Source: an uncultured Lysobacter sp. (GTDB taxonomy: Bacteria; Pseudomonadota; Gammaproteobacteria; Xanthomonadales; Xanthomonadaceae). From it: a stretch of 64,000 nt of DNA. Below are positions 1 through 64,000 of the stretch, in pieces. The notes beneath the pieces were generated by a model that did not search any database, had not been told where the DNA came from, and worked only from the letters and a program-made list of their open reading frames with translations. The stretch's first letter is position 1. The number at the start of each line of letters is the position of its first letter. Both the position numbers and the translations under genes were made by a program. The DNA lies in contig CAMLID010000002.1 of NCBI GenBank assembly GCA_946480055.1, positions 58,893 to 122,892 of the forward strand. The letters run 5' to 3'.

Positions 1-1836
1 CAGACGTTCGCGGCGCTGGTTCCAGCAGATCAGGCCGCGGCGCGTGGTCAGCCAGACGTTGTCGCCCCAGGCCAACACGCCGCCGGATTCGGTCGCGGGC
101 AGACCTTCGTCGCCGCTGACGCGCTTGAGCAAGCGCAGTTCGCGGCCGTCCCAGGCGTACTGTTCCAGCGCTTCGAGCCGATGCAGCCAAAGCCGGTCCT
201 TGCCGGCCATGGCGAAGCCGAACACGCGGCCTTCGGGACCGCCGGGCAAGGCGTCGAAGCGGCGCGTGCCGGCGTTCCAGCGCGACAGGCCGTTGGGCCC
301 GGCCATCCACAGCACGCCGTCCGGACCGACCTCGATCTGCTCGATGTAGAGCGTGCTGACGCCGCGATCGTCCTCCGGCCTCACCGCCAGTTGCACCCGG
401 CCTTCGCTGTCGCGCATCTGCAGGGCCGGCGGCATGTAAGAGACCCAGACGTTGCCGTCAGGGGTCTCGACCAGTTGGTCCGGAATATCGCTGAAGGTGG
501 CGTCGCGCGGCGAGGTCGCGGTCCAGTCGCGCACCGGACCGCCATCCTCGGCCACGCGCGCCAGTCCGAGCGTGCTGCCGAACCACATCACGCCCTGGCG
601 CGTTTCCATCACCGAGTACAACGCGGCGTCGGCCAGCAGCGGCACCGCCAGCGAATGCGAGCGGCCGTCGCCGAGGTCGAGGCGATCGATCACACCGCGC
701 TCGCCGACCATCCACACGTTGCCGTCGCGGGCCGAGGCGAGGTCGCGCATGTAGGCCACGCGCGGTGCGCCGGGGCGGCCGGTACCGGGCTTGAGCACGG
801 TGAACTGGCGCCAGTTCGGCGCCAGGTAGGCCACGCCTTTCTCCTCGGTCGCGAACCACCAGCCGCCTTCGTGATCCTGGAGCAGATCGAGCGTGTTGAT
901 CTGCGCGATCGCGACGTCGCCCGCCAGCGGCGCGAGCCGTCCATCCAGCACGCGGCGCAGACCGCGATGGGTCGCGACCCAGTAGTTGCCGGGACCGTCG
1001 CCGACCACACCGTAGACGCCGGTCTTGTCGCTCGGCGCGAACCACGGCTTCTGCTCGATGCGGCCGTCGGGCGTGCGCCGGAACGCGCGCAGGCCGGCGC
1101 CGATCCACAGCGAACCGTCGACCGCCGGCGACAGCGCGGTGACCCAGGCGCCGCTGATGCCCGGATGCGCGACCGTGCGGAAACGCGTGCCGTCCCAATA
1201 GCCCAGGCCGGTGGTGCTGCCGACCCAAAGCCTGCCGGCGCTGTCGGTCTTCAAGGTCCAGATGTATTCGCCGGGCAGGCCGTCCTGGCCCGGGTCCTGG
1301 CTCGGCATGTAGCGCGTGATGCGGCCTTCCGCGTCAAGCCGGTGCACGCCGGCGCCGTCGGTACCGAACCAGATCGCGCCGTCGGACGTGGACGCGATCG
1401 TGTAAATCTCGTCGCTGCCGATGTCGGGATGGGTGTCGCGGCTGTAGTGGACGAAGTTCTGGCGCTCGCGGTCGAGCATGTGCAGACCGCCGCCGCTGAG
1501 GCCGACCCAAACCCGGTTGCGCGCGTCCACATGCAGGGCCTGGATCATATTGCTGGGCAGCGATCCCGGATCGCCGGGCACGTGCCGCCAGATCCTGAAA
1601 CTGATCCCGTCGTAGCGCGCCAGGCCGTCGTGGGTGGCCAGCCAGATGTAGCCTTCGGCGTCCTGCGCCAGTGCGGCGACGGTACTCGACGGCATGCCCT
1701 CGGCGACGCCGTAGTAGCGGAACTGCGGCGTCTCCGGCAGCGCCGCGCGCACCGGCAGGGCCAGCGCCGCGAGCAGCAGCCACAAGGCCCAACCCGCCCA
1801 AGCGGGGCTTCCGTGCACCACCGCTGGCCTGAGCAT
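1..1836 (-). CDS. Two-component-regulator propeller sensor protein, partial (C-terminus outside the window)
   Basis: The reading frame is open from an ATG at 1836 to the left edge, giving at least 612 residues with no stop. Residues about 13-31 are a hydrophobic signal or anchor segment. After it come about thirteen repeats of roughly 40 residues with the pattern x-W-x-G/A-T-x-x-G-L (for example IWLATHDGLARYDG, IWFGTDGAGVHRLD, WVGSTTGLGYWDG), which is the Reg_prop propeller signature. That number suggests two seven-bladed propellers facing the periplasm. In known families this sensor region is followed by a Y_Y_Y domain, a membrane helix and a histidine kinase, hybrid kinase or GGDEF output; the output lies beyond the edge, so the signalling class cannot be told. 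Confidence is high for the sensor region. Confidence 0.85.
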   Translation of the reverse strand, partial: MLRPAVVHGSPAWAGWALWLLLAALALPVRAALPETPQFRYYGVAEGMPSSTVAALAQDAEGYIWLATHDGLARYDGISFRIWRHVPGDPGSLPSNMIQALHVDARNRVWVGLSGGGLHMLDRERQNFVHYSRDTHPDIGSDEIYTIASTSDGAIWFGTDGAGVHRLDAEGRITRYMPSQDPGQDGLPGEYIWTLKTDSAGRLWVGSTTGLGYWDGTRFRTVAHPGISGAWVTALSPAVDGSLWIGAGLRAFRRTPDGRIEQKPWFAPSDKTGVYGVVGDGPGNYWVATHRGLRRVLDGRLAPLAGDVAIAQINTLDLLQDHEGGWWFATEEKGVAYLAPNWRQFTVLKPGTGRPGAPRVAYMRDLASARDGNVWMVGERGVIDRLDLGDGRSHSLAVPLLADAALYSVMETRQGVMWFGSTLGLARVAEDGGPVRDWTATSPRDATFSDIPDQLVETPDGNVWVSYMPPALQMRDSEGRVQLAVRPEDDRGVSTLYIEQIEVGPDGVLWMAGPNGLSRWNAGTRRFDALPGGPEGRVFGFAMAGKDRLWLHRLEALEQYAWDGRELRLLKRVSGDEGLPATESGGVLAWGDNVWLTTRRGLICWNQRRERL

Positions 1837-1938
1837 CCTCGGTCCGATTCCTTCGTAGTACGGACGCTAGGCTCCCCGATCCGGCCCCGGCGAAGCAAGG
1901 GCCGCGACCGCGCAACCCATATGTGCGTTCCGCGACCG

Positions 1939-1961
1939 GTCCGCAACGGACCGTTGCGGAC
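1939..1961. promoter_or_regulatory. Inverted repeat, candidate operator between the propeller sensor and the yceI operon
   Basis: GTCCGCAAC (1939-1947) and GTTGCGGAC (1953-1961) form a perfect 9-bp inverted repeat around a 5-bp spacer in the divergent intergenic region. A TAGAAT box at 1991-1996 lies 41 bp before the GTG start of the first YceI gene but has no good -35. The regulator is unknown. The repeat could also be a transcribed hairpin. Confidence 0.4.
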
Positions 1962-2036
1962 ACGGGTCTACGGGTTCATCGTGCGGTCCATAGAATCCCC
2001 GGACGATGCAGGCTGGCCCTGCCTTTGGAGCGTTGC

Positions 2037-2747
2037 GTGCCGAATCAGCCCATCCGTCCGCTCGTCTGTGCGCTCGCGCTTTGCGCGCTGGCGCCGAGCG
2101 CGCGCGCCGCCGGGCCGGACACCTACGCGCTGGATCCGGTGCACACACGGGTGATGTTCGCGATCTCGCACGCCGGCTTCTCCAAGGCCCTGGGCACCGT
2201 CTCCGGCAGCACCGGCACGCTCAGTTTCGATCGCGACGACTGGCGCAGCGCGCGCCTGGACGTGCGCGTGCCGATCGCCAAGCTCGACCTGGGCGACGCC
2301 AAATGGAACGCCGCCGCGCTCGCCGCCGGCCTGCTCGACGGCGAGCGCCATCCCGAAGCGCGTTTCGTCTCCGACCATATCGAACCGGTCGACGCCGACC
2401 ACGCCCGGGTCTGCGGCCAGCTCAGCCTGCGCGGCCAGACCCGGCCGCTGTGCATGGACGTGACCCTCAACGCGCTCAAGCGCCACCCGCTGCCGCCGTT
2501 CCGCCGCACCGCCGGCTTTTCCGCGACCGCGACCCTGAGCCGCGCCGAGTTCGGCATCGACGCCTGGAAGTCGGTGATCGGCGACAGCGTCGAGCTGCGC
2601 ATCGAGGCCGAAGCGGTGCGCGACCGCAACGCCGGCGAGCCCGACGACGCCGCGCCGGCGCCTTCCGAACCCGAAGCCGCGCAGCCGGGTCCGCCGAGCA
2701 AACCCGACAACGACCCCTACGAACCCGCCCCGGTACCGCACGCATGA
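2037..2747 (+). CDS. YceI-family periplasmic protein with acidic/proline-rich C-terminal tail
   Basis: This 236-residue protein has a signal peptide (about residues 1-25, ending ARA-AG) followed by a YceI lipocalin-like domain beginning YALDPVHTRVMFAISHAGFSK. YceI proteins bind polyisoprenoid or amphiphilic lipids in the periplasm; the specific ligand here is unknown. The last ~38 residues are an unusual tail rich in Pro, Asp, Glu and Ala, not normal for the family. I chose the GTG at 2037 because GGAG lies 6 bases upstream and translation from it gives a clean signal peptide; the frame is open further upstream but without one. The stop overlaps the next start (ATGA), so the cytochrome gene is co-translated. 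Confidence 0.85.
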   Translation: MPNQPIRPLVCALALCALAPSARAAGPDTYALDPVHTRVMFAISHAGFSKALGTVSGSTGTLSFDRDDWRSARLDVRVPIAKLDLGDAKWNAAALAAGLLDGERHPEARFVSDHIEPVDADHARVCGQLSLRGQTRPLCMDVTLNALKRHPLPPFRRTAGFSATATLSRAEFGIDAWKSVIGDSVELRIEAEAVRDRNAGEPDDAAPAPSEPEAAQPGPPSKPDNDPYEPAPVPHA

Positions 2748-3370
2748 CGATCAAGAACACCGAACTACGCTGGGGCGCGATCAGCCAGCTGCTGCATTGG
2801 GCCATCGTGCTGCTGATCACGGCGATCGCGATCCTCGGCCTGACCATGACCGACATGGCCAACGGTCCGTCGAAGATCAAGATCTACGCCTTGCACAAAT
2901 CCCTCGGCCTGACCCTGCTGAGCCTGGTCGTGCTGCGTCTGCTGTGGCGCTTCTACGCCGGCGCGCCCAAGCCGGTCCCGGGCACGCCGCACTGGCAGGA
3001 GCGCATCGCTACGCTCACCCACTGGGCCCTGTACCTGCTGATGTTCGCCATGCCGATCACCGGCTGGCTGTTCAACTCCAGCTCCGGCTACCCGCTGCAG
3101 TACTTCGGCCTGTTCAACCTGCCCAAGATCGCGGCAGTGAACCCCGGCACGGCCGACCTCAGCGGAACCCTGCACGAGGCCGGTTTCTGGCTGCTCTTGC
3201 TGCTGGTGCTCGCGCATGCGGGCGCCGCGTTCTACCACCACCTGTTCCAGAACGACGACACCCTGCGACGCATGCTGCCGATGCGCCTGCGCCAGGCGCC
3301 GGCTGCGATCGAAGCCGCGCCCGCCGTCGTCGCCCCCGCCCCCGCTCCGGAGAACCCCGATGTCCCTTAA
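2744..3370 (+). CDS. Cytochrome b561 family membrane protein
   Basis: A 208-residue integral membrane protein with four predicted helices. It has the prokaryotic b561 histidine pattern: H18 in LLHWA, H51 in YALHKSLG, and further His in the HEAGFW and LAHAGAAFYHH segments that would ligate two b-type haems. The family moves electrons between quinol and periplasmic partners such as superoxide or small redox proteins. The C-terminus is a short Ala/Pro-rich tail. It starts inside the stop codon of the upstream YceI gene and its end overlaps the downstream YceI start by 11 bases, so the three genes form a tight operon. Confidence 0.92.
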   Translation: MTIKNTELRWGAISQLLHWAIVLLITAIAILGLTMTDMANGPSKIKIYALHKSLGLTLLSLVVLRLLWRFYAGAPKPVPGTPHWQERIATLTHWALYLLMFAMPITGWLFNSSSGYPLQYFGLFNLPKIAAVNPGTADLSGTLHEAGFWLLLLLVLAHAGAAFYHHLFQNDDTLRRMLPMRLRQAPAAIEAAPAVVAPAPAPENPDVP

Positions 3371-3911
3371 GCCCCTCGCCTTCGCCCTGCTGTTCGCCGC
3401 CGCGCCGGCCTACGCCGCCGACTACGTGCAGGCGCCCGGCTCGACCCTGACCTTCGCCACCAAGTACCAGGGCGAGGTGTTCAGCGGCCGCCTGCCCGGC
3501 TTCAACAGCAGGATCAGCTTCGATCCGAGTCATTTGACTACCGCAAAATTCGACATCGTCATCCCCCTGGCCGGCGTCAGCACCGCCAACGCCGAGCGCG
3601 ACGACACCCTCAAGGGCGCCGATTTCTTCAGCCTCGCCAAGTTCCCGCAGGCGCGCTTCGTCGCCACCAAGTTCCGCAGCATGGGCGGCAACAATTACGC
3701 CGCCGACGGCAGCCTGACCCTGCGCGGGGTCACTAAGCCGGTCACCCTGACCTTCACCTGGACCCCCGGTGCCAAGTCGGTGCTCGCCGGCAAGGCCACG
3801 GTCAAGCGCCTGGACTTCGGCGTCGGCGGCGGCGATTGGGCCGACACCTCGATCATTCCGAACGAAGTCGCGGTCAGCACCAAGCTCAACCTCGTGCCGG
3901 CCGGAAAGTAA
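3360..3911 (+). CDS. YceI-family periplasmic protein
   Basis: 183 residues with a signal peptide cleaved after AYA (about residue 19) and a complete YceI domain: strands begin ADYVQAPGSTLTFATKYQG and end TSIIPNEVAVSTKLNLVPAGK. This protein is of ordinary YceI length, unlike its tailed paralogue two genes upstream. The gene overlaps the end of the cytochrome b561 gene. YceI next to cytochrome b561 is a common bacterial pairing, usually read as periplasmic lipid/quinone binding coupled to redox, but the biochemical role is not settled. Confidence 0.92.
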   Translation: MSLKPLAFALLFAAAPAYAADYVQAPGSTLTFATKYQGEVFSGRLPGFNSRISFDPSHLTTAKFDIVIPLAGVSTANAERDDTLKGADFFSLAKFPQARFVATKFRSMGGNNYAADGSLTLRGVTKPVTLTFTWTPGAKSVLAGKATVKRLDFGVGGGDWADTSIIPNEVAVSTKLNLVPAGK

Positions 3912-3949
3912 GCGGCAAGGCAGCGGTGCGGTGACCGCCGCACCCTGCG

Positions 3950-3988
3950 CCGTAGGGTGCGGTAAGCCGAAGGCGCACCGCACCACCT
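3950..3988. repeat. Dispersed intergenic repeat, copy R1
   Basis: The sequence CGTAGGGTGCGGTAAGC and its continuation to GCACCGCACC is, read on the minus strand, the same ~40-bp element found at 58097-58130, 63352-63394 and 63545-63588 (core TGCGGTxCGCCTTCGGCTxACCGCACCCTACG). It sits between convergent genes and may fold into a hairpin using GGTGCGGT and ACCGCACC. Confidence 0.6.
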
Positions 3989-4008
3989 CGCAGCACCCCC
4001 GAGCCGAA

Positions 4009-4236
4009 TCAGGCGCCCAGAAAATCCCGCAGCCGCGCCGCATCGAACGGCCACTCCAGCTCCCGCCCGCGGCCCTCGTCGCGCAGCACCGGCACGCGCG
4101 TGCCGTAGCGCTCCTCCAGCGCCTCGTCCTCGTCGATGAAGACGCTGTCGAACTCGGGGGCGCGCGCTTGCGCCAGCACCTCCAGGGCCAGGTCGCAGAG
4201 GTGGCAGTCGTCGCGTTGGTAGAGGACCAGGTGCAT
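4009..4236 (-). CDS. Glutaredoxin-like (DUF836) protein
   Basis: A 75-residue protein with a thioredoxin-fold start (LVLYQRDDCHLCDLA) and a CxxC active site C11-H-L-C14. The TRVPVL motif around residue 49 supplies the expected cis-proline. Small proteins of this family are presumed thiol-disulfide oxidoreductases in the cytoplasm; the substrate is not known. It converges on the YceI operon and is transcribed away from the serine dehydratase gene. Confidence 0.85.
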   Translation of the reverse strand: MHLVLYQRDDCHLCDLALEVLAQARAPEFDSVFIDEDEALEERYGTRVPVLRDEGRGRELEWPFDAARLRDFLGA

Positions 4237-4306
4237 GCGCTTGCGTACTGAGGTGGCGGGGTTCGCGAGCGTCTAGAATACCTAGAGTCCATCTCGGGAC
4301 GGGTTC

Positions 4307-4453
4307 ATGGCCCTCCGCTCGATCCACGCCGCAACCCTGGGCGCGCCGCTGCCGGCGCCTGCCGCAGGCATGAGCGGCCGGCGAACCCCGCAGCTGCGCG
4401 AACCCGCAAAACGCCGCAGCGCCCGCCACCGCAAGACCGCCAACGGACGCTGA
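4307..4453 (+). CDS. Possible 48-residue leader or small ORF upstream of sdaA
   Basis: An ATG at 4307 preceded by GGGACGGG opens a 48-codon frame that is rich in Arg, Ala and Pro and ends 39 bases before the sdaA start. A TAGAAT box at 4274-4279 would put transcription start shortly before it. No family is recognised, and the composition could arise by chance in GC-rich DNA. It may instead be only the 5' untranslated region of sdaA. Confidence 0.25.
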   Translation: MALRSIHAATLGAPLPAPAAGMSGRRTPQLREPAKRRSARHRKTANGR

Positions 4454-4492
4454 TCGCGTCCCATCGCCCTCCAGCCGAGCATCCCCCAGCCC

Positions 4493-5875
4493 ATGGCCGT
4501 CAGCACCTTCGATCTTTTCAAAATCGGCATCGGGCCGAGCTCCTCGCACACCGTCGGCCCGATGCGCGCCGCCGCGCGTTTCGTCGAACGCTGGCTGATA
4601 GAAAACGGCGACCTCGAACGCTGCACGCGCCTGCGCGCCGAAGTGTTCGGCTCGCTCGCTCTCACCGGCCGCGGCCACGGCACCGACAAGGCCGTGCTGA
4701 TGGGCCTGGAAGGCCATTGGCCGAACCAGATCGACCCCGACATCATCCCTGACGCGCTCGAGCGCATCCGCAGCAGCAAGCGCCTCCGCCTGTTCGGTCA
4801 GCGCGAGATCGGCTTCGACGAGAAGCACGACCTGATCATGAACAAGCGCCAGAAGCTGCCGTTCCACACTAACGGCATGCGCTTCACCGCCTACGACGGC
4901 GACGGCGAAACGATCGCCACGCGCGACTATTACTCGGTCGGCGGCGGTTTCGTGGTCAATCAGGACGAAGCGGCCGAAGACCGCATCGTCGCCGACACCA
5001 CCGACCTCCCCTACCCCTTCCACTCCGGCGACGAACTGCTGGCCCAGGCGCAACGCAGCGGGCTGAGCATCGCCGATCTGATGTTCGCCAACGAGCAGGC
5101 CTGGCGCACGCCGGACGAGATCAACGCCGGCCTCGACGAAATCTGGAAGGCGATGCAGGCCTGTGTCGAGCGCGGCATCCGCCAGACCGGCACCCTACCC
5201 GGCGGCCTGCACGTGTCGCGGCGCGCGCCGGCCTTGTTCGCCGAACTGTCGAGCAAGCCCGAAGCGGCGATGCGCGACCCGCTGACCGTGCTCGACTGGG
5301 TCAACCTGTACGCGCTCGCGGTCAACGAAGAGAACGCCGCCGGCGGTCGCGTGGTCACCGCGCCCACCAACGGCGCGGCCGGCATCATCCCCTCGGTGCT
5401 GCACTACTACGATCGCTTCTGCCCCGGCGCCAACATCCAGGGCATCCGCAACTTCCTGCTCACCGCGGCCGCGGTCGGCATCCTGTACAAGGAAAACGCC
5501 TCGATCAGCGGCGCCGAAGTCGGCTGCCAGGGCGAGGTCGGCGTGGCCTGTTCGATGGCCGCCGCCGGCCTGGTCGCGGCCTTGGGCGGCACCGCCAGCC
5601 AGATCGAGAACGCGGCCGAGATCGGCATGGAACACAACCTGGGCCTGACCTGCGATCCGATCGGCGGCCTGGTCCAGATCCCCTGCATCGAGCGCAACGC
5701 GATGGGCGCGGTCAAGGCGATCAACGCCTACCGCATGGCCATACGCGGCGACGGCAAGCACAAGGTCAGCCTGGACAAGGTCATCAAGACCATGCGCGAC
5801 ACCGGCCGCGACATGCAGGACAAGTACAAGGAAACTTCGCGCGGCGGCCTGGCGGTCAACGTCATCGAGTGCTGA
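4493..5875 (+). CDS. sdaA: L-serine ammonia-lyase (iron-sulfur type, single chain)
   Basis: A 460-residue enzyme that converts L-serine to pyruvate and ammonia in the cytoplasm. The N-terminal beta domain carries the family motif [11 protein letters not shown] (residues 14-24). The C-terminal alpha domain keeps the three cysteines for the oxygen-sensitive 4Fe-4S cluster: C345 in GCQGEVG, C387 in LTCDPIGG and C398 in QIPCIERN, with spacing matching the E. coli enzyme. Length is standard, no ACT domain is present, and the two domains are fused in one chain. Confidence is very high. Confidence 0.97.
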
Positions 5876-5962
5876 GGCGATGAGCGAACCGCTGCGCCAT
5901 CGCGCACGCGGGCCGCGCGGGTCGGATCGCCTGGCCACGAGGTCGGCGACGCCACCTCGTCC

Positions 5963-6667
5963 ATGAGCGCGACGCGCTGCCTGCTCTTGCCCGGCATGGA
6001 CGGCACCGGCGAGCTGTTGCGCGACTTCGCCGCATCGATGGCCCCCGAGTTCGACGCCGACATCGTGCGCTATCCCGTCGACGTTCCCATGGGCTACGAC
6101 GAGCTCACCGACTACGTGCGCGAACGCCTGCCGCGCGACGAACCCTACCTGCTGCTCGGCGAATCCTACTCCGGCCCGATCGCGATCCGCGTCGCTGCGT
6201 CGCGACCCGAAGGCCTGCGGGGACTGGTGCTGTGCGCCACGTTCGCGCGCGCACCGCGGCCGGTCTGGTGGCCGTTGCCGGCCGCGTGGCTGGGCCGAAT
6301 CGGCGGCGTGCTGCCGGCGAACCGGATCCCGATCCGGCTCGCCGCGATGGCGATGCTGGGCGCCTGGAGCGACGAGACCTGGCTCACGCGCACACGCGAG
6401 GTGTTGGCCTCGCTGGACCCGTCGGTGATCCGTACGCGCATGCGCGCGGGTAGCAACGCCGACGAAACCGAAGCCCTGGCCCGGGTCTCCTGTCCAGTGC
6501 TGTACCTGCGCGGCCGTCACGACCGGTTGGTGTCGCGACGCAGTTGGGAGCACATCCGAGCGAGCCTGCCGAACGCGAACTGCGTCGAGCTGGACGGCCC
6601 GCATTTCCTGCTTCAGGCCAAGGCGGACGAGGCCGCGAGCGCGATCAAGCGCGCGTTCGCAACGTAA
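5963..6667 (+). CDS. Alpha/beta hydrolase
   Basis: A 234-residue alpha/beta-hydrolase fold protein. The nucleophile elbow is GESYSG (residues 66-71, Ser68), the acid is probably the Asp of RGRHDRLVS and the catalytic His lies in [25 protein letters not shown] at the start supplies the oxyanion loop. There is no signal peptide, so it is cytoplasmic. The substrate cannot be inferred. It starts 87 bases after sdaA on the same strand and may be transcribed with it. Confidence 0.8.
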
Positions 6668-6694
6668 TCGCGCCGCGCCGGCGGACAGTGGAGC

Positions 6695-6712
6695 GCGCCG
6701 TCCTCACGGCGC
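6695..6712 (+). terminator. Hairpin after the alpha/beta hydrolase gene
   Basis: GCGCCGT (6695-6701) pairs with ACGGCGC (6706-6712) around a CCTC loop 28 bases after the stop. No T-run follows, so it may be an mRNA end-stabilising hairpin rather than a Rho-independent terminator. Confidence 0.35.
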
Positions 6713-6823
6713 CTACACGTCGGCGACAACGACAGTGCAGCGAGCGCCGGCCACGCGGCGCCAGGCGGATATTCCCACGGGACTTGTGGTTACTATTCGC
6801 CAGAGCCAGCTAGGACGCCCTCC

Positions 6824-9682
6824 ATGCCAGCCCGCCTCAGCCGTCGCGATTTCCTCAAATGCAGCGTGGTGGCCGGCATCTCGGTCTACGTCGCCGCACC
6901 GGGCAGCGCCGCGCTGGCGGCCCTGTTCGAACGCGACCGCCTGTGGCCGATGCCCTGGGACGCGGCCACCGGCAAGATCCGCTACCGCACCGACGCCACC
7001 GCTAAGGTCTGCGGCGAAAAGCTCTTCAGCTTCGACGTGCGCGCGCGCGACCTGCCGGGCTGGCCGCAGGAGCAGGCGCACGCGATGCTGCTGCGGGTGA
7101 CCCGCGCCGACCGCGCCTACGCCGGTTTCGATCTGTCGGCGCTCGACGACGGGCTGCAGCCCGACCGCGTCGTCACCGCCGCCGATCTCGTTCGCGACGC
7201 GCTCGGGTTTCCGCCGTTCTACGGCGAGCACATGCTGCTGCCCGAAGGCCAGACGCCGGCCTACCTGGGCCACGCGGTCGCTCTGCTGATCTGGCACGAC
7301 TTCGCGCGCTTCCGCGCGGCCAAGACCCGGCTGAAGTTCCGCGACGACCTGATCCGCTGGGGCGCACAGACCGGAGCGCTGGAACGCGAGCCGTGGGCGA
7401 GCTTCCGCTACGTGCGCGTCGGCGGCGCGACCGCGTTCGACGACGATACCTATTCCAGCCTTAAAGACACGCCGCTGTTCCCGGCCGGCTATCGCAAGAA
7501 CCAGCCGCAATGGCCGCAGGCCGACGCAGGCGGAGCGATCGACGCCCAGGGCATGGCCCACGCGGCCGCGATCGCGGCCAGCCTGGACGCGCCCGGCGAC
7601 GGGCGCCTGGTGCTGCAGCGCGAATACTTCTCGCAATCCATCGACACCGCCGCGCTGGAGCCCGACAACGGCAACGGCTGGTTCGACCGCGACAGCGGCA
7701 CCTTGCACCTGGTCGTGGCCACGCAATCGCCGCAGGAAATCGCCGAGGACGGCGCGCGCGTGCTCGCCGCCAGCGGCTTGGGCGTGAAGCGGCTGGTGCT
7801 GCATCCCTGCTACACCGTCGGCTACGGCTCCAAGGATCACAACCCGTATCCGTTCTATGCGTTGGTCGCGGGCCTGTACGGCGACGGCCGCGCAGTGCGC
7901 TTGGCGAACGACCGTTACGAACAGTTCCAGGCCAGCCTCAAGCGCCACAGCTTCCGTATGCGCTATCGGATCGCGGTGGATCGCAAGAGCGGCCGCTTCG
8001 AGATCCTGCAGGGCGAGATGAGCGGCGACGGCGGCGGCCGGCGCAACTTCTCGCCTTCGGTGTGCCTGGTCGCGGCGACCGCGGCGCAGTCGATCTACTA
8101 CTTCCCGCGCAGCGACCTGGCCAGCACCGTGATCTCATCGCGCGCGCTCGACGCCGGCTCGGCGCGCGGCTACGGCACGCTGCAAAGCATGGGCGCGACC
8201 GAGATGCTGGTCGACGAGGTCGCGGCCGAACTCGGACTGGACCCGATCGATCTGCGCGAGCGCAACGTGTTCAAGTCCGGGATGAAGAACACCCAGGGCG
8301 CGATCCCGGGCGGCGCCCAGCGCGCCGACGAAGTGTTGGCCAAGGCCAAGGCGCATCCGCTGTGGCGCGAACGAGCCCGACGCAAACGCGAATACGAGGC
8401 CGCGCATCCGGGCAAGCGCTATGGCGTCGGCTTCGGCTGCGTGCAGAAGGATTTCGGCACCGGCGCCGAAGCGGCCTTTGCCGAAGTCTCGCTGTCCAGG
8501 GACGGCCGCGTCGGGCTGCGCCATGTCGCGGTCGAAATGGGCACCGGCATGACCACCAGCCAGGCCGCGCTCTGCGTGAAGTGGCTCGGCCGTCCCGCCG
8601 ACGACGTGCGCACCGGCGAGAGCGACTGGCCGGAGCTGCCGATGGTCGCGACCGGCGATCCCTGGCTGATGTCGCAGGCCGACCAGGACCGCCACCAGGG
8701 CGATCCTCGCTGGACTCCGAACCGGGTGATCCCGAGCAGCGCCAGCAACTCCGCTTATTTCTACGGGCACGCCACCCGCGAAGCCTCGCGGCTGTTGTTC
8801 ACCCAGGGCCTGTGGCCGGCGGCGCTGGCGCTGTGGGGCCAGGGCTACGGCGGCGGCCAGTTGGCGCCGCTGGCGGTGCGCCGCGAGGATGCGCGCTGGG
8901 TCGAAGGCAAGCTCACCGCCGGCGGACTGGTGGCGCTGACGCTGGCGCAATTGGCGGCCAAGGCGCACGAACTGGGACTGGCGACCGGCGCGATCGTGCA
9001 CACCTTCAACCGCTGGCAATGGGCCGAAGCCGAGTTCCCATTGCCCGGCGACGACGCACGCCTGCCGCTGGACGGCATCGCCCTGCGCTGGGGCGACGGC
9101 AGCGGCGCGGGCGCCGGCACACCGACCGCGAACGGCTACCGCATGATCGAACGCACGCGCGCCCACTATCCGCCCGCGCAGCGCAACAACGCCGGCGTCG
9201 TCTACTACAGCGCGATCGGCACCCTCGCCGAAGTCGCGGTCGACACCGCCAGCGGTGCGGTCGAGCTGCTGAACCACCATTCCATTCTCGAATGCGGCAA
9301 CCAGATCGTGCCCGAACTGGTGTCCGGCCAGTTGCAGGGCGGCCTGGCGATGGGCATCGGCCATGCCCTGCACGAGTTCCTGCCGTTGTACGAGGACGGC
9401 CCCGGCAACGGCACCTGGAACTTCAACCGCTACAGCCTGCCGCGCGCGCGCGACGTCGCGGTGTGGAAGCAGAGCGGCGAAGTGCTGCCGGCGCTGTCCG
9501 ACACCGATCCGCCCAAGGGCATGGCCGAAGTGGTGATGATCGCGGTGGTGCCGGCGATCGCCAACGCGGTCGCGCACGCCACCGGGCACCGCTTCCGCGA
9601 GCTGCCGATCACGCCGGATAAAGTGCGTGCGGCGCTGTCGGGCGCCGCCACGGAAACCAACGTCTCGGAGAGCGCCGCATGA
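6824..9682 (+). CDS. Periplasmic molybdenum hydroxylase large subunit (isoquinoline 1-oxidoreductase / aldehyde oxidase type)
   Basis: 952 residues. It starts with a twin-arginine signal (SRRDFLK, residues 5-11), so the folded cofactor-loaded protein is exported. It belongs to the xanthine dehydrogenase large-subunit family that binds molybdopterin cytosine dinucleotide. Supporting segments are RNVFKSGMKNTQG, GCVQKDFGTGAEAAFAEVSL, VEMGTGMTTSQAA, and near the C-terminus KGMAEVVMIAVVPAIANAVAHATG, where the Glu of GMAE is the probable catalytic base (usually GxGE). The chain is about 200 residues longer than typical IorB, with a segment around residues 620-760 (SQADQDRHQG onward) that I do not recognise. 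The next two genes overlap it by ATGA and supply the electron path. The substrate is probably an aldehyde or N-heterocycle, but this is unproven. Confidence 0.88.
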   Translation: MPARLSRRDFLKCSVVAGISVYVAAPGSAALAALFERDRLWPMPWDAATGKIRYRTDATAKVCGEKLFSFDVRARDLPGWPQEQAHAMLLRVTRADRAYAGFDLSALDDGLQPDRVVTAADLVRDALGFPPFYGEHMLLPEGQTPAYLGHAVALLIWHDFARFRAAKTRLKFRDDLIRWGAQTGALEREPWASFRYVRVGGATAFDDDTYSSLKDTPLFPAGYRKNQPQWPQADAGGAIDAQGMAHAAAIAASLDAPGDGRLVLQREYFSQSIDTAALEPDNGNGWFDRDSGTLHLVVATQSPQEIAEDGARVLAASGLGVKRLVLHPCYTVGYGSKDHNPYPFYALVAGLYGDGRAVRLANDRYEQFQASLKRHSFRMRYRIAVDRKSGRFEILQGEMSGDGGGRRNFSPSVCLVAATAAQSIYYFPRSDLASTVISSRALDAGSARGYGTLQSMGATEMLVDEVAAELGLDPIDLRERNVFKSGMKNTQGAIPGGAQRADEVLAKAKAHPLWRERARRKREYEAAHPGKRYGVGFGCVQKDFGTGAEAAFAEVSLSRDGRVGLRHVAVEMGTGMTTSQAALCVKWLGRPADDVRTGESDWPELPMVATGDPWLMSQADQDRHQGDPRWTPNRVIPSSASNSAYFYGHATREASRLLFTQGLWPAALALWGQGYGGGQLAPLAVRREDARWVEGKLTAGGLVALTLAQLAAKAHELGLATGAIVHTFNRWQWAEAEFPLPGDDARLPLDGIALRWGDGSGAGAGTPTANGYRMIERTRAHYPPAQRNNAGVVYYSAIGTLAEVAVDTASGAVELLNHHSILECGNQIVPELVSGQLQGGLAMGIGHALHEFLPLYEDGPGNGTWNFNRYSLPRARDVAVWKQSGEVLPALSDTDPPKGMAEVVMIAVVPAIANAVAHATGHRFRELPITPDKVRAALSGAATETNVSESAA

Positions 9683-10236
9683 GCGCGCCCATCGTCAAAC
9701 GACCGCTGGCCTTGCACGTCAACGGCCGCGCCCACGGCCCGATCGACGTGCCCGAAGACATGATGCTGGTCGATGTGCTGCACGAATACCTCGGCCTCAC
9801 CGGCACACGCTTCGGCTGCGGCCAGGGCGTGTGCCGCGCCTGTACGGTCATCGTCGACGACGAGAACGGCCCGCGCGAAGTACGCAGCTGCATCACCGGC
9901 GCGCATTACTTCGCCGGCAAGCGCATCCGCACCGTCGAAGGCCACGCCAAGCGCGACATCGCCGGCGCCATCGTCGAGCTCTCGCCGGTGCAGCAGGCCT
10001 TCCTCGACCATTTCAGCTTCCAGTGCGGCTACTGCACGCCGGGCTTCGTCAATGCCGCCACGGTGCTGCTGGAGCGGCTGAAGAAAACACCGGTGGCCGC
10101 CGCCGAGGTCGAAGCCGCGATCACCGAAGCCCTGGACCCGCACCTGTGCCGCTGCACCGGCTACGTGCGCTACTACCAGGCGGTGAAGGCGCTGGTGCTG
10201 GCGACGCCGGGCTTGGTCCGGGAGCGCGCGCCATGA
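9679..10236 (+). CDS. 2Fe-2S subunit of the molybdenum hydroxylase
   Basis: 185 residues carrying two 2Fe-2S clusters. The plant-type cluster uses C47, C52, C55 and C71 (CGQGVCRAC, RSC). The second uses CGYC and CRC in FQCGYCTPGF and LCRCTGYVRYY. These are the diagnostic motifs of the small subunit of xanthine dehydrogenase/isoquinoline oxidoreductase enzymes. There is no signal peptide, so it probably travels through Tat with the large subunit. Both ends overlap neighbours by ATGA. Electrons should pass from Mo through these clusters to the cytochrome c encoded next. Confidence 0.95.
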   Translation: MSAPIVKRPLALHVNGRAHGPIDVPEDMMLVDVLHEYLGLTGTRFGCGQGVCRACTVIVDDENGPREVRSCITGAHYFAGKRIRTVEGHAKRDIAGAIVELSPVQQAFLDHFSFQCGYCTPGFVNAATVLLERLKKTPVAAAEVEAAITEALDPHLCRCTGYVRYYQAVKALVLATPGLVRERAP

Positions 10237-11504
10237 ACCGGGTCGGCTGGCGCCGCATCGTCGCCTGGTTGGTGCTGCTGTTCGCAGTCTGGCTGATCGG
10301 CGGCTGGCTGCTGCAGTGGTGGGCCAGTCGCGGCCCGGTGCAGAAGGTCGAAGCCACGGCCGAGCAACTCGCGCGCGGGCGTTACCTGACCGACGCCGCC
10401 GACTGCGCCGCCTGCCACACTGCGTCCGGCGGCGCGCCGTTCGCCGGCGGCATCGCGCTGGCCTCGCCGTTCGGCACCATCCACGGCACCAACATCACCC
10501 CCGACCCCGACCACGGCATCGGCCGCTACGACGCCGACGACTTCCACCACGCGCTCACACGAGGCGAAGCGCGCGATGGCCACCAGCTGTATCCGGCGAT
10601 GCCCTACGTGTCGTATCGCACGATCGCGCGCGAAGACTCGGACGCGATCTACGCCTATCTGATGAACCAGCCTGCGGTGGCGCAGGCCAATCGCAAGAAC
10701 GACGTCGGTTTCCCGTTCAACATCCGCAGCGGCATCGCGCTGTGGAATCTGGCCTTCACCGGCGCCGGGGCCGATGCGAAGCCGGCCTCGCAAGGATCGT
10801 CGCCCGCCTGGCAGCGCGGGCGCTATCTGGTCGACACCCTCGGCCATTGCGGCGAATGCCACAGCCCGCGCGGCTGGGCGGGGCAGCTGAAACGCGCGCA
10901 GCCGCTCGCCGGCAACAACGAACTCGGACGTTTCGCCGCGCCCGACATCACACCGCAAGGCCTGGTCGCGCGCGGCTGGAACGCGGCGCAGTTGCGCGGC
11001 TATCTCGCCACCGGGCTCAGCGCCCACGCGGTGGCCTCCGACGAGATGCTGACCGTGGTGAATCTGTCGACCAGCCGGCTTACGTCTGCGGATCTGGATG
11101 CGATGACCGCCTATCTGCTCGGCGATACGACGCCGAAAGTGGAGTCGGTCGTGAACATATCGAATGCCGGGCTCCCCGAGTCCGCTCGTCTCGACTACGC
11201 CAATATCTGCGCCGGCTGTCATGGCAGCGGCCGCCAAGGCGTCCCGCACGTCGCGCCGGGCCTGCACGACAACAGCAGCGTCCGCGACAGCGATCCGCAC
11301 AACCTGATAGTCGCCATCCTGGACGGTCTGCCCGAACACGATCTACCGGGGCTGGAACGGATGCAGGCCATGCCGGGCTTCGCCCAGGATCTCGACGATG
11401 CCGAGGTCGCCGAGCTCGCGAGTTGGCTGCGCGCGCAGCGCGGCGCCGCCCCCGTGAACGTCGATACCGTCGCCAAGCTGCGCAAGGACAAGCGCGCCCA
11501 CTGA
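10233..11504 (+). CDS. Membrane-anchored tri-haem cytochrome c (electron acceptor subunit)
   Basis: 423 residues with an N-terminal transmembrane anchor (about 9-30) and three CxxCH haem sites: C58-H62 (CAACH), C206-H210 (CGECH) and C326-H330 (CAGCH). The layout matches the cytochrome subunits of periplasmic aldehyde, gluconate and alcohol dehydrogenases, which pass electrons to ubiquinone or an oxidase. The start overlaps the 2Fe-2S subunit stop (ATGA), so the three genes form one periplasmic dehydrogenase complex. Confidence 0.93.
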   Translation: MNRVGWRRIVAWLVLLFAVWLIGGWLLQWWASRGPVQKVEATAEQLARGRYLTDAADCAACHTASGGAPFAGGIALASPFGTIHGTNITPDPDHGIGRYDADDFHHALTRGEARDGHQLYPAMPYVSYRTIAREDSDAIYAYLMNQPAVAQANRKNDVGFPFNIRSGIALWNLAFTGAGADAKPASQGSSPAWQRGRYLVDTLGHCGECHSPRGWAGQLKRAQPLAGNNELGRFAAPDITPQGLVARGWNAAQLRGYLATGLSAHAVASDEMLTVVNLSTSRLTSADLDAMTAYLLGDTTPKVESVVNISNAGLPESARLDYANICAGCHGSGRQGVPHVAPGLHDNSSVRDSDPHNLIVAILDGLPEHDLPGLERMQAMPGFAQDLDDAEVAELASWLRAQRGAAPVNVDTVAKLRKDKRAH

Positions 11505-11513
11505 GCCCCTGCT

Positions 11514-11597
11514 AGCGGCGTAAGCCGCGACCGTGATCTCGCGGGCGACCGTGCCGCCGCGGTCATGCGAATGGGCGCGGTCGCGGCTTACGCCGCT
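11514..11597. repeat. GTAG-type (SMAG/REP-like) inverted repeat element
   Basis: AGCGGCGTAAGCCGCGACC at 11514-11532 is perfectly repeated in inverse orientation at 11579-11597, with 46 bp between. The right arm continues to read, on the minus strand, GTAGGAGCGGCG, so it ends in the GTAG tetranucleotide that defines the REP-like SMAG elements of Stenotrophomonas and related genera; the left flank is degenerate (GCTAG). Family membership is recalled knowledge; the palindrome is directly visible. It follows the cytochrome gene and could also end transcription. Confidence 0.75.
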
Positions 11598-11692
11598 CCT
11601 ACCCCAAGGCCGACAGACGCCGTCGCAGCGCATGATGCGATTGTCTTACGGTCATTTCTAGCCCGCTGCAACGCAACAAACAGGACCTCTGC

Positions 11693-11763
11693 TGACCGAC
11701 GTTGTCATCAATATTTGTGAACTGCGCCGCAAACCCATACTGACGCGATTGACAACGTTGTCA
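11693..11763. promoter_or_regulatory. Candidate NagR/LacI-type operators of the chitinase gene
   Basis: TGACAACGTTGTCA at 11750-11763 is a perfect 14-bp palindrome. A second copy at 11693-11707 keeps the right half ACGTTGTCA exactly while the left half is degenerate. The right halves are 56 bp apart. The palindrome resembles the box described for the N-acetylglucosamine repressor NagR (LacI family) in Xanthomonas, which suits a chitinase promoter. No NagR gene lies in the window. Confidence 0.6.
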
Positions 11764-12032
11764 GCAAAAAACAGCCTCGACCCCCGAAACAGGCGCACGG
11801 ACCGCTGCTAGGGCCCCGTGCGCCGCGCAACGGCATCGGGGAGGAACCAGCAGGCAACACGCGCGGGCCGCGCCCGCTCCGTTTTCGCGCCGCACTGCGG
11901 CGATCTACGAGGAGGTTCGAACCTCCCGCGCAGCACCGAGGCCACGTGCCTCCTTTCCAGACACAGAGGGACAGCACCGGCCGGCGACGGCTCGGGATTT
12001 CGCATCGGACTTCGCACAGGGAGAGGACGCTC

Positions 12033-14090
<2,058 letters not shown>

Positions 14091-14102
14091 GCTTGTGCAG
14101 CA

Positions 14103-14122
14103 CCGGACCGTTCGCGGTCCGG
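14103..14122 (+). terminator. UUCG-tetraloop hairpin after the chitinase gene
   Basis: CCGGACCG (14103-14110) and CGGTCCGG (14115-14122) form a perfect 8-bp stem closed by a TTCG tetraloop, 12 bases after the chitinase stop. The extra-stable UUCG loop favours a terminator or 3'-end protector, although no T-run follows directly. Confidence 0.65.
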
Positions 14123-14132
14123 CGCTTGCCTC

Positions 14133-14164
14133 GGGGCGCCGGCCTCCCCTCGGGTCGGCGCCCC
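14133..14164 (+). terminator. Second hairpin downstream of the chitinase gene
   Basis: GGGGCGCCG (14133-14141) pairs with CGGCGCCCC (14156-14164), leaving a 14-base loop, and is followed by GGATTTAT. With the UUCG hairpin just before it, this makes a two-stem terminator region. Confidence 0.55.
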
Positions 14165-14166
14165 GG

Positions 14167-14240
14167 ATTTATCCGAGCATGATTTATGCGGGCATGATTT
14201 AGCCGAGCATGCTCATCCGAGCACGATCTAGCCAAGCATG
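14167..14240. repeat. Five imperfect 15-bp tandem repeats
   Basis: Units ATTTATCCGAGCATG, ATTTATGCGGGCATG, ATTTAGCCGAGCATG, CTCATCCGAGCACG and ATCTAGCCAAGCATG run head to tail (15, 15, 15, 14 and 15 bp), between the chitinase terminator hairpins and the convergent regulator gene. The tract is AT-richer than its surroundings and is not in a credible gene. Confidence 0.75.
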
Positions 14241-14317
14241 AAGACCACGGCCACATGCCTGCATGCGGCCGTCTTGCGTGAGCGGCACGCGATCGCGAAC
14301 ACCGCACGACCTCCGAC

Positions 14318-15298
14318 TCAGACGCTGCGCGACCCGGAGCGGAACTGACTCGGCGTCGCCCCTGCCGAGCGCCGCATCAACCGGCGCAGCGCCGTCGCGT
14401 CCTCGTAGCCGACTTGTGCGGCGACTTGTTCTATCGTCATGCGGCTGCCCTCGATCAGGGCCCGCGCGCGATTCAGGCGCACGCTCTGCACCAGGGCCAG
14501 TGCGCCGGTACCGGTCGCGGCGTGTACGTGCCGGGCCAGGGTACGCGGCGACATCGCGAACTCCTCGGCCAGGGCTGCAACGCTGGGCGGCCGCGGCAGC
14601 CCGGCTTCGATCCGCTGGGTCAGGCGCCGCACCAGCTCGTTGCCGTTGGACAACATGGATGGCACCACGAACGGCGCCTGGGCCTGGCGTCCGTCGATCA
14701 GCAGCACCTTGCCGACGACGTCGGCGAGCGCGGTGCCGAAGCGGGTGCGCAGCAGATGCAGCATCAGGTCCGATTGCGCGAACGCGGCGCCGGCGGTGCT
14801 GACCGGACCGTCCGCGCAGACCATGCGATCGGCATCGACGACGCAATCGGGTTGCAGCCGCCGCAACTCCGAGGCCAGCCACCAGGACGTAGTGACGCGG
14901 CGACCGTGCAGCAACCCGCCGGCCTGCAGCAGGAACACCGCCGAGCACGAGGCCGCCACCGCACCGCCGCGCGCGCCATGCCGGCGCAACGCCGCGATCG
15001 CGAGCGCGGCATCGTCGCGGGCCAGACGTGCGGCGAGTTCGAGCGGGTTGTCGACGCCCAGGCCGGGAACGATCCAGGTCGAAGCGTCGGCGCCGGCGCG
15101 ACCGGGCAAGGCCCGGGTTCCGATCCGCAGACCGCTGCTCAGCGCCACGTCCCCGCCCTGCGGCGACAGCAGGCGCCAGCGCGGTCGCGGCAGACGCAGG
15201 CGCGGCGCGAGCGCGGCGGCGGTATTGAGTATGTCCAACGTGTTCGCGACGCTGCTGGCATAGGCGCCGGGCAGTACCAGGACGCTGAAATCGTGCAT
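14318..15298 (-). CDS. GlxA-family transcriptional regulator (DJ-1/PfpI domain plus AraC HTH)
   Basis: 326 residues. The N-terminal ~190 residues form a DJ-1/PfpI glutamine-amidotransferase-like domain (FSVLVLPGAYASSVANTLDIL; AASCSAVFLLQAGGLLHGRRVTTSWWL, where the Cys sits at the nucleophile elbow). The C-terminal ~95 residues are a double HTH of the AraC type (VAALAEEFAMSPRTLARHVHAATG; IEQVAAQVGYEDATALRRLMRRSAGATPSQFR). Such proteins are cytoplasmic activators, often controlling metabolism of nitrogenous compounds; the effector is unknown. The gene is divergent from the hydrolase at 15390, which is the likeliest target. Confidence 0.9.
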   Translation of the reverse strand: MHDFSVLVLPGAYASSVANTLDILNTAAALAPRLRLPRPRWRLLSPQGGDVALSSGLRIGTRALPGRAGADASTWIVPGLGVDNPLELAARLARDDAALAIAALRRHGARGGAVAASCSAVFLLQAGGLLHGRRVTTSWWLASELRRLQPDCVVDADRMVCADGPVSTAGAAFAQSDLMLHLLRTRFGTALADVVGKVLLIDGRQAQAPFVVPSMLSNGNELVRRLTQRIEAGLPRPPSVAALAEEFAMSPRTLARHVHAATGTGALALVQSVRLNRARALIEGSRMTIEQVAAQVGYEDATALRRLMRRSAGATPSQFRSGSRSV

Positions 15299-15389
15299 GG
15301 CCGAAAACGCTCGAAAGATGTCTAAGCAGACACTGCCAGTCTAGCGCCGCGCGGGGTGCAATGTCGTCACGCCACCGAGGAGTCGCGCG

Positions 15390-16211
15390 ATGCCGAGCCG
15401 CAGCCAGACCCAGCCCGATCCGCTGGAGGATTTCGTCGCCCGCGAGATCGCCCTCGGCGGCAGCCGCAAGCGCGTCTACGTCGCCGGCAGCGGGCCGGCG
15501 GTGATCGTGATGACCGAGATGCCCGGCATCAGCCCGCAGGTCGCGCGCTTCAGTCGCTGGGTGCGCGACGCCGGGTTCACCGTCTACCTGCCCTCGCTGT
15601 TCGGCCGCGACGGTGCGATACCGGACCTGGACGAGAGCAAGGCGGTATTCCAGCGTGCCTGCGTCAGCGCCGAGTTCCGCGCGTTCGCAGGCAAGGGATC
15701 CAGCCCGGTGACGCAATGGCTGCGCGCGCTGGCGCGGCTGGCGCATACCGAATGCGGCGGGCCCGGGATCGGCGCGATCGGCATGTGCTTCACCGGCAAC
15801 TTCGCGCTGACGATGATGCTGGAACCGGCGATGTTGGCGCCGGTGCTGTCGCAGCCGAGCCTGCCGCTGGACGACCCGGCCGGTATCGAAATGGCGCCCG
15901 AGGAACTGTCCGCGGTGCGGCGGCGCCTGGAGCGCGACGATCTCAGCGTGCTGGCCTACCGTTTCGCAGGCGACCGGTTCTGCCAGGCGCAGCGCTTCGC
16001 GGCCTATGCGCAGGCGCTGGGCGATCGCTTCGTCGCGCGCGTGCTGCCCGACAGCGCGGCCAAACGCGACGAGCTGCCGCCGTTCTTCGAGCACTTGGTC
16101 GCGGGGCCGCACAGCGTGGTCACGGCGCATCTGATCGACGAAGCCGGGCAGCCCACGATCGCCGCACGCGACGAGATCCTCGCGTTCTTCGCCCGGCGCC
16201 TGGCCGGTTGA
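15390..16211 (+). CDS. Dienelactone hydrolase family protein
   Basis: 273 residues of alpha/beta-hydrolase fold without a signal peptide. GAIGMCFTGNFAL (C133) matches the dienelactone hydrolase elbow GxCxG, where a Cys replaces Ser; the early motif MTEMPGISPQVARFSRWVRDAGFTVYLPSLFGRDG is also family-typical. GAGG-like CCGAGGAG lies upstream of the ATG at 15390. It is divergently transcribed from the GlxA-type regulator across about 90 bp, suggesting control by it. The natural substrate need not be dienelactone. Confidence 0.88.
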   Translation: MPSRSQTQPDPLEDFVAREIALGGSRKRVYVAGSGPAVIVMTEMPGISPQVARFSRWVRDAGFTVYLPSLFGRDGAIPDLDESKAVFQRACVSAEFRAFAGKGSSPVTQWLRALARLAHTECGGPGIGAIGMCFTGNFALTMMLEPAMLAPVLSQPSLPLDDPAGIEMAPEELSAVRRRLERDDLSVLAYRFAGDRFCQAQRFAAYAQALGDRFVARVLPDSAAKRDELPPFFEHLVAGPHSVVTAHLIDEAGQPTIAARDEILAFFARRLAG

Positions 16212-16241
16212 AGGCCCGACCGCGACCTCAGCGTTCGCGCC

Positions 16242-17357
16242 TCAGTGGACGAGGCGCAGCACGTCGTCGAGCAGGCCGGCGGCGGTGACCTCGGCGCCCG
16301 CGCCCGGGCCCTGGATCACCAGCGGCTGTTCGCGGTAACGGTCGGACCAGATCGCGACCTTGTTGTCGGTGCCGGCGCCGCCGGCCAGCGGATGATCGGC
16401 CGGCAGCGATTCCAGTCCTACCCGCGCCGTTCCGTTTTCCAGGCGGGCGATGAAGCGCAGGCGCTCGCCGTTCTTGTAGGCCTGCGCGTAGCGTTCGCGC
16501 AGCGGCAGGTCCAGCGCCGGCAGGGCGGCGTCGACGCCGTCGCGCGGGAGGATCGCCAGCTCCGGCGGCACCAGCGAGGCGACGTCGACCTCGTCCGCTT
16601 CCAGCGCCACGCCGGACGCGCGCGCCAGGATCAGCAGCTTGCGCCGCACGTCTTCGCCGGACAGATCGTCGCGCGGATCGGGCTCGGTGTAGCCGGCGTC
16701 GCGCGCCTGCCTCACCAGCGACGAAAACGGGCGCATGCCGTCGTAATGATTGAACAGCCAGGCCAGCGAACCCGAGAGCACGCCGGCGATCGCGCGGATG
16801 CGATCGCCGCCGGCCTGCAGTTCGCGCAAGCTTCGCAGCAGCGGCAAGCCCGCACCGACCGTGGCGCTGTCGCCGTAGCCGCTGCCGCCGGCCGCGCAGG
16901 CGCCGCGGATAGCGCTCCAGCGCGCCAGCGAAGTGCCCTGGCCGATCTTGCAGGCGGTGACGACGTGGATGCCCTGGGCCAGCCACTGCGCATGATGCTC
17001 GGCGACGGCGGTGCTGGCGGTGGCGTCGACCACCACCCGCGCCCCACCCTCGCCCAGCGCCGCGGCGACGGCGTCGAGCGAACTGGCCTGCGGCGCGTCG
17101 GCCAGCAGCGAAGCCGCACGTTCCGGCGCGAGGCCGTCGGCATCGGCCAGGGCCCGACGCGAATTGGCCACATGCACCAGCGCCAGACGCTCGCCCAGCG
17201 GCGCGCCCTGCCAGCCCTGCAGGCGCGCCAGCACGGCGCTGCCGACGGTGCCGGTGCCGAGCAGCGCCAGCCGCGCCGGCGCCGGGGCGCGATAAGGATG
17301 CGGCGCGGGCGCCCGCTGAGCCCGCACCTGCTGCAGGACGTCGGTCGCGGCGCTCAT
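16242..17357 (-). CDS. hom: Homoserine dehydrogenase
   Basis: 371 residues. A Rossmann NAD(P) site (LALLGTGTVGSAVLARL, about residues 30-46) is followed by the homoserine dehydrogenase catalytic domain with ACKIGQGTSLARW, GVLSGSLAWLFNHYDG, and the signature YTEPDPRDDLSGEDVRRKLLILAR, which holds the catalytic Lys and Asp. It reduces aspartate semialdehyde to homoserine. No C-terminal ACT domain is present, so allosteric threonine inhibition is not expected. ATG at 17357 overlaps the metB stop. It is the last gene of the SAM-riboswitch operon. Confidence 0.95.
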   Translation of the reverse strand: MSAATDVLQQVRAQRAPAPHPYRAPAPARLALLGTGTVGSAVLARLQGWQGAPLGERLALVHVANSRRALADADGLAPERAASLLADAPQASSLDAVAAALGEGGARVVVDATASTAVAEHHAQWLAQGIHVVTACKIGQGTSLARWSAIRGACAAGGSGYGDSATVGAGLPLLRSLRELQAGGDRIRAIAGVLSGSLAWLFNHYDGMRPFSSLVRQARDAGYTEPDPRDDLSGEDVRRKLLILARASGVALEADEVDVASLVPPELAILPRDGVDAALPALDLPLRERYAQAYKNGERLRFIARLENGTARVGLESLPADHPLAGGAGTDNKVAIWSDRYREQPLVIQGPGAGAEVTAAGLLDDVLRLVH

Positions 17358-18583
17358 CGTTTCGCGCGCGACGCCGTGGCCACCGCGTCGGCGGCGCGCT
17401 CCAGCGCGGCCTCGAGATCGGCGATCAGGTCGTCGACATGCTCGATGCCGACCGACAGGCGCAGCAGGCCGTCGCCGATGCCGGCGGCGGCGCGCGCTTC
17501 GGGCGACATCGCGGCATGGGTCATGGTCGCCGGATGCGCGATCAGGCTTTCCACGCCACCCAGCGATTCGGCCAGGGTGAAGCACTCCAGACCGTCGACG
17601 AAGGCGCGTACGGCCGCTTCACCGCCTTCGATCTCGACGCTGAGCATGGCGCCGAAGCCGCGCTGCTGGCGTGCCGCCAGCGCATGGCCCGGATGCGATT
17701 CCAGGCCCGGGTAATGGACCACGCGCACCGCCGGGTGCGCGTCCAGCAGCGCCGCGATCGCGTGGGTGTTCTCCTGGTGCACGCGCAGGCGCGCGTCCAG
17801 GGTGCGCAGGCCGCGCAAGGTCAGGAAGGCGTCGAACGGCGAACCGGTCAGGCCCAGCGCGTTGGCCCACCAGGTCAGCTGCTGGTGGTGCTCGGCGCTC
17901 TTGGCCACGACCGCGCCGCCGACCACGTCGCTGTGGCCGTTGACGTACTTGGTGGTCGAGTGCACGACCAGATCGGCGCCGAATTCGATCGGACGCTGCA
18001 GCGCCGGCGACAGGAAGGTGTTGTCGACCACGGTCAGCGCGCCCTGCGCATGCGCGGCCTCGATCACGAAGCGCAGATCGGTGATGCGCAGCAGCGGGTT
18101 CGAGGGCGTTTCGATCCAGACCACGGTCGGCTTGGTCGCCAGCGCTTCGGTCAGCGAACGCGGATCGGTGAGGTCGGCGGTGATCAGTTCGAACGCGCCC
18201 TTGGCGGCCAGCGCGTTGAACAGACGCCAACTGCCGCCGTAGCCGTCGTGCGGCACCACGATGCGGTCGCCGGGCTTGAGGAAGGCGTGCAGGACCAGGG
18301 TGATCGCGGCCATGCCGGTGCTGGTGATGACGCCGCCGGCGCCGCCTTCGAGTTCGGCCAGGGCTTCGCCGAGCAGGTCGCGGGTGGGATTGCCGCTGCG
18401 GGTGTAGTCGTACTGGCGCTTGTCGTTGTAGCCGGCGAAGCTGAAGTTGGACGACAGCACGATCGGCGGCGTGACCGCTCCGTACGCCGCGTCGCGGTCG
18501 ATGCCGGCACGGACGGCGGCGGTGCAGGCGTTGCGGATGCGGTTCTGGGTCACGGCGGTCGTTCCTTTGTTATGAGTGCTCAT
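17354..18583 (-). CDS. metB: Cystathionine gamma-synthase / O-succinylhomoserine (thiol)-lyase
   Basis: 409 residues of the Cys/Met-metabolism PLP family. Landmarks are YDYTRSGNPTRDLLGEALAELEGG, VVDNTFLSPALQRPIEFGADLVVHSTTKYVNGHSDVVGG with the PLP-binding lysine in STTKY, and SLGGVESLIAHPATMTHAAM. The enzyme replaces the acyl group of an activated homoserine (or serine) with cysteine or sulfide. It sits between metX and hom with ATGA overlaps on both sides. Confidence in family is very high; whether the acceptor is cysteine or sulfide cannot be read from sequence. Confidence 0.95.
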   Translation of the reverse strand: MSTHNKGTTAVTQNRIRNACTAAVRAGIDRDAAYGAVTPPIVLSSNFSFAGYNDKRQYDYTRSGNPTRDLLGEALAELEGGAGGVITSTGMAAITLVLHAFLKPGDRIVVPHDGYGGSWRLFNALAAKGAFELITADLTDPRSLTEALATKPTVVWIETPSNPLLRITDLRFVIEAAHAQGALTVVDNTFLSPALQRPIEFGADLVVHSTTKYVNGHSDVVGGAVVAKSAEHHQQLTWWANALGLTGSPFDAFLTLRGLRTLDARLRVHQENTHAIAALLDAHPAVRVVHYPGLESHPGHALAARQQRGFGAMLSVEIEGGEAAVRAFVDGLECFTLAESLGGVESLIAHPATMTHAAMSPEARAAAGIGDGLLRLSVGIEHVDDLIADLEAALERAADAVATASRAKR

Positions 18584-19632
18584 GCCGCCGCCTGGCTACA
18601 GTCGGCCAGCGCTTCGCGCAGGATGGTGTCGATGTCGCCGGCTTCCTTGAGGCAGGCGTCGTGTCCGTAGATCGAGCGCAGCACGCGCAGGCGGGTTTCG
18701 CCGCGCAAGCGCTCGACCAGGTCGTAGGATTCGGACAGCGGAATCAGACGGTCCTCGCTGACCGCGACCACGGTCACCGGCGCGCGGATCAGGCTCGGGT
18801 CGAGTTGCTGCAGGTCGATCGACTCGGACAGGCGCAGGAACGCGGTGGTCGGGGTGCGCGCGACGTACTTGGCGCCGCAATGATCGAGATAGTCCTCGGC
18901 ATCGACGCGGACGCGGCCGTCGCGAACCTGCGCGGCGCCGAAGCGCTCGGCGAATTCTTCCGGGGTGCGATAGCTGAGCACGGCCAGTTCGCGCGCCAGC
19001 GCCAGGCCCTGGCTCTCGTCGCACTGCAGCGCGCCCAGCGCGACCGCGCGGCGCTGCAGGGCGCGCCAGGCGGCGGCATAGGGATGCGCGCGGTGGGTGC
19101 CGCTGATCGAGACCAGCGCGCCGACCCGCTGCGGATGACGCGCCGCGAATTGCAGGCCGACCATGGCGCCGTAGGAATAGCCGACGAAAGCCTCCAGGCG
19201 CCCGATGCGCAGCGCGTCCAGCAACGCGGCGATCGCGTCGGCCTGGTCAGCCGGATCCAGGGCCACGTCGAGCGCGCCGTCGGCGCCGAGCCAGTCGAAC
19301 GAGAGCAGGCGGTGGCGGCTCGGATCCAGCGCGCGGCCTGGGCCGACCTGGGTCTCCCACCAGCCGCCTTCGGGATAGGCGCGGCTGGGCGCGAGGTGGC
19401 GGTGCGCGGAGATGCCGCCGGCCACGAACAGCACCGGCAGCGCGGCCTCGCCCTGGACTTCGTAACGCAGGACCACCTCGCGGCGGCCGGCGTGGCGCAG
19501 GTTCAGCTCGATCCGCAGCTCGCCGCGCACGGCGTCGCGGTCGATGGCGGAGGCGATGAAGGCGTCGCTGCGCTCGAAGGCGGTGGAGGCGTGCGGTTCG
19601 GCGAAGGCGGCGGTAGCGGGGGCGAAGCTCAT
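18580..19632 (-). CDS. metX: MetX-family homoserine/serine O-acyltransferase
   Basis: 350 residues of alpha/beta-hydrolase fold. The nucleophile elbow is VGYSYGAMVG; the acid is the Asp of AVSEDRLIPL and the catalytic His is in IYGHDACLKEAG, matching the GHDAFL motif of MetX. GGWWETQVGPGRALD is also diagnostic. It acylates homoserine, probably with succinyl-CoA; xanthomonad relatives have been reported as serine O-succinyltransferases, so substrate choice is open. The elbow differs from the common GGSxGGM. I chose ATG 19632 (GGA nine bases upstream); 19641 is an alternative. A farther in-frame ATG at 19704 lies inside the riboswitch P1 stem and is unlikely. It is the first gene of the metX-metB-hom operon. 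Confidence 0.88.
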   Translation of the reverse strand: MSFAPATAAFAEPHASTAFERSDAFIASAIDRDAVRGELRIELNLRHAGRREVVLRYEVQGEAALPVLFVAGGISAHRHLAPSRAYPEGGWWETQVGPGRALDPSRHRLLSFDWLGADGALDVALDPADQADAIAALLDALRIGRLEAFVGYSYGAMVGLQFAARHPQRVGALVSISGTHRAHPYAAAWRALQRRAVALGALQCDESQGLALARELAVLSYRTPEEFAERFGAAQVRDGRVRVDAEDYLDHCGAKYVARTPTTAFLRLSESIDLQQLDPSLIRAPVTVVAVSEDRLIPLSESYDLVERLRGETRLRVLRSIYGHDACLKEAGDIDTILREALADCSQAAA

Positions 19633-19675
19633 GGCGGGCATCCGAAGTGACGGGGCCATCGAGCTTGCAAGTCGC

Positions 19676-19695
19676 ACGTGCGCCAGGGCGCACGT
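19676..19695 (-). promoter_or_regulatory. Hairpin in the riboswitch expression platform
   Basis: ACGTGCGCC and GGCGCACGT form a perfect 9-bp stem with a 2-base centre between the aptamer and the metX start. No T-run follows, so it is not an obvious intrinsic terminator. It may compete with P1 or shape access to the metX ribosome-binding site about 35 bases downstream. Confidence 0.45.
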
Positions 19696-19700
19696 CGCAA

Positions 19701-19815
19701 CCATCTTCCGACCAACGCAGAGCGGGCCGCAGGAATTGGCACCTTCACACGACTTGCGTCGCGTTGGGTTGCCCCGGCTTCAAAGGGCCTGTCCCTCAGC
19801 CGGTCTCGATGGATG
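19701..19815 (-). ncRNA. SAM-I (S-box) riboswitch
   Basis: Read on the minus strand, the leader has P1 as CCATC (19812-19808) paired with GATGG (19705-19701), the kink-turn segment CTGAGGGACAGGCCC, GAAGCCGGGGCAACC, and GGTGCCAATTCCTGC, in the correct order for the S-box aptamer. These strings are nearly invariant in SAM-I riboswitches. Binding of S-adenosylmethionine should shut off the metX-metB-hom operon. The aptamer is about 112 nt. Confidence 0.93.
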
Positions 19816-19861
19816 CGGCCAGTCTGCCCGCGCCCCGGAGGCCTGTCAATCGCTTCATCCG

Positions 19862-19889
19862 CATATAGCGATTAATCATAAGTCGACAA
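19862..19889 (-). promoter_or_regulatory. Promoter of the metX operon
   Basis: On the minus strand TTGTCG (19889-19884) and TATATG (19867-19862) are separated by 16 bp, in an AT-rich patch about 50 bp before the riboswitch aptamer. Confidence 0.55.
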
Positions 19890-19933
19890 CCGGCATCACA
19901 AAAGCCCGCGGCCGCCGCATACACTTCGCGTCC

Positions 19934-21022
19934 ATGACCCCACGCCTCCTTGTCGCGGCGAGCCTCGCCGCCCTGCTCGCCGCCTGCGCGACCACGCGGA
20001 CCGCTCCCGCCCCCGCCGCCGGCACGCCGGGCGTCACCTCGATCGCCGAGCGCTACGTCTCGGCCGAAACGCCGAAGGAAGAGCTGGATTCGCTCGCCAC
20101 CTGGCCGACCGAGGACGGCAAGACCTGGCTGATCGCGACCGCCAAGTCGACCCACCGCCTGGACGTCTACGACGCCGACACCGGCGCCGCGTTGCGCACG
20201 GTCGGCGGCGAAGGCAAGGCGATCGGCCAGTTCGACCGCCCCAACGGCATCGCGGTCTACGCCGATCACGTGTTCGTGGTGGAACGCGACAACCACCGCG
20301 TGCAGGTGTTCGCGCTGCCCGACTTCAGCCCGCTGGGCAGCTTCGGCGAACAGGAACTGCGCAGCCCCTACGGCATCTGGCTGACCGAGACCGAGCCGGG
20401 CGAGCTCGAGGTCTACGTCACCGACAGCTTCATGTACGGCAAGAAGTTCGACGAAGTGCCGCCGTGGGCCGAACTCGACCAGCGCGTGCGTCGTTACCGC
20501 GTCCAGTTCGACCAGGACGGCCGCCTGCGCGCCAACTACGGCGGCGCGTTCGGCGACACTAGCGAGGCCGCGGCCCTGCGCATGGTCGAGTCGATCGCCG
20601 GCGACCCGGCCAACGACCGCATGCTGATCGCCGACGAGGACCGTCGCCACGAATCGACCCTGCGCGAGTACACCTTCGGCGGCAAGTACACCGGCCGCAG
20701 CCTGCCCGACCGCAGCTTCGGCGCCGAGGCCGAGGGCGTGGCGCTGTGGACCTGCCCGGACGGCGGCGGCTACTGGATCGCGGTCGACCAGCTCGCGCCG
20801 CTGACCGTGTTCCACCTGTTCGACCGCATCACCCTGGCGCCGGTCGGCAGCTTCGAAGGCAAGGTCACCGCGCACACCGACGGCGTCGCCCTGCACGCCG
20901 CCGCCACCGCTGCCTTCCCCAGCGGCGCGCTGTTTGCTGTACACGACGACAAAGCCGTGACCGCGTTCGACCTCGCCGATGTCGCCCACGCGCTAAACTT
21001 GAAACCGGGCTGCACCGAGTAG
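19934..21022 (+). CDS. Phytase/NHL-like beta-propeller lipoprotein
   Basis: 362 residues. The start MTPRLLVAASLAALLAAC is a lipoprotein signal with the lipobox LAAC at about 15-18. The body looks like a six-bladed propeller: IATAKSTHRLDVYDADTGAALRTVGGEG, FDRPNGIAVYADHVFVVERDNHRVQVF, GSFGEQELRSPYGIWLT. These repeats resemble 3-phytase and NHL families. The protein is probably anchored in the outer membrane facing the periplasm. Phytase activity is possible but I see no clear set of calcium or phosphate ligands, so the function is not assigned. It is divergent from the metX operon. Confidence 0.75.
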   Translation: MTPRLLVAASLAALLAACATTRTAPAPAAGTPGVTSIAERYVSAETPKEELDSLATWPTEDGKTWLIATAKSTHRLDVYDADTGAALRTVGGEGKAIGQFDRPNGIAVYADHVFVVERDNHRVQVFALPDFSPLGSFGEQELRSPYGIWLTETEPGELEVYVTDSFMYGKKFDEVPPWAELDQRVRRYRVQFDQDGRLRANYGGAFGDTSEAAALRMVESIAGDPANDRMLIADEDRRHESTLREYTFGGKYTGRSLPDRSFGAEAEGVALWTCPDGGGYWIAVDQLAPLTVFHLFDRITLAPVGSFEGKVTAHTDGVALHAAATAAFPSGALFAVHDDKAVTAFDLADVAHALNLKPGCTE

Positions 21023-21030
21023 GAACTCGC

Positions 21031-21954
21031 ATGGTTTGGGGGCCGCGCGCCTTAGCCGTATCGCTGTGCGTGGCGGCCCTGGCCGCCGCGCCGCAGGCGC
21101 ATGCCGCCAAGATCTACCGCTGGACCGACCGCAGCGGCATCACCCACTACGGCGACCACGTCCCCGACGCCGCGCCGCCGTCCGAGGTCAAGGTGATCCC
21201 GGTCCACAGCGAGCCAGGCGCGATCGCGCGGCTGCGGATCGAGTCCGACGGCAGCCGCTACCTGGCCTGGGCCGACAACAACCTGTCCGGACCAATCGAG
21301 GTCAAGGTCGACTACAGCCAGAGCTACAGCGGCGGCGTGGGCGGCACCTCGACCCTGCCGGCGCGGGCCACGGTCGCCGCGCGCGCCAGCGCCCTGGTCG
21401 CGGTGCTCAGTTCCGAGGATTCCGGGCGCGGCGTCGAGCTGCAGATGGAAAGCCTGCCCGGCGACCCCGGCGCGCGTCCGCGCAACGTCGACTACGTGCT
21501 GCCGCTGCGTCAGAACAATTTCCGCATCGACCAGGGCTACGGCGGCCAGTTCAGCCACAGCGACCCCGAGAACCGCTACGCGGTCGATTTCGCCGCCGAG
21601 ATCGGCACCCCTGTGCTGGCCGCGCGCGAAGGCGTGGTGATGCAGGTCGAGTCGGACTTCGACAAGGCCGGCCTCAACCGCGAGAAGTACGGCGGCCGCG
21701 CCAACTTCGTCCGCATCGTCCACGACGACGGCAGCATGGCCCTGTACGCCCACCTCAAGGCCGACGGGGCCCTGGTCCGGGTCGGTCAGCGCGTGCGCGC
21801 CGGCCAGCAGATCGGCCTGTCCGGCAACACCGGCTTCACCACCGGGCCGCACCTGCACTTCGCGATCCAGGTCAACCGCGGCATGCGCCTGGAGTCGATT
21901 CCGTTCCGGATGAACGGGCCGGCGGGGCCGTTGCGGATTTCGGGCGGGCCTTGA
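21031..21954 (+). CDS. Secreted M23-family peptidoglycan endopeptidase with DUF4124 domain
   Basis: 307 residues. A signal peptide (1-23, AHA) leads into a DUF4124 segment (AKIYRWTDRSGITHYGDHVPD). The C-terminal half is an M23/LytM metallopeptidase: HSDPENRYAVDFAAEIGTPVLAAREGVV holds the zinc Asp of the H-x(n)-D site, and GPHLHFAIQVNRG contains the HxH motif. Note that the usual first histidine motif (HxxxD) appears as NRYAVD, so the first zinc ligand may be altered or supplied by a nearby His. It probably acts on cell-wall cross-links in the periplasm. It begins 8 bases after the propeller lipoprotein. Confidence 0.85.
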   Translation: MVWGPRALAVSLCVAALAAAPQAHAAKIYRWTDRSGITHYGDHVPDAAPPSEVKVIPVHSEPGAIARLRIESDGSRYLAWADNNLSGPIEVKVDYSQSYSGGVGGTSTLPARATVAARASALVAVLSSEDSGRGVELQMESLPGDPGARPRNVDYVLPLRQNNFRIDQGYGGQFSHSDPENRYAVDFAAEIGTPVLAAREGVVMQVESDFDKAGLNREKYGGRANFVRIVHDDGSMALYAHLKADGALVRVGQRVRAGQQIGLSGNTGFTTGPHLHFAIQVNRGMRLESIPFRMNGPAGPLRISGGP

Positions 21955-22001
21955 GGGCTGGAGCGGTGCTTCGCGGCTGACGACGCAGGCGGGATCCGCG
22001 T

Positions 22002-22045
22002 CCCCGTCCGGCCCTGCGGGCCACCTTGCCCCCGCTGGACGGGGG
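22002..22045 (+). terminator. Nested hairpins after the M23 peptidase gene
   Basis: CCCCGTCC (22002-22009) can pair with GGACGGGG (22037-22044), enclosing GGCCC-TGC-GGGCC (22010-22022). Alternatively CCCCCG (22029-22034) pairs with CGGGGG (22040-22045). A run of six T follows at 22063-22068. It probably ends the upstream transcripts. Confidence 0.5.
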
Positions 22046-22076
22046 AAGGGCCGCGGGAGGGCTTTTTTAATGCGGC

Positions 22077-22082
22077 TATAAT
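22077..22082 (+). promoter_or_regulatory. Consensus -10 box of prfC
   Basis: TATAAT is a perfect sigma-70 -10 element 47 bp before the prfC start. No good -35 is found at 16-18 bp spacing. Confidence 0.6.
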
Positions 22083-22129
22083 CGCCGGCTACTCCTTACC
22101 TTCCGGCGCGCCCGGTGCGCGCCGTCGCC

Positions 22130-23733
<1,604 letters not shown>

Positions 23734-23734
<1 letters not shown>

Positions 23735-24222
23735 TGTCGCGGCTGCGGCAGTGGTGGCTCTACTTGTTGAGCAAGCGCAGCGAAGTCGCCGCGCTCGACT
23801 ACAAGGACGCCTACATGGCCAAAGTGATCATGGACATCCACCGCCTGCGCAGCGACAAGGCGCAGGCGATGGTGCCGCTGCACGCCTTGCACCCGATCCA
23901 CCGCATCGACCGCGAATCCGCGCAGCAGGCCACCCGGGCCCGCGCCCAGGCCCTGGCGGCGCGACGCGAGGAACTGCTCGCCCACGGCCGCCTCGACCTG
24001 GCCGCCCTGACCGAGATCATCCCCTCGGTCTCGCAGATCAAGGTCGTCCAGGACGGCGAGCGCTGGCTCGCGTTCGAGGGCAACGGCCGCCTCTATGCCA
24101 TGCGCGAGGCCTTCGGCGCGGACTGCGCCCTGGCGGTCGAAGTCGAGGAATACCGCTTCGGGCGGCCGCACAAGATCCAGCGCCGGCTGCGGCGGGTGCG
24201 CCGGCTCAACGAGCTGGAATGA
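23734..24222 (+). CDS. Conserved hypothetical protein translationally coupled to prfC
   Basis: 162 residues, basic, no signal peptide. The N-terminus MSRLRQWWLYLLSKRSEVAALDYKDAYMAKVIMDIHRLRSDKA is amphipathic. The middle (IKVVQDGERWLAFEGNGRLYAMREAFG) is faintly like a ParB/sulfiredoxin-type fold, which is only an impression. The C-terminus is strongly basic (KIQRRLRRVRRLNELE). It starts inside the prfC stop codon (TGATG). The coupling suggests co-expression with RF3 but function is unknown. Confidence 0.7.
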
Positions 24223-24345
24223 GACGCCGGGCACGAGGTCCCGCCCCGCCGCGCAAATTACGCACCCCATCACAAATCTGAATAGATCGGCTAGGATCGT
24301 GCCACCGCGGCAGGGGGCCGCGGCATCAACCGCAAGGGGAGCACA

Positions 24346-24591
24346 ATGTATCTATTGGGTTTGGCTTTGAGCGTGATCGGCGGGCTGTGGATCGTCGTCA
24401 ACGCGTTCCGCGAAAGCGTGCTGTGGGGGCTGGGTTCGCTGCTGATCCCGCTGGTCGCGTTGATCTTCGCGATCATGAACTTTTCCGCTAACAAGATCCC
24501 GCTGCTGATCTGCGTGATCGGCGCCGTGCTGACGGTCATGGGCATGCCGTCGATGTCCGAGATCGCCGCCACCGCGCAGCCGGCGGCCTGA
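24346..24591 (+). CDS. Small two- or three-helix membrane protein
   Basis: 81 residues with hydrophobic segments at about 1-21 (LGLALSVIGGLWIVVNAF), 29-45 (LWGLGSLLIPLVALIFAIMNF) and 51-70 (IPLLICVIGAVLTVMGM). AAGGGGAGCACA precedes the ATG and gives a good ribosome-binding site. No function is recognised. A promoter-like TAGGAT at about 24291 lies upstream. Confidence 0.7.
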   Translation: MYLLGLALSVIGGLWIVVNAFRESVLWGLGSLLIPLVALIFAIMNFSANKIPLLICVIGAVLTVMGMPSMSEIAATAQPAA

Positions 24592-24599
24592 AGCAACAC

Positions 24600-24626
24600 C
24601 GTCCGGCGCGCTGGCCGCACCGGACG
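24600..24626. terminator. Bidirectional hairpin between convergent genes
   Basis: CGTCCGG (24600-24606) pairs with CCGGACG (24620-24626) around a 13-base loop, between the small membrane protein gene and the convergent sulfotransferase gene. Confidence 0.5.
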
Positions 24627-24675
24627 TCTTCGATCCATCCGCGCCGTCCATCCGCGCCGGAGCCCCGGCGACCGA

Positions 24676-25299
24676 TCAGAACTCGTAGCCGAACAGCTCC
24701 AGGTCGCGCCGGTACAGCGCGGACACGCCGTCGATCAGTTCCTGGTCGTAATAGTCGCGATAGTGGCCGCGGCGCGAGCTGTTGATCACGCCCAGTTCGG
24801 TACTGGGCAGCCCCAGGCGCGCGCAGATCGCGTCGTACGAGCCCTGCATGTCCTCGACCCGGCCGACCGTGTCGGCCAGCATTTCGCCGTCGGCGCCGGT
24901 GACGAAGCTGTGCTGCGGCACGAACAGGATGTGCTGCATCGGCCGCGCCTCGAACAGGATGTGCCGCATCACCCCTTTGGGATTGCGCGAGAACGCGTCG
25001 TTGGCGCGGGTCATGAACGCGCAGTAGGACACGAAGCGGTCGTAGGGATTGCGCACGAAGGCAAACTTCAGATAACCGCCGAACGCGTCCTCGCCGAGGA
25101 ACGGCCGCACCTGCTGCAGGCTGATGTGGCCGTGGGTGATCGCGGCCAGTTCCTCGAACGGGAAGCGCTTGTTCACGAACAGCGCGACCTGCTCCAGATC
25201 ATCGGCGCTCATGTGCGCGCGCAGGGCCTGGCGCACCGAATGGGTGCCGGTTTTGGGGATCGCGGCGAAGACGAAACGGTGCTGGTGGGAAATGATCAT
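24676..25299 (-). CDS. Sulfotransferase-family protein
   Basis: 207 residues. FVFAAIPKTGTHSVRQALRAH near the N-terminus is the 5'-phosphosulfate-binding loop of the Sulfotransfer_2 (carbohydrate sulfotransferase-like) family. YLKFAFVRNPYDRFVSYCAFM supplies the Arg/Ser 3'-phosphate-binding motif. These enzymes move sulfate from PAPS to sugars or other hydroxyl acceptors. There is no transmembrane anchor. The acceptor is unknown. It is a stand-alone gene divergent from the hemolysin-III-like gene. Confidence 0.85.
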   Translation of the reverse strand: MIISHQHRFVFAAIPKTGTHSVRQALRAHMSADDLEQVALFVNKRFPFEELAAITHGHISLQQVRPFLGEDAFGGYLKFAFVRNPYDRFVSYCAFMTRANDAFSRNPKGVMRHILFEARPMQHILFVPQHSFVTGADGEMLADTVGRVEDMQGSYDAICARLGLPSTELGVINSSRRGHYRDYYDQELIDGVSALYRRDLELFGYEF

Positions 25300-25393
25300 G
25301 CGCGTGGTCGCGGAACGGTACGCCGATCATAGGCAATCCGGCGCCGGCGTCACACTGAGTATTTGCTCCAGTCCGCGCTAGGATGCTGGTCGT

Positions 25394-26044
25394 ATGCCCA
25401 CTGCCCACGCCAGCCACGGCTCGGTCCGCGAGGAGATCGCCAACGCGCTCACCCACGGCCTGGGCGCGACCGCCGCGCTCGCCGGCGGCGCGGTCCTGAT
25501 CACCCTCGCCGCGCTGCACGGCAGCACCTGGCAGTTGGCCGGCGCGATCGTGTTCGGCGTCAGCCTGTTGCTGCTTTACGTCGCCTCGACCCTGTACCAC
25601 TCGATCCAGCACCCGATCGCCAAGGCGCGGCTGAAGGTGTTCGACCACTGCGCGATCTACCTGCTGATCGCCGGCACCTATACCCCGTTCACCCTGGTCC
25701 TGCGCGGCCCCTGGGGCTGGGGGCTGTTCATCGCGATCTGGGTGCTGGCCTTCGCCGGCATCGTGTTCAAACTGTTCTACACCGGCCGCTTCAAGTTGCT
25801 GTCGACCGCGATCTACATCGCGATGGGTTGGCTGGTGATCGTGGCGATCAAGCCGCTGATCGGCGCGCTTGACGCCTGGACCCTGGGCTGGCTGCTCGCC
25901 GGCGGCCTGAGCTACACGCTGGGCACGGTGTTCTACCACCGGCCCACGCTGCCTTACTCGCATGCGATCTGGCATATGTTCGTGATCGGCGGCAGCGTCT
26001 GCCATTACGTCGCGGTGATGGCGCAGGTGATTCCCACGCGCTGA
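25394..26044 (+). CDS. trhA: Hemolysin III / TrhA family membrane protein
   Basis: 216 residues, seven transmembrane helices, of the progestin/adipoQ receptor-like (YqfA/HlyIII) family. The N-terminal EEIANALTHGLGA motif, SLYHS-type segment VASTLYHSIQHP with its conserved Ser/His, KVFDHCAIYLLIAGTYTPFTL, and C-terminal LPYSHAIWHMFVIGGSVCHYVAV with zinc-ligand histidines are all family hallmarks. In bacteria it is linked to membrane energetics and unsaturated-lipid homeostasis rather than haemolysis. Confidence 0.93.
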   Translation: MPTAHASHGSVREEIANALTHGLGATAALAGGAVLITLAALHGSTWQLAGAIVFGVSLLLLYVASTLYHSIQHPIAKARLKVFDHCAIYLLIAGTYTPFTLVLRGPWGWGLFIAIWVLAFAGIVFKLFYTGRFKLLSTAIYIAMGWLVIVAIKPLIGALDAWTLGWLLAGGLSYTLGTVFYHRPTLPYSHAIWHMFVIGGSVCHYVAVMAQVIPTR

Positions 26045-26205
26045 ATCGACGCCGCGCTCATCTGACTGAACCCCGCGCAACGCGTTCACCTGCGCTTGAC
26101 CGCTGACTGCGGATGGTGGGGCATCCACATCAGGAAGGCGGCGGCGCGCGAACGATCGCGCTGATTCCGGAGCGCTCGGACCGCTCCGGAACCCGCCCCA
26201 TACGC

Positions 26206-28206
26206 ATGAACGCCAACGACCACCCCGGCCAGGGCGACGCCCGACCCGCCATCGCCGCAAATCCAAGCGCTGCGCAGCGCGCGGCGGTCGCGCTGCGACG
26301 GCATCCCTGGCGCAGCGCCGTCGCGCTGATCCTGCTGGCCATCGCGATCTTGGTGGCGCTGTGGGATTGGAACTGGCTGCGCGGCCCGATCGAGCGTCAG
26401 GTGCAGGCTCGCACCGGCCGCGACTTCGACATCGGCGGCGATCTTGACGTCGACCTGGGCTGGACGCCGACCATCCGCGCCGACGCGCTGCGCTTCGGCA
26501 ATGCCGCGTGGTCGCAACGACCGACCATGGCGGCCGCCGACCGTCTGCAGTTCAAAGTCGAACTGTTGCCGCTGCTGCGCGGCGAAGTGCGTATCCCCGA
26601 ACTGCGCCTGAGCCGCCCGCGCCTGTATCTGGAAAACGATGCCAAGCAGGGCGGCAACTGGGTGTTCGGCGAATCCGGCGGCGATGCCCTGCAATTGCGC
26701 CGGATCTGGATCGACCGCGGCGAGTTGAGCTTCCTCGACCCGGCCAGCCGCAGCGACATGCGCTTCGAGATCGCCAGCCAGGCGGCGCGCGCGGGCGACG
26801 ACGCCGCGCCGATCGCCGCGCGCGGCGGCGGACGCTGGAAAGGCAACCGCTTCGCACTGCAGGGGCGTGCCGAATCGCCGTTGGAACTGCGCGATCGCGA
26901 ACGCCCGTACCGGCTCGATGTGCGCGCCAGCGCCGGCGCGACCCGCGCGCATGCGCGCGGCACCTTGCTCGATCCGCTGCGGCTGCGCGACTTCGACCTG
27001 CGCCTGGCCTTGTCGGGTCAGGACATGGCCGACCTGTATCCGCTGATCGGCGTGGCCACCCCGCCGACCCCGCCCTACGCGCTCGACGGCCGCCTGCGCC
27101 GCGATATCGCCGGCACGCACACCACCTGGCACTACGACGGCTTCACCGGCAAGGTCGGCGACAGCGATCTGTCCGGCCGCGCCAGCGTCGAGACCGGCGG
27201 CGCCCGCCCCTATCTGCGCGCCGACCTGCGCTCGCGCCGACTCGATTTCGACGACCTGGCCGGCTTCGTCGGCGCCGCGCCGCAAACCGGTGGCGGCGAA
27301 TCCAGCAATGCCGAACTCGCAGCGCAGGCCGCGCGCGAGCGCGCCAGCGCACGCGTGCTGCCCGACACGCCCTACCGCCTGGACAAGCTGCGCGCGATGG
27401 ACGCCGCCGTGCGCTGGAAGGCGCAGCGCATCGACGCCCCCGGTTGGCCGATCGACGACATGGACGCGAACCTGCTGCTCGAAGGCGGAGTCCTGCGGCT
27501 GCAGCCGCTGGATTTCGGCGTCGCCGACGGCCGCATCCGCTCGACCGTGCACATGGACGCACGTCGTCCGACCATCGCGACCCGCGCCGAGATCGACGCG
27601 CGCGGCCTGACCCTGGCCAAGCTGATGCCGACGGTGGAACTGGCGCGCGACGCGATCGGCAAGGTCGGCGGCCGGATCACGCTCGACGGCGAAGGCAATT
27701 CGATCGCCGCCATGCTCGGCAGCAGCGACGGCGACGTCGCGATCGGCATGGGTCCGGGACGGATCAGCAACCTGCTGATGGAATACACCGGCATCGACAT
27801 CGCTGAGATCGTCAAATTCAAGCTCAGCCACGACCGCCAGATCCCGATCCGCTGCGCGTTCGGCGACTTCGAAGTGCGCGACGGCCTGATGCGCAGCCGC
27901 GCGCTCGCGTTCGACACCAGCGACACCATCCTGATCGGCAACGGCAAGATCAATCTGCGCGACGAAACCCTGGACCTGACCGTCCGCGCGCGGCCGAAGG
28001 ACCGAAGCCTGCTGAGCCTGCGCTCGCCGTTGAAGGTCAGCGGCACCTTCAAACATCCCAGCGCCAAGCCCGACTACGCGCGCATGGGCCTGCGCGGCGC
28101 GGTGGCCCTGACGCTGGCCACGATCGCGCCGCCGGCGGCCTTGCTGGCGACGATAGAATTGGGACCCGGCAAGGACGCGGCCTGCGGCGGCCGTTACGCA
28201 CACTGA
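26206..28206 (+). CDS. AsmA-family protein
   Basis: 666 residues. One N-terminal transmembrane helix (about residues 36-56, AVALILLAIAILVALWDWNW) is followed by an AsmA N-domain (IERQVQARTGRDFDIGGDLDVDLGWTPTIRADALRFGN) and a long beta-rich region ending in the AsmA C-terminal repeat (IAEIVKFKLSHDRQIPIRCAFGDFEVRDGLMRSRALAFDTSDTILIGNGKINL). AsmA-like proteins span the periplasm and assist lipid transport to the outer membrane. I chose ATG 26206 because translation from it gives a short basic N-terminus before the membrane helix. Confidence 0.88.
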   Translation: MNANDHPGQGDARPAIAANPSAAQRAAVALRRHPWRSAVALILLAIAILVALWDWNWLRGPIERQVQARTGRDFDIGGDLDVDLGWTPTIRADALRFGNAAWSQRPTMAAADRLQFKVELLPLLRGEVRIPELRLSRPRLYLENDAKQGGNWVFGESGGDALQLRRIWIDRGELSFLDPASRSDMRFEIASQAARAGDDAAPIAARGGGRWKGNRFALQGRAESPLELRDRERPYRLDVRASAGATRAHARGTLLDPLRLRDFDLRLALSGQDMADLYPLIGVATPPTPPYALDGRLRRDIAGTHTTWHYDGFTGKVGDSDLSGRASVETGGARPYLRADLRSRRLDFDDLAGFVGAAPQTGGGESSNAELAAQAARERASARVLPDTPYRLDKLRAMDAAVRWKAQRIDAPGWPIDDMDANLLLEGGVLRLQPLDFGVADGRIRSTVHMDARRPTIATRAEIDARGLTLAKLMPTVELARDAIGKVGGRITLDGEGNSIAAMLGSSDGDVAIGMGPGRISNLLMEYTGIDIAEIVKFKLSHDRQIPIRCAFGDFEVRDGLMRSRALAFDTSDTILIGNGKINLRDETLDLTVRARPKDRSLLSLRSPLKVSGTFKHPSAKPDYARMGLRGAVALTLATIAPPAALLATIELGPGKDAACGGRYAH

Positions 28207-28245
28207 TCAGCGCCGCTCGACGCGGGTCAGCCCTTCGCGGATCGC

Positions 28246-28674
28246 TCAGCTGGCGATGTACCGCTGCAACTGGTCGAGTTCGAGCTGCTGGTCCTCGATC
28301 ACCGCCTTGACCAGGTCGCCGATCGAAACCACGCCCACCACCTGTCCGCCCTGCACCACCGGCAGATGGCGGATGCGGCGGTCGGTGACGATCTGCATGC
28401 AGCGCTCGGCGCTGTCGTCCAGGCCGACGCTGAGCACTTCGACGGTCATGATGTCGCGCACCGGCGTGTCCGCCGATGAACGCCCCTGCAGCACGATCTT
28501 GCGCGCGTAATCGCGCTCGGACAGGATCCCGGCCAATCGCGGGCCTTCCATTACCAATACCGCGCCGATGCGCTTTTCGGCCATCAGCCGGATCGCGTCG
28601 ATGACCGGCGCGTCCGGACCGATCGCGAACACTTCAGACGCTTTCGCTTCGAGCAGTTGCCGCACGGTACGCAT
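28246..28674 (-). CDS. CBS-domain pair protein
   Basis: 142 residues made almost wholly of two CBS motifs (about 8-62 and 72-128): VIDAIRLMAEKRIGAVLVMEGPRLAGILSERDYARK and RCMQIVTDRRIRHLPVVQGGQVVGVVSIGDLVKAVIEDQ. Such stand-alone pairs bind adenosine nucleotides and act as energy-state sensors. It overlaps the end of the GT2 gene by 41 bases on the same strand, so it is translated from the same message as that glycosyltransferase. Confidence 0.93.
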   Translation of the reverse strand: MRTVRQLLEAKASEVFAIGPDAPVIDAIRLMAEKRIGAVLVMEGPRLAGILSERDYARKIVLQGRSSADTPVRDIMTVEVLSVGLDDSAERCMQIVTDRRIRHLPVVQGGQVVGVVSIGDLVKAVIEDQQLELDQLQRYIAS

Positions 28675-29674
28675 GGCCTTCTCCTTCCGCGATCTGGGAC
28701 GGGGGCAGCGAGCCCTGGCCCGAGGATACTCCTGCCGCCGGCCACCAGGTGTCTACGAGGTACAGCGGCCGCTGCTTGGATTCTTCGTACAAGCGCCCCA
28801 GGTATTCGCCGATCAGGCCCAGCGCGATCAGTTGCACGCCGCCCAGGAACAGGATCACCGCCATCATGGTCGGCCAACCGGCGACCGGGTCGCCCCACAG
28901 CAGCGCCTTGGCCACGACCCAGACGCCGAAGCCGAACGCGAACAGCGCGGTCGCCAGACCAAGGTAAGTCGCCAGCCGCAGCGGCGCGGTCGAGAAACTG
29001 GTGATGCCTTCCAGCGCCAGGTTCCACAGCCGCCAGAAATTGAACTTGCTGGCGCCGGCCACGCGCGCCTCGCGGTGATAGGGCAGCGCGACCCGGTTGT
29101 AGCCGACCCAGCCGAACAGGCCCTTCATGAAACGGTGACGTTCGCGCAGCTGGTACAGGCCGGCCAGGGCGCGTTCCGACAGCAGGCGGAAGTCGCCGGT
29201 GTCGGCCGGGATCGGGGTCTTGGACAGCCGCCCGATCACCCGGTAGAAGGCATGCGCGGTGGTGCGCTTGAGCCAGCCCTCGCCCTCGCGCTCGATGCGG
29301 GTGCCGTAGACGTCGTCGTAGCCTTCGCGCCATTTGGCGACGAAAGCCGGGATCAGTTCCGGCGGGTCCTGGCCGTCGGCGTCCAGGATCAGGGCGGCGC
29401 CGCGCTCGACCCGGTCCAGGCCGGCGGTCAGCGCCAACTCCTTGCCGAAGTTGCGCGACAACCGCAGCAGCGCGACCCGCGGATCGGCGGCGGCGATGCC
29501 TTCCAACACCGTCCACGTGCCGTCGCGGCTGCCGTCGTCGACGTAGAGCACGCGGCCCTCGACGCCGTCGGCGGCGATCGCATCCAGCGCCGCGGCGATG
29601 CGCGGTTGCAGCAGCGGCAGGCTGTCGGCCTCGTTGTAGGCGGCGACGACGACGGTGAGCAGATCGCGATTCAT
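28634..29674 (-). CDS. Family 2 glycosyltransferase with C-terminal membrane helices (polyprenyl-phosphate sugar transferase type)
   Basis: 346 residues. The GT2 catalytic domain shows VVVAAYNEADSLPLL, VLYVDDGSRDGT, LDADGQDPPELI and FRLLSERALAGLYQLRERHRFMKGLFGWVGY. Two hydrophobic helices follow (about 225-300). This is the ArnC/GtrB/DPM1 layout, which transfers a sugar from a nucleotide donor to a lipid phosphate on the inner face of the membrane. The C-terminal tail after about 300 is polar. I chose ATG 29674 with GAG upstream; ATG 29686 is a close alternative. It is flanked by mtgA and the CBS gene in one direction. Confidence 0.88.
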   Translation of the reverse strand: MNRDLLTVVVAAYNEADSLPLLQPRIAAALDAIAADGVEGRVLYVDDGSRDGTWTVLEGIAAADPRVALLRLSRNFGKELALTAGLDRVERGAALILDADGQDPPELIPAFVAKWREGYDDVYGTRIEREGEGWLKRTTAHAFYRVIGRLSKTPIPADTGDFRLLSERALAGLYQLRERHRFMKGLFGWVGYNRVALPYHREARVAGASKFNFWRLWNLALEGITSFSTAPLRLATYLGLATALFAFGFGVWVVAKALLWGDPVAGWPTMMAVILFLGGVQLIALGLIGEYLGRLYEESKQRPLYLVDTWWPAAGVSSGQGSLPPSQIAEGEGHAYRAATARSESV

Positions 29675-29732
29675 GCGCTCAATCATAGCCGCCGGGCGTG
29701 GCGGCGGTGTGCGCAGGCTTGGCCGGAATCGC

Positions 29733-29753
29733 GCCGCGGCCCGGCCCCGCGGC
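29733..29753 (-). terminator. Hairpin after mtgA
   Basis: GCCGCGG (29733-29739) and CCGCGGC (29747-29753) form a 7-bp stem with a 7-base loop just after the mtgA stop and before the GT2 gene. No T-run follows, so read-through or attenuation is possible. Confidence 0.35.
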
Positions 29754-29758
29754 CGTGC

Positions 29759-30502
29759 TCAGTCGATCTGCTTGAGGTAGCCGTTGCCGCCGATGTAGCG
29801 CATCTGACGCTGGATCGCGTTGGCGCGGCGCTGCACGTAAGGACCGGGGCGGGCGATGCTGTAGCGCTTGGGGTTGGGCAGTACCGCGGCCATGCGCGCG
29901 GCTTCGGCCGGGCCCAGGCGCGAGGCGTCCTTGCGGTAGTAGGTGCGGGCGGCGGCCTGGGCGCCGTATACGCCGTCGCCGAACTCGGCGATGTTGGCGT
30001 AGACCTCGATGATGCGGTGCTTGGGCCACATCAGCTCGATCAGCAGGGTGTACCAGGCCTCGATGCCCTTGCGCACCCAGCTGCGGCCGCTCCACAGGAA
30101 CAGGTTCTTCGCGGTCTGCTGGCTGATGGTGCTGCCGCCGCGGACCTTGCGGCCGCGCGCGTTGCTCTTGCGTGCCTTCTCGATGGCCTTGAGGTCGAAG
30201 CCGAAGTGCTCGGCGAAGTTCTGGTCCTCCGAGGCGACCAGCGCGACCGGCACGTTGGACGAGATCTCGTCCAGGTCGCGCCAGTCGTAGGCGACGCGGA
30301 AGCCGAAATCGCCGCTGCCCCAGGCCTCGAACTGGCGCACGACCATGAAGGCGCTGAGCGGCGGATCGATGAAGCGCAGCACCGCGACCTGCAGGATCGA
30401 GGCGGCCAGGAACAAGAAGGGCAGCGCCAGCAGCCAGCGCAGCCAACGGCGGCGGCGGCGGGGCGCCGCCGGTGCGGGGACGGACTCGTTCACGACTTGC
30501 AC
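29759..30502 (-). CDS. mtgA: Monofunctional biosynthetic peptidoglycan transglycosylase
   Basis: 247 residues with one N-terminal membrane helix (about 22-43) and a GT51 domain. Catalytic motif 1 is [15 protein letters not shown] (Glu catalytic base), motif 2 [17 protein letters not shown], then [50 protein letters not shown]. It polymerises lipid II into glycan strands outside the cytoplasmic membrane. There is no transpeptidase domain. It is divergent from hslO and leads a mtgA-GT2-CBS transcription unit. Confidence 0.96.
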
Positions 30503-30557
30503 TGCCTACGCTCCATCCCCATCTTGCCCGGTCTCCCCTTTCACGCGATCGCCCACA

Positions 30558-30575
30558 TTATCCGTGATCGGATAA
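30558..30575. promoter_or_regulatory. 18-bp palindrome in the mtgA/hslO divergent promoter
   Basis: TTATCCG (30558-30564) and CGGATAA (30569-30575) form a perfect 7-bp inverted repeat with a TGAT centre, between the divergent mtgA and hslO genes and 35 bp before the hslO start. It is a plausible operator for both; the regulator is unknown. Confidence 0.45.
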
Positions 30576-30610
30576 GAATGAAGCGCGCACCGCGCCGCAC
30601 GAGTCCCGCA

Positions 30611-31558
30611 ATGAACGATGCCACCCCCGCCCCCACCGATGCCGCCCGCGACGACCGCGACCGCCTGACCCGGTTCCTGATCGAAGGCGCCGGCGTGCGC
30701 GGCGTGCGCGTGCACCTGGACCAGACCTGGCGCCAGATCCGCGAGCGCGCCGAGTATCCGCCCGCGGCGGCCGAGCTGCTGGGCGAGGCCGCGGCCGCGG
30801 CGGCGCTGTTCACCGGCCATGCCAAGGTCGAGGGCCGGCTGTCCGTGCAACTGCGCGGCGACGGCGCCCTGCGCACCCTGTTCGCCGAATGCACCGCGGC
30901 CGGCACCCTGCGCGGCATCGCCCAACTGGCCGAGGAAGGCGGCGAGGTCTCGCGCGATCTGCGCCAGCTCGGCCCGGACGCGGTCCTGGCGATCACCATC
31001 GAGAACCCGCCGGTCGGCAGCCGCGCCGGCGACGGCCGCGACCCGGCCCGCTACCAGGGCCTGGTGGCGCTGGACTCGGATTCGCTCAGCGGCGCCTTCG
31101 AGGACTATTTCCGCCAGTCCGAACAGCTGCCGACCCGGCTGCTGCTGGTCGCCGACGAGCGCCAGGCCGCCGGCCTGATGCTGCAGAAGCTGCCCGGCGA
31201 CGGCGGCGACGAGGACGGCTGGGCCCGGGTCGGGGCCCTGTTCGACACCCTCCGGCCCGGCGAACTGCTGGATTGGGATACCGCCACCCTGCTGACCCGC
31301 CTGTTCCACGAGGACGGGATCCAGCTGCTGGGCGGCAAGGCGCTGAGCTTCGCCTGCTCCTGTTCGCGCGAACGGGTCGAGGCCATGCTGGTCTCGCTGG
31401 GCCAGCAGGAGGCCGAGGCGGCAGCCGCCGCGGCCGATGGCGAGGCCCATATCCGTTGCGAGTTCTGTGGCCAGAGCTATCGTTTCGGAGCCGAGCAGAT
31501 CGGCCGCCTGTTCGCGGTCGCGGCCGCCGAGATGGCGGGCCCGGACCGCCTCCAATAA
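30611..31558 (+). CDS. hslO: Hsp33 redox-regulated chaperone
   Basis: 315 residues. The C-terminal zinc redox switch has CxC (FACSCSRERVEAML) and CxxC (CEFCGQSYRF). The N-terminal holdase domain shows LDQTWRQIRERAEYPPAAAELLGEAAAAAALFTGHAKVEGRLSVQ and GTLRGIAQ. Under oxidative unfolding the cysteines form disulfides and release zinc, activating holdase activity in the cytoplasm. I chose ATG 30611 for its match with the family N-terminus. An upstream in-frame extension exists but lies in promoter DNA. Confidence 0.95.
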   Translation: MNDATPAPTDAARDDRDRLTRFLIEGAGVRGVRVHLDQTWRQIRERAEYPPAAAELLGEAAAAAALFTGHAKVEGRLSVQLRGDGALRTLFAECTAAGTLRGIAQLAEEGGEVSRDLRQLGPDAVLAITIENPPVGSRAGDGRDPARYQGLVALDSDSLSGAFEDYFRQSEQLPTRLLLVADERQAAGLMLQKLPGDGGDEDGWARVGALFDTLRPGELLDWDTATLLTRLFHEDGIQLLGGKALSFACSCSRERVEAMLVSLGQQEAEAAAAAADGEAHIRCEFCGQSYRFGAEQIGRLFAVAAAEMAGPDRLQ

Positions 31559-31581
31559 GGCCTTCACACCGTCGTCTCGGT

Positions 31582-31610
31582 TTGTTAAATAAACATAAAC
31601 CGTCTATAGT
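31582..31610 (+). promoter_or_regulatory. Near-consensus sigma-70 promoter of the outer-membrane protein gene
   Basis: TTGTTA (31582-31587) and TATAGT (31605-31610) with an ideal 17-bp spacer, in an AT-rich patch 54 bp before the ATG at 31665. Confidence 0.75.
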
Positions 31611-31664
31611 CTTCATCCAGGTTCTAGGGGAACTTGACCGGCCCAAGCCGGTCGTATCGTCACC

Positions 31665-32519
31665 ATGCTCACGCGCTCGCTACGCCTGTCGTTTGCCCTG
31701 ATGCTCGCCTTCGGCGCGGCGTCCGGCGCGCATGCGCAGTCGTCCAAGCGCGGCGACACGACGTATCTGCCGGTGTGGAATCAGTCCAACGGCAAGGTCG
31801 AATACCTGCTGCAACTCGAACCCACCAACGCCCCGGTCGCCGGCGCGCGTTGGCGCGTCGGCAGCAATTCGCTCGATGCCGCATTCGGCCTCGATGCGGG
31901 CGACACCCTGGGCCTGGTCTGCGATCGCAAGACCGGTCTGGCAGGCGCGATCGGCAACCTCGCCAATCACTGCATGCTCGCCGCGCTCGATGAAGACGAC
32001 AGCGGCGGTGCGCGTCAGGTGTCCGCGGGCGCGGCATTGAGTCGCCCCGGCGGCAAGATCGGACTCACGGTCGGCACCGGCAAGGACAACCTGCCCGCCT
32101 GGCTGAGCCCGAACGGCCGCAACAGCAAACTCGACCAGCACACCCTGACCGTCTACGGCCAGAAGAACATCGGCCGCGAGGCCACGGTGTCGATCGGCGG
32201 CACCTGGGCGCGTGCGCGCCTGATTCCCGCCGGCGAAATGCCGACCATCGCCGACCGCTGGAACAGCAAGAGCCTCACCATCGGCGCCGGCTACGGCAAC
32301 TTCGGTGCCAACATCGTCGGCCGCGTGGTCGACACCCCCGGCCAGCCGGGTCAGTGGGAAGGCCTGGGCGTCGGCCTGACCTGGCGCACCCCGTGGAGCG
32401 GACAGCTCTCGGTCGGCGCCGAGAACGTGATCACCCGCGGCAAGAACCCGTTCGCGCCGGGCAACAGCGACAAGGACGAAGGCACCGTGCCTTACGTCCG
32501 CTACGAGCAGGACCTCTAA
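31665..32519 (+). CDS. Outer-membrane beta-barrel-like hypothetical protein (possibly the XOO1806 family)
   Basis: 284 residues with a signal peptide (1-24, GAHA-QS). The mature part has alternating polar and nonpolar residues typical of beta strands (KIGLTVGTGKD, HTLTVYGQKNIGREATVSIGGTWARARL, LTIGAGYGNFGANIVGRVV, GVGLTWRTPWSGQLSVGAENVI). Two cysteines (CDRK and NHCML) could form a disulfide. The protein looks like a small outer-membrane barrel restricted to xanthomonads; the XOO1806 name is a recollection. The gene has a strong promoter, suggesting abundant expression. Confidence 0.65.
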   Translation: MLTRSLRLSFALMLAFGAASGAHAQSSKRGDTTYLPVWNQSNGKVEYLLQLEPTNAPVAGARWRVGSNSLDAAFGLDAGDTLGLVCDRKTGLAGAIGNLANHCMLAALDEDDSGGARQVSAGAALSRPGGKIGLTVGTGKDNLPAWLSPNGRNSKLDQHTLTVYGQKNIGREATVSIGGTWARARLIPAGEMPTIADRWNSKSLTIGAGYGNFGANIVGRVVDTPGQPGQWEGLGVGLTWRTPWSGQLSVGAENVITRGKNPFAPGNSDKDEGTVPYVRYEQDL

Positions 32520-32822
32520 GCAGGCTCCTCGCCGGCACCGCGATCGCGGTGCCTCTCCGTTCCGTTTCGCAGCTTCCGGCACCTTGGCGCCGCGTCGAGC
32601 GTGCCTCGCCAGTAACGATCGGCATGCGCACTCGTGTAGCCGATCCAGCCTGGTGCACACCGCGATACCCTCGGCCCACACGAACGGGCCTTGCTGAGTC
32701 TGCCGTTTCGCCCTCCTGAAAACCGGCCCCGGGTTCCATCGCCGGTGCGCCAGTCCGGTTCCGCGTCTCATTTCTCGTACAGCCCGACGCCCGCGCGGCG
32801 CAATTTCGCAGCGCCCCAGCCA

Positions 32823-32860
32823 TTTTGACCACGGTCAAAACTTCAGTACCTGTGCGTACT
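32823..32860. promoter_or_regulatory. Palindromic operator-like pair
   Basis: TTTTGACC-AC-GGTCAAAA (32823-32840) is a perfect 18-bp palindrome, followed by AGTAC-N6-GTACT (32845-32860). They lie about 205-245 bp before the first receptor gene. The first resembles operator half-sites of several repressor families but no regulator gene is adjacent. Confidence 0.5.
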
Positions 32861-32939
32861 TAGGTGACTGAATGCGGCATTGAGCCACCCATTGGCAACG
32901 CCAGCTGAATGAAGTGAAGAATTTGTCAAAACCCGACAT

Positions 32940-32956
32940 TTAACGACACTTTAATT
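32940..32956 (+). promoter_or_regulatory. Shared TonB-receptor promoter motif, copy 1
   Basis: TTAACGACACTTTAATT matches TTAACAACACTTTAATT at 36044-36060 in 16 of 17 positions, at nearly the same distance (110 versus 108 bp) from the receptor start. Confidence 0.65.
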
Positions 32957-33065
32957 TTTACCACCTGATCGGTACGATCCAGCGCACCTTGCTGGAATTG
33001 GCGTCTTGCTTGACTCCGCCGGCTTGGTCCCATGGGTACCACCATTCCGATTTCTGGAGAGAGAG

Positions 33066-35945
33066 ATGACCTTTAAGACCACCCAGCTCCGCGACGCGAT
33101 TACCTTCGCGCTCGCCGTGGGCGCCACTGCCGCCGCCGGCACGGGTGTGGCCTTTGCGCAAGAAGAGAGCAAAGATCCCACCACCCTCGATCGCATCGAA
33201 GTAACCGGTTCGCGCATCAAGCGCGCCGACATCGAAACCTCGCAGCCGATCTTCTCGCTCAGCCGCGAAGACATCAGCGCCCAGGGCCTGACTTCGGTCG
33301 GCGACGTGATCCAGAACATCACGTCCAACGGCTCAACGCTGAACAGCACGTTCAACAACGGCGGTAACGGCGAAACCCGCGTCAACCTGCGCAACATCGG
33401 CTCGAACCGCACCCTGGTGCTGGTCAACGGCCGTCGTTGGGTCGGTGGCACCGGTCTCGGTGGCGCGGTCGACCTCAACACCATCCCGACCGCAGCCGTC
33501 GAGCGCATCGAAGTCCTGAAGGACGGCGCCTCGACCATCTACGGTTCCGACGCCATCGCCGGCGTCGTCAACGTCATCCTGCGCTCGAACTTCGAAGGCG
33601 CCGAAGCCAACGCCTACATCGGCTCGTTCGACAAGGGCGACGGCAACCGCCAGGCCTACGACTTCACCATCGGCACCTCGTCGGACCGCTGGAGCGCGAT
33701 GCTCGGCGTGGGCTACGTCAAGGAAGAGCCGGTCATGGCCGGCGACCGCAAGATCTCGGCAGTGCCGAACTTCGGCACCACCGCGGGCTTCGGCAACAGC
33801 AGCACCACGCCGCAGGGCCGCATGCAGCTGCGCGGCACCACGCGCTTCTTCGTGCCCACCCCGACCGCGGGCAGCCCGGCCGGCACCAAGACCTATGACG
33901 GCACCACCGACGCTTACAACTTCGCGCCGGACAACTACCTGCTGACCCCGCAGGAGCGCAAGTCGCTGTTCGCTTCGGGCACGCTGGACATCACCGACAA
34001 CGTCCGCTTCAAGGTCACCACGACCTACAACGAGCGCGTGTCGGAGCAGCTGCTCGCCGCCGGTCCGATCAACCTCGGCACCTCGGCTCCGGGCACCAAC
34101 GGCTCGAACATCTTCATCTCGTCGCAGAGCATCTACAACCCGTACGGCGCGGATGTCACGAGCATCCAGTACCGTCCGGTCGAGACCGGTGGCCGTAGCT
34201 TCAACCAGGAAGTCAGCACCTACGCCTTCAACGGCGGCCTGGAAGGCAACTTCAACCTCGGTGAGCGCACCTTCGATTGGGAAGCCGGCTACTTCTACGG
34301 CGAGAACAAGCGCTACGACACGACCTACGGTCTGTACAACATCAGCGCGCTTCGCAATGCGCTGGGGGCTTCGTTCCGTGACGCCCAGGGCGTCGCTCGC
34401 TGCGGCACGCCGACCGCCGTCATCGCCGGCTGCGTCCCGCTGAACCTGCTCAGCGGCGGCGGCGGCATCACCCCGGAAATGGCTGCTTACTCGAGCTTCG
34501 TTGCGCACGATTCGCGCGGCTACAAGCAGAAGACCTACTACGCCAACATCGGCGGCGACATCGTCGACCTGCCGGGCGGCCCGCTGGCCTTCTCGTTCGG
34601 TATGGAACACCGCACCGAAAGCGGCTTCGACCAGCCCGACGCGATCGTCAACACCGGCGACACCACCGGTAATGCCCGTAAGTCGACCGCCGGCGGCTAC
34701 TCGCTGGACGAGGCCTACCTCGAACTGGCCGTGCCGGTCCTGGCCGACGTTCCGTTCGCCAAGCTGCTCGACTTCTCGATCGCTACCCGCTACTCGGACT
34801 ACAGCAACTTCGGCGACACGCTGAACAGCAAGTTCGGTTTCCGCTGGAAGCCGATCGACGACCTGATGGTTCGCGGTAACTGGTCGGAGGGCTTCCGCGC
34901 TCCGTCGATCGCCGAGCTGTTCACCGGTCAGTCCGACACCTTCCAGACCATGGCCGATCCGTGCCGCGGTTTCCTGGGTGCGGTGGCCAACACCGATCGT
35001 CCGGCCTCGTGCGCCGCGGCTGGCATCCCGGCTTATGTCCAGCCGAACAACCAGATCCGCACCACCACCGGCGGCAACCCGGACCTGGGTCCGGAGAAGT
35101 CCACCTCCAAGACCCTGGGCTTCGTGTACAGCCCGAGCTGGGCCGAAGGCCTCGACATCTCGCTGGACTGGTGGGAAATCGAGATCAAGGAAGCCCTCGT
35201 CACCCTCACCGCGCAGACCATCGCCGACAATTGCTACCGCAACGGCGACGCCGGCGCTTGCTCGCTGATCACCCGTGCTTCGGACGGCCAGATCTCCGGC
35301 CTGAACGCCACGCCGAACAACGTCGGCACGCTGTTCAACGAGGGCTACGACCTGACCGTCGGCTACAGGCTCCCGGAAACCGCGTGGGGTAAGTTCCGCG
35401 TCGTGTGGGATACCACCTACCTGGCCAAGTCGACCAGCGACAGCAACGCCGACGGCTCGATCTCGGACGACCCGGTCACGGGCGACGGCGGCAATCTGGT
35501 TGGCGAGTATCAGGGCGGCTCGGCGCGTAGCAACAACTGGCGCATCCGTTCCAACATCTCGCTGAACTGGGAGAAGGGCGACTTCGGTGCGACCTGGTTC
35601 GTGCGCTACTACTCCGCTCAGGAAGAACAGTGCCAGGGCACCCTGCTCGCCCAGCGCTTCAACGTCTGCTCGGATCCGAACCGCATCACCAACCTCGACG
35701 GCAACGACGCGAACCTGACTCCGGACGGCCCGCAGCTGCGTCCGCAGAACAAGATCCCGTCGACGGTCTACAACGACGCGAGCGTCTACTTCAACGCGCC
35801 GTGGAATGCCCGCATCACCGTTGGCGTGAACAACCTCTTCGACAAGGATCCGCCGCGCGCCTCGTCGACCTTCGCCAACAGCTTCGACCCGCAGTACGAA
35901 ATCCCGGGCCGCTTCATCTACTTCCGCTACTCGCAGAAGTTCTGA
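33066..35945 (+). CDS. TonB-dependent receptor (paralogue 1)
   Basis: 959 residues. Signal peptide about 1-31 (ends AFAQ). The plug domain begins [30 protein letters not shown] and includes [13 protein letters not shown] and [28 protein letters not shown]. The C-terminal barrel ends in [12 protein letters not shown] with a terminal Phe, as needed for BAM insertion. No N-terminal STN domain is present, so it is not a sigma/anti-sigma transducer. Receptors of this long type import oligosaccharides or peptides across the outer membrane. It is a close paralogue of the next gene; frequent GCT and GGT codons hint at strong expression. GGAGAGAGAG precedes the ATG. Confidence 0.95.
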
Positions 35946-35971
35946 TAGACCCGGTACCAATGCTGCAAACC

Positions 35972-36002
35972 GCTACGGCCCCATACGGGGCCGTAGCTTT
36001 TT
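35972..36002 (+). terminator. Rho-independent terminator after receptor 1
   Basis: GCTACGGCCCC (35972-35982), loop ATAC, GGGGCCGTAGC (35987-35997), then TTTTT (35998-36002). An 11-bp perfect stem with a T-run. Confidence 0.93.
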
Positions 36003-36043
36003 GGGGGCAATCTCACCAACTCTTGCGACCAGGTCCCAGTCAG

Positions 36044-36060
36044 TTAACAACACTTTAATT
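36044..36060 (+). promoter_or_regulatory. Shared TonB-receptor promoter motif, copy 2
   Basis: TTAACAACACTTTAATT, 108 bp before the second receptor start; see the first copy at 32940-32956. The terminator just upstream shows that the second receptor has its own promoter. Confidence 0.65.
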
Positions 36061-36167
36061 ACTTGGCCGACGCGGCTAGTATCGGCCCAGCCTTGCCGAT
36101 TTAGGCCATTCATTTTGCGCCACCCGGCGGGCTCCCATGGGACACCAAGACTGACTTGGAGAGAGAG

Positions 36168-39161
36168 ATGACCTTGAAGACCACCCAGCTCCGCGACGCG
36201 ATTACCTTCGCGCTCGCCGTGGGCGCCACCGCAGCGGCGGGCACCGGCGTAGCCTTTGCCCAGGAACCCGAAAAGGAAGCCACCACCCTCGATCGCATCG
36301 AGGTGACCGGCTCGCGCATCAAGCGCACCGACATCGAAACCTCGCAGCCGGTGTTCTCGCTGAGCCGCGACGACATCCAGGCCCAGGGCCTGACCTCGGT
36401 CGGCGATGTGATCCAGAACATCACCGCCAACGGCTCCACCCTCAACAGCACCTTCAATAACGGCGGCAACGGCGAAACCCGCGTCAGCCTGCGCAACCTC
36501 GGCCCCAACCGCACCCTGGTGCTGGTCAACGGCCGTCGTTGGGTCGGCGGCACCGGTCTCGGTGGCGCGGTCGACCTCAACACCATCCCGACCGCAGCCG
36601 TCGAGCGCATCGAAGTCCTGAAGGACGGCGCCTCGACCATCTACGGTTCCGACGCCATCGCCGGCGTCGTCAACGTGATCCTGCGCCAGAACTACGAAGG
36701 CGCCGAAGCCAACGCCTACCTGGGCACCTTCTCCGACGGCGACGGCTTCCGCGAAGCCTACGACTTCACCGTCGGCGCCGCCTCCGACCGCTGGACCGCG
36801 ATGTTCGGCATCGGCTACGTCAAGGAAGAGCCGGTCATGGCCGGCGATCGCGCGATCTCGAAGGAGCCCGTCGCCGGCACCGGCAACGCCTTCGGCAGCT
36901 CGACCGTGCCCAACGGCCGCTTCGCCCTCTGCGGCGGCACCTACGATCCGACCACCGGCACCTGCTCGGTCGGCGAGACCCGCCCGAACGGCACCGCCGG
37001 TCAGTTCACCTACAACGACGGCCAGTCGGGCCTGAATTGGCGCAACCGCACCGGCGCGGACATCTACAACTTCGCCCCGGACAACTACCTGCTGACCCCG
37101 CAGGAGCGCAAGTCGCTGTTCGCGTCCGGTTCGCTGGACATCACCGACAACCTGCGCTTCAAGACCACGCTGACCTACAACAACCGCAAGTCGGAACAGT
37201 TGCTGGCGGCGATGCCGATCGTGCTCGGTAGCGGCCCGGGCGCCAACGCCCAGTCCAAGCAGCTCACGATCTCGGCGCAGAGCATCTACAACCCCTTCGG
37301 CCAGACCGTGTCGCGCATCCAGCGCCGCGCGATCGAAGCCGGTTTCCGCACCTTCGAGCAGGACGTCGATACCTTCGCCGCCAACTTCGGTCTCGAAGGC
37401 ACCCTGAACGTCGGCAGCAAGCCGTTCGACTGGGAAGCCGGTTACTTCTACGGCGAGAACAAGCAGAACAACGTCACCGAAGGTCTGTTCAACGTGCTGG
37501 CGCTGCGCAACGCGCTCGGCCCGTCCTTCCGCGACGCCCAGGGCGTGGCCCGTTGCGGTACCCCGACCGCGGTCATCACCGGCTGCGTGCCGCTGAACCT
37601 GCTCGGCGCCGTCGGCACGATCACCCCGGAAATGCTTGCCTACTCGACCTTCGTCGCCCACGACCAGCTCGGCTACAAGCAGAAGAGCTACTACGCCAAC
37701 ATCGGCGGCGACCTGTTCGACCTGCCGGGCGGCCCGCTGGCCTTCTCGTTCGGCCTCGAGCACCGCAGCGAAAACGGCTTCTCGCAGCCGGACGCGCTGA
37801 TCGCCTCGGGCAACACCACCGGTAACGCCACGGCTCCGACCGCCGGCGGCTACAGCCTGGACGAGGCCTACCTCGAACTGGCCGTGCCGGTCCTGGCCGA
37901 CGTGCCGTTCGCCAAGCTGCTCGACTTCTCGGTGGCCACCCGCTACTCGGATTACAGCAACGTCGGCGACACGCTCAACAGCAAGTTCGGTTTCCGCTGG
38001 AAGCCGATCGACGACCTGATGATCCGCGGCAACTGGTCGGAGGGCTTCCGCGCTCCGTCCATCGGCGAGCTGTTCACCGGTATCGGCGACTCGTTCCCGA
38101 CCATCGCCGATCCTTGCGCCCTCGCCGGCTTCGGCAACCTGGCGCCCGACGCCCAGGCCCGATGCATTGCGCAGGGCGTCCCGGCCGGCGGTTACGACCA
38201 GGGCAACCCGCAGATCCGCATCAACTCGGGCGGCAATCCGAACCTGAAGCCGGAAAGCAGCGAATCGACCACCCTGGGCTTCGTCTACAGCCCGAGCTGG
38301 ATCGAAGGTTTCGACGTCAGCCTCGACTGGTGGAAGATCGAGATCGAAGACGCGCTGACGCTGCCGACCGGTCAGTTCATCGTCGACGAGTGCATCGTCG
38401 GTAACGTCCAGTTCTACTGCAACATGTTCACCCGCAACCCGGGCGGCAGCCTCAACCTGACCGCGCAGCCCGGCAACGTCGGCGGCATCAACACCGAAGG
38501 TTACGACCTGACCATCGGCTACAAGCTGCCGGAAAACTCGTGGGGCAAGTTCAGCTTCAGCTGGGATACGACCTACCTGGCCAAGTCGGAATTCGACCTG
38601 GACGGCGACGGCCGCTTCAACGAGCGCAAGAACGACGTGCCGGCTGTCGGCGCTCCGGTCGCAACCTGGGGCATCGACGAGTCCAACAACGCTCCGGGCC
38701 TGTACGCGCAGAATTCCAACGCCTGGCGTATCCGCTCCAACCTGGCCATGCGCTGGGAGAAGGGCGACTTCGGCGCGACCTGGAACGTGCGTTACTTCTC
38801 GGGCCAGGAAGAGGACTGCCAGACCTTCGTGGACTACGGCTACAGCTTCCTCTGCTCCGATCCGGACCGCTTCACGGCTGAGCCGCAGGACACCAACGGC
38901 AACGGCGTTTGGGACGGCACCGGCGCCGGTGGCGATAGCCTGGTCCCGGTCCAGCACGCCCGCAACCACATCGGTGCGACCACCTACCACGACGCCAGCG
39001 TCTACTGGAACACGCCGTGGAACTCCAAGGTCACCATCGGCGTGAACAACCTGTTCGACAAGGATCCGCCGCGTTCGGTGTCGGCCTTCGCCAACAGCTT
39101 CGACCCGCAGTACGAAGTCCCGGGCCGCTTCGTCTACTTCCGCTACGCGCAGAAGTTCTGA
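36168..39161 (+). CDS. TonB-dependent receptor (paralogue 2)
   Basis: 997 residues, with the same signal peptide and plug as paralogue 1 ([58 protein letters not shown]) and a barrel ending GRFVYFRYAQKF. Some stretches are almost identical in DNA to paralogue 1 (for example about 36509-36681), while extracellular-loop regions differ, including an insertion near residues 245-285 with two Cys (CGGTYDPTTGTCSVG). The two probably bind different ligands. No STN domain is present. The 2OG oxygenase gene follows on the same strand after a terminator. Confidence 0.95.
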   Translation: MTLKTTQLRDAITFALAVGATAAAGTGVAFAQEPEKEATTLDRIEVTGSRIKRTDIETSQPVFSLSRDDIQAQGLTSVGDVIQNITANGSTLNSTFNNGGNGETRVSLRNLGPNRTLVLVNGRRWVGGTGLGGAVDLNTIPTAAVERIEVLKDGASTIYGSDAIAGVVNVILRQNYEGAEANAYLGTFSDGDGFREAYDFTVGAASDRWTAMFGIGYVKEEPVMAGDRAISKEPVAGTGNAFGSSTVPNGRFALCGGTYDPTTGTCSVGETRPNGTAGQFTYNDGQSGLNWRNRTGADIYNFAPDNYLLTPQERKSLFASGSLDITDNLRFKTTLTYNNRKSEQLLAAMPIVLGSGPGANAQSKQLTISAQSIYNPFGQTVSRIQRRAIEAGFRTFEQDVDTFAANFGLEGTLNVGSKPFDWEAGYFYGENKQNNVTEGLFNVLALRNALGPSFRDAQGVARCGTPTAVITGCVPLNLLGAVGTITPEMLAYSTFVAHDQLGYKQKSYYANIGGDLFDLPGGPLAFSFGLEHRSENGFSQPDALIASGNTTGNATAPTAGGYSLDEAYLELAVPVLADVPFAKLLDFSVATRYSDYSNVGDTLNSKFGFRWKPIDDLMIRGNWSEGFRAPSIGELFTGIGDSFPTIADPCALAGFGNLAPDAQARCIAQGVPAGGYDQGNPQIRINSGGNPNLKPESSESTTLGFVYSPSWIEGFDVSLDWWKIEIEDALTLPTGQFIVDECIVGNVQFYCNMFTRNPGGSLNLTAQPGNVGGINTEGYDLTIGYKLPENSWGKFSFSWDTTYLAKSEFDLDGDGRFNERKNDVPAVGAPVATWGIDESNNAPGLYAQNSNAWRIRSNLAMRWEKGDFGATWNVRYFSGQEEDCQTFVDYGYSFLCSDPDRFTAEPQDTNGNGVWDGTGAGGDSLVPVQHARNHIGATTYHDASVYWNTPWNSKVTIGVNNLFDKDPPRSVSAFANSFDPQYEVPGRFVYFRYAQKF

Positions 39162-39185
39162 TCGACCCGCTGTCCGCAACACCCG

Positions 39186-39215
39186 CTACGGCCCCGAAAG
39201 GGGCCGTAGTTCTTT
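39186..39215 (+). terminator. Rho-independent terminator after receptor 2
   Basis: CTACGGCCCC (39186-39195), loop GAAA, GGGGCCGTAG (39200-39209), then TTCTTT. The stem is a close copy of the terminator after receptor 1. Confidence 0.9.
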
Positions 39216-39303
39216 GCGGCGCCGGCCGCGCGCCAGCGCCGGGCCCGCCGCGCTACACTCCCGACGCGGCCGCGCGCGCGGCCTCCGATCCCGGAACCGC
39301 ACC

Positions 39304-39963
39304 ATGCCCTTCGAGCTCTACCCCGCCTTTTCGGTCCCCTTCGCGCAGGACTTCGTGCCCAGTCCCGAAGGCCTCAACGCGCAGCTGAAATCGCTGCTGC
39401 TGACGCGCGAGAAGCAAGGCGGCTATGCCAATCCGAACCCGTCGCTGAAGCAGCAGCCCGGCGTGTTCGAAAGCGACTTCAACCTGTTCGCCTGGCCGGA
39501 CGCCTGCGTGCAGCAGCTGCGCCAGTTCTGCTGGACCGTCCTGGGCCGCACCATCCAGGAGCTCAACGGTTACAGCGTCGAGGAAATGCAGCGGCTGCAG
39601 ATCTTCTCGCACACCTGGTACCACGTGACCCGCCACGGCGGCTTCACGATCCTGCACACCCACCCGATGGCGTCCTGGTCGGGCGTGTACTGCGTGACGC
39701 CGGGCGAGATGCCGGACGATCGCCCCGAATCGGGCGTGCTGCGGTTCCACAACCCGCACCACTACAGCAACTACTTCATGGACGCCGGCAACATGCGCCA
39801 GCAGGCGCCTTACCACCACGGCACCTGGAGCATCCGCCTCCAACCCGGCCAACTGGTGCTGTTCCCGTCCTGGCTGCAGCACGAAGTCCTGCCCTTCTAC
39901 GGCAACGACGAGCGCATCACCATCGCCTTCAATTGCTGGTTCGGAATGAAAGACGCCGCCTGA
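39304..39963 (+). CDS. 2-oxoglutarate/Fe(II) oxygenase (2OG-FeII_Oxy_5 type)
   Basis: 219 residues. It matches the putative 2OG-Fe(II) oxygenase family TIGR02466/PF13759: LHTHPMASWSGVYCV (H118 and H120), GVLRFHNPHHY, and QLVLFPSWLQHEVLPFYGNDERITIAFN with the distal His193 and the 2-oxoglutarate-binding Arg204. It should hydroxylate an unknown acceptor in the cytoplasm. Members of this family often lie beside TonB-dependent receptors, as here. No signal peptide. Confidence 0.85.
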   Translation: MPFELYPAFSVPFAQDFVPSPEGLNAQLKSLLLTREKQGGYANPNPSLKQQPGVFESDFNLFAWPDACVQQLRQFCWTVLGRTIQELNGYSVEEMQRLQIFSHTWYHVTRHGGFTILHTHPMASWSGVYCVTPGEMPDDRPESGVLRFHNPHHYSNYFMDAGNMRQQAPYHHGTWSIRLQPGQLVLFPSWLQHEVLPFYGNDERITIAFNCWFGMKDAA

Positions 39964-39979
39964 GCGGCGGCGTCGTTTC
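39952..39979. terminator. Hairpin between the 2OG oxygenase and DUF4097 genes
   Basis: GACGCCGC (39952-39959) pairs with GCGGCGTC (39967-39974), overlapping the oxygenase stop, followed by GTTTC. It can serve both convergent genes. Confidence 0.55.
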
Positions 39980-40000
39980 GTCCCGGCAGGCGCGCGCGGC

Positions 40001-40930
40001 TCAGTCGAGCTGCAGGGTCGCGTCGCCGGAGAAGGTCTCGATCCGGACCTCGCCGCTGCCGTTGCCGTAGCGGTGCTCGAAGCTCGACCCCGGGCCGTGC
40101 TTGGGCTTGACGATCTGCGCATCCGGCGCCGACAGGTCGCCGCTGAAGCTTTGGCCGTGCACGGTCGCCGACAGGTTGCGCGGCAGGGTCAGCTGGACAT
40201 CGCCGCTGACCGTTTCCACCGAGATCTCCCCGTTGCCGGCCAGCGCGGTCGCCAGGCGGATGTCGCCGGATACCGAGTTGCCGCTGAAGCGGTGCAGCGA
40301 CGATTCGCGCACCGTCACGTCGACCCGGCCGGACACCGTCTCCACGTCGACATCGCCGTCCAGGCGGCCGCGCAACTGCATGTCGCCGCTGACCGTCTCG
40401 GCGTTGACCTTGCTGCTGTTGAGGGTCAGGGTGAGATCGCCGCTGACGCTGTCGATTCTGGCTTCTCGTGGCGCCGCGGCCACCGCGACATCGCCGCTGA
40501 CGCTGTCGATCGACAGCACCGAGGAGGCCACGCCGGTGACGTCGATGTCGGCCGAGACGCCGTCGATCTCGACGTCGGCACGCAGCGGCAGAGTCACCTT
40601 CAGGTCGGTGGGTTCGCTCTTGTCGCCGCCGACCAGGAAGCCCATGCCGCTGCCGCGGTTGGGGTACTTGACCTTGATCGACAGACGCTCGCCGTTGCCT
40701 TCGATCTCCAGCTTCTCGACGCCGTTGCCGAGGCTGCCTTCGATCTTCACTTCCGGCCGGTCCCAGGCGCGCACGTCGATGCGGCCTTTGACGTTTTCGA
40801 TCTCGACCCGTCCTCGCGGATCCAGCGGGCGGGTCTGGTTGATGGGGGTAGCCGCGAACGCCGGGGCGACGGCCAAAGCCAAGCCGAGGGCGAGTCCGAG
40901 CTTGCTTGCGTGATGGGATGCGCGGGTCAT
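40001..40930 (-). CDS. DUF4097-type periplasmic beta-helix protein (putative adhesin)
   Basis: 309 residues. A signal peptide (about 1-28, VAPAFA) is followed by a region of short repeated strands in which VSGD/VSGR recurs every ~20 residues (IDSVSGDVAVAA, IDSVSGDLTLTL, AETVSGDMQLRG, VETVSGRVDVTV, NSVSGDIRLA, VETVSGDVQLTL). This is the DUF4097/DUF4098 right-handed beta-helix pattern. It follows the ECF sigma and putative anti-sigma genes on the same strand and is a likely product of that envelope-stress regulon. Its function is not established. Confidence 0.85.
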   Translation of the reverse strand: MTRASHHASKLGLALGLALAVAPAFAATPINQTRPLDPRGRVEIENVKGRIDVRAWDRPEVKIEGSLGNGVEKLEIEGNGERLSIKVKYPNRGSGMGFLVGGDKSEPTDLKVTLPLRADVEIDGVSADIDVTGVASSVLSIDSVSGDVAVAAAPREARIDSVSGDLTLTLNSSKVNAETVSGDMQLRGRLDGDVDVETVSGRVDVTVRESSLHRFSGNSVSGDIRLATALAGNGEISVETVSGDVQLTLPRNLSATVHGQSFSGDLSAPDAQIVKPKHGPGSSFEHRYGNGSGEVRIETFSGDATLQLD

Positions 40931-40946
40931 GGTCGTCCTCCGGTAA

Positions 40947-41468
40947 TCAGGTGTAGGCCACGCGCTGGGCGAGCGCGAGGCGTCGTGCGTAGGTGCGGCG
41001 CAGCTGATCCAGCAGCAGGCGCGAATCGGGGTCGTGGGCCAGCGCATCCAGGATCAGGGCGGCGTTGCGGTCCAGTTCGTCGAAGGTGGGCTGCAGGATG
41101 GTCGCGGCCGCGGCCGGCGCGGTGCGCTGCATTTCGTGCATCGCGGCCTGGTACTGCAGGGTCATGCCGGCGGCTTCGCGTTGGACCAGCGACTCGGTCT
41201 GCGCCTGCGGCGCGTCGTTCGCGGCCTGGTCGCGCCATACGCCGGTGAAGCCGATCGCGAGCGCCAGGGTCGCGGCGACCGCGAACGGCGCCAGCCAGCG
41301 CGGACGCGGCGCGCGTACCGGCGCGGCGACCTGCGGCTGCAGGCGTGCGGCGATCCCGGGCCACAGGTCGGCGGCCGGCGGCTGGTCGCGGCGCAGCGCG
41401 CGCAGCTGAAAGCGCAGGGCGTCGGGCAGTTCGCCGTCCGCTGCGGGGTCTCGATGTTCGGTGTTCAT
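40947..41468 (-). CDS. Putative anti-sigma factor (single-helix membrane protein)
   Basis: 173 residues: a cytoplasmic N-terminal ~57 residues (MNTEHRDPAADGELPDALRF), one transmembrane helix at about 58-76 (WLAPFAVAATLALAIGFTG), and a periplasmic helical tail. No zinc ZAS motif (HxxxCxxC) is visible, so it is not a classical zinc anti-sigma. Its start overlaps the ECF sigma stop (ATGA), and this layout supports an anti-sigma role. The sequence alone would be inconclusive. Confidence 0.7.
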   Translation of the reverse strand: MNTEHRDPAADGELPDALRFQLRALRRDQPPAADLWPGIAARLQPQVAAPVRAPRPRWLAPFAVAATLALAIGFTGVWRDQAANDAPQAQTESLVQREAAGMTLQYQAAMHEMQRTAPAAAATILQPTFDELDRNAALILDALAHDPDSRLLLDQLRRTYARRLALAQRVAYT

Positions 41469-42070
41469 GCCTGTCCTCCTAGCCGTTCGCGCAACAATCC
41501 GCGCGCCCGGTGCAATTGCGCCTTGCTGCTGCCGACCGCCATGCCGAGTTCGGCGGCGATCTCCTCATGCTTCCAGCCTTCCACGTCGTACAGCACCAGC
41601 ACCGCGCGGGCACGCGGCGGCAGGCTGGCGACGGCACGCTCCAGGTCCATCGACAGCGCGGTGATGTGCCCGGCCGAGTCGGCGCTGCCGACCAGTTCGA
41701 ACACCTCGTCGTCGCCATCCTCCTGCGGCTTGCCGCGGCGGCTGCGCAGCTCCATCAGCGCGGTATTGACCGCCAGCCGATGCAGCCAGGTCGTGAAGGC
41801 CGACTCGAACCGGAATGCCGGCAGCGCCTGCCAGGCCCGCACGAAGGCTTCCTGGGTGAGGTCCTCGGCACGGGCGCCGTGCTGGCCGACCAGCCGCGCG
41901 ATCACGCCGTGGACCCGGCCCGCGTGCTGCCGGTACAAGGCCTCGAAGGCGCGGACATCGCCGCCGGCCGCCGCACGCACCAGGGCGAGGTCGCCGTCGG
42001 CGCCGGCCGTTTCGGGCTTGGCGTCGCGAGTGGTCCAGTCTTGGGTCACGTAAGCGGTCAGCATGTCCAT
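41465..42070 (-). CDS. ECF RNA polymerase sigma factor
   Basis: 201 residues from ATG 42070 (alternatives 42085 and 42064). Region 2 is DVRAFEALYRQHAGRVHGVIARLVGQHGARAEDLTQEAFVRAWQALPAFRFESAFTTWLHRLAVNTALMELR; region 4 is LPPRARAVLVLYDVEGWKHEEIAAELGMAVGSSKAQLHRARGLLRERL. It belongs to the RpoE-like ECF group. GGA seven bases before ATG 42070 favours that start. An AT-rich TATTTAAA upstream may be part of an autoregulated promoter. Its stop overlaps the putative anti-sigma gene, and DUF4097 follows. Confidence 0.93.
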   Translation of the reverse strand: MDMLTAYVTQDWTTRDAKPETAGADGDLALVRAAAGGDVRAFEALYRQHAGRVHGVIARLVGQHGARAEDLTQEAFVRAWQALPAFRFESAFTTWLHRLAVNTALMELRSRRGKPQEDGDDEVFELVGSADSAGHITALSMDLERAVASLPPRARAVLVLYDVEGWKHEEIAAELGMAVGSSKAQLHRARGLLRERLGGQA

Positions 42071-42143
42071 GGGATGTCCGGCCATGGCTCCGGGTTTAAA
42101 TACCGTCCCGGCAGCGCGGACGGACAGCGGGCGGACGGGAGGC

Positions 42144-43748
42144 TCAGATCAGGCCCTGCGCGCCCAGACGCTCCAGCAGCGGCTGCAGGTAAGGCTCGTA
42201 CGGCTTCCAGGCCGCGCCGCGGTTGGTCAGGATGCCCTGGCGCACGCTCGCGCTGCTGGCGGTGGACACCGCGCCCGAGGAGCGCTCCACCTGCAGCGCT
42301 TCGGCCTCGTACGGCAGGCCGCAGAACTCGAACACCCGCCGCGCGGTGGCCTCGGTATCGCTGACCAGCGCGTCGTAGGACACGTCCAGGATGCGGTCCG
42401 GCATGACCTCGCGCCAGTGCTGCATCAGGCCGCTGTAGTGGCCGAAGTAGTTGCCCAGGTCGTTCTGGTCGAACGAATACAGCGCCGCGTTCGAGAAGTA
42501 GGTGCGCAGGTTGGAGAAACAGGTGTCGACCGGGTCGCGCACCATGTGCAGGATGCGCGCGTTCGGCAGCGCCTTGGCGATGAAGCCGGCGTTGGTCAGG
42601 TTGGGCGGCAGCTTCTCGGTCAGGAACGGCTTGCCCTTGGCGCGCCAGCGCGAGCCGGCGATGAAGCCGCGCCCGATCGCCTCGAAGTCGGCCTCGGCCA
42701 GGCGCTGCACCGACAGCAGGTCCAGCGCCTGCGAGCATTTGTGGTCGGTCGCGACCTTGATCTGGGCGGTGAAGGCGTAGGTCTCGCCGCCGTCGGATAC
42801 CAGGCTATGGCCGCCGAGGATGCGTTCGAGCAAGGTCGTGCCGGAACGGTGCATGCCGACGATGAAGATCGGCGTGTACTCGTGCTCGCGCGGCTGCGCG
42901 CGCACGAACTCGGGCGTGCACAAAGCCTTGATCGCAGCGAACAGCTCAGTGGTCTTGCTCTCGTTGTAGGGGTCGAGCTTGCGCTTGGCGGCGCAACCGC
43001 GCTCCAGCGCCCGGAACGATTCCTCGTAGCGCTTGAGGTCGTGCAGTTCGTTGTGCAGCGCGTAGGCGAAATAGGCCTCGGCCTCGGTGCCGGCCGGGAC
43101 GCGCGCGATTTCGCGCTGCAGCCGTTCGACGTGGTTGTCGGCGTCGCTCCACTTGCGCAGCCGCGACAGCACCCAATGCGCCTGCGGGAAGCTGGGCGAG
43201 ATCCTGATGCAGGTCTCCAGCTCGGTTTCGGCCTCTTCCATGCGGCCCAGGAACATCAGCACCGTGCCGCGCAGGTAGTGCGGATGCGCGGCGTTGGGGT
43301 CCAGCGCGGCGGCGCGGCTGACCAGCTCCAGGGCCATTTCCTGATCGCCGACCGAGCTCACGATCAGCGCCATCTCGGTCAGCATCGGCGGCGACGCCGA
43401 ACGCAGGAAACCCGAATGCCGGACCAGGTCGAGCAGGATCGCCGCCTCGTGGAATTGGCGCAGCTTGCGGCCCAGCTCCATCACCAGACCCGGGTGCGCG
43501 TTGGCCAGCGGCAGCGCCGCGAACAATCGCGCGCGCGCATCGCGATAGCGATCCAACTGCAGCAACGTGCTGCAGCTCTTGAGCAGCGCCGGCAGATGCC
43601 CGGGTTCGTGGGCGACGATCTGCTCGAAGCAGTCGGCGGCCTCGCGCCACTGCTTGCGGGTGATGTAATCCTCGCCGTTGCGCCACAGGCGCTGCTGCTT
43701 GGACTCGCCGGCCGCGGCCGGTTGGATATTGGACGGTGGACGGTTCAC
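42144..43748 (-). CDS. Tetratricopeptide-repeat sulfotransferase
   Basis: 534 residues from a GTG at 43748, which overlaps the upstream stop (GTGA). Residues about 20-250 are TPR repeats (GEDYITRKQWREAADCFEQIVAHEPGHLPALLKS; HYLRGTVLMFLGRMEEAETELETCIRISP). Residues about 290-534 are a sulfotransferase domain: IFIVGMHRSGTTLLERIL (296-311) is the 5'-phosphosulfate loop and HMVRDPVDTCFSN the 3'-phosphate motif. The architecture resembles tyrosylprotein-sulfotransferase-like bacterial enzymes. It is the last gene of the PEPCK operon and likely sulfates a protein, peptide or glycan made by its neighbours. Confidence 0.85.
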   Translation of the reverse strand: MNRPPSNIQPAAAGESKQQRLWRNGEDYITRKQWREAADCFEQIVAHEPGHLPALLKSCSTLLQLDRYRDARARLFAALPLANAHPGLVMELGRKLRQFHEAAILLDLVRHSGFLRSASPPMLTEMALIVSSVGDQEMALELVSRAAALDPNAAHPHYLRGTVLMFLGRMEEAETELETCIRISPSFPQAHWVLSRLRKWSDADNHVERLQREIARVPAGTEAEAYFAYALHNELHDLKRYEESFRALERGCAAKRKLDPYNESKTTELFAAIKALCTPEFVRAQPREHEYTPIFIVGMHRSGTTLLERILGGHSLVSDGGETYAFTAQIKVATDHKCSQALDLLSVQRLAEADFEAIGRGFIAGSRWRAKGKPFLTEKLPPNLTNAGFIAKALPNARILHMVRDPVDTCFSNLRTYFSNAALYSFDQNDLGNYFGHYSGLMQHWREVMPDRILDVSYDALVSDTEATARRVFEFCGLPYEAEALQVERSSGAVSTASSASVRQGILTNRGAAWKPYEPYLQPLLERLGAQGLI

Positions 43749-44779
43749 TGCGATTCCCAATGCGGTGTGGCCCGCGCCGCCGGACGCATCGCCGGCAGCA
43801 CATGTTCGCCCAGCCAGTCGCGCGCGCGCGCCAGCGGGTCGGCATACATGCCGGTCACGATATCCGCTTCCTGTGCCCGGCGCTGCGCGTCGTAAGCGGT
43901 TTCGACCGCCTTGGCGTTGCGTCCGGCGACCGCCTCGGCCTGCGCGAGCAGGGCCGCGCGCGGCGCCGGCAGGCCCAGCCACTGCTCGCAGGCCCAGGCG
44001 GTGCCGGCGACGTCGTCGAGCAGGGTCTGCATGTCGAGCAGGCGCACGCGCCCGGCGCCGGCGGTTTCGACCAGGTCCAACACCAACTCGCGCTGCGCCG
44101 CCCACTGCAGACCGGCCGCGCACAGCAGGTCCGGCGGTTGCAGCGCGGTCGCGGACAGGCGCTGGTGGAACCCGCCGGCACGCAGCGCGCGTTCGGCCAG
44201 CTCGGGTATCCGCGCCTGCGATTCGGGGCGCTTCTTCAGATTCGAGACCAGGAAATCGTCCAGCGACGAGGTCAGCACCAGCGCCCGGCTGGCCGGAGCC
44301 GCGTCCAGCAGCGGCAGCGCGACGTTGAGCGCGGCATGGGTCGGCTTGACCAGGACCGCGCCGTCCGCGTGCCAGGGCCGCGCCAGCAGGCGCACGCTGG
44401 TCGCGACCAGATCGCCCAAGGCCTGACCCTCGTGACGCGCATCGCCGAGCCGGCGCAGCAGCATCGGCTCCTTCAGCGCGACCTGGTACGGCGGCAGATG
44501 CAGCGCGCGCGCCAGCAGGGTCGAGCCGCAGAACGAGGTGTGGAACAGCCAGCCCAGGGGCGCCTGCGCCAGGCCGGCGACGTCGATGGCGTCGGCCGGC
44601 AGCGGCCGCGCCTGCGCCAGCGGCGCGTCGATGCGGGTGTCGAGGAAGCTGGATCGTTCCAGCACGCCTTCGTCCAGGCGCAGGAAGCCGTACACCCGTC
44701 CGGGTACGTGCAGATCGACCGGGAACCAGCGCGCGTCGCCCAGTTCGGGCGACGGCGGCGCCGCGCCGGCGGCGGTCAT
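43745..44779 (-). CDS. Sulfotransferase-fold protein
   Basis: 344 residues from ATG 44779, overlapping the upstream 2OG oxygenase (ATGA). LGWLFHTSFCGSTLLARALHLP (about 76-96) is a P-loop-like 5'-phosphosulfate-binding motif with CGSTLL. VLVKPTHAALNV and LDDFLVSNLKKR are consistent with the distant sulfotransferase-like group found beside TonB receptors in Caulobacter and Xanthomonas relatives. There is no membrane anchor. It is divergent from known enzymes, so PAPS use is an inference. Translation is coupled on both sides. Confidence 0.65.
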   Translation of the reverse strand: MTAAGAAPPSPELGDARWFPVDLHVPGRVYGFLRLDEGVLERSSFLDTRIDAPLAQARPLPADAIDVAGLAQAPLGWLFHTSFCGSTLLARALHLPPYQVALKEPMLLRRLGDARHEGQALGDLVATSVRLLARPWHADGAVLVKPTHAALNVALPLLDAAPASRALVLTSSLDDFLVSNLKKRPESQARIPELAERALRAGGFHQRLSATALQPPDLLCAAGLQWAAQRELVLDLVETAGAGRVRLLDMQTLLDDVAGTAWACEQWLGLPAPRAALLAQAEAVAGRNAKAVETAYDAQRRAQEADIVTGMYADPLARARDWLGEHVLPAMRPAARATPHWESQ

Positions 44780-45378
44780 CCCGGGCCGTGGCCGGCGGCG
44801 ACGGCCACGCGTTCGAACTTGATCGCGAAGGTGTAGCGCGGCGCGTAGCAGATCCGGTTCGGCGGCCGTCCGACATGCTTGATCGCACCGTCGAAGATCA
44901 CCAACCGGCCCGGACGCGGCGTGACCGCGCAGGCGACCTCGTCGGCGGCGTCGTAGAACATGGTCTCGCCGCCCCACTCCAGGTCCCACTGCTCGCACAA
45001 GTACCACAGCGCGGTCAGGTCGTGCTGCTCCGGCAGGCAGTCGGTATGGGTGAACAGCATATCGCCGAAGCTGGCGACGTTGGTGTAGGCGCGGTACGGC
45101 TTGTAGCCGAAGCTCGGGTCGGTGAAACCGAGCACCGCACGTCGGGTCAGGTCGAAGATCGGCTGCTGCACCAGGGCTTCGAGTTTCACCTCGGTGGCCC
45201 AGTGCTTGTAATCGTTGGTTTCCGGCCGCGCGACCTCGGTGCGGGTGAACGGCGCCCGCGCCAGGCCGCGCACGTAGTCGCCGACGTTGCTCAGCAAGCC
45301 GTCGTACACCCGCAGCGGGCGGCCGTCGATCAGGAGTTCACGACTGGCCGCGAGCGCGGCGGGATGTGCGACGGACAT
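44776..45378 (-). CDS. 2-oxoglutarate/Fe(II) oxygenase (prolyl-hydroxylase-like)
   Basis: 200 residues. The double-stranded beta-helix metal site is H111-T-D113 (FTHTDCLPEQ) with distal His168 (GAIKHVGRPPN) and Arg181 (APRYTFAIKF) for 2-oxoglutarate. WGGETMFYD (135-143) is the characteristic strand of prolyl-4-hydroxylase-like enzymes. It should hydroxylate a protein or small molecule in the cytoplasm. It begins 7 bases after the PEPCK stop and overlaps the sulfotransferase-fold gene, so the three are expressed together. Confidence 0.88.
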   Translation of the reverse strand: MSVAHPAALAASRELLIDGRPLRVYDGLLSNVGDYVRGLARAPFTRTEVARPETNDYKHWATEVKLEALVQQPIFDLTRRAVLGFTDPSFGYKPYRAYTNVASFGDMLFTHTDCLPEQHDLTALWYLCEQWDLEWGGETMFYDAADEVACAVTPRPGRLVIFDGAIKHVGRPPNRICYAPRYTFAIKFERVAVAAGHGPG

Positions 45379-45385
45379 GGAGGTC

Positions 45386-47188
45386 TCAGCGGGCCAGTGC
45401 GGCGGCGATGCGCTGCTGTTCGTCCTTCAGCGCCTGCGGCATGCGCGGACCGTACTCGTCCAGGTAGCCGCCGATGCTGTCGAACTCGGCGCTCCAGCCG
45501 GCGTGATCGAAGCCGAACAGCTTGGCGCGCGCTTCGTCCGACAGGCCGATGCCGTCGAGGTTGAGGTCGGTGGTCGCCGGCAGGTGGCCGATCGGCGTTT
45601 CCACCGCGCCCGCCTCGCCCTTGACCCGGCCGATCATCCACTCGAGCACGCGCAGGTTGTCGCCGAAACCCGGCCACAGGAACTTGCCGTCGTCGCCCTT
45701 GCGGAACCAGTTGACGTGGAAGACCTTGGGCAGCTGGGCCTGCTCGCTGTCGAACGACAGCCAGTGGCTGAAGTAGTCGGCGAAGTTGTAGCCGCAGAAC
45801 GGCTTCATCGCCATCGGATCGCGGCGCATCACGCCGACCGCGCCGGTCGCGGCGGCGGTGGTTTCCGAGCCCATCGCGGCGCCGACCAGCACACCGTGGG
45901 TCCAGTCGCGCGCCTCGAACACCAGCGGCACCAGCGAAGCGCGGCGGCCGCCGAACACGATCGCCGAGATCGGCACGCCCTGCGCGTCCTCGGCCTTGTC
46001 CGAATAGCTCGGGCACTGCTTGGCCGAGACGGTGAAGCGCGAATTCGGGTGCGCGGCCGGGCCCTTGGCCGGATCAAAGGCGTTGCCGCGCCAGTCGGTG
46101 ACCGGAGTCTGACCGTTGTCCAGGCCTTCCCACCACGGCTGGCCGCCGGCGGTGACGCCGACGTTGGTGAAGATGGTGTCGCGCTGGATCGTCGCCAGCG
46201 CGTTCGGGTTCGACTTGCTCGAAGTGCCCGGAGCGACGCCGAAGAAACCGGCTTCCGGATTGATCGCGTACAGACGGCCGTCGGCGCCCGGACGCATCCA
46301 GCAGATGTCGTCGCCGACCGTCCAGACCTTCCAGCCGGCATCGCGGTAACCCTGCGGCGGGATCAGCATCGCCAGGTTGGTCTTGCCGCAGGCCGAGGGG
46401 AACGCGGCGGCGACGTAGTGGGTCTCGCCCTGCGGGTTTTCGATGCCCAGGATCAGCATGTGCTCGGCCAGCCAGCCTTCGCTGCGCGCCTGGTGCGAGG
46501 CGATGCGCAGGGCGTGGCACTTCTTGCCCAGCAAGGCGTTGCCGCCGTAGCCGGAGCCGAACGACTTGATCGTCAGCTCTTCCGGGAAATGCATGATGAA
46601 ACGGCGCTCGGGGTCGAGCTCGCCGATCGAATGCAGGCCGCGCACGAACGTTCCCTCGCGCTCGATCCGGGCCAATGCCGGCGCGCCCATGCGGGTCATG
46701 ATGCGCATGTTGGCGACCACGTACGGGCTGTCGGTGATCTCCACGCCGCAACGCGACAGCGGCGAATCGATCGGCCCCATGCAGTACGGGATCACGTACA
46801 GGGTGCGGCCGCGCATGCAGCCGTCGTACAGCGCGTCCATCTTGGCGTGGGCCTCGGCCGGCGCCATCCAATGGTTGTTCGGACCGGCGTCGTCGCGCTC
46901 GCGCGTGCACACGAAAGTCAGGTGCTCGACGCGGGCGACGTCGTCGGGATGCGAACGGTGCAGGTAGCTGCCCGGGTGGGTTTCCCCGTTGAGCTTCTCC
47001 AAGGTGCCGTCGGCGAGCATGCGCTCGATCAGGGCGGCGTTCTCGGCGTCGCTGCCGTCGCACCATTGGATATGGTCGGGACGGGTCAGGGCCGCGACCT
47101 GCGCGACCCACTCGTTCAATGCGGCCAAACGGCTGCCTGCGCTCCCCGGCGCGGGAGCAGTCGGTACGTCTTTGGAAATGGCGTTCAC
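45386..47188 (-). CDS. pckG: Phosphoenolpyruvate carboxykinase (GTP)
   Basis: 600 residues, the GTP-dependent gluconeogenic enzyme that makes PEP from oxaloacetate. The nucleotide-binding loop AAFPSACGKTNLAMLIPP holds the conserved Cys; VGDDICWMRPGADGRLYAINPEAGFFGVAPGT contains the metal-binding Asp, and GSGYGGNALLGKKCHALR the substrate loop. The start is GTG 47188 with GGAGG nine bases upstream; no closer ATG fits. The TetR-family gene lies 28 bases upstream in the same direction, and a hydroxylase/sulfotransferase set follows. Full length and intact. Confidence 0.97.
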   Translation of the reverse strand: MNAISKDVPTAPAPGSAGSRLAALNEWVAQVAALTRPDHIQWCDGSDAENAALIERMLADGTLEKLNGETHPGSYLHRSHPDDVARVEHLTFVCTRERDDAGPNNHWMAPAEAHAKMDALYDGCMRGRTLYVIPYCMGPIDSPLSRCGVEITDSPYVVANMRIMTRMGAPALARIEREGTFVRGLHSIGELDPERRFIMHFPEELTIKSFGSGYGGNALLGKKCHALRIASHQARSEGWLAEHMLILGIENPQGETHYVAAAFPSACGKTNLAMLIPPQGYRDAGWKVWTVGDDICWMRPGADGRLYAINPEAGFFGVAPGTSSKSNPNALATIQRDTIFTNVGVTAGGQPWWEGLDNGQTPVTDWRGNAFDPAKGPAAHPNSRFTVSAKQCPSYSDKAEDAQGVPISAIVFGGRRASLVPLVFEARDWTHGVLVGAAMGSETTAAATGAVGVMRRDPMAMKPFCGYNFADYFSHWLSFDSEQAQLPKVFHVNWFRKGDDGKFLWPGFGDNLRVLEWMIGRVKGEAGAVETPIGHLPATTDLNLDGIGLSDEARAKLFGFDHAGWSAEFDSIGGYLDEYGPRMPQALKDEQQRIAAALAR

Positions 47189-47216
47189 GGCAAGGGCCTC
47201 CAGCCGGGGGGATTAA

Positions 47217-47807
47217 TTAAGAAGTAGGAATGAGCGTGGCCATCATGTGCTCGACATAGGCCTCGAATTCGTCGTGCTGCATCCGCGTCTGGTGCAACTG
47301 CAGGTTGAGCTGCAGGAAACCGACGTAGGCGGCGTACAGCAGTCGCGCGCGATGCTGCGCGTCGGTGCGGCTGAGCCCGGCCTGGCGGAAGGAAGCGGTG
47401 AGATAGTCCAGACGCCGCTCGGACACGCGGCCGATCACCGGCTGTACCGCCGGGTGGTCCAGCGCCTTGAGCAGCTCGGAATAGATGATGTGCGACTTGA
47501 CCTCGTGCGCGACGAGGTGGAACAGCGAGCGCAGACGCTGGCGCGGATCGGGGATCGGTTCGAGCTGACCGAACACGGTTTCCTGCTCGACCTTTTCCCA
47601 GCGCTCCAGCGCCGCGACCAGCAAGGCGTCGCGCGAAGGGAAGTGCCAGTAGAAGCTGCCTTTGGTGACCCCGAGCCGTCGGGCCAGGGGTTCGACCGCG
47701 ACCGCGGCCACGCCCTGTTCGGCGATCAGGTCGAGGGCGGCCTGCGCCCAGTCATCGGCGCTCAATCGGCCGTTGCGTTCTTGCTTGGTCTGGACGGGAT
47801 GGCTCAT
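47217..47807 (-). CDS. TetR-family regulator
   Basis: 196 residues from ATG 47807. The N-terminal HTH is WAQAALDLIAEQGVAAVAVEPLARRLGVTKGSFYWHFPSRDALLVAALERWE, the TetR signature. The C-terminal ~130 residues are an all-helical effector domain. It is divergent from fadE, whose promoter carries CATAC/GTATG inverted half-sites, so it most likely represses fatty-acid degradation and itself, with an acyl-CoA as inducer. PEPCK lies just downstream and may be under the same control. Confidence 0.88.
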   Translation of the reverse strand: MSHPVQTKQERNGRLSADDWAQAALDLIAEQGVAAVAVEPLARRLGVTKGSFYWHFPSRDALLVAALERWEKVEQETVFGQLEPIPDPRQRLRSLFHLVAHEVKSHIIYSELLKALDHPAVQPVIGRVSERRLDYLTASFRQAGLSRTDAQHRARLLYAAYVGFLQLNLQLHQTRMQHDEFEAYVEHMMATLIPTS

Positions 47808-47823
47808 GGATGACAAGTGTAAC

Positions 47824-47849
47824 CATACGCCACCGACGGGAACAGTATG
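47824..47849. promoter_or_regulatory. CATAC/GTATG half-site pair near the TetR gene start
   Basis: CATAC (47824-47828) and GTATG (47845-47849) repeat the half-sites of the operator at 47892-47907 with a longer, 16-bp spacer, 17 bp before the TetR-family start. They may mediate autoregulation. Confidence 0.45.
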
Positions 47850-47867
47850 CAGTGCAGCATCCGTCAG

Positions 47868-47907
47868 TTGACAGCGGCCCGGGAACCTTACCATACTCGT
47901 GCGTATG
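47868..47907 (+). promoter_or_regulatory. fadE promoter with overlapping TetR operator
   Basis: A perfect -35 TTGACA (47868-47873) and CATACT (47892-47897) lie 18 bp apart. The inverted repeat CATAC-N6-GTATG (47892-47907) covers the -10 box, so a bound repressor would block polymerase. The gene start at 48034 is about 130 bp downstream. Confidence 0.75.
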
Positions 47908-48033
47908 TTGAGCGTTTGATGCTGGCGTTTGAAGGCGGCGCGGCCAGGAAGCCCACGCAAACTCCTCCAGCATCACGCATGCCCGACTAGCCTGAGCCTA
48001 GCCAACACGCCGTAACGCCGCTGGAGCGTCGCC

Positions 48034-50511
48034 ATGAGCATCGCCATTCCCTTTATCGCTTTCCTTCTTATTGGTGCGATCGCCGCCTACCACCGGCTGC
48101 GCTTGCCGGTCTGGGCCGCGCTGACCGCCACGGTGCTGGTCGGTTGCTGGCTGTTCGGCGCCAACCCGGTCGCGACCATCATCGCCGCGGCGATCGTGGC
48201 CCTGATCGCGGTGCCGCTGCTGATCCCGCAGATCCGACTGCCGCTGATCACCAAGCCGCTGCTGGGCTTCTACACCAAGATCCTGCCGCCGCTGTCGGAA
48301 ACCGAGCGCACCGCGCTGGAAGCCGGCACGGTCGGGTTCGAGGGCGAGCTGTTCTCTGGCAAGCCGGACTGGGACGCGCTGCTGTCGCAGCCCAAGCCGG
48401 AACTCAGCGCCGAAGAACAGGCCTTCCTCGACGGCCCGGTCGAAGAGCTGTGCAAGATGACCAACGACTGGGAAATCACCCACGTCTACGCCGATCTGCA
48501 GCCGGAAGTCTGGTCCTACATCAAGCAGAACAAATTCTTCGGCCTCAACATCCCGAAGGAATACGGCGGCCTGGGCTTCAGCGCGCTGGCCAACCACAAG
48601 GTCATCCAGAAGCTGGCCTCGGTGTCGAGCGTGGTCAGCTCCACCGTCGGCGTGCCCAACTCGCTGGGCCCGGCCGAGCTGCTGATGCACTACGGCACCC
48701 AGGAGCAGAAGGACCACTACCTGCCGCGCCTGGCCGACGGCCGCGAAGTGCCCTGCTTCGGCCTGACCGGTCCCTGGGCCGGTTCGGACGCCACTTCGAT
48801 TCCGGACTTCGGCATCGTGACCATGGGCGACTGGAACGGCGCGCGCGTGGTCGGCGTCAAGCTGACCTTCGACAAGCGCTACATCACCCTGGCGCCGGTC
48901 GCGACCCTGATCGGCCTGGCCTTCCGCATGTACGACCCGGACGGCCTGATCGGCGACAAGCGCGACATCGGCATCACCATCGCGCTGCTGCCGCGCGACA
49001 CCGCCGGCGTCGAAATCGGCCGCCGCCACTTCCCGCTCAACAGCACCTTCCAGAACGGCCCGATCCGCGGCCATGAAGTGTTCATCCCGCTCAGCCAGCT
49101 GATCGGCGGCGAAGCCTACGCCGGCAAGGGCTGGCAGATGCTGGTCGAGTGCCTGTCGATCGGCCGCTCGATCACCCTGCCCTCCACCGGCAGCGGCGGC
49201 GCCAAGATGGGCGCGATCGTCACCGGCGCCTACGCCCGCATCCGCAAGCAGTTCGGCCTCTCGGTCGGCCGTTTCGAAGGCGTCGAGGAAGCGCTGGCGC
49301 GCATCGCCGGCCGCGCCTACGCGGTCAGCGCGCTGTCGCAGGCCACCGCCGCGGCGGTCGCGCGCGGCGAGAACCCGGCCGTGCCTTCGACCATCGCCAA
49401 GTACCACTGCACCGAGATGGCGCGCGAAGTCGCCAAGGACGTGATGGACATCCACGGCGGCAAGGGCATCATCCTGGGACCGCAGAACTACGCCGGCCGC
49501 AACTGGCAGGCGCTGCCGATCATGATCACGGTGGAAGGCGCGAATATCATGACGCGCTCGCTGATGATCTTCGGCCAGGGCGCGATCCTGTGCCACCCGT
49601 GGGTGCTCAAGGAAATGAAGGCGGCGATGCTGCCGGACAAGAAAGAGGCGCTGCGCGAGTTCGACAAGAACCTGTTCGGCCACATCGGCTTCGCGATCTC
49701 CAACGCCGTGCGCAGCTGGTGGTACGGCTTCACCGGCGCGCGCATCGGCGCCGCCCCGGGCGACACCTACACCCGCCGCTACTACCGCAAGCTCAACCGC
49801 TACTCGGCGACCCTGGCGGTGATGGCCGACACCTCGATGCTGCTGCTGGGCGGCAAGCTCAAGTTCAAGGAGTCGCTGTCCGGACGCCTGGGCGACGTGC
49901 TCAGCCAGCTCTACATCGCCAGCAGCATGCTCAAGCGTTACGAGGACGAAGGCCGTCCGGTCGGCGACCAGCCGCTGCTGGCCTGGGCCTTCCACGACGC
50001 CGTGCACAAGATCGAGCTGGCGCTGTCGGGCGCGTTGCGCAACTTCCCGATCCGTCCGGTCGGCTGGCTGCTGTGGGCGCTGATCTTCCCCTGGGGCCGT
50101 CGCGCCCAGGCCCCGAGCGACCGCCTCGGCCATCGCGCCGCGGCGCTGCTGATGTCGCCCAACGACGCCCGCGACCGCCTCGCCCAGGGCGTGTTCACCA
50201 CGCCCTGCGCCAACAACCCGGCCGGCCGCATCAACAGCTACCTGCAGAAGGTGATCCTGGCCGAGCCGGTCGAGCGCAAGTTCCTCAAGGCCCTGAAGAA
50301 CAGCGACATCGAAGCGCTGGACTTCCCCAGCCAGCTCGACGAGGGCGTGCGCGAGGGCTGGATCACCGCCGAGGAACGCAAGCAGCTGGAAGAACTGCGC
50401 GAGATGACGATCGACGCGATCAGCGTCGACGATTTCGACACCGAGGAGCTGCGTTCGGCCGGTTACCGCAACCTGCACGACCACGGCCACGACGCCCGCG
50501 CCGCGGCCTGA
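48034..50511 (+). CDS. fadE: Acyl-CoA dehydrogenase, FadE type
   Basis: 825 residues, close to E. coli FadE (814). Residues about 1-75 hold two hydrophobic segments (IAIPFIAFLLIGAIAAYH; VWAALTATVLVGCWLFG), so it is membrane-associated. The dehydrogenase core includes TNDWEITHVYADLQPEVWSYIKQNKFFGLNIPKEYGGLGF, LTGPWAGSDATSIPDFG and AKYHCTEMAREVAKDVMDIHGGKGI. It catalyses the first step of fatty-acid beta-oxidation with FAD. It is divergent from the TetR-family gene and probably repressed by it. A terminator follows. Confidence 0.95.
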   Translation: MSIAIPFIAFLLIGAIAAYHRLRLPVWAALTATVLVGCWLFGANPVATIIAAAIVALIAVPLLIPQIRLPLITKPLLGFYTKILPPLSETERTALEAGTVGFEGELFSGKPDWDALLSQPKPELSAEEQAFLDGPVEELCKMTNDWEITHVYADLQPEVWSYIKQNKFFGLNIPKEYGGLGFSALANHKVIQKLASVSSVVSSTVGVPNSLGPAELLMHYGTQEQKDHYLPRLADGREVPCFGLTGPWAGSDATSIPDFGIVTMGDWNGARVVGVKLTFDKRYITLAPVATLIGLAFRMYDPDGLIGDKRDIGITIALLPRDTAGVEIGRRHFPLNSTFQNGPIRGHEVFIPLSQLIGGEAYAGKGWQMLVECLSIGRSITLPSTGSGGAKMGAIVTGAYARIRKQFGLSVGRFEGVEEALARIAGRAYAVSALSQATAAAVARGENPAVPSTIAKYHCTEMAREVAKDVMDIHGGKGIILGPQNYAGRNWQALPIMITVEGANIMTRSLMIFGQGAILCHPWVLKEMKAAMLPDKKEALREFDKNLFGHIGFAISNAVRSWWYGFTGARIGAAPGDTYTRRYYRKLNRYSATLAVMADTSMLLLGGKLKFKESLSGRLGDVLSQLYIASSMLKRYEDEGRPVGDQPLLAWAFHDAVHKIELALSGALRNFPIRPVGWLLWALIFPWGRRAQAPSDRLGHRAAALLMSPNDARDRLAQGVFTTPCANNPAGRINSYLQKVILAEPVERKFLKALKNSDIEALDFPSQLDEGVREGWITAEERKQLEELREMTIDAISVDDFDTEELRSAGYRNLHDHGHDARAAA

Positions 50512-50550
50512 CGCGGAACCGCGGCGTGCACCGCCTCGACGCTTGAACTG

Positions 50551-50579
50551 AAACGGCGGGCCTTCGGGTCCGCCGTTTT
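50551..50579 (+). terminator. Rho-independent terminator after fadE
   Basis: AAACGGCGG (50551-50559) pairs with CCGCCGTTT (50570-50578) with loop GCCTTCGGGT, followed by TTC. The loop can form a smaller inner stem around TTCG. Confidence 0.75.
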
Positions 50580-50691
50580 CGCATACGGCCGTCGCGTGCC
50601 CGCCGACCGCGCAAACGCGATCCATTCGATACACCGCCGCGCGCCGCCAGCCCGCGCCACGACGGCGCCCACCCTCCAGCGGAGTCCACCG

Positions 50692-51162
50692 ATGAGCACC
50701 AACATCCTCGCCACGTACCGCAAACTCGAGCGCCTGCCCGCGGGCCGCTGGCTGTTCTCGCGCGCGGTCTGCCACAAGGCGCCCTACTTCGCCAGCATCG
50801 CGCCACGTTTCCAGTCGCTGGAGCCCGGCCGCTGCGTCGCCACCCTGCGCCACCGCCGCCGCGTCACCAACCATCTCGGCACCGTGCACGCGATCGCGCT
50901 GTGCAACCTGGCCGAACTCACCGCAGGGGTGATGACCGACGCCACGATCCCGCGCAGCATGCGCTGGATCCCCAAGGGCATGACGGTCGAATACCTGAAG
51001 AAGGCGACCGGCACCATGCACGGCATCGCCACACCCGACATCCCGGTGGTCGAAGCCACCGCCGGCTACAACCTGCCGGTCAGCGTGGTGGTCAACAACG
51101 ACGCCGGCGAAGCGGTGTTCCGCGCCCGCATCGCGATGTGGGTGTCGCCGCGCAAGCCGTGA
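50692..51162 (+). CDS. Hotdog-fold protein, DUF4442/thioesterase-like
   Basis: 156 residues. The hot-dog fold core is visible: FASIAPRFQSLEPGRCVATLRHRRRVTNHLGTVHAIALCNLAELTAGVMTDATIP, where NHLGTVHAIALCNLAE matches the substrate-binding helix of PaaI/DUF4442 proteins, and KGMTVEYLKKATGTMHG. Acyl-CoA thioesterase activity is plausible given the fadE neighbour. GCGGAGTCC precedes the ATG. Function is inferred only from the fold. Confidence 0.8.
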   Translation: MSTNILATYRKLERLPAGRWLFSRAVCHKAPYFASIAPRFQSLEPGRCVATLRHRRRVTNHLGTVHAIALCNLAELTAGVMTDATIPRSMRWIPKGMTVEYLKKATGTMHGIATPDIPVVEATAGYNLPVSVVVNNDAGEAVFRARIAMWVSPRKP

Positions 51163-51193
51163 TCGGCGGCACGCATCGGCTAGAGTGCCGGCC

Positions 51194-51571
51194 ATGAGCG
51201 CAAATACCTGGATCTGGCTCTGCGGCCTGCACAGCCTCGCTTTCGCCGTGTTCCACATGGCGTTCTGGAAGCTGTTCCGCTGGCGCGAGAGTTTGAAGAC
51301 CGCGACCGTCGCCGACCGCGCGATCCTGCAGATCCTCAACCTGCGCCTGATCTACGTGCTGCTGGGCGTGGCCGCGCTGTGCTTCGTCTTTACCGACGAG
51401 TTGCACGGCAGCGCGCTGGGCCGCGCGCTGCTGGCCGGGATGTCGCTGTTCTGGATCGGACGCACCATCGAGCAGTTCGTATTCCTGCGCATCAACCGGC
51501 CGCTGGTGCACACGCTGACCGCGCTGTTCGTACTCGGTGCGATCCTGTTCGCGATGCCGCTTCTGGCCTGA
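51194..51571 (+). CDS. Small four-helix membrane protein
   Basis: 125 residues, four predicted transmembrane helices (about 8-26, 50-70, 77-95, 104-123). It has conserved-looking polar residues in WIWLCGLHSLAFAVFHMAFWKLFRW and IGRTIEQFVFLRINRPLVH. I do not recognise a function. ATG 51194 is preferred over an in-frame GTG at 51185. It faces a convergent DUF1304 gene. Confidence 0.7.
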   Translation: MSANTWIWLCGLHSLAFAVFHMAFWKLFRWRESLKTATVADRAILQILNLRLIYVLLGVAALCFVFTDELHGSALGRALLAGMSLFWIGRTIEQFVFLRINRPLVHTLTALFVLGAILFAMPLLA

Positions 51572-51584
51572 CCGGCAGTCCCCA

Positions 51585-51938
51585 TCAACCCGCCAGGCAG
51601 ACCGCGGCGATCGCAACCAGCGCCGGCACCGCCTGGACGAAGAAGATGCGGCGGTTGACCGTGGCCGCGCCGTAAACGCCGGCGACCACCACGCAGCCCA
51701 GGAAGAACAGCGCCACGTCGCGGCGCCCGCCGGCCGCGGCCCAGATCAGGCCGGCGGCGAGGAAGCCGTTGTACAGGCCCTGGTTGGCGGCCAGCACCTT
51801 GGACTGCTCGGCTTTCTCGCGCGACTGGCGGAACACCTTGAGGCCGGCGGGCTTGGTCCACAGGAACATCTCCAGCACCAGGAAGCCGGCATGCAGCGCG
51901 GCGACCAGCAGGATCAGCGAGACGGCGAGCAACGACAT
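51585..51938 (-). CDS. DUF1304-family membrane protein
   Basis: 117 residues with four hydrophobic helices. MFLWTKPAGLKVFRQSREKAEQSKVLAANQGLYNGFLAAGLIW is the family-defining stretch between helices 1 and 2. DUF1304 proteins are small inner-membrane proteins of unknown role found widely in proteobacteria and Gram-positives. The gene is convergent with the preceding small membrane protein gene, 13 bases apart. Confidence 0.88.
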   Translation of the reverse strand: MSLLAVSLILLVAALHAGFLVLEMFLWTKPAGLKVFRQSREKAEQSKVLAANQGLYNGFLAAGLIWAAAGGRRDVALFFLGCVVVAGVYGAATVNRRIFFVQAVPALVAIAAVCLAG

Positions 51939-51998
51939 GGGCGACTCCGAAGGTGGACGTACGTTCGGCCTAGTCTAGGGCCGGAGCCGGCGCCGCGC

Positions 51999-52613
51999 TC
52001 ACGGCCGCAGCTGCACGCCCTGCTGGAGGCCGAAGTCGGTCTCGGCGTCGTAGCGACGGGTGAGGCTGGCGTAGCGCCGCAGCTGCGCGCGCGCGGCGTT
52101 GTCCAGCGCGCGCCGCAGCAGCTTGCAATCCGGCTGCGCGGTCGCCGCCAGCATCGCGTCGCGCACCGCCAGCGCGGCTTCGCGGCCGTGCCGGACGTGG
52201 CCGGCCTCGTGCTGTTCCAGACCGGCGTAGAAGCGCCGCCATTCGCGCGCGAGTTCGCTTTCGACGCGTGCGCCGCTCCACTCCGGAAGGGTGGTCACGA
52301 TCTCGGCGCCGACCGTCACCGAAATCAGTTCGCAACGCCCGTGGCGTGGCAGCGACTGATAAGACCAGGTCACGTGCCAGTCGGTGCTGCCGGCGAGGCG
52401 GCGGCCGCCGAGGGCGTGCTCGGGGCCGTACTGGCGCATCTGCCCGGCCAGCTCCAGCGCGCTGCGGCCGAAGATGCGGTAGCGGACGATGCGTTCCTCG
52501 ATGCTGACCTCGGCGGTCGGCGCCTCGACCGGCGACGGCGCGGCGGCGGCGCACAGCGGCGCCAGCCCCCACAGCGGGACCGTCAGTCGCCACGCGCGCC
52601 GTCCTGCGGCCAT
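51999..52613 (-). CDS. DUF922-like putative zinc-dependent peptidase
   Basis: 204 residues from ATG 52613, with a signal peptide (about 1-27, CAAAAP). ELAREWRRFYAGLEQHEAGHVRHGREAA contains HEAGH, an HExxH zinc motif, preceded by a beta-rich region (STDWHVTWSYQSLPRHGRCELISVTVGAEIVTTLPEW). This is the DUF922 (secreted Zn-dependent protease, Asp-associated) layout. The active-site Glu is present, so activity is possible, though substrate is unknown. It starts just downstream of the phosphoesterase gene, probably in the same transcript. Confidence 0.8.
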   Translation of the reverse strand: MAAGRRAWRLTVPLWGLAPLCAAAAPSPVEAPTAEVSIEERIVRYRIFGRSALELAGQMRQYGPEHALGGRRLAGSTDWHVTWSYQSLPRHGRCELISVTVGAEIVTTLPEWSGARVESELAREWRRFYAGLEQHEAGHVRHGREAALAVRDAMLAATAQPDCKLLRRALDNAARAQLRRYASLTRRYDAETDFGLQQGVQLRP

Positions 52614-52630
52614 GCGTTCGCTCCTCGGTA

Positions 52631-53515
52631 TCAACGGCAGGCCGCGTCGCGGCCCGCGCCCTGCCCGCACAAATGCAGTCGCGAAATCTCCGGCGGTACG
52701 CCGAACCGGATCGGCAGGATGCTGGTGCCGATGCCCTGGGTCACGAACAGCTGTCGTCCGCCCTCTTCGAAACGGCCGACCGGATAGGCGCCGTCGGCTT
52801 CCTTCCACAAACCTGGCCGGCCCAGCAGCGGGAACGCGATCTGGCCGCCGTGGGTATGCCCGGCCACCACCAGCGAGGCGCGCGCCGGCATCCGCCGGAA
52901 CAGTAGGGGATTGTGCGTGATCGCCAGGGCCGGCGCCTTGTCGTCGATTGCGGAAAACGCGCGACCGACATCGTGCGGCGCCTCCAGCAGATCGCCCACG
53001 CCGACCATCCACAGCCGGCAGCGGCCGAGCTGCACCTCGCGCGCCTGATCCTCCAGCACCACCACGCCGGCCGACTCCAGCGCGCGGCGCACACGTTCGC
53101 CGTCCTTCCACCAGTCGTGGTTGCCGAGCACCGCATACACCGGCTTGCGCGCGGTCAGCGGCTTGAGGTGTTCGGCGACGGTGTCGGCGGGGATGTAGGT
53201 GCCCAGGAATACGCTCAGGATCACGTAGTCGCCGGCCATCAGCACCGCCTGCGAGTCGCTGGCGGCGAGCCGCGCGACCAGGCGATCGAACTGTGGCAGG
53301 CCGTTGTGCGGCGAACCCACGTGCAGGTCCGACACCAGATCCACGCGCAGGCCGTCGCACTCCGGCGACCAGTTCGGCAGGGAAAAAGCGTAATCGCGCT
53401 CGGTCAACGAGCCAGGCTCGATCACGCAGCCCCAGACCGCGAAGACCAGCACCAGCAGAGCGAGGATGCGCGCGCTCCAGCGCCGCCACCGCCGCTGCCG
53501 ATACGGCCGGTTCAT
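52631..53515 (-). CDS. Calcineurin-like metallophosphoesterase (membrane-anchored, YkuE type)
   Basis: 294 residues with an N-terminal transmembrane anchor (about 16-34). All five metallophosphoesterase motifs are present: VDLVSDLHVG, MAGDYV, LGNHDWW, ITHNP and VVAGHTHGGQ. Related YkuE/YaeI enzymes act on lipid-linked phosphodiesters such as UDP-diacylglucosamine derivatives at the membrane. The ATG at 53515 overlaps the epimerase stop (ATGA), so it belongs to the MFS-epimerase-phosphoesterase operon. Confidence 0.92.
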   Translation of the reverse strand: MNRPYRQRRWRRWSARILALLVLVFAVWGCVIEPGSLTERDYAFSLPNWSPECDGLRVDLVSDLHVGSPHNGLPQFDRLVARLAASDSQAVLMAGDYVILSVFLGTYIPADTVAEHLKPLTARKPVYAVLGNHDWWKDGERVRRALESAGVVVLEDQAREVQLGRCRLWMVGVGDLLEAPHDVGRAFSAIDDKAPALAITHNPLLFRRMPARASLVVAGHTHGGQIAFPLLGRPGLWKEADGAYPVGRFEEGGRQLFVTQGIGTSILPIRFGVPPEISRLHLCGQGAGRDAACR

Positions 53516-54654
53516 CCCGCGGCTTGCTTGGCCTGCGCGTGCCAGGCCGCGAGCACTTCGGCTTCACGCGCGGCGGACAGGCCGGCCTTGGGCTTGGCGC
53601 GACGTTCGGCGGGCAGGCCGCGCCAATACTCCAGGGTGTCGCGCACGGTCTCGCGCAGCGGCCGGTAGGCCAGGCCCGCCGCCTGCGCCTTGGCGCTGCT
53701 GATGCGGCCGAAGCCGGCGTAATCGCCGTTGGCCGGAATCCAGATCGGCATGTCCTGCCAAGGGCTGACCTTCTGCGCTTCGAGGAACGCGGCCGGCACC
53801 CAGGTCAGGGTCGATTTCGGCGCCTTCATTGCGCCCGCGACCTGCTGGCAGACGCCCAGCACCTCGCCCATGCTCAGTTTTCCGGCTGGCGCGTCGGCGT
53901 TGTAGATGCCGAAGCTGCGCTGCTCCAGCGTGCGCAGCAGGAACGCGGCCAGATCGCGCACGTCGATGAACTGGGTCGGGTCCTTGGCGCCGCCGGGGGC
54001 CAGGATCTCGCCACCACGGTCCGCGCGCGCCGGCCAGTAGCTGAAGCGGTCGGTGGTGTCGCCGGGGCCGACGATCAGACCCGGCCGCACCACGGTCGTG
54101 CGGCCCGGCATTTCGGCTTCGGCGGCGCGTTCGCACAGCGCCTTGAGGCCGCCGTAGGTTTCACCGGTGACCTCGGTGACGTTGGGATCGGCCAACTGCG
54201 CCAGCGGCGCGGTCTCGTCCTGGTTCGGGGTGTCGGTCTTGGCGTAGACCGAGATCGTCGACACCAGCAGGTACTGGCCGACGCGCGGTCCGAGCAGCTT
54301 GGCCGCGCGGGTCACGTCGGCGGGCAGATAGGCCGAAGTGTCCAGTACCGCGTCCCAGCGGCGCTCGCCTTCCAGTGCCTTCATGTCGGTCTTGCGGTCG
54401 CCGTGCAGTTGCTCGACGTCGCGGTAGTCCTCGCCCGAGAAACGCTCCGGGTTGGTCTTGCCGCGGTTGAACAAGGTCAGGGTATGGCCGTTGCGGCGCG
54501 CGGCCTCGACGAAGTGCGGGCCGAGGAAACCGGTGCCGCCCATGACCAGGATCTTCAGCGGCTTCGGGCGCGGCTTGCTGCGCGCGAACGAGGGCAAAGC
54601 CAGCAAGCCGGCGCCGGCGAGGCCGGCAGCGAGGAAATCGCGGCGGTGGGTCAT
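53512..54654 (-). CDS. Tat-exported NAD(P)-dependent epimerase/dehydratase-like protein
   Basis: 380 residues. MTHRRDFLAAGLAGAGLLALPSFARS is a twin-arginine-type signal (RRDFLAAG), unusual for this family. The Rossmann motif ILVMGGTGFLGPHFVEAARRNGH and LDTSAYLPADVTRAAKLLGPRVGQYLLVSTISVYAKTD follow; the SDR tyrosine-lysine pair is in EVTGETYGGLKALCERA (YxxxK). It overlaps the MFS stop (ATGA) and the phosphoesterase start. It may act on a periplasmic sugar or isoprenoid, which is an inference from export. Confidence 0.88.
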   Translation of the reverse strand: MTHRRDFLAAGLAGAGLLALPSFARSKPRPKPLKILVMGGTGFLGPHFVEAARRNGHTLTLFNRGKTNPERFSGEDYRDVEQLHGDRKTDMKALEGERRWDAVLDTSAYLPADVTRAAKLLGPRVGQYLLVSTISVYAKTDTPNQDETAPLAQLADPNVTEVTGETYGGLKALCERAAEAEMPGRTTVVRPGLIVGPGDTTDRFSYWPARADRGGEILAPGGAKDPTQFIDVRDLAAFLLRTLEQRSFGIYNADAPAGKLSMGEVLGVCQQVAGAMKAPKSTLTWVPAAFLEAQKVSPWQDMPIWIPANGDYAGFGRISSAKAQAAGLAYRPLRETVRDTLEYWRGLPAERRAKPKAGLSAAREAEVLAAWHAQAKQAAG

Positions 54655-56021
54655 CGGTCGGTCCCGGGCGTGATGGCGTCGACCGGCAGCGTGCGCTGGG
54701 CGCGAATCAGCCGCCATGCGCCGAAGGTCATGCCCAGGGCCACGCCGATGCCGGCCAGGAACACGATGCGCGAGCCGAACAGCGCCAGCGCCTTGTGCAA
54801 CCAGACGAAGGTCAGATCGCCGCCGCGGTAGACCACGGTGTCGATCACCGCCTTGGCCTTGTAGCGCGATTCGCGATCGACCCGGGTGTACAGGGTCTCG
54901 CGGCCGGGCTTGGCCAACGAGAACTCGCCCGCGCGCGTGGCCACCTGCACGATCGCCACCAGCAGCGGCAGCGGCGACATCGCCAGCAGGGCGTAGCCGA
55001 ACAGGATCGCGAACGCGGGTATCAGCAGGGTCGGAGCTACGCCCCAGCGCCGCAGCAGGAAGCGCGTGAGCAGCAACTGCACCAAAATCGTGGTCAGGTT
55101 CACCGCGCTGTCGATGGTCGAGTAGTAGCGCGTGGCTTCCTTCGCGCCGGGATAGAACGCCTTCACGATCGCGGCCTGCTCGTTGTACAGCAGGGTGCCG
55201 ACGCCGACGCCGAAGAACATCAACAGCGCCAGCGCGCGCAGCACCGGACGTTGCCAGACCAGCCGGAGGCCGGCGACGACAGAACCGCCCATCGCCACTT
55301 CGCCGCTGCCGGCGCCGCTGGCGCGCTCGCGCCGGATCGCCCAGACCCGCAGCTTGAGGATGCACAGCAGGCACAGGCCGAGGAAACCGGCCGACACCAG
55401 CAGCAGATTGGCCACGCCCAGGGGCTCCACCAGCACGCTGGTCAGCACCGGCCCGGCCAGCGCGCCGACCGTGCCGCCCGCACCGATGTAGCCGTAGACG
55501 CGCTTGGCATGCTCGTTGTCGAACACGTCTGCCATGAAGCTCCAGAACACCGTGACCGCGAACAGGTTGAACACCGCGACCCAGACGAAGAACAGCGCGC
55601 CGCGCCCGGGCAGTTCGCGATGGAAGGCCCAGTAGAAACCGAGCAGGCAGACGATGAAGATCAGGTACACCACCGGCAGGAACACCCGGCGCGGGAAGCG
55701 CGACACCAGCGCGCCGTACACCGGCTGCAAGGCCAGCATGCTCAGGAAGGTGCAGGTGAACAGCACCTGCAGCGTGAACTCCTTCAGCGATACGCCGTGG
55801 CTCAGGGCCCAGGCGATCAGACCCGGCGGGAACACGGTCTCGATGTCGCCCGAAGCGCCCATCGCGTCGCGCACCGGACGCAGCACGTAATAGCCGCAGA
55901 GCAGGCTGAAGAAGTACAACAGCGACCACCACAGCGGCGGCGACTCGGCCAGCGCGGCACGGAAACGGCCCCAACGGCCCGAAGTCGCGGCCGCTGCGTC
56001 GGTCTGAACCGGATCGGTCAC
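54651..56021 (-). CDS. MFS transporter, ADP/ATP carrier-like
   Basis: 456 residues with about 12 transmembrane helices. The N-terminal SLLYFFSLLCGYYVLRPVRDAMG is reminiscent of TLC/NTT carriers, and RFPRRVFLPVVYLIFIVCLLGF and YGYIGAGGTVGALAGPVLTSVLV suit the MFS. The substrate is unknown, and nucleotide transport is only a weak suggestion. ATG 56021 leads the operon with the Tat-epimerase and phosphoesterase; the GMC oxidoreductase gene starts divergently about 200 bp away. Confidence 0.85.
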   Translation of the reverse strand: MTDPVQTDAAAATSGRWGRFRAALAESPPLWWSLLYFFSLLCGYYVLRPVRDAMGASGDIETVFPPGLIAWALSHGVSLKEFTLQVLFTCTFLSMLALQPVYGALVSRFPRRVFLPVVYLIFIVCLLGFYWAFHRELPGRGALFFVWVAVFNLFAVTVFWSFMADVFDNEHAKRVYGYIGAGGTVGALAGPVLTSVLVEPLGVANLLLVSAGFLGLCLLCILKLRVWAIRRERASGAGSGEVAMGGSVVAGLRLVWQRPVLRALALLMFFGVGVGTLLYNEQAAIVKAFYPGAKEATRYYSTIDSAVNLTTILVQLLLTRFLLRRWGVAPTLLIPAFAILFGYALLAMSPLPLLVAIVQVATRAGEFSLAKPGRETLYTRVDRESRYKAKAVIDTVVYRGGDLTFVWLHKALALFGSRIVFLAGIGVALGMTFGAWRLIRAQRTLPVDAITPGTDR

Positions 56022-56223
56022 GGGCGCCGTCCTGCGGTCGGCGGCGGCTGGCGGGGGTCGCGCGTCATGTCCTCGCTCCCGTGCGCGCTGGCCGGCACGT
56101 GCTGGCGGAACGTTAGCCGAAGCCGCCCCACCTCGCCACCGCCGCGCGCGGCGGGGTCGCGGACGTTATTGGGAGCATTTGCTCTAATCGCCAGGCTTAC
56201 GGTCGCCCGGTCACAGACAGGGC

Positions 56224-57816
56224 GTGGGCGTGTACGACTACATCATCATCGGTGCCGGTTCGGCCGGCTGCGTGCTCGCCAACCGCCTCAGCGAAGACCC
56301 GGACACCAAGGTGTTGCTGCTCGAAGCCGGGCCGCGCGACCGCCATCCCTTCATCCACATGCCCGCCGGCCTGGCCAAGCTGGTCGGCAAGAAGGGCGTG
56401 AACTGGGACTACGACACCGCACCCGAGCACGAGCTCAACGACCGCACCCTGTGGTGGCCGCGCGGCAAGGTGCTGGGCGGGTCGAGTTCGATCAACGCCA
56501 TGTGCTACATCCGCGGCGTGTCCGGCGACTACGACGACTGGTCCGCGCAAGGCGCGACCGGTTGGGATTGGAAGACGGTGCTGCCCTACTTCCGCCGTTC
56601 CGAGCGCAACAGCCGCGGCGACGACGTCCTGCACGGCGCCAACGGCCCGCTCTACGTCTCCGACTTGCGCTACACCAACCCGCTGTCGCAGGTGTTCATC
56701 GAGGCCGGCCGCGAAGCCGGCTATCCGGTCAACCGCGACTTCAACGGCGCCGCCCAGCAGGGTTTCGGCTACTACCAGGTCACCCAGAAGAACGGCGCGC
56801 GCTGCTCCAGCGCGGTCGCCTACCTCGACCCGGCACGCGAACGCCACAACCTGACCATCGTCACCGGCGCCCAGGTCAACCGCATCACCTTCGACAAAGG
56901 CCGCGCCAACGGTGTGATCTACGTCGCCAACGGCCAGCCCTACCACCAGGAAGTCTCGCGCGAGGTCCTGCTCAGCGGCGGCGCGATCAACTCGCCGCAG
57001 TTGCTGATGCTGTCCGGCGTCGGTCCCGCGGCGCAGCTGCGCAAGCACGGCATCGACGTGGTCGCCGACGCGCCGCAGGTCGGCGAGAACCTGCAGGATC
57101 ACCTCGACATCTGCACCCTGCAGCACTCGACCCAACGCGTCACCTACGACCGCGTCAGCGACCTGCGCATCGCCTTCGACTACTACCTGCGCGGCCACAG
57201 CGGCCCCGGCAGCAGCAACATCGCCGAAGCCGGCGCGTTCGTGCGTTCGGCGCTGGCGCCGGACGAGCGTGCCGACATCCAGCTGCATTTCGTGCCGGCC
57301 ATGCTCGACGACCACGGCCGCCGCCGCCTCGCCGGCGACGGCTACACCCTGCACGCCTGCTTCCTGCGCCCGCGCAGCCGTGGCCGCATCGGCCTGGTCA
57401 GCGCGCGCGCCTCGGACAAGGCCCGCATCGAAGCGCGTTATCTGACCGATCCGGAAGGCTTCGACCTGAAGATGATGCTCGAATGCGCCAAGCTCTCGCG
57501 CGAACTGTTCGCGCAGAAGGCCTTCGACGCCTACCGAGGCGCGCCGATCTTCCCGCCCCGCAACGACTACAGCGACGCCGAACTGATCGAGTTCATCCGC
57601 GAAAAGGCCGAAACCGTCTACCACCCGATCGGCACCTGCCGCATGGGCAGCGACGAGGAATCGGTGGTCGACCCGCAACTGCGCGTCCGCGGCGTCGAAG
57701 GCCTGCGCGTGGTCGACGCCTCGGTGATGCCGACATTGATCGGCGGCAACACCAACGCGCCGACGATGATGATCGCCGAGCGCGCAGCGGACCTGATCCG
57801 CGGCCGCACGCAGTAA
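56224..57816 (+). CDS. GMC-family FAD oxidoreductase (choline/alcohol dehydrogenase-like)
   Basis: 530 residues from GTG 56224 (a second GTG two codons later is an alternative start). The FAD-binding motif YDYIIIGAGSAGCVLANRLSEDPDTKVLLLEAG is at the start, WWPRGKVLGGSSSINAMCYIRGVSGDYDDW is GMC signature 1, and LSGGAINSPQLLMLSGVGP is signature 2. The catalytic His lies in YHPIGTCRMG, and GGNTNAP supplies its partner Asn. Closest to choline dehydrogenase/AlkJ types; the real substrate is probably an alcohol but cannot be specified. Confidence 0.9.
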   Translation: MGVYDYIIIGAGSAGCVLANRLSEDPDTKVLLLEAGPRDRHPFIHMPAGLAKLVGKKGVNWDYDTAPEHELNDRTLWWPRGKVLGGSSSINAMCYIRGVSGDYDDWSAQGATGWDWKTVLPYFRRSERNSRGDDVLHGANGPLYVSDLRYTNPLSQVFIEAGREAGYPVNRDFNGAAQQGFGYYQVTQKNGARCSSAVAYLDPARERHNLTIVTGAQVNRITFDKGRANGVIYVANGQPYHQEVSREVLLSGGAINSPQLLMLSGVGPAAQLRKHGIDVVADAPQVGENLQDHLDICTLQHSTQRVTYDRVSDLRIAFDYYLRGHSGPGSSNIAEAGAFVRSALAPDERADIQLHFVPAMLDDHGRRRLAGDGYTLHACFLRPRSRGRIGLVSARASDKARIEARYLTDPEGFDLKMMLECAKLSRELFAQKAFDAYRGAPIFPPRNDYSDAELIEFIREKAETVYHPIGTCRMGSDEESVVDPQLRVRGVEGLRVVDASVMPTLIGGNTNAPTMMIAERAADLIRGRTQ

Positions 57817-57921
57817 GCATCGGCGGCATGTCGCGGGCTGCGGCTGACGCAGCGAACGGCAGATTTCCGCGTAACGGCCTTCGCGCCTGCGGCGCTCATC
57901 CCCTCACCCCAACCCGGCCCC

Positions 57922-57946
57922 CGCCCGACCGCAGAGCGGTCGGGCG
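57922..57946. terminator. Strong hairpin downstream of the GMC oxidoreductase gene
   Basis: CGCCCGACCG (57922-57931), loop CAGAG, CGGTCGGGCG (57937-57946). It is a 10-bp perfect stem that could stop transcription after the GMC gene or from the opposite side. Confidence 0.5.
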
Positions 57947-58096
57947 TTCGGTGCAGCGCGAGCCAATGGCTCGCAAGCACTACCCCTCACCCCGCAAGCA
58001 GGAGAGGGAGCGGATGCGCGTGCGGATCGAGCAGCGTAGCCAGCAGGCCGCAGAGTGCGGACAACCGCGCCACCGCCATTCACCGATTCGCGCGAC

Positions 58097-58130
58097 GATG
58101 CGGTTCGCCAGCGGCTCATCGCACCCTACG
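58097..58130. repeat. Dispersed intergenic repeat, copy R2
   Basis: GATGCGGTTCGCCAGCGGCTCATCGCACCCTACG, a diverged copy of the R1/R3/R4 family, lies just beyond the stop of the small secreted protein gene. Confidence 0.55.
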
Positions 58131-58141
58131 AGACCGCGGTA

Positions 58142-58405
58142 CTACATCTCCACGATCGGCCCGTTCGGATCCGGCTCGGGGGGACAGCCCCCACCAGCCG
58201 TGCAGATACCGACCAGACGCCATGCTCCGCCGCGGCACTGGTAGTAGTAACCCGGATCGCTCGGGTGATCGTAAGGCACCAGGAACATATGCCCTTCCGT
58301 TTCCGCCGTGCACGCATACGTCGGCTCCGCCGCGACCGGAGCGGTCAAACCCATCGCGGCGACGAACACAGCGAATGCAACGCCTTTTGCAGCCCTTCCT
58401 TTCAT
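58142..58405 (-). CDS. Small secreted four-cysteine protein
   Basis: 87 residues from ATG 58405, which follows GGAGG after an 8-base spacer. A signal peptide (about 1-26, PVAAEP) leaves a ~60-residue mature protein with four cysteines (YACTAE, YYYQCRGG, VGICTAGG, GGCPPEPDP), suggesting two disulfides. Aromatic GYYYQCRGGAWRLV is reminiscent of small carbohydrate-binding or chitin-binding modules, an impression only. The C-terminus is Pro/Gly-rich. It is a lone gene flanked by repeat-rich DNA, and might be a toxin, inhibitor or envelope protein. Confidence 0.7.
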   Translation of the reverse strand: MKGRAAKGVAFAVFVAAMGLTAPVAAEPTYACTAETEGHMFLVPYDHPSDPGYYYQCRGGAWRLVGICTAGGGCPPEPDPNGPIVEM

Positions 58406-58627
58406 TGCGGTTTCCTCCATTGAAAGCCGCTGAAGATCGTCCCTTCTGGGCAACGAAAGCGCTCGCCTTTCCAAGCCGGCAACCACGGCGAGCGACTTAG
58501 GGAGGCAGCGGCGGCCTCCGCACGCTTGGCGGAGCACACGCTAGCAGATTCCGCGCCGCAGTCAGAAACGCGGGCAATGCGGCGCGACCGACCCAGCCAA
58601 CCGACGCAACGAAAGACTCCGACAGCC

Positions 58628-58655
58628 GCCGTTGCCGTTGCCGTTGCCGTTGCCG
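58628..58655. repeat. GCCGTT hexanucleotide tandem repeat
   Basis: Four perfect copies of GCCGTT followed by GCCG. A simple-sequence tract in non-coding DNA, potentially variable in length. Confidence 0.8.
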
Positions 58656-58710
58656 CGGCATTGGAATCCATAGCACCGCACTACGACGATCAACCGTAGA
58701 CCCGAAGGGC

Positions 58711-58764
58711 GGCGCGCAGGACGCGCGCCGTTTTTCGAAGGGACACGGATGTCCCTTCGAAAAA
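58711..58764. terminator. Two adjacent inverted repeats, likely bidirectional terminator
   Basis: GGCGCGC (58711-58717), loop AGGAC, GCGCGCC (58723-58729) is followed by TTTTT. It overlaps TTTTTCGAAGGGACA (58731-58745) paired with TGTCCCTTCGAAAAA (58750-58764) across a CGGA loop. The T- and A-flanked arms suit termination on both strands, but neither adjacent gene is read into this point in the expected direction on the plus strand, so it may be part of a mobile or repeat element. Confidence 0.6.
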
Positions 58765-58821
58765 TCCCGGCGCAAGCCAAGAACTCGCACGGGAGGTTTG
58801 TCTAGGCAGGCCCTTCTCTTT

Positions 58822-58880
58822 GGTTACTTTTGACCGAAGGGAATCCAGGCGGACTCTTGGGCCAGCAAGAGAAAGTGACC
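58822..58880. repeat. GGTTACTTT / AAAGTGACC inverted-repeat element
   Basis: GGTTACTTT (58822-58830) and AAAGTGACC (58872-58880) pair with one G-T mismatch; CTCTTG (58854-58859) and CAAGAG (58866-58871) form an inner hairpin with loop GGCCAG. Confidence 0.5.
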
Positions 58881-59074
58881 CGCACGCGCAGCGGGCGGAA
58901 GCCGTTGACCTCCGTGAAGAACAGACGAAAGCAAGGCAACAGCGAATCCCCAACCCGCCCAACCAGCAGGCACTAGCCTGTCGGCGTTCAAACCTGAGGC
59001 TCATAAACGCATGGCATCACCCTTTTCCAAAGGAGAGAGTCCAACCTGCTTGGCTGCAAGGGAAGAATGCCCCC

Positions 59075-60970
59075 TCAGGCCTTAGCCAACATCGGCGGCA
59101 GCGGACAATGCAACACCGCGCAGATCGTGCGCAGCAATTCCGCTTCCGCGACCGCGACCCGGTTGTCGTGGCTGACCGCCGCGGTCACCGCTTCCACCAG
59201 CAGTTGCTTGGCCAGCGGATCCAGCGCGTCCAAGGCTTCCCACACACGATCCAAGGCCAGCACGCCGTCGGCGGGCGGCGCGTAAGGACGATGCTCTTGC
59301 GGCAGCACGCGCTGCAGGCCGGCAAGGTAGGCGCGCTGCGCGGACGCCGCATCGGCATGCCCGCTCTGCGCGACCACCGCCAGCAACGTCGCCAGTTCCG
59401 CCGCCACCGCCTGCGGCTTACGCCGGCCGAAACGCGCATGCCGCGACGGATCCAGCGACTCCACCACCTGCACGGTCAGCAACCGCGCCAGGCAGTACTC
59501 GAACAGTGAGACCTGACCGTCGGCGTTGACCGCCGCCTGCACCGCATCCATGAACGCGTCCAACTGCGGACGCGGGCGCAGCCGCAGCACCGGAAACGCC
59601 AGCGACGCCAGCGGCAGGCGCAGCATCGGGTGCAGGTCGGCGAGCGCCTGCAGGCGCAGACGGCGCGCCTCGTCGGCCAGTTCCGGCCCCAGGCGCGCGG
59701 CGATCTCGTAGTGCTGACGCTCGGCGATCCGGGCGTCGTCGTCCAGCAGCAGGGCCAGCAGCAGCGGCACCACTGCGTCGCGTTGGGCCGTCAGCGCACG
59801 CAGTGCGTCGGGCAGGGTCGCAACGATGCTGTCGGCGCGGCGGTAGTCGTCTGCGCCGGGGTGAGCGACCTGGGCCGCGACCATCGGCGGCGTCACCGCG
59901 TGCAGACTTTCGATCGGCGGCAGCGGCGGCGGTTGCGCCCGACCGGTGAAGCCCATCGCCACGTCCTCGGCCAGGCCCTGCGGCGGCTCGATCGACCAGC
60001 GCCGGCTCAGGCTTTCCAGCTGATCGGCGCGGAACGACGGCTCCAGCGCGCGGATGCGCTCCAGCAGCGGCGGATGGGTCGCGAACAGGCCGCTGAAACC
60101 GACGCCGTCGCCGAACAACATGTGGCTGACCTCCTCGGCATCAGCGCGGTCGTTGAGCTTGGCGCCCTCGTGCAGGCCGCCGATTTTCTTCAGCGCACCG
60201 GCCAGGCCCGTGGTCTGGCGGGTGAACTGCACCGCCGAGGCATCGGCCAGACGCTCGCGGCTGCGGCTCACGCTGGCCTTGATCATGCGGCCGAAGAACA
60301 GACCGATGTAGCCGACCAGCATCGCCACCAGCGCCGCCACCAGAATCGCGCCGACGCCCTTGCTGTTGCGCCCGCCGACGCGACCGCCCTCGAGGATCTT
60401 GCGGCCGATGATGGCCAGCATCAGGATCCCGAACAGCACCCCTATCAGGCGGACGTTCAGGCGCATGTCGCCGTTGAGGATGTGGCTGAACTCGTGCGCG
60501 ATCACGCCCTGCAGCTCGTCGCGGTTGAGCCGGTCGAGCGCGCCGCGGGTCACCGCGACCACCGCGTCCGACGGCGAGTACCCGGCCGCGAACGCGTTGA
60601 TGCCGGCCTCGTGTTCGAGCACGTAGAGCCTGGGCACCGGCACGCCGGACGCGATCGCGATTTCCTCGACCACGTTGCGCAAGCGGCGCAGGCTGAGATC
60701 CCGGGTGTCTTCCGGCACCGGCACGCCGCCCATCTGCAACGCGACCGATTCGCCGCCGCCGCGCAGCGAGGCGATGCGGAACAACGAACCCAACCCGATC
60801 ACGGCGATCGTGCCCAAGGTGGCCAGGGTCAGCACTACGGGGTCGGCACCGGCGAACACCAGCACCGCCAGGTCCACTGCCAACACGATGCCGGCCACGG
60901 CCAGCCCGAACAGCAACACCAGCCGGGTCGACGTGCGCCGGGCCTGCGCCTGGCGTTCGAAGAAATTCAT
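59075..60970 (-). CDS. HtpX-like M48 family metalloprotease with extended C-terminus
   Basis: 631 residues. Two membrane helices at about 16-36 and 43-63 and two more near 176-235 flank the M48 domain. The zinc motif HEFSH is at 159-163 (GVIAHEFSHILNGDMRLN), with the third ligand Glu in SRSRERLADASAVQFTRQ. Residues ~320-631 form a long cytoplasmic region not found in HtpX (about 290 residues). Such proteins are membrane quality-control proteases. It lies 102 bases downstream of lemA on the same strand, the usual LemA-M48 pairing. Confidence 0.92.
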   Translation of the reverse strand: MNFFERQAQARRTSTRLVLLFGLAVAGIVLAVDLAVLVFAGADPVVLTLATLGTIAVIGLGSLFRIASLRGGGESVALQMGGVPVPEDTRDLSLRRLRNVVEEIAIASGVPVPRLYVLEHEAGINAFAAGYSPSDAVVAVTRGALDRLNRDELQGVIAHEFSHILNGDMRLNVRLIGVLFGILMLAIIGRKILEGGRVGGRNSKGVGAILVAALVAMLVGYIGLFFGRMIKASVSRSRERLADASAVQFTRQTTGLAGALKKIGGLHEGAKLNDRADAEEVSHMLFGDGVGFSGLFATHPPLLERIRALEPSFRADQLESLSRRWSIEPPQGLAEDVAMGFTGRAQPPPLPPIESLHAVTPPMVAAQVAHPGADDYRRADSIVATLPDALRALTAQRDAVVPLLLALLLDDDARIAERQHYEIAARLGPELADEARRLRLQALADLHPMLRLPLASLAFPVLRLRPRPQLDAFMDAVQAAVNADGQVSLFEYCLARLLTVQVVESLDPSRHARFGRRKPQAVAAELATLLAVVAQSGHADAASAQRAYLAGLQRVLPQEHRPYAPPADGVLALDRVWEALDALDPLAKQLLVEAVTAAVSHDNRVAVAEAELLRTICAVLHCPLPPMLAKA

Positions 60971-60993
60971 GCAGGGAATCCGAGATTGGAGAC

Positions 60994-61068
60994 CCGGGAT
61001 TCGGGATTCGTAGCGCGGCTCGCCGGCGCTTGCCCGGCGAATCCCGCCTCCCCGATCCCGAATCCCGG
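60994..61068. repeat. Hairpin-forming inverted repeat between lemA and the M48 gene
   Basis: CCGGGATTCGGGAT (60994-61007) and ATCCCGAATCCCGG (61055-61068) form a perfect 14-bp inverted repeat around a 47-bp loop. GGGATTCGGGATTCG-type repeats are common in xanthomonad intergenic DNA (recalled). Here it could fold in the lemA-protease transcript and reduce downstream expression. Confidence 0.65.
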
Positions 61069-61072
61069 CCGG

Positions 61073-61666
61073 TTAGAACTTCACCTTCGGCGCTTCGCGC
61101 ATTTCTGCGCGCTCGACCGGGATTTCCAGCAGCGCGGCGGCGGCGAAGTTGAACATGCCGGCGACCACGCTGGACGGGAAGATCTCGCGCCGCTTGTTGT
61201 AGGCCATCACCGAGTCGTTGTAGGCCTGGCGCGCGAACGCGACCTTGTTCTCGGTGCTGGTCAGCTCCTCGGTGAGCTGCATCATGTTCTGGTTGGCCTT
61301 GAGGTCCGGGTAGGCCTCCGAGACCGCGAGCAAGCGCCCCAGCGCCCCATTCAGCTGCCCCTGACTCGCCGCCAGTTGCTCCATGGCCGCCGGATCGCCC
61401 GGGTTGGCCTTGGCCGCGGCCAGACCCGACACCGCCGCGCCACGGGCCGCGATCACCGCTTCCAGGGTCTCGCGTTCATGGGTCAGATAGCCTTTGACCG
61501 TCTCGACCAGGTTCGGGATCAGGTCGAAGCGGCGCTGCAGCTGCACGTCGATCTGGGCGAAGGCGTTTTTATAGGCGTTCCGGGACGTCACCAGGGCGTT
61601 GTAAATACCCACGACCCAAATTGCGACGATCACCACTAAAGCCAACAAAATCAGAATGCTGAACAT
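61073..61666 (-). CDS. lemA: LemA family protein
   Basis: 197 residues. One N-terminal membrane helix (about 3-22, ILILLALVVIVAIWVVGIYNALV) leads into the helical LemA bundle: SRNAYKNAFAQIDVQLQRRFDLIPNLVETVKGYLTHERETLEAVIAARGAAV. Members are anchored to the inner membrane with the domain outside; the function is not known, though they are commonly encoded with M48 proteases as here. Confidence 0.96.
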   Translation of the reverse strand: MFSILILLALVVIVAIWVVGIYNALVTSRNAYKNAFAQIDVQLQRRFDLIPNLVETVKGYLTHERETLEAVIAARGAAVSGLAAAKANPGDPAAMEQLAASQGQLNGALGRLLAVSEAYPDLKANQNMMQLTEELTSTENKVAFARQAYNDSVMAYNKRREIFPSSVVAGMFNFAAAALLEIPVERAEMREAPKVKF

Positions 61667-61737
61667 AGTTGTTCCCCAATCCCCTTAGATCGGCGCTATT
61701 ATCGGTCGCAACCCAGCATACGCAGGCGCTGCGACCG

Positions 61738-63135
61738 ATGAAAGACGAGCCGATCCCGCGGTCGCGACGCACGTTCTGGCGTGTAGCGAGCCTCGCCGGC
61801 CTGCTTACTTTGACTCTGGGTTCCGCCGCGCAGACCTCGTTACGCTGGAACCCGCCGACGTCGAGCGCGCGTGTCGCCACCGCCGAACCGGCGCATGGCC
61901 TGCCGCAACCCGTAGCGAATTACGCGACCCGCAACGCGGTCATGCCGCTGGCTTCGGGCTTCGACGTGCAGCAGTTCGAAGCCATGGCCCAGCAGTTGGT
62001 CGCCAACCAGCGCGTGCCGGGACTGGCGATGGCGATCGTGCACAACGGCCGCATCCTCAGCGCACGCGGCTACGGCATCACCGACGTGCGCGCGGCCGAG
62101 CCGGTCGATGCCCACACCGTATTCCGCCTGGCTTCGTTGTCCAAAGGCGTGGCCGCGACCATGGCCGGCGTGCTGGTCAACGACGGCACCCTGCGTTGGG
62201 ACAGCAAGCTGGTCGACTACATGCCCGGCTTCCAACTGGTCGATCCTTACGCAGCGCAGCAGATCACCGTCGCCGACCTGCTCAGCCATCGCGTCGGCCT
62301 GACCCACAACACCTACGACCGCGATCTCGAGAACTACACCGACTACCGCACGCTGACGCAGAAGCTCGCGTACGCGCCGATGTCCTGCCAGCCCGGCACC
62401 TGCTACGGCTACCAGAACATCGCCTTCAGCCTGATCGGCGATGTCGTCTTCGCCGCCACCGGCGACTTCTACAGCCAGGAAGTGCAGCGCCGTCTGTTCA
62501 AGCCGCTAGGCATGAACGACGCCAGCCTCGGCCTGGAAGGCATCACCGCCAGCGCGCGCTGGGCGCGTCCGCACGTGCGCGCGCGCGGCGGCTGGACCTC
62601 GGTCACGCCCAAGCCGACCTACTACCAGCTGCCGCCGGCCGCCGGCGTCAACGCCAGCGCCAGCGACATGGCGCAGTGGCTGCTCGCACAGACCGGCCAC
62701 CGTCCCGACGTGCTGCCGGCGCCGCTGCTGGCGACGCTGCACCAGCCGCTGGTCGATACCCCTGGCGAAACCCGCGGCTCGGCCTGGCGCCGCTCGCGCG
62801 TGAGCTCGGCCGGCTACGCCCTGGGCTGGCGCGTGTACGACTACGCCGGCCACCAGTTGGTGTTCCATGGCGGCGCGGTGCAGGGCTACCGCGGCCTGGT
62901 CGCGCTGCTGCCCGAGCGCGACCTCGGCATCGCCGTGCTCTGGAACAGCGAGAGCGCCCTGCCCTCCGGCCTGCTGCCGACCATTCTCGACCGCGCCATC
63001 GGCATGCCGCCGGAGCGCTGGCTCGACGTCGACTTCGACGATCCGACCCTGTACGTCGACGCCGACAGCAGCGGCCGCAATTCGGCCAACCCGCCCGGCA
63101 GCGAAGCCGCGACCGCGACCGCCGCGCCGCGCTAA
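61738..63135 (+). CDS. Beta-lactamase-fold serine hydrolase (class C / PBP4* family)
   Basis: 465 residues from ATG 61738 with a signal or anchor segment at about 13-31. The S-x-x-K motif is in FRLASLSKGVAATM (SLSK), the second motif is Y-x-N in YGYQNIAFSL, and the third is HGG in LVFHGGAVQGYRG, all in the proper order. It resembles serine hydrolases related to class C beta-lactamases and D-aminopeptidases. It probably acts in the periplasm on peptidoglycan or a small ester/amide. Divergent from lemA. A TTG frame start further upstream is less plausible. Confidence 0.92.
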   Translation: MKDEPIPRSRRTFWRVASLAGLLTLTLGSAAQTSLRWNPPTSSARVATAEPAHGLPQPVANYATRNAVMPLASGFDVQQFEAMAQQLVANQRVPGLAMAIVHNGRILSARGYGITDVRAAEPVDAHTVFRLASLSKGVAATMAGVLVNDGTLRWDSKLVDYMPGFQLVDPYAAQQITVADLLSHRVGLTHNTYDRDLENYTDYRTLTQKLAYAPMSCQPGTCYGYQNIAFSLIGDVVFAATGDFYSQEVQRRLFKPLGMNDASLGLEGITASARWARPHVRARGGWTSVTPKPTYYQLPPAAGVNASASDMAQWLLAQTGHRPDVLPAPLLATLHQPLVDTPGETRGSAWRRSRVSSAGYALGWRVYDYAGHQLVFHGGAVQGYRGLVALLPERDLGIAVLWNSESALPSGLLPTILDRAIGMPPERWLDVDFDDPTLYVDADSSGRNSANPPGSEAATATAAPR

Positions 63136-63313
63136 ACGGCGCGCAGCGACTCAAGACGAACAAACCCCAGCCCTGTGACGCTCACACGCGTCGCAGGCGG
63201 TCTGTAGGCGTCTCTGCGCCCTTATGCGCCCTTGGCCCTCTGGATCGAACGCGACCACCTGCTGACGCCCCTGAGCACACCTGCCTGGGAATCGACGCGC
63301 AGATCGCAGATCC

Positions 63314-63642
63314 GGCGGCAACCGCATCGATGCGGACCACCGGATCGGAGCGATGGTGCGGTTCGCCTTCGGCCCATCACACCCTACGGCATTCGTGAGT
63401 GGGCACGAGCACCTTCGCTGGGCGAGGCCGTTACGACTCGACTCTAAGCGAGAAGACCGCCATCGAGCCGCTGACGGCGCGTTGGGTGGCGCCTAGCTCG
63501 CAGGATGCGGCGGCAATCGATCGATGCGGACCATCGGATCCGAGCGGTGGTGCGGTTCGCCTTCGGCTCACCGCACCTTACGGCGTTCGCGAATGCACGT
63601 GGGCACGAGCGTCCTTCTGGGCGAGGCGGTTACGACCCGCCC
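63314..63642. repeat. Two diverged direct copies of a ~130-bp element
   Basis: Copy A (63314-63443) and copy B (63509-63642) start GGCGGCAA, continue CGATGCGGACCA and end GCGAGGCxGTTACGAC, 195-199 bp apart. The cores R3 (63352-63394) and R4 (63545-63588) are members of the dispersed family also seen at 3950-3988 and 58097-58130. Confidence 0.75.
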
Positions 63643-63805
63643 CCAGGGTGAGAGGGCAGCCATGGTCAGCCGGCGGCGCAGTGTCTGTGCCATACGACTC
63701 GCGCGGGAGGCGGCCGTAGAACGCCGCGGCTTAGGCGCGGACACCAGGATCGGCGGCGCTGGCCACCGACGATTGCGGGCCCCGAAGATTTCGCGGGCCC
63801 CAAAT

Positions 63806-63840
63806 AAAAAACTCTCCCCCCGCCTGGGCTGCGGGGAGAG
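63806..63840 (-). terminator. Rho-independent terminator of the histone-like gene
   Basis: Read on the minus strand, CTCTCCCCGC (63840-63831) pairs with GCGGGGGGAGAG (63823-63812), followed by TTTTTT (63811-63806). It lies 28 bases after the double stop codon. Confidence 0.9.
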
Positions 63841-63867
63841 AGCGGGATTACGGCTTTCGGGGCTTTA

Positions 63868-64000
63868 TTAGATCAGCGGAGCCGGGGTCGCCGGCATGGC
63901 CGCTGCGGCCGGCTTGCGAGCCGACTTCTTCGCGGCCTTCTTCGCCTTCTTGGCAGGCTTCTTGGCAGGCTTCTTGGCAGGCTTCTTGGCAGGCTTCTTG
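63868..64000 (-). CDS. Lysine-rich histone-H1-like protein, C-terminal part
   Basis: Only the last 43 codons are in the window. They encode KKPA repeats followed by KKAKKAAKKSARKPAAAAMPATPAPLI and two stop codons in tandem (TAATAA, 63870-63865). The KKPA repeats, coded by a 12-bp unit, are typical of eukaryotic-H1-like DNA-binding proteins (AlgP/HC1 type) that compact the nucleoid. The N-terminus lies beyond the right edge, so the domain class cannot be confirmed. Confidence 0.85.
   Translation of the reverse strand, partial: KKPAKKPAKKPAKKPAKKAKKAAKKSARKPAAAAMPATPAPLI
63946..64000. repeat. 12-bp tandem repeat coding KKPA
   Basis: CTTCTTGGCAGG is repeated without change at 63946, 63958, 63970 and 63982, with a partial copy to the window edge. 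The unit preserves the reading frame, so copy-number changes would only alter the KKPA count. Confidence 0.9.

Follow-up and report, generated by a model that had tools for sequence, protein, structure and literature searches.

The window analysed here is a stretch of 64,000 nucleotides from an uncultured Lysobacter species, with a G+C content of 68.6%. It contains two genes for TonB-dependent receptors (TBDRs) and, following them on the plus strand, a gene for a 2OG oxygenase, OxyA; the minus strand then carries, from left to right, genes for a DUF4097 protein, an anti-sigma-like protein, a sigma factor, a sulfotransferase with TPR repeats (TPRST), a second sulfotransferase-fold protein (MID), a second 2OG oxygenase (OxyB) and PEP carboxykinase (PEPCK) (Table 1). 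An earlier note on this DNA had placed OxyA downstream of TonB receptors and had described OxyB, a diverged sulfotransferase (our MID) and TPRST as coupled on the opposite strand. Both descriptions are accurate: OxyA follows TBDR2, and each junction between the three coupled genes is a 4-bp overlap (ATGA for OxyB/MID, GTGA for MID/TPRST). PEPCK and OxyB are separated by 7 bp, and TBDR2 and OxyA by 142 bp, with a stem-loop-like repeat 3' of TBDR2; the likelier start of TBDR2 is an ATG 12 bases into the open reading frame (ORF). The DUF4097/anti-sigma/sigma factor group is missing in loci L003 and L009-L014, and probably lies outside the module. The locus is near-identical to that of Lysobacter sp. 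Root76 (L001), with identities of 96% for OxyB, 97% for MID, 100% for TPRST and 99% for OxyA. Elsewhere in the window, another sulfotransferase-like protein (PF03567, 51.8 bits) is encoded at 24676-25299 (minus strand), about 15 kb from the block, and a 996-aa ORF at 28568-31558 (plus strand) has an Hsp33 domain confined to its end (residues 698-973), with a long front part that has no Pfam match, yet matches relatives in pieces. An ARAGORN tRNA-Gly call at 35661-35739 (minus strand), inside the TBDR1 coding region, is probably spurious.

Table 1. Genes of the TBDR-linked block and its flanks, with positions in the window and supporting matches.
Feature	Position	Strand	Matches and remarks
TBDR1, TonB-dependent receptor (Plug + barrel)	33006..35945	+	PF07715 82.2 bits, PF00593 120.8 bits; plug loop NNGGNG
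TBDR2, TonB-dependent receptor	36156..39161	+	PF07715 85.0 bits, PF00593 119.8 bits
OxyA, 2OG-Fe(II) oxygenase (PF13759)	39304..39963	+	PF13759 75.2 bits; TIGR02466 61.8 bits, slightly below the cut-off of 62.5
DUF4097 protein, anti-sigma-like protein, ECF-type sigma factor	40001..42085	-	Optional neighbour group
TPRST, TPR repeats + sulfotransferase domain	42144..43748	-	PF13469 157.8 bits (curated cut-off 27), PF00685 51.7 bits (curated cut-off 22); R301, E322, K379, R404
MID, sulfotransferase fold, both phosphate-contacting arginines absent	43745..44779	-	Fold and alignments
OxyB, 2OG-Fe(II) oxygenase (PF13640), prolyl-hydroxylase-like fold	44776..45378	-	H111, D113, H168, R175, R181
PEPCK, PEP carboxykinase (GTP)	45386..47188	-	NF003253 864.8 bits; upstream neighbour and synteny landmark, outside the module

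The sulfotransferase domain of TPRST, which is related in sequence to TPST1 and TPST2, scores above the curated cut-offs of both families in Table 1. It has the canonical PAPS residues, with all four listed positions kept in 12 of 12 aligned rows; from TPST work, we take R301 and R404 to be the arginines that contact the 5'- and 3'-phosphates, and the Glu and Lys to be catalytic. Its domain and residues make TPRST a plausible, if putative, PAPS-dependent sulfotransferase. OxyA belongs to PF13759 and has the conserved His and Arg residues of a 2OG-Fe(II) oxygenase, H118, H120, H193 and R204 being kept in 24/24 aligned rows (mostly from Lysobacteraceae, with one locus counted twice). Likewise, the OxyB residues in Table 1 are kept in 52/52 rows, and comprise the His-x-Asp...His iron-ligand pattern together with a distal Arg. 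The closest folds to OxyB are PHD2 and the EF-Tu prolyl hydroxylase (P4H) of Pseudomonas putida, at 14-18% identity; Foldseek also places small-molecule hydroxylases (9blq, 9ei6 and 9ei7) near OxyB, which counts against a receptor as the acceptor. The nearest NCBI family to OxyB is named FlmC family 2OG oxygenase (NF052475), for which OxyB scores 132.2 bits, below the curated cut-off of 240. Since Caulobacter FlmC is, in the part of the source consulted, said to resemble cytidylyltransferases (PMC7591256), we dropped the name and took no function from it. A match of OxyB to the repetitive VopV chain among PDB entries, with no single stretch passing alone, we took as noise.

MID has a sulfotransferase fold that resembles tyrosylprotein sulfotransferase, with TPST1 nearest; it has no family match in Pfam or NCBIfam at E-values up to 0.1, although one homologue, P0049, is listed with PF13469. 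MID retains Glu104 and Lys145. By contrast, the positions of the 5'- and 3'-phosphate sites, F83 and S171, both lack Arg in two alignments, of 64/64 and 23/23 homologues, and MID may therefore not use PAPS as a donor, judging by its residues. Hence, of the PAPS binding that had been expected of the sulfotransferase-fold proteins, the part concerning TPRST stands, with both arginines kept, and the part concerning MID is in doubt, with both missing.

The MID-bearing block is found at 15 loci in Lysobacteraceae, one of them filed as a Cupriavidus MAG. TPRST follows MID in 14 of these loci and PEPCK flanks in 14, while OxyB precedes MID in 11; further along, 13 loci have OxyA and TBDR2 (TBDR2 adjoins the module in L001 and L003-L014; the L002 sequence stops short of both genes), and 14 have a TBDR of some kind nearby. 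We compared 16 genomes, namely G025, G279 and 14 from the nearest genus: six have all of OxyA, OxyB and TPRST, and the remaining ten have none of the three. This pattern and the 15-locus comparison confirm that the genes co-occur in other genomes, as the earlier note had anticipated. The gene set is nonetheless modular: three of the six co-presence genomes (L141-L143) have no MID at the locus, and L011-L013 carry MID without OxyB. That note had also proposed hydroxylation that creates an OH for later sulfation. The chemistry is plausible, given the PAPS residues of TPRST, the metal-ligand-like residues of OxyA and OxyB, and an APS kinase in 14/14 genomes searched; a fixed order of steps gains no support, MID or OxyB being absent from these loci. 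Looser versions of the block recur in other gammaproteobacterial families, and related loci carry extra genes for a TPR-AspH protein (L066, L073), a Sel1-2OG protein (L062), a TPR-fused OxyA-type enzyme (L068) or a methyltransferase (L060), such that TPR arms are found on three kinds of enzyme: sulfotransferase, AspH and OxyA-type. A further P-loop family with an SGGT motif occurs in related loci (L060:11491-12297, L062:6474-7250 and L071:9204-9992), and matches PF13469 weakly at most (19.5 bits in L071; none in L062). Of 10 genomes without the module we examined three, all Lysobacter, and these have two or three TBDRs next to PEPCK, with a PF05118 Asp/Asn beta-hydroxylase about 3 kb from PEPCK and TPR matches in two of the three.

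Our main new result is that TPRST goes with TBDRs. Searching with TPRST (E-values up to 1e-25) identified 22 genes, in 10 of 20 genomes, and all 22 share a locus with a TBDR, at a distance of up to ~6.2 kb. Indeed, for all eight stand-alone TPRST genes (L147-L154), a TBDR is directly adjoining; nine TBDR neighbours of these genes were scanned, and a Plug domain was found in all nine and a barrel in eight. Based on the 18-45 plug matches per genome, the chance product for adjacency in 8/8 loci is roughly 1.3e-14, a value that assumes a density of one gene per 1000 bases and treats the loci as independent. As a control, we analysed 20 regions around other TBDRs of the same genomes, of which L130 has no upstream flank; G025 C64, which turned out to adjoin a TPRST (L147), was omitted, as were four G115 sites (C82 at 41 kb, C100, C23 and C39); no module enzyme scored at least 100 bits, and there were two weak matches, of 71 and 20 bits. 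Together with the co-presence of the enzymes, this linkage upholds the earlier view of a conserved module tied to TBDRs.

Other exported proteins also adjoin TPRST. There are 37 plasmid records with a TPRST relative, of which we examined 14, including 11 with annotation. Five of the annotated records have a TBDR nearby, either adjacent (H7, H11 and H13) or with one (H4) or two (H15) genes between, and in three others TPRST adjoins a gene for a porin (H20), an autotransporter (H19) or flagellin (H6), all three classes being confirmed by Pfam; H1, H8 and H10 have no exported surface protein near TPRST. Using our own ORFs for the three unannotated records, we detected a TBDR in the H2 stretch, and none in H3 or H5. 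No match to MID was found on plasmids, and two records with plasmid relatives of OxyA and OxyB (H21 and H34; 27-34% identity) have no TBDR within 5 kb. On plasmid pD4M1D of Paroceanicella profunda (L163:4421-7431), the TPR-sulfotransferase gene and a flagellin gene are immediate neighbours within a flagellar cluster, which may point to sulfation of the flagellin; similarly, TPR-sulfotransferase genes directly adjoin genes for a 1600-aa autotransporter (L161:166-7338) and a porin (L165:3819-7197). Three loci with both TPRST and MID (L070, L071 and L079) have no TBDR within the stretch examined; like the plasmid records that lack an exported neighbour, they count against the receptor as acceptor. 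The TPRST/MID clusters at L070:7095-10572 and L071:1-2911 are flanked by proteins that look secreted and contain Ig-like, cadherin-like or dockerin domains, and two of these proteins end in VPVPAAxWLFGSGLxGLxGVAxRRK-like tails.

The position of hydroxylating and sulfating genes beside an uptake receptor here and in related bacteria suggests that these bacteria may chemically decorate their own receptors before export. We propose, as the best explanation, that the block is a protein-modification module dedicated to TBDRs and acting in the cytosol on the receptor before its export, with TBDR2 as both partner and acceptor; we put the probability of this reading somewhat below one half (about 0.45). 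What we observe is gene linkage, gene order, co-presence, folds and active-site residues; from these we infer that the enzymes act in the cytosol and that the receptor is the acceptor, as well as which residues are modified, in what order and to what benefit. The recurring element is a group of soluble, protein-modifying enzymes (TPR arms can occur on three kinds of them) encoded beside a protein that is exported unfolded; by the logic of FlmG (see below), this makes the receptor the most likely acceptor. Several observations argue for this: the joint presence (6/16) and absence (10/16) of OxyA, OxyB and TPRST, the TBDR near all 22 TPRST genes and directly beside the stand-alone ones with the control regions empty, the Asp/Asn beta-hydroxylase with TBDRs in module-less genomes, the flagellin, autotransporter and porin genes beside plasmid TPRSTs, and the proximity in fold of OxyB to PHD2 and the EF-Tu hydroxylase, and of MID to TPST1. 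TPRST, OxyA, OxyB and, probably, MID would be soluble cytosolic enzymes; no signal peptide was seen by eye on the module enzymes. The TPR arm of TPRST would grip the unfolded receptor precursor, whose side chains TPRST would sulfate with PAPS as donor; hydroxylation of residues in that chain would fall to the 2OG oxygenases, and MID would add another group, perhaps taken from a non-PAPS donor. The modified receptor would then be exported and inserted, and the modification could alter ligand binding, or could hide the receptor from phages and bacteriocins.

The main rival is that the enzymes synthesise, or complete, a diffusible small molecule (for example an amino acid, peptide or siderophore-like ligand, hydroxylated and sulfated), which the TBDR then takes up again. 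The TBDR linkage is equally compatible with such a ligand-making role, and small-molecule oxygenases lie near OxyB in fold. The receptor sequences bear on this alternative too. We built a tree of 39 TBDRs, 18 of them from the module and 21 others; on it, the module label requires four changes, versus a shuffled mean of ~13, and module TBDRs fall in three separate parts of the tree. A plug loop, NNGG[NS]G, is present in 16/18 module TBDRs and 1/21 others, or 4/21 others (L114-L116 and TBDR1) if D is allowed; TBDR1 of the window was counted as non-module despite adjoining TBDR2. The TBDRs of the three module-less Lysobacter genomes lack NNGG, one of them having NNGANG. The loop is placed where receptors meet ligands, as a ligand-making role would have it. 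It aligns with the ordinary plug loop of the colicin I receptor, and we therefore regard it as a correlate of the partnership rather than as evidence for the modified site. Moreover, TBDRs beside stand-alone TPRSTs belong to other subfamilies without the NNGG loop, such that no common site is seen, which counts against the receptor as acceptor. We also looked for a sulfation signature; acidic-tyrosine counts failed to separate module from other TBDRs at p < 0.02. Nonetheless, genes for scaffold-making, export or inner-membrane import do not recur in the loci examined, the TPR arms indicate polypeptide substrates, and the genes beside TPRST include some for flagellin, porin and autotransporter proteins. 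We consider a diffusible ligand unlikely, if a serious competitor.

A second possibility, distinctly less probable, is that there is no joint receptor function, and that the enzymes are merely neighbours that act on a surface glycan, another protein or different targets. The modularity of the block and the 142 bp and stem-loop-like repeat between TBDR2 and OxyA fit this idea, as do the surroundings of MID in other bacteria. The MID-family profile (E-values up to 1e-10) matches 35 of the 250 genomes searched for the order and 12 of the 369 searched for the class. The neighbourhoods we examined contain 75 MID genes, after removal of 10 duplicate loci, and 61 of these fall outside the 15-locus Lysobacteraceae set (L015 being counted in the 61). 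Within 8 kb of these 61 genes, there is a 2OG oxygenase in 38 cases, a TPRST in 19 and a TBDR in 15, with all three in eight; the commonest partner of MID overall is thus a 2OG oxygenase, and the scarcity of TBDRs counts against the receptor as acceptor. The 19 genes with TPRST have a TBDR in 10 cases and an oxygenase in 15, some others reaching contig or stretch ends, and the 42 without TPRST, which favour mere proximity, have an oxygenase in 23 and a TBDR in five. In L032-L046, MID-family genes are paired with a PKHD-type or fused 2OG oxygenase, without TPRST or TBDR, and in L035:8695-10718 the MID-family gene and oxygenase overlap by 4 bp. Against mere proximity stand the joint presence and absence of OxyA, OxyB and TPRST, the TBDR adjoining each stand-alone TPRST, and the lack of such enzymes near the 20 other TBDRs.

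It is also conceivable, at low odds, that the module modifies a RiPP-like peptide whose precursor gene lies elsewhere in the genome. RaxST of Xanthomonas is a tyrosine sulfotransferase that, in the excerpted text of PMC4216712, is thought to act on a leader-bearing secreted molecule, and a table seen in part in PMC10040529 has lasso B2, sulfotransferases and an aspartyl beta-hydroxylase under adjacent cluster numbers. However, the block has no peptidase-transporter gene, and our search of the six gaps of the locus yielded four ORFs of 20-56 aa, none of them a credible precursor. The earlier note was thus right that no precursor gene is seen at the locus; its suggestion of a peptide or glycan acceptor finds no support, the recurring neighbours being exported surface proteins. 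Least probable of all, the enzymes might hydroxylate or inactivate a ligand inside the cell after import, as could be imagined from the 2OG oxygenases beside other TBDRs in piuA-piuC and fiu-ybiX, but sulfation after uptake has no obvious use and the block has no inner-membrane transporter.

The chemistry, the folds and the cytosolic modification of exported proteins are already known. The pairs piuA-piuC and fiu-ybiX each combine a TBDR with a PKHD hydroxylase; they share with our block a 2OG oxygenase gene beside a TonB receptor, but lack a sulfotransferase, and their oxygenase family is not that of OxyA or OxyB. TPST1 and TPST2, which resemble TPRST in domain sequence and MID in fold, are Golgi enzymes without TPR arms, and have the two arginines that MID lacks. 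The TPR domain of FlmG in Caulobacter, as described in excerpts of PMC7591256, binds flagellin, which is modified in the cytoplasm. Like FlmG, TPRST is a presumably soluble enzyme with an N-terminal TPR arm and a C-terminal transferase, and its gene likewise lies beside one for an exported surface protein, here the proposed target; on the same partial source, FlmG differs in transferring pseudaminic acid rather than sulfate, and in having flagellin as a target to which binding is demonstrated. RaxST is similarly a bacterial sulfotransferase with a secreted target, from a related family, but its gene shares an operon with a type I secretion system, and the portion of PMC4216712 consulted reports neither a TPR arm nor an oxygenase partner. 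In the open-access literature searched, partly as excerpts (including PMC5945002, PMC8269204, PMC10040529, PMC2529317, PMC7591256 and PMC4216712), we found no description of a TBDR-sulfotransferase-2OG module or of the MID family; subscription papers were mostly outside this scope, and a description may be in print.

A wider version of our proposal, which we advance tentatively and on balance doubt, is that cytosolic TPR-armed sulfotransferases and hydroxylases form a widespread system that modifies outer-membrane receptors and other surface proteins ahead of their export, placing sulfate on Tyr or on hydroxylated residues in TonB receptors; MID would be a new class of transferase with the sulfotransferase fold, and its donor would lack a 3'-phosphate. 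Such a protein would illustrate the extent to which this fold can depart from PAPS. TonB receptors serve as entry points for nutrients, siderophore antibiotics, phages and bacteriocins. If modification of receptors before export is correct, their specificity would be set partly by hydroxylation and sulfation, and not by sequence alone; genes annotated as "TPR sulfotransferase", "TIGR02466" or "hypothetical" that adjoin TBDRs would gain a testable function, and bacterial protein sulfation would be open to test in harmless soil bacteria.
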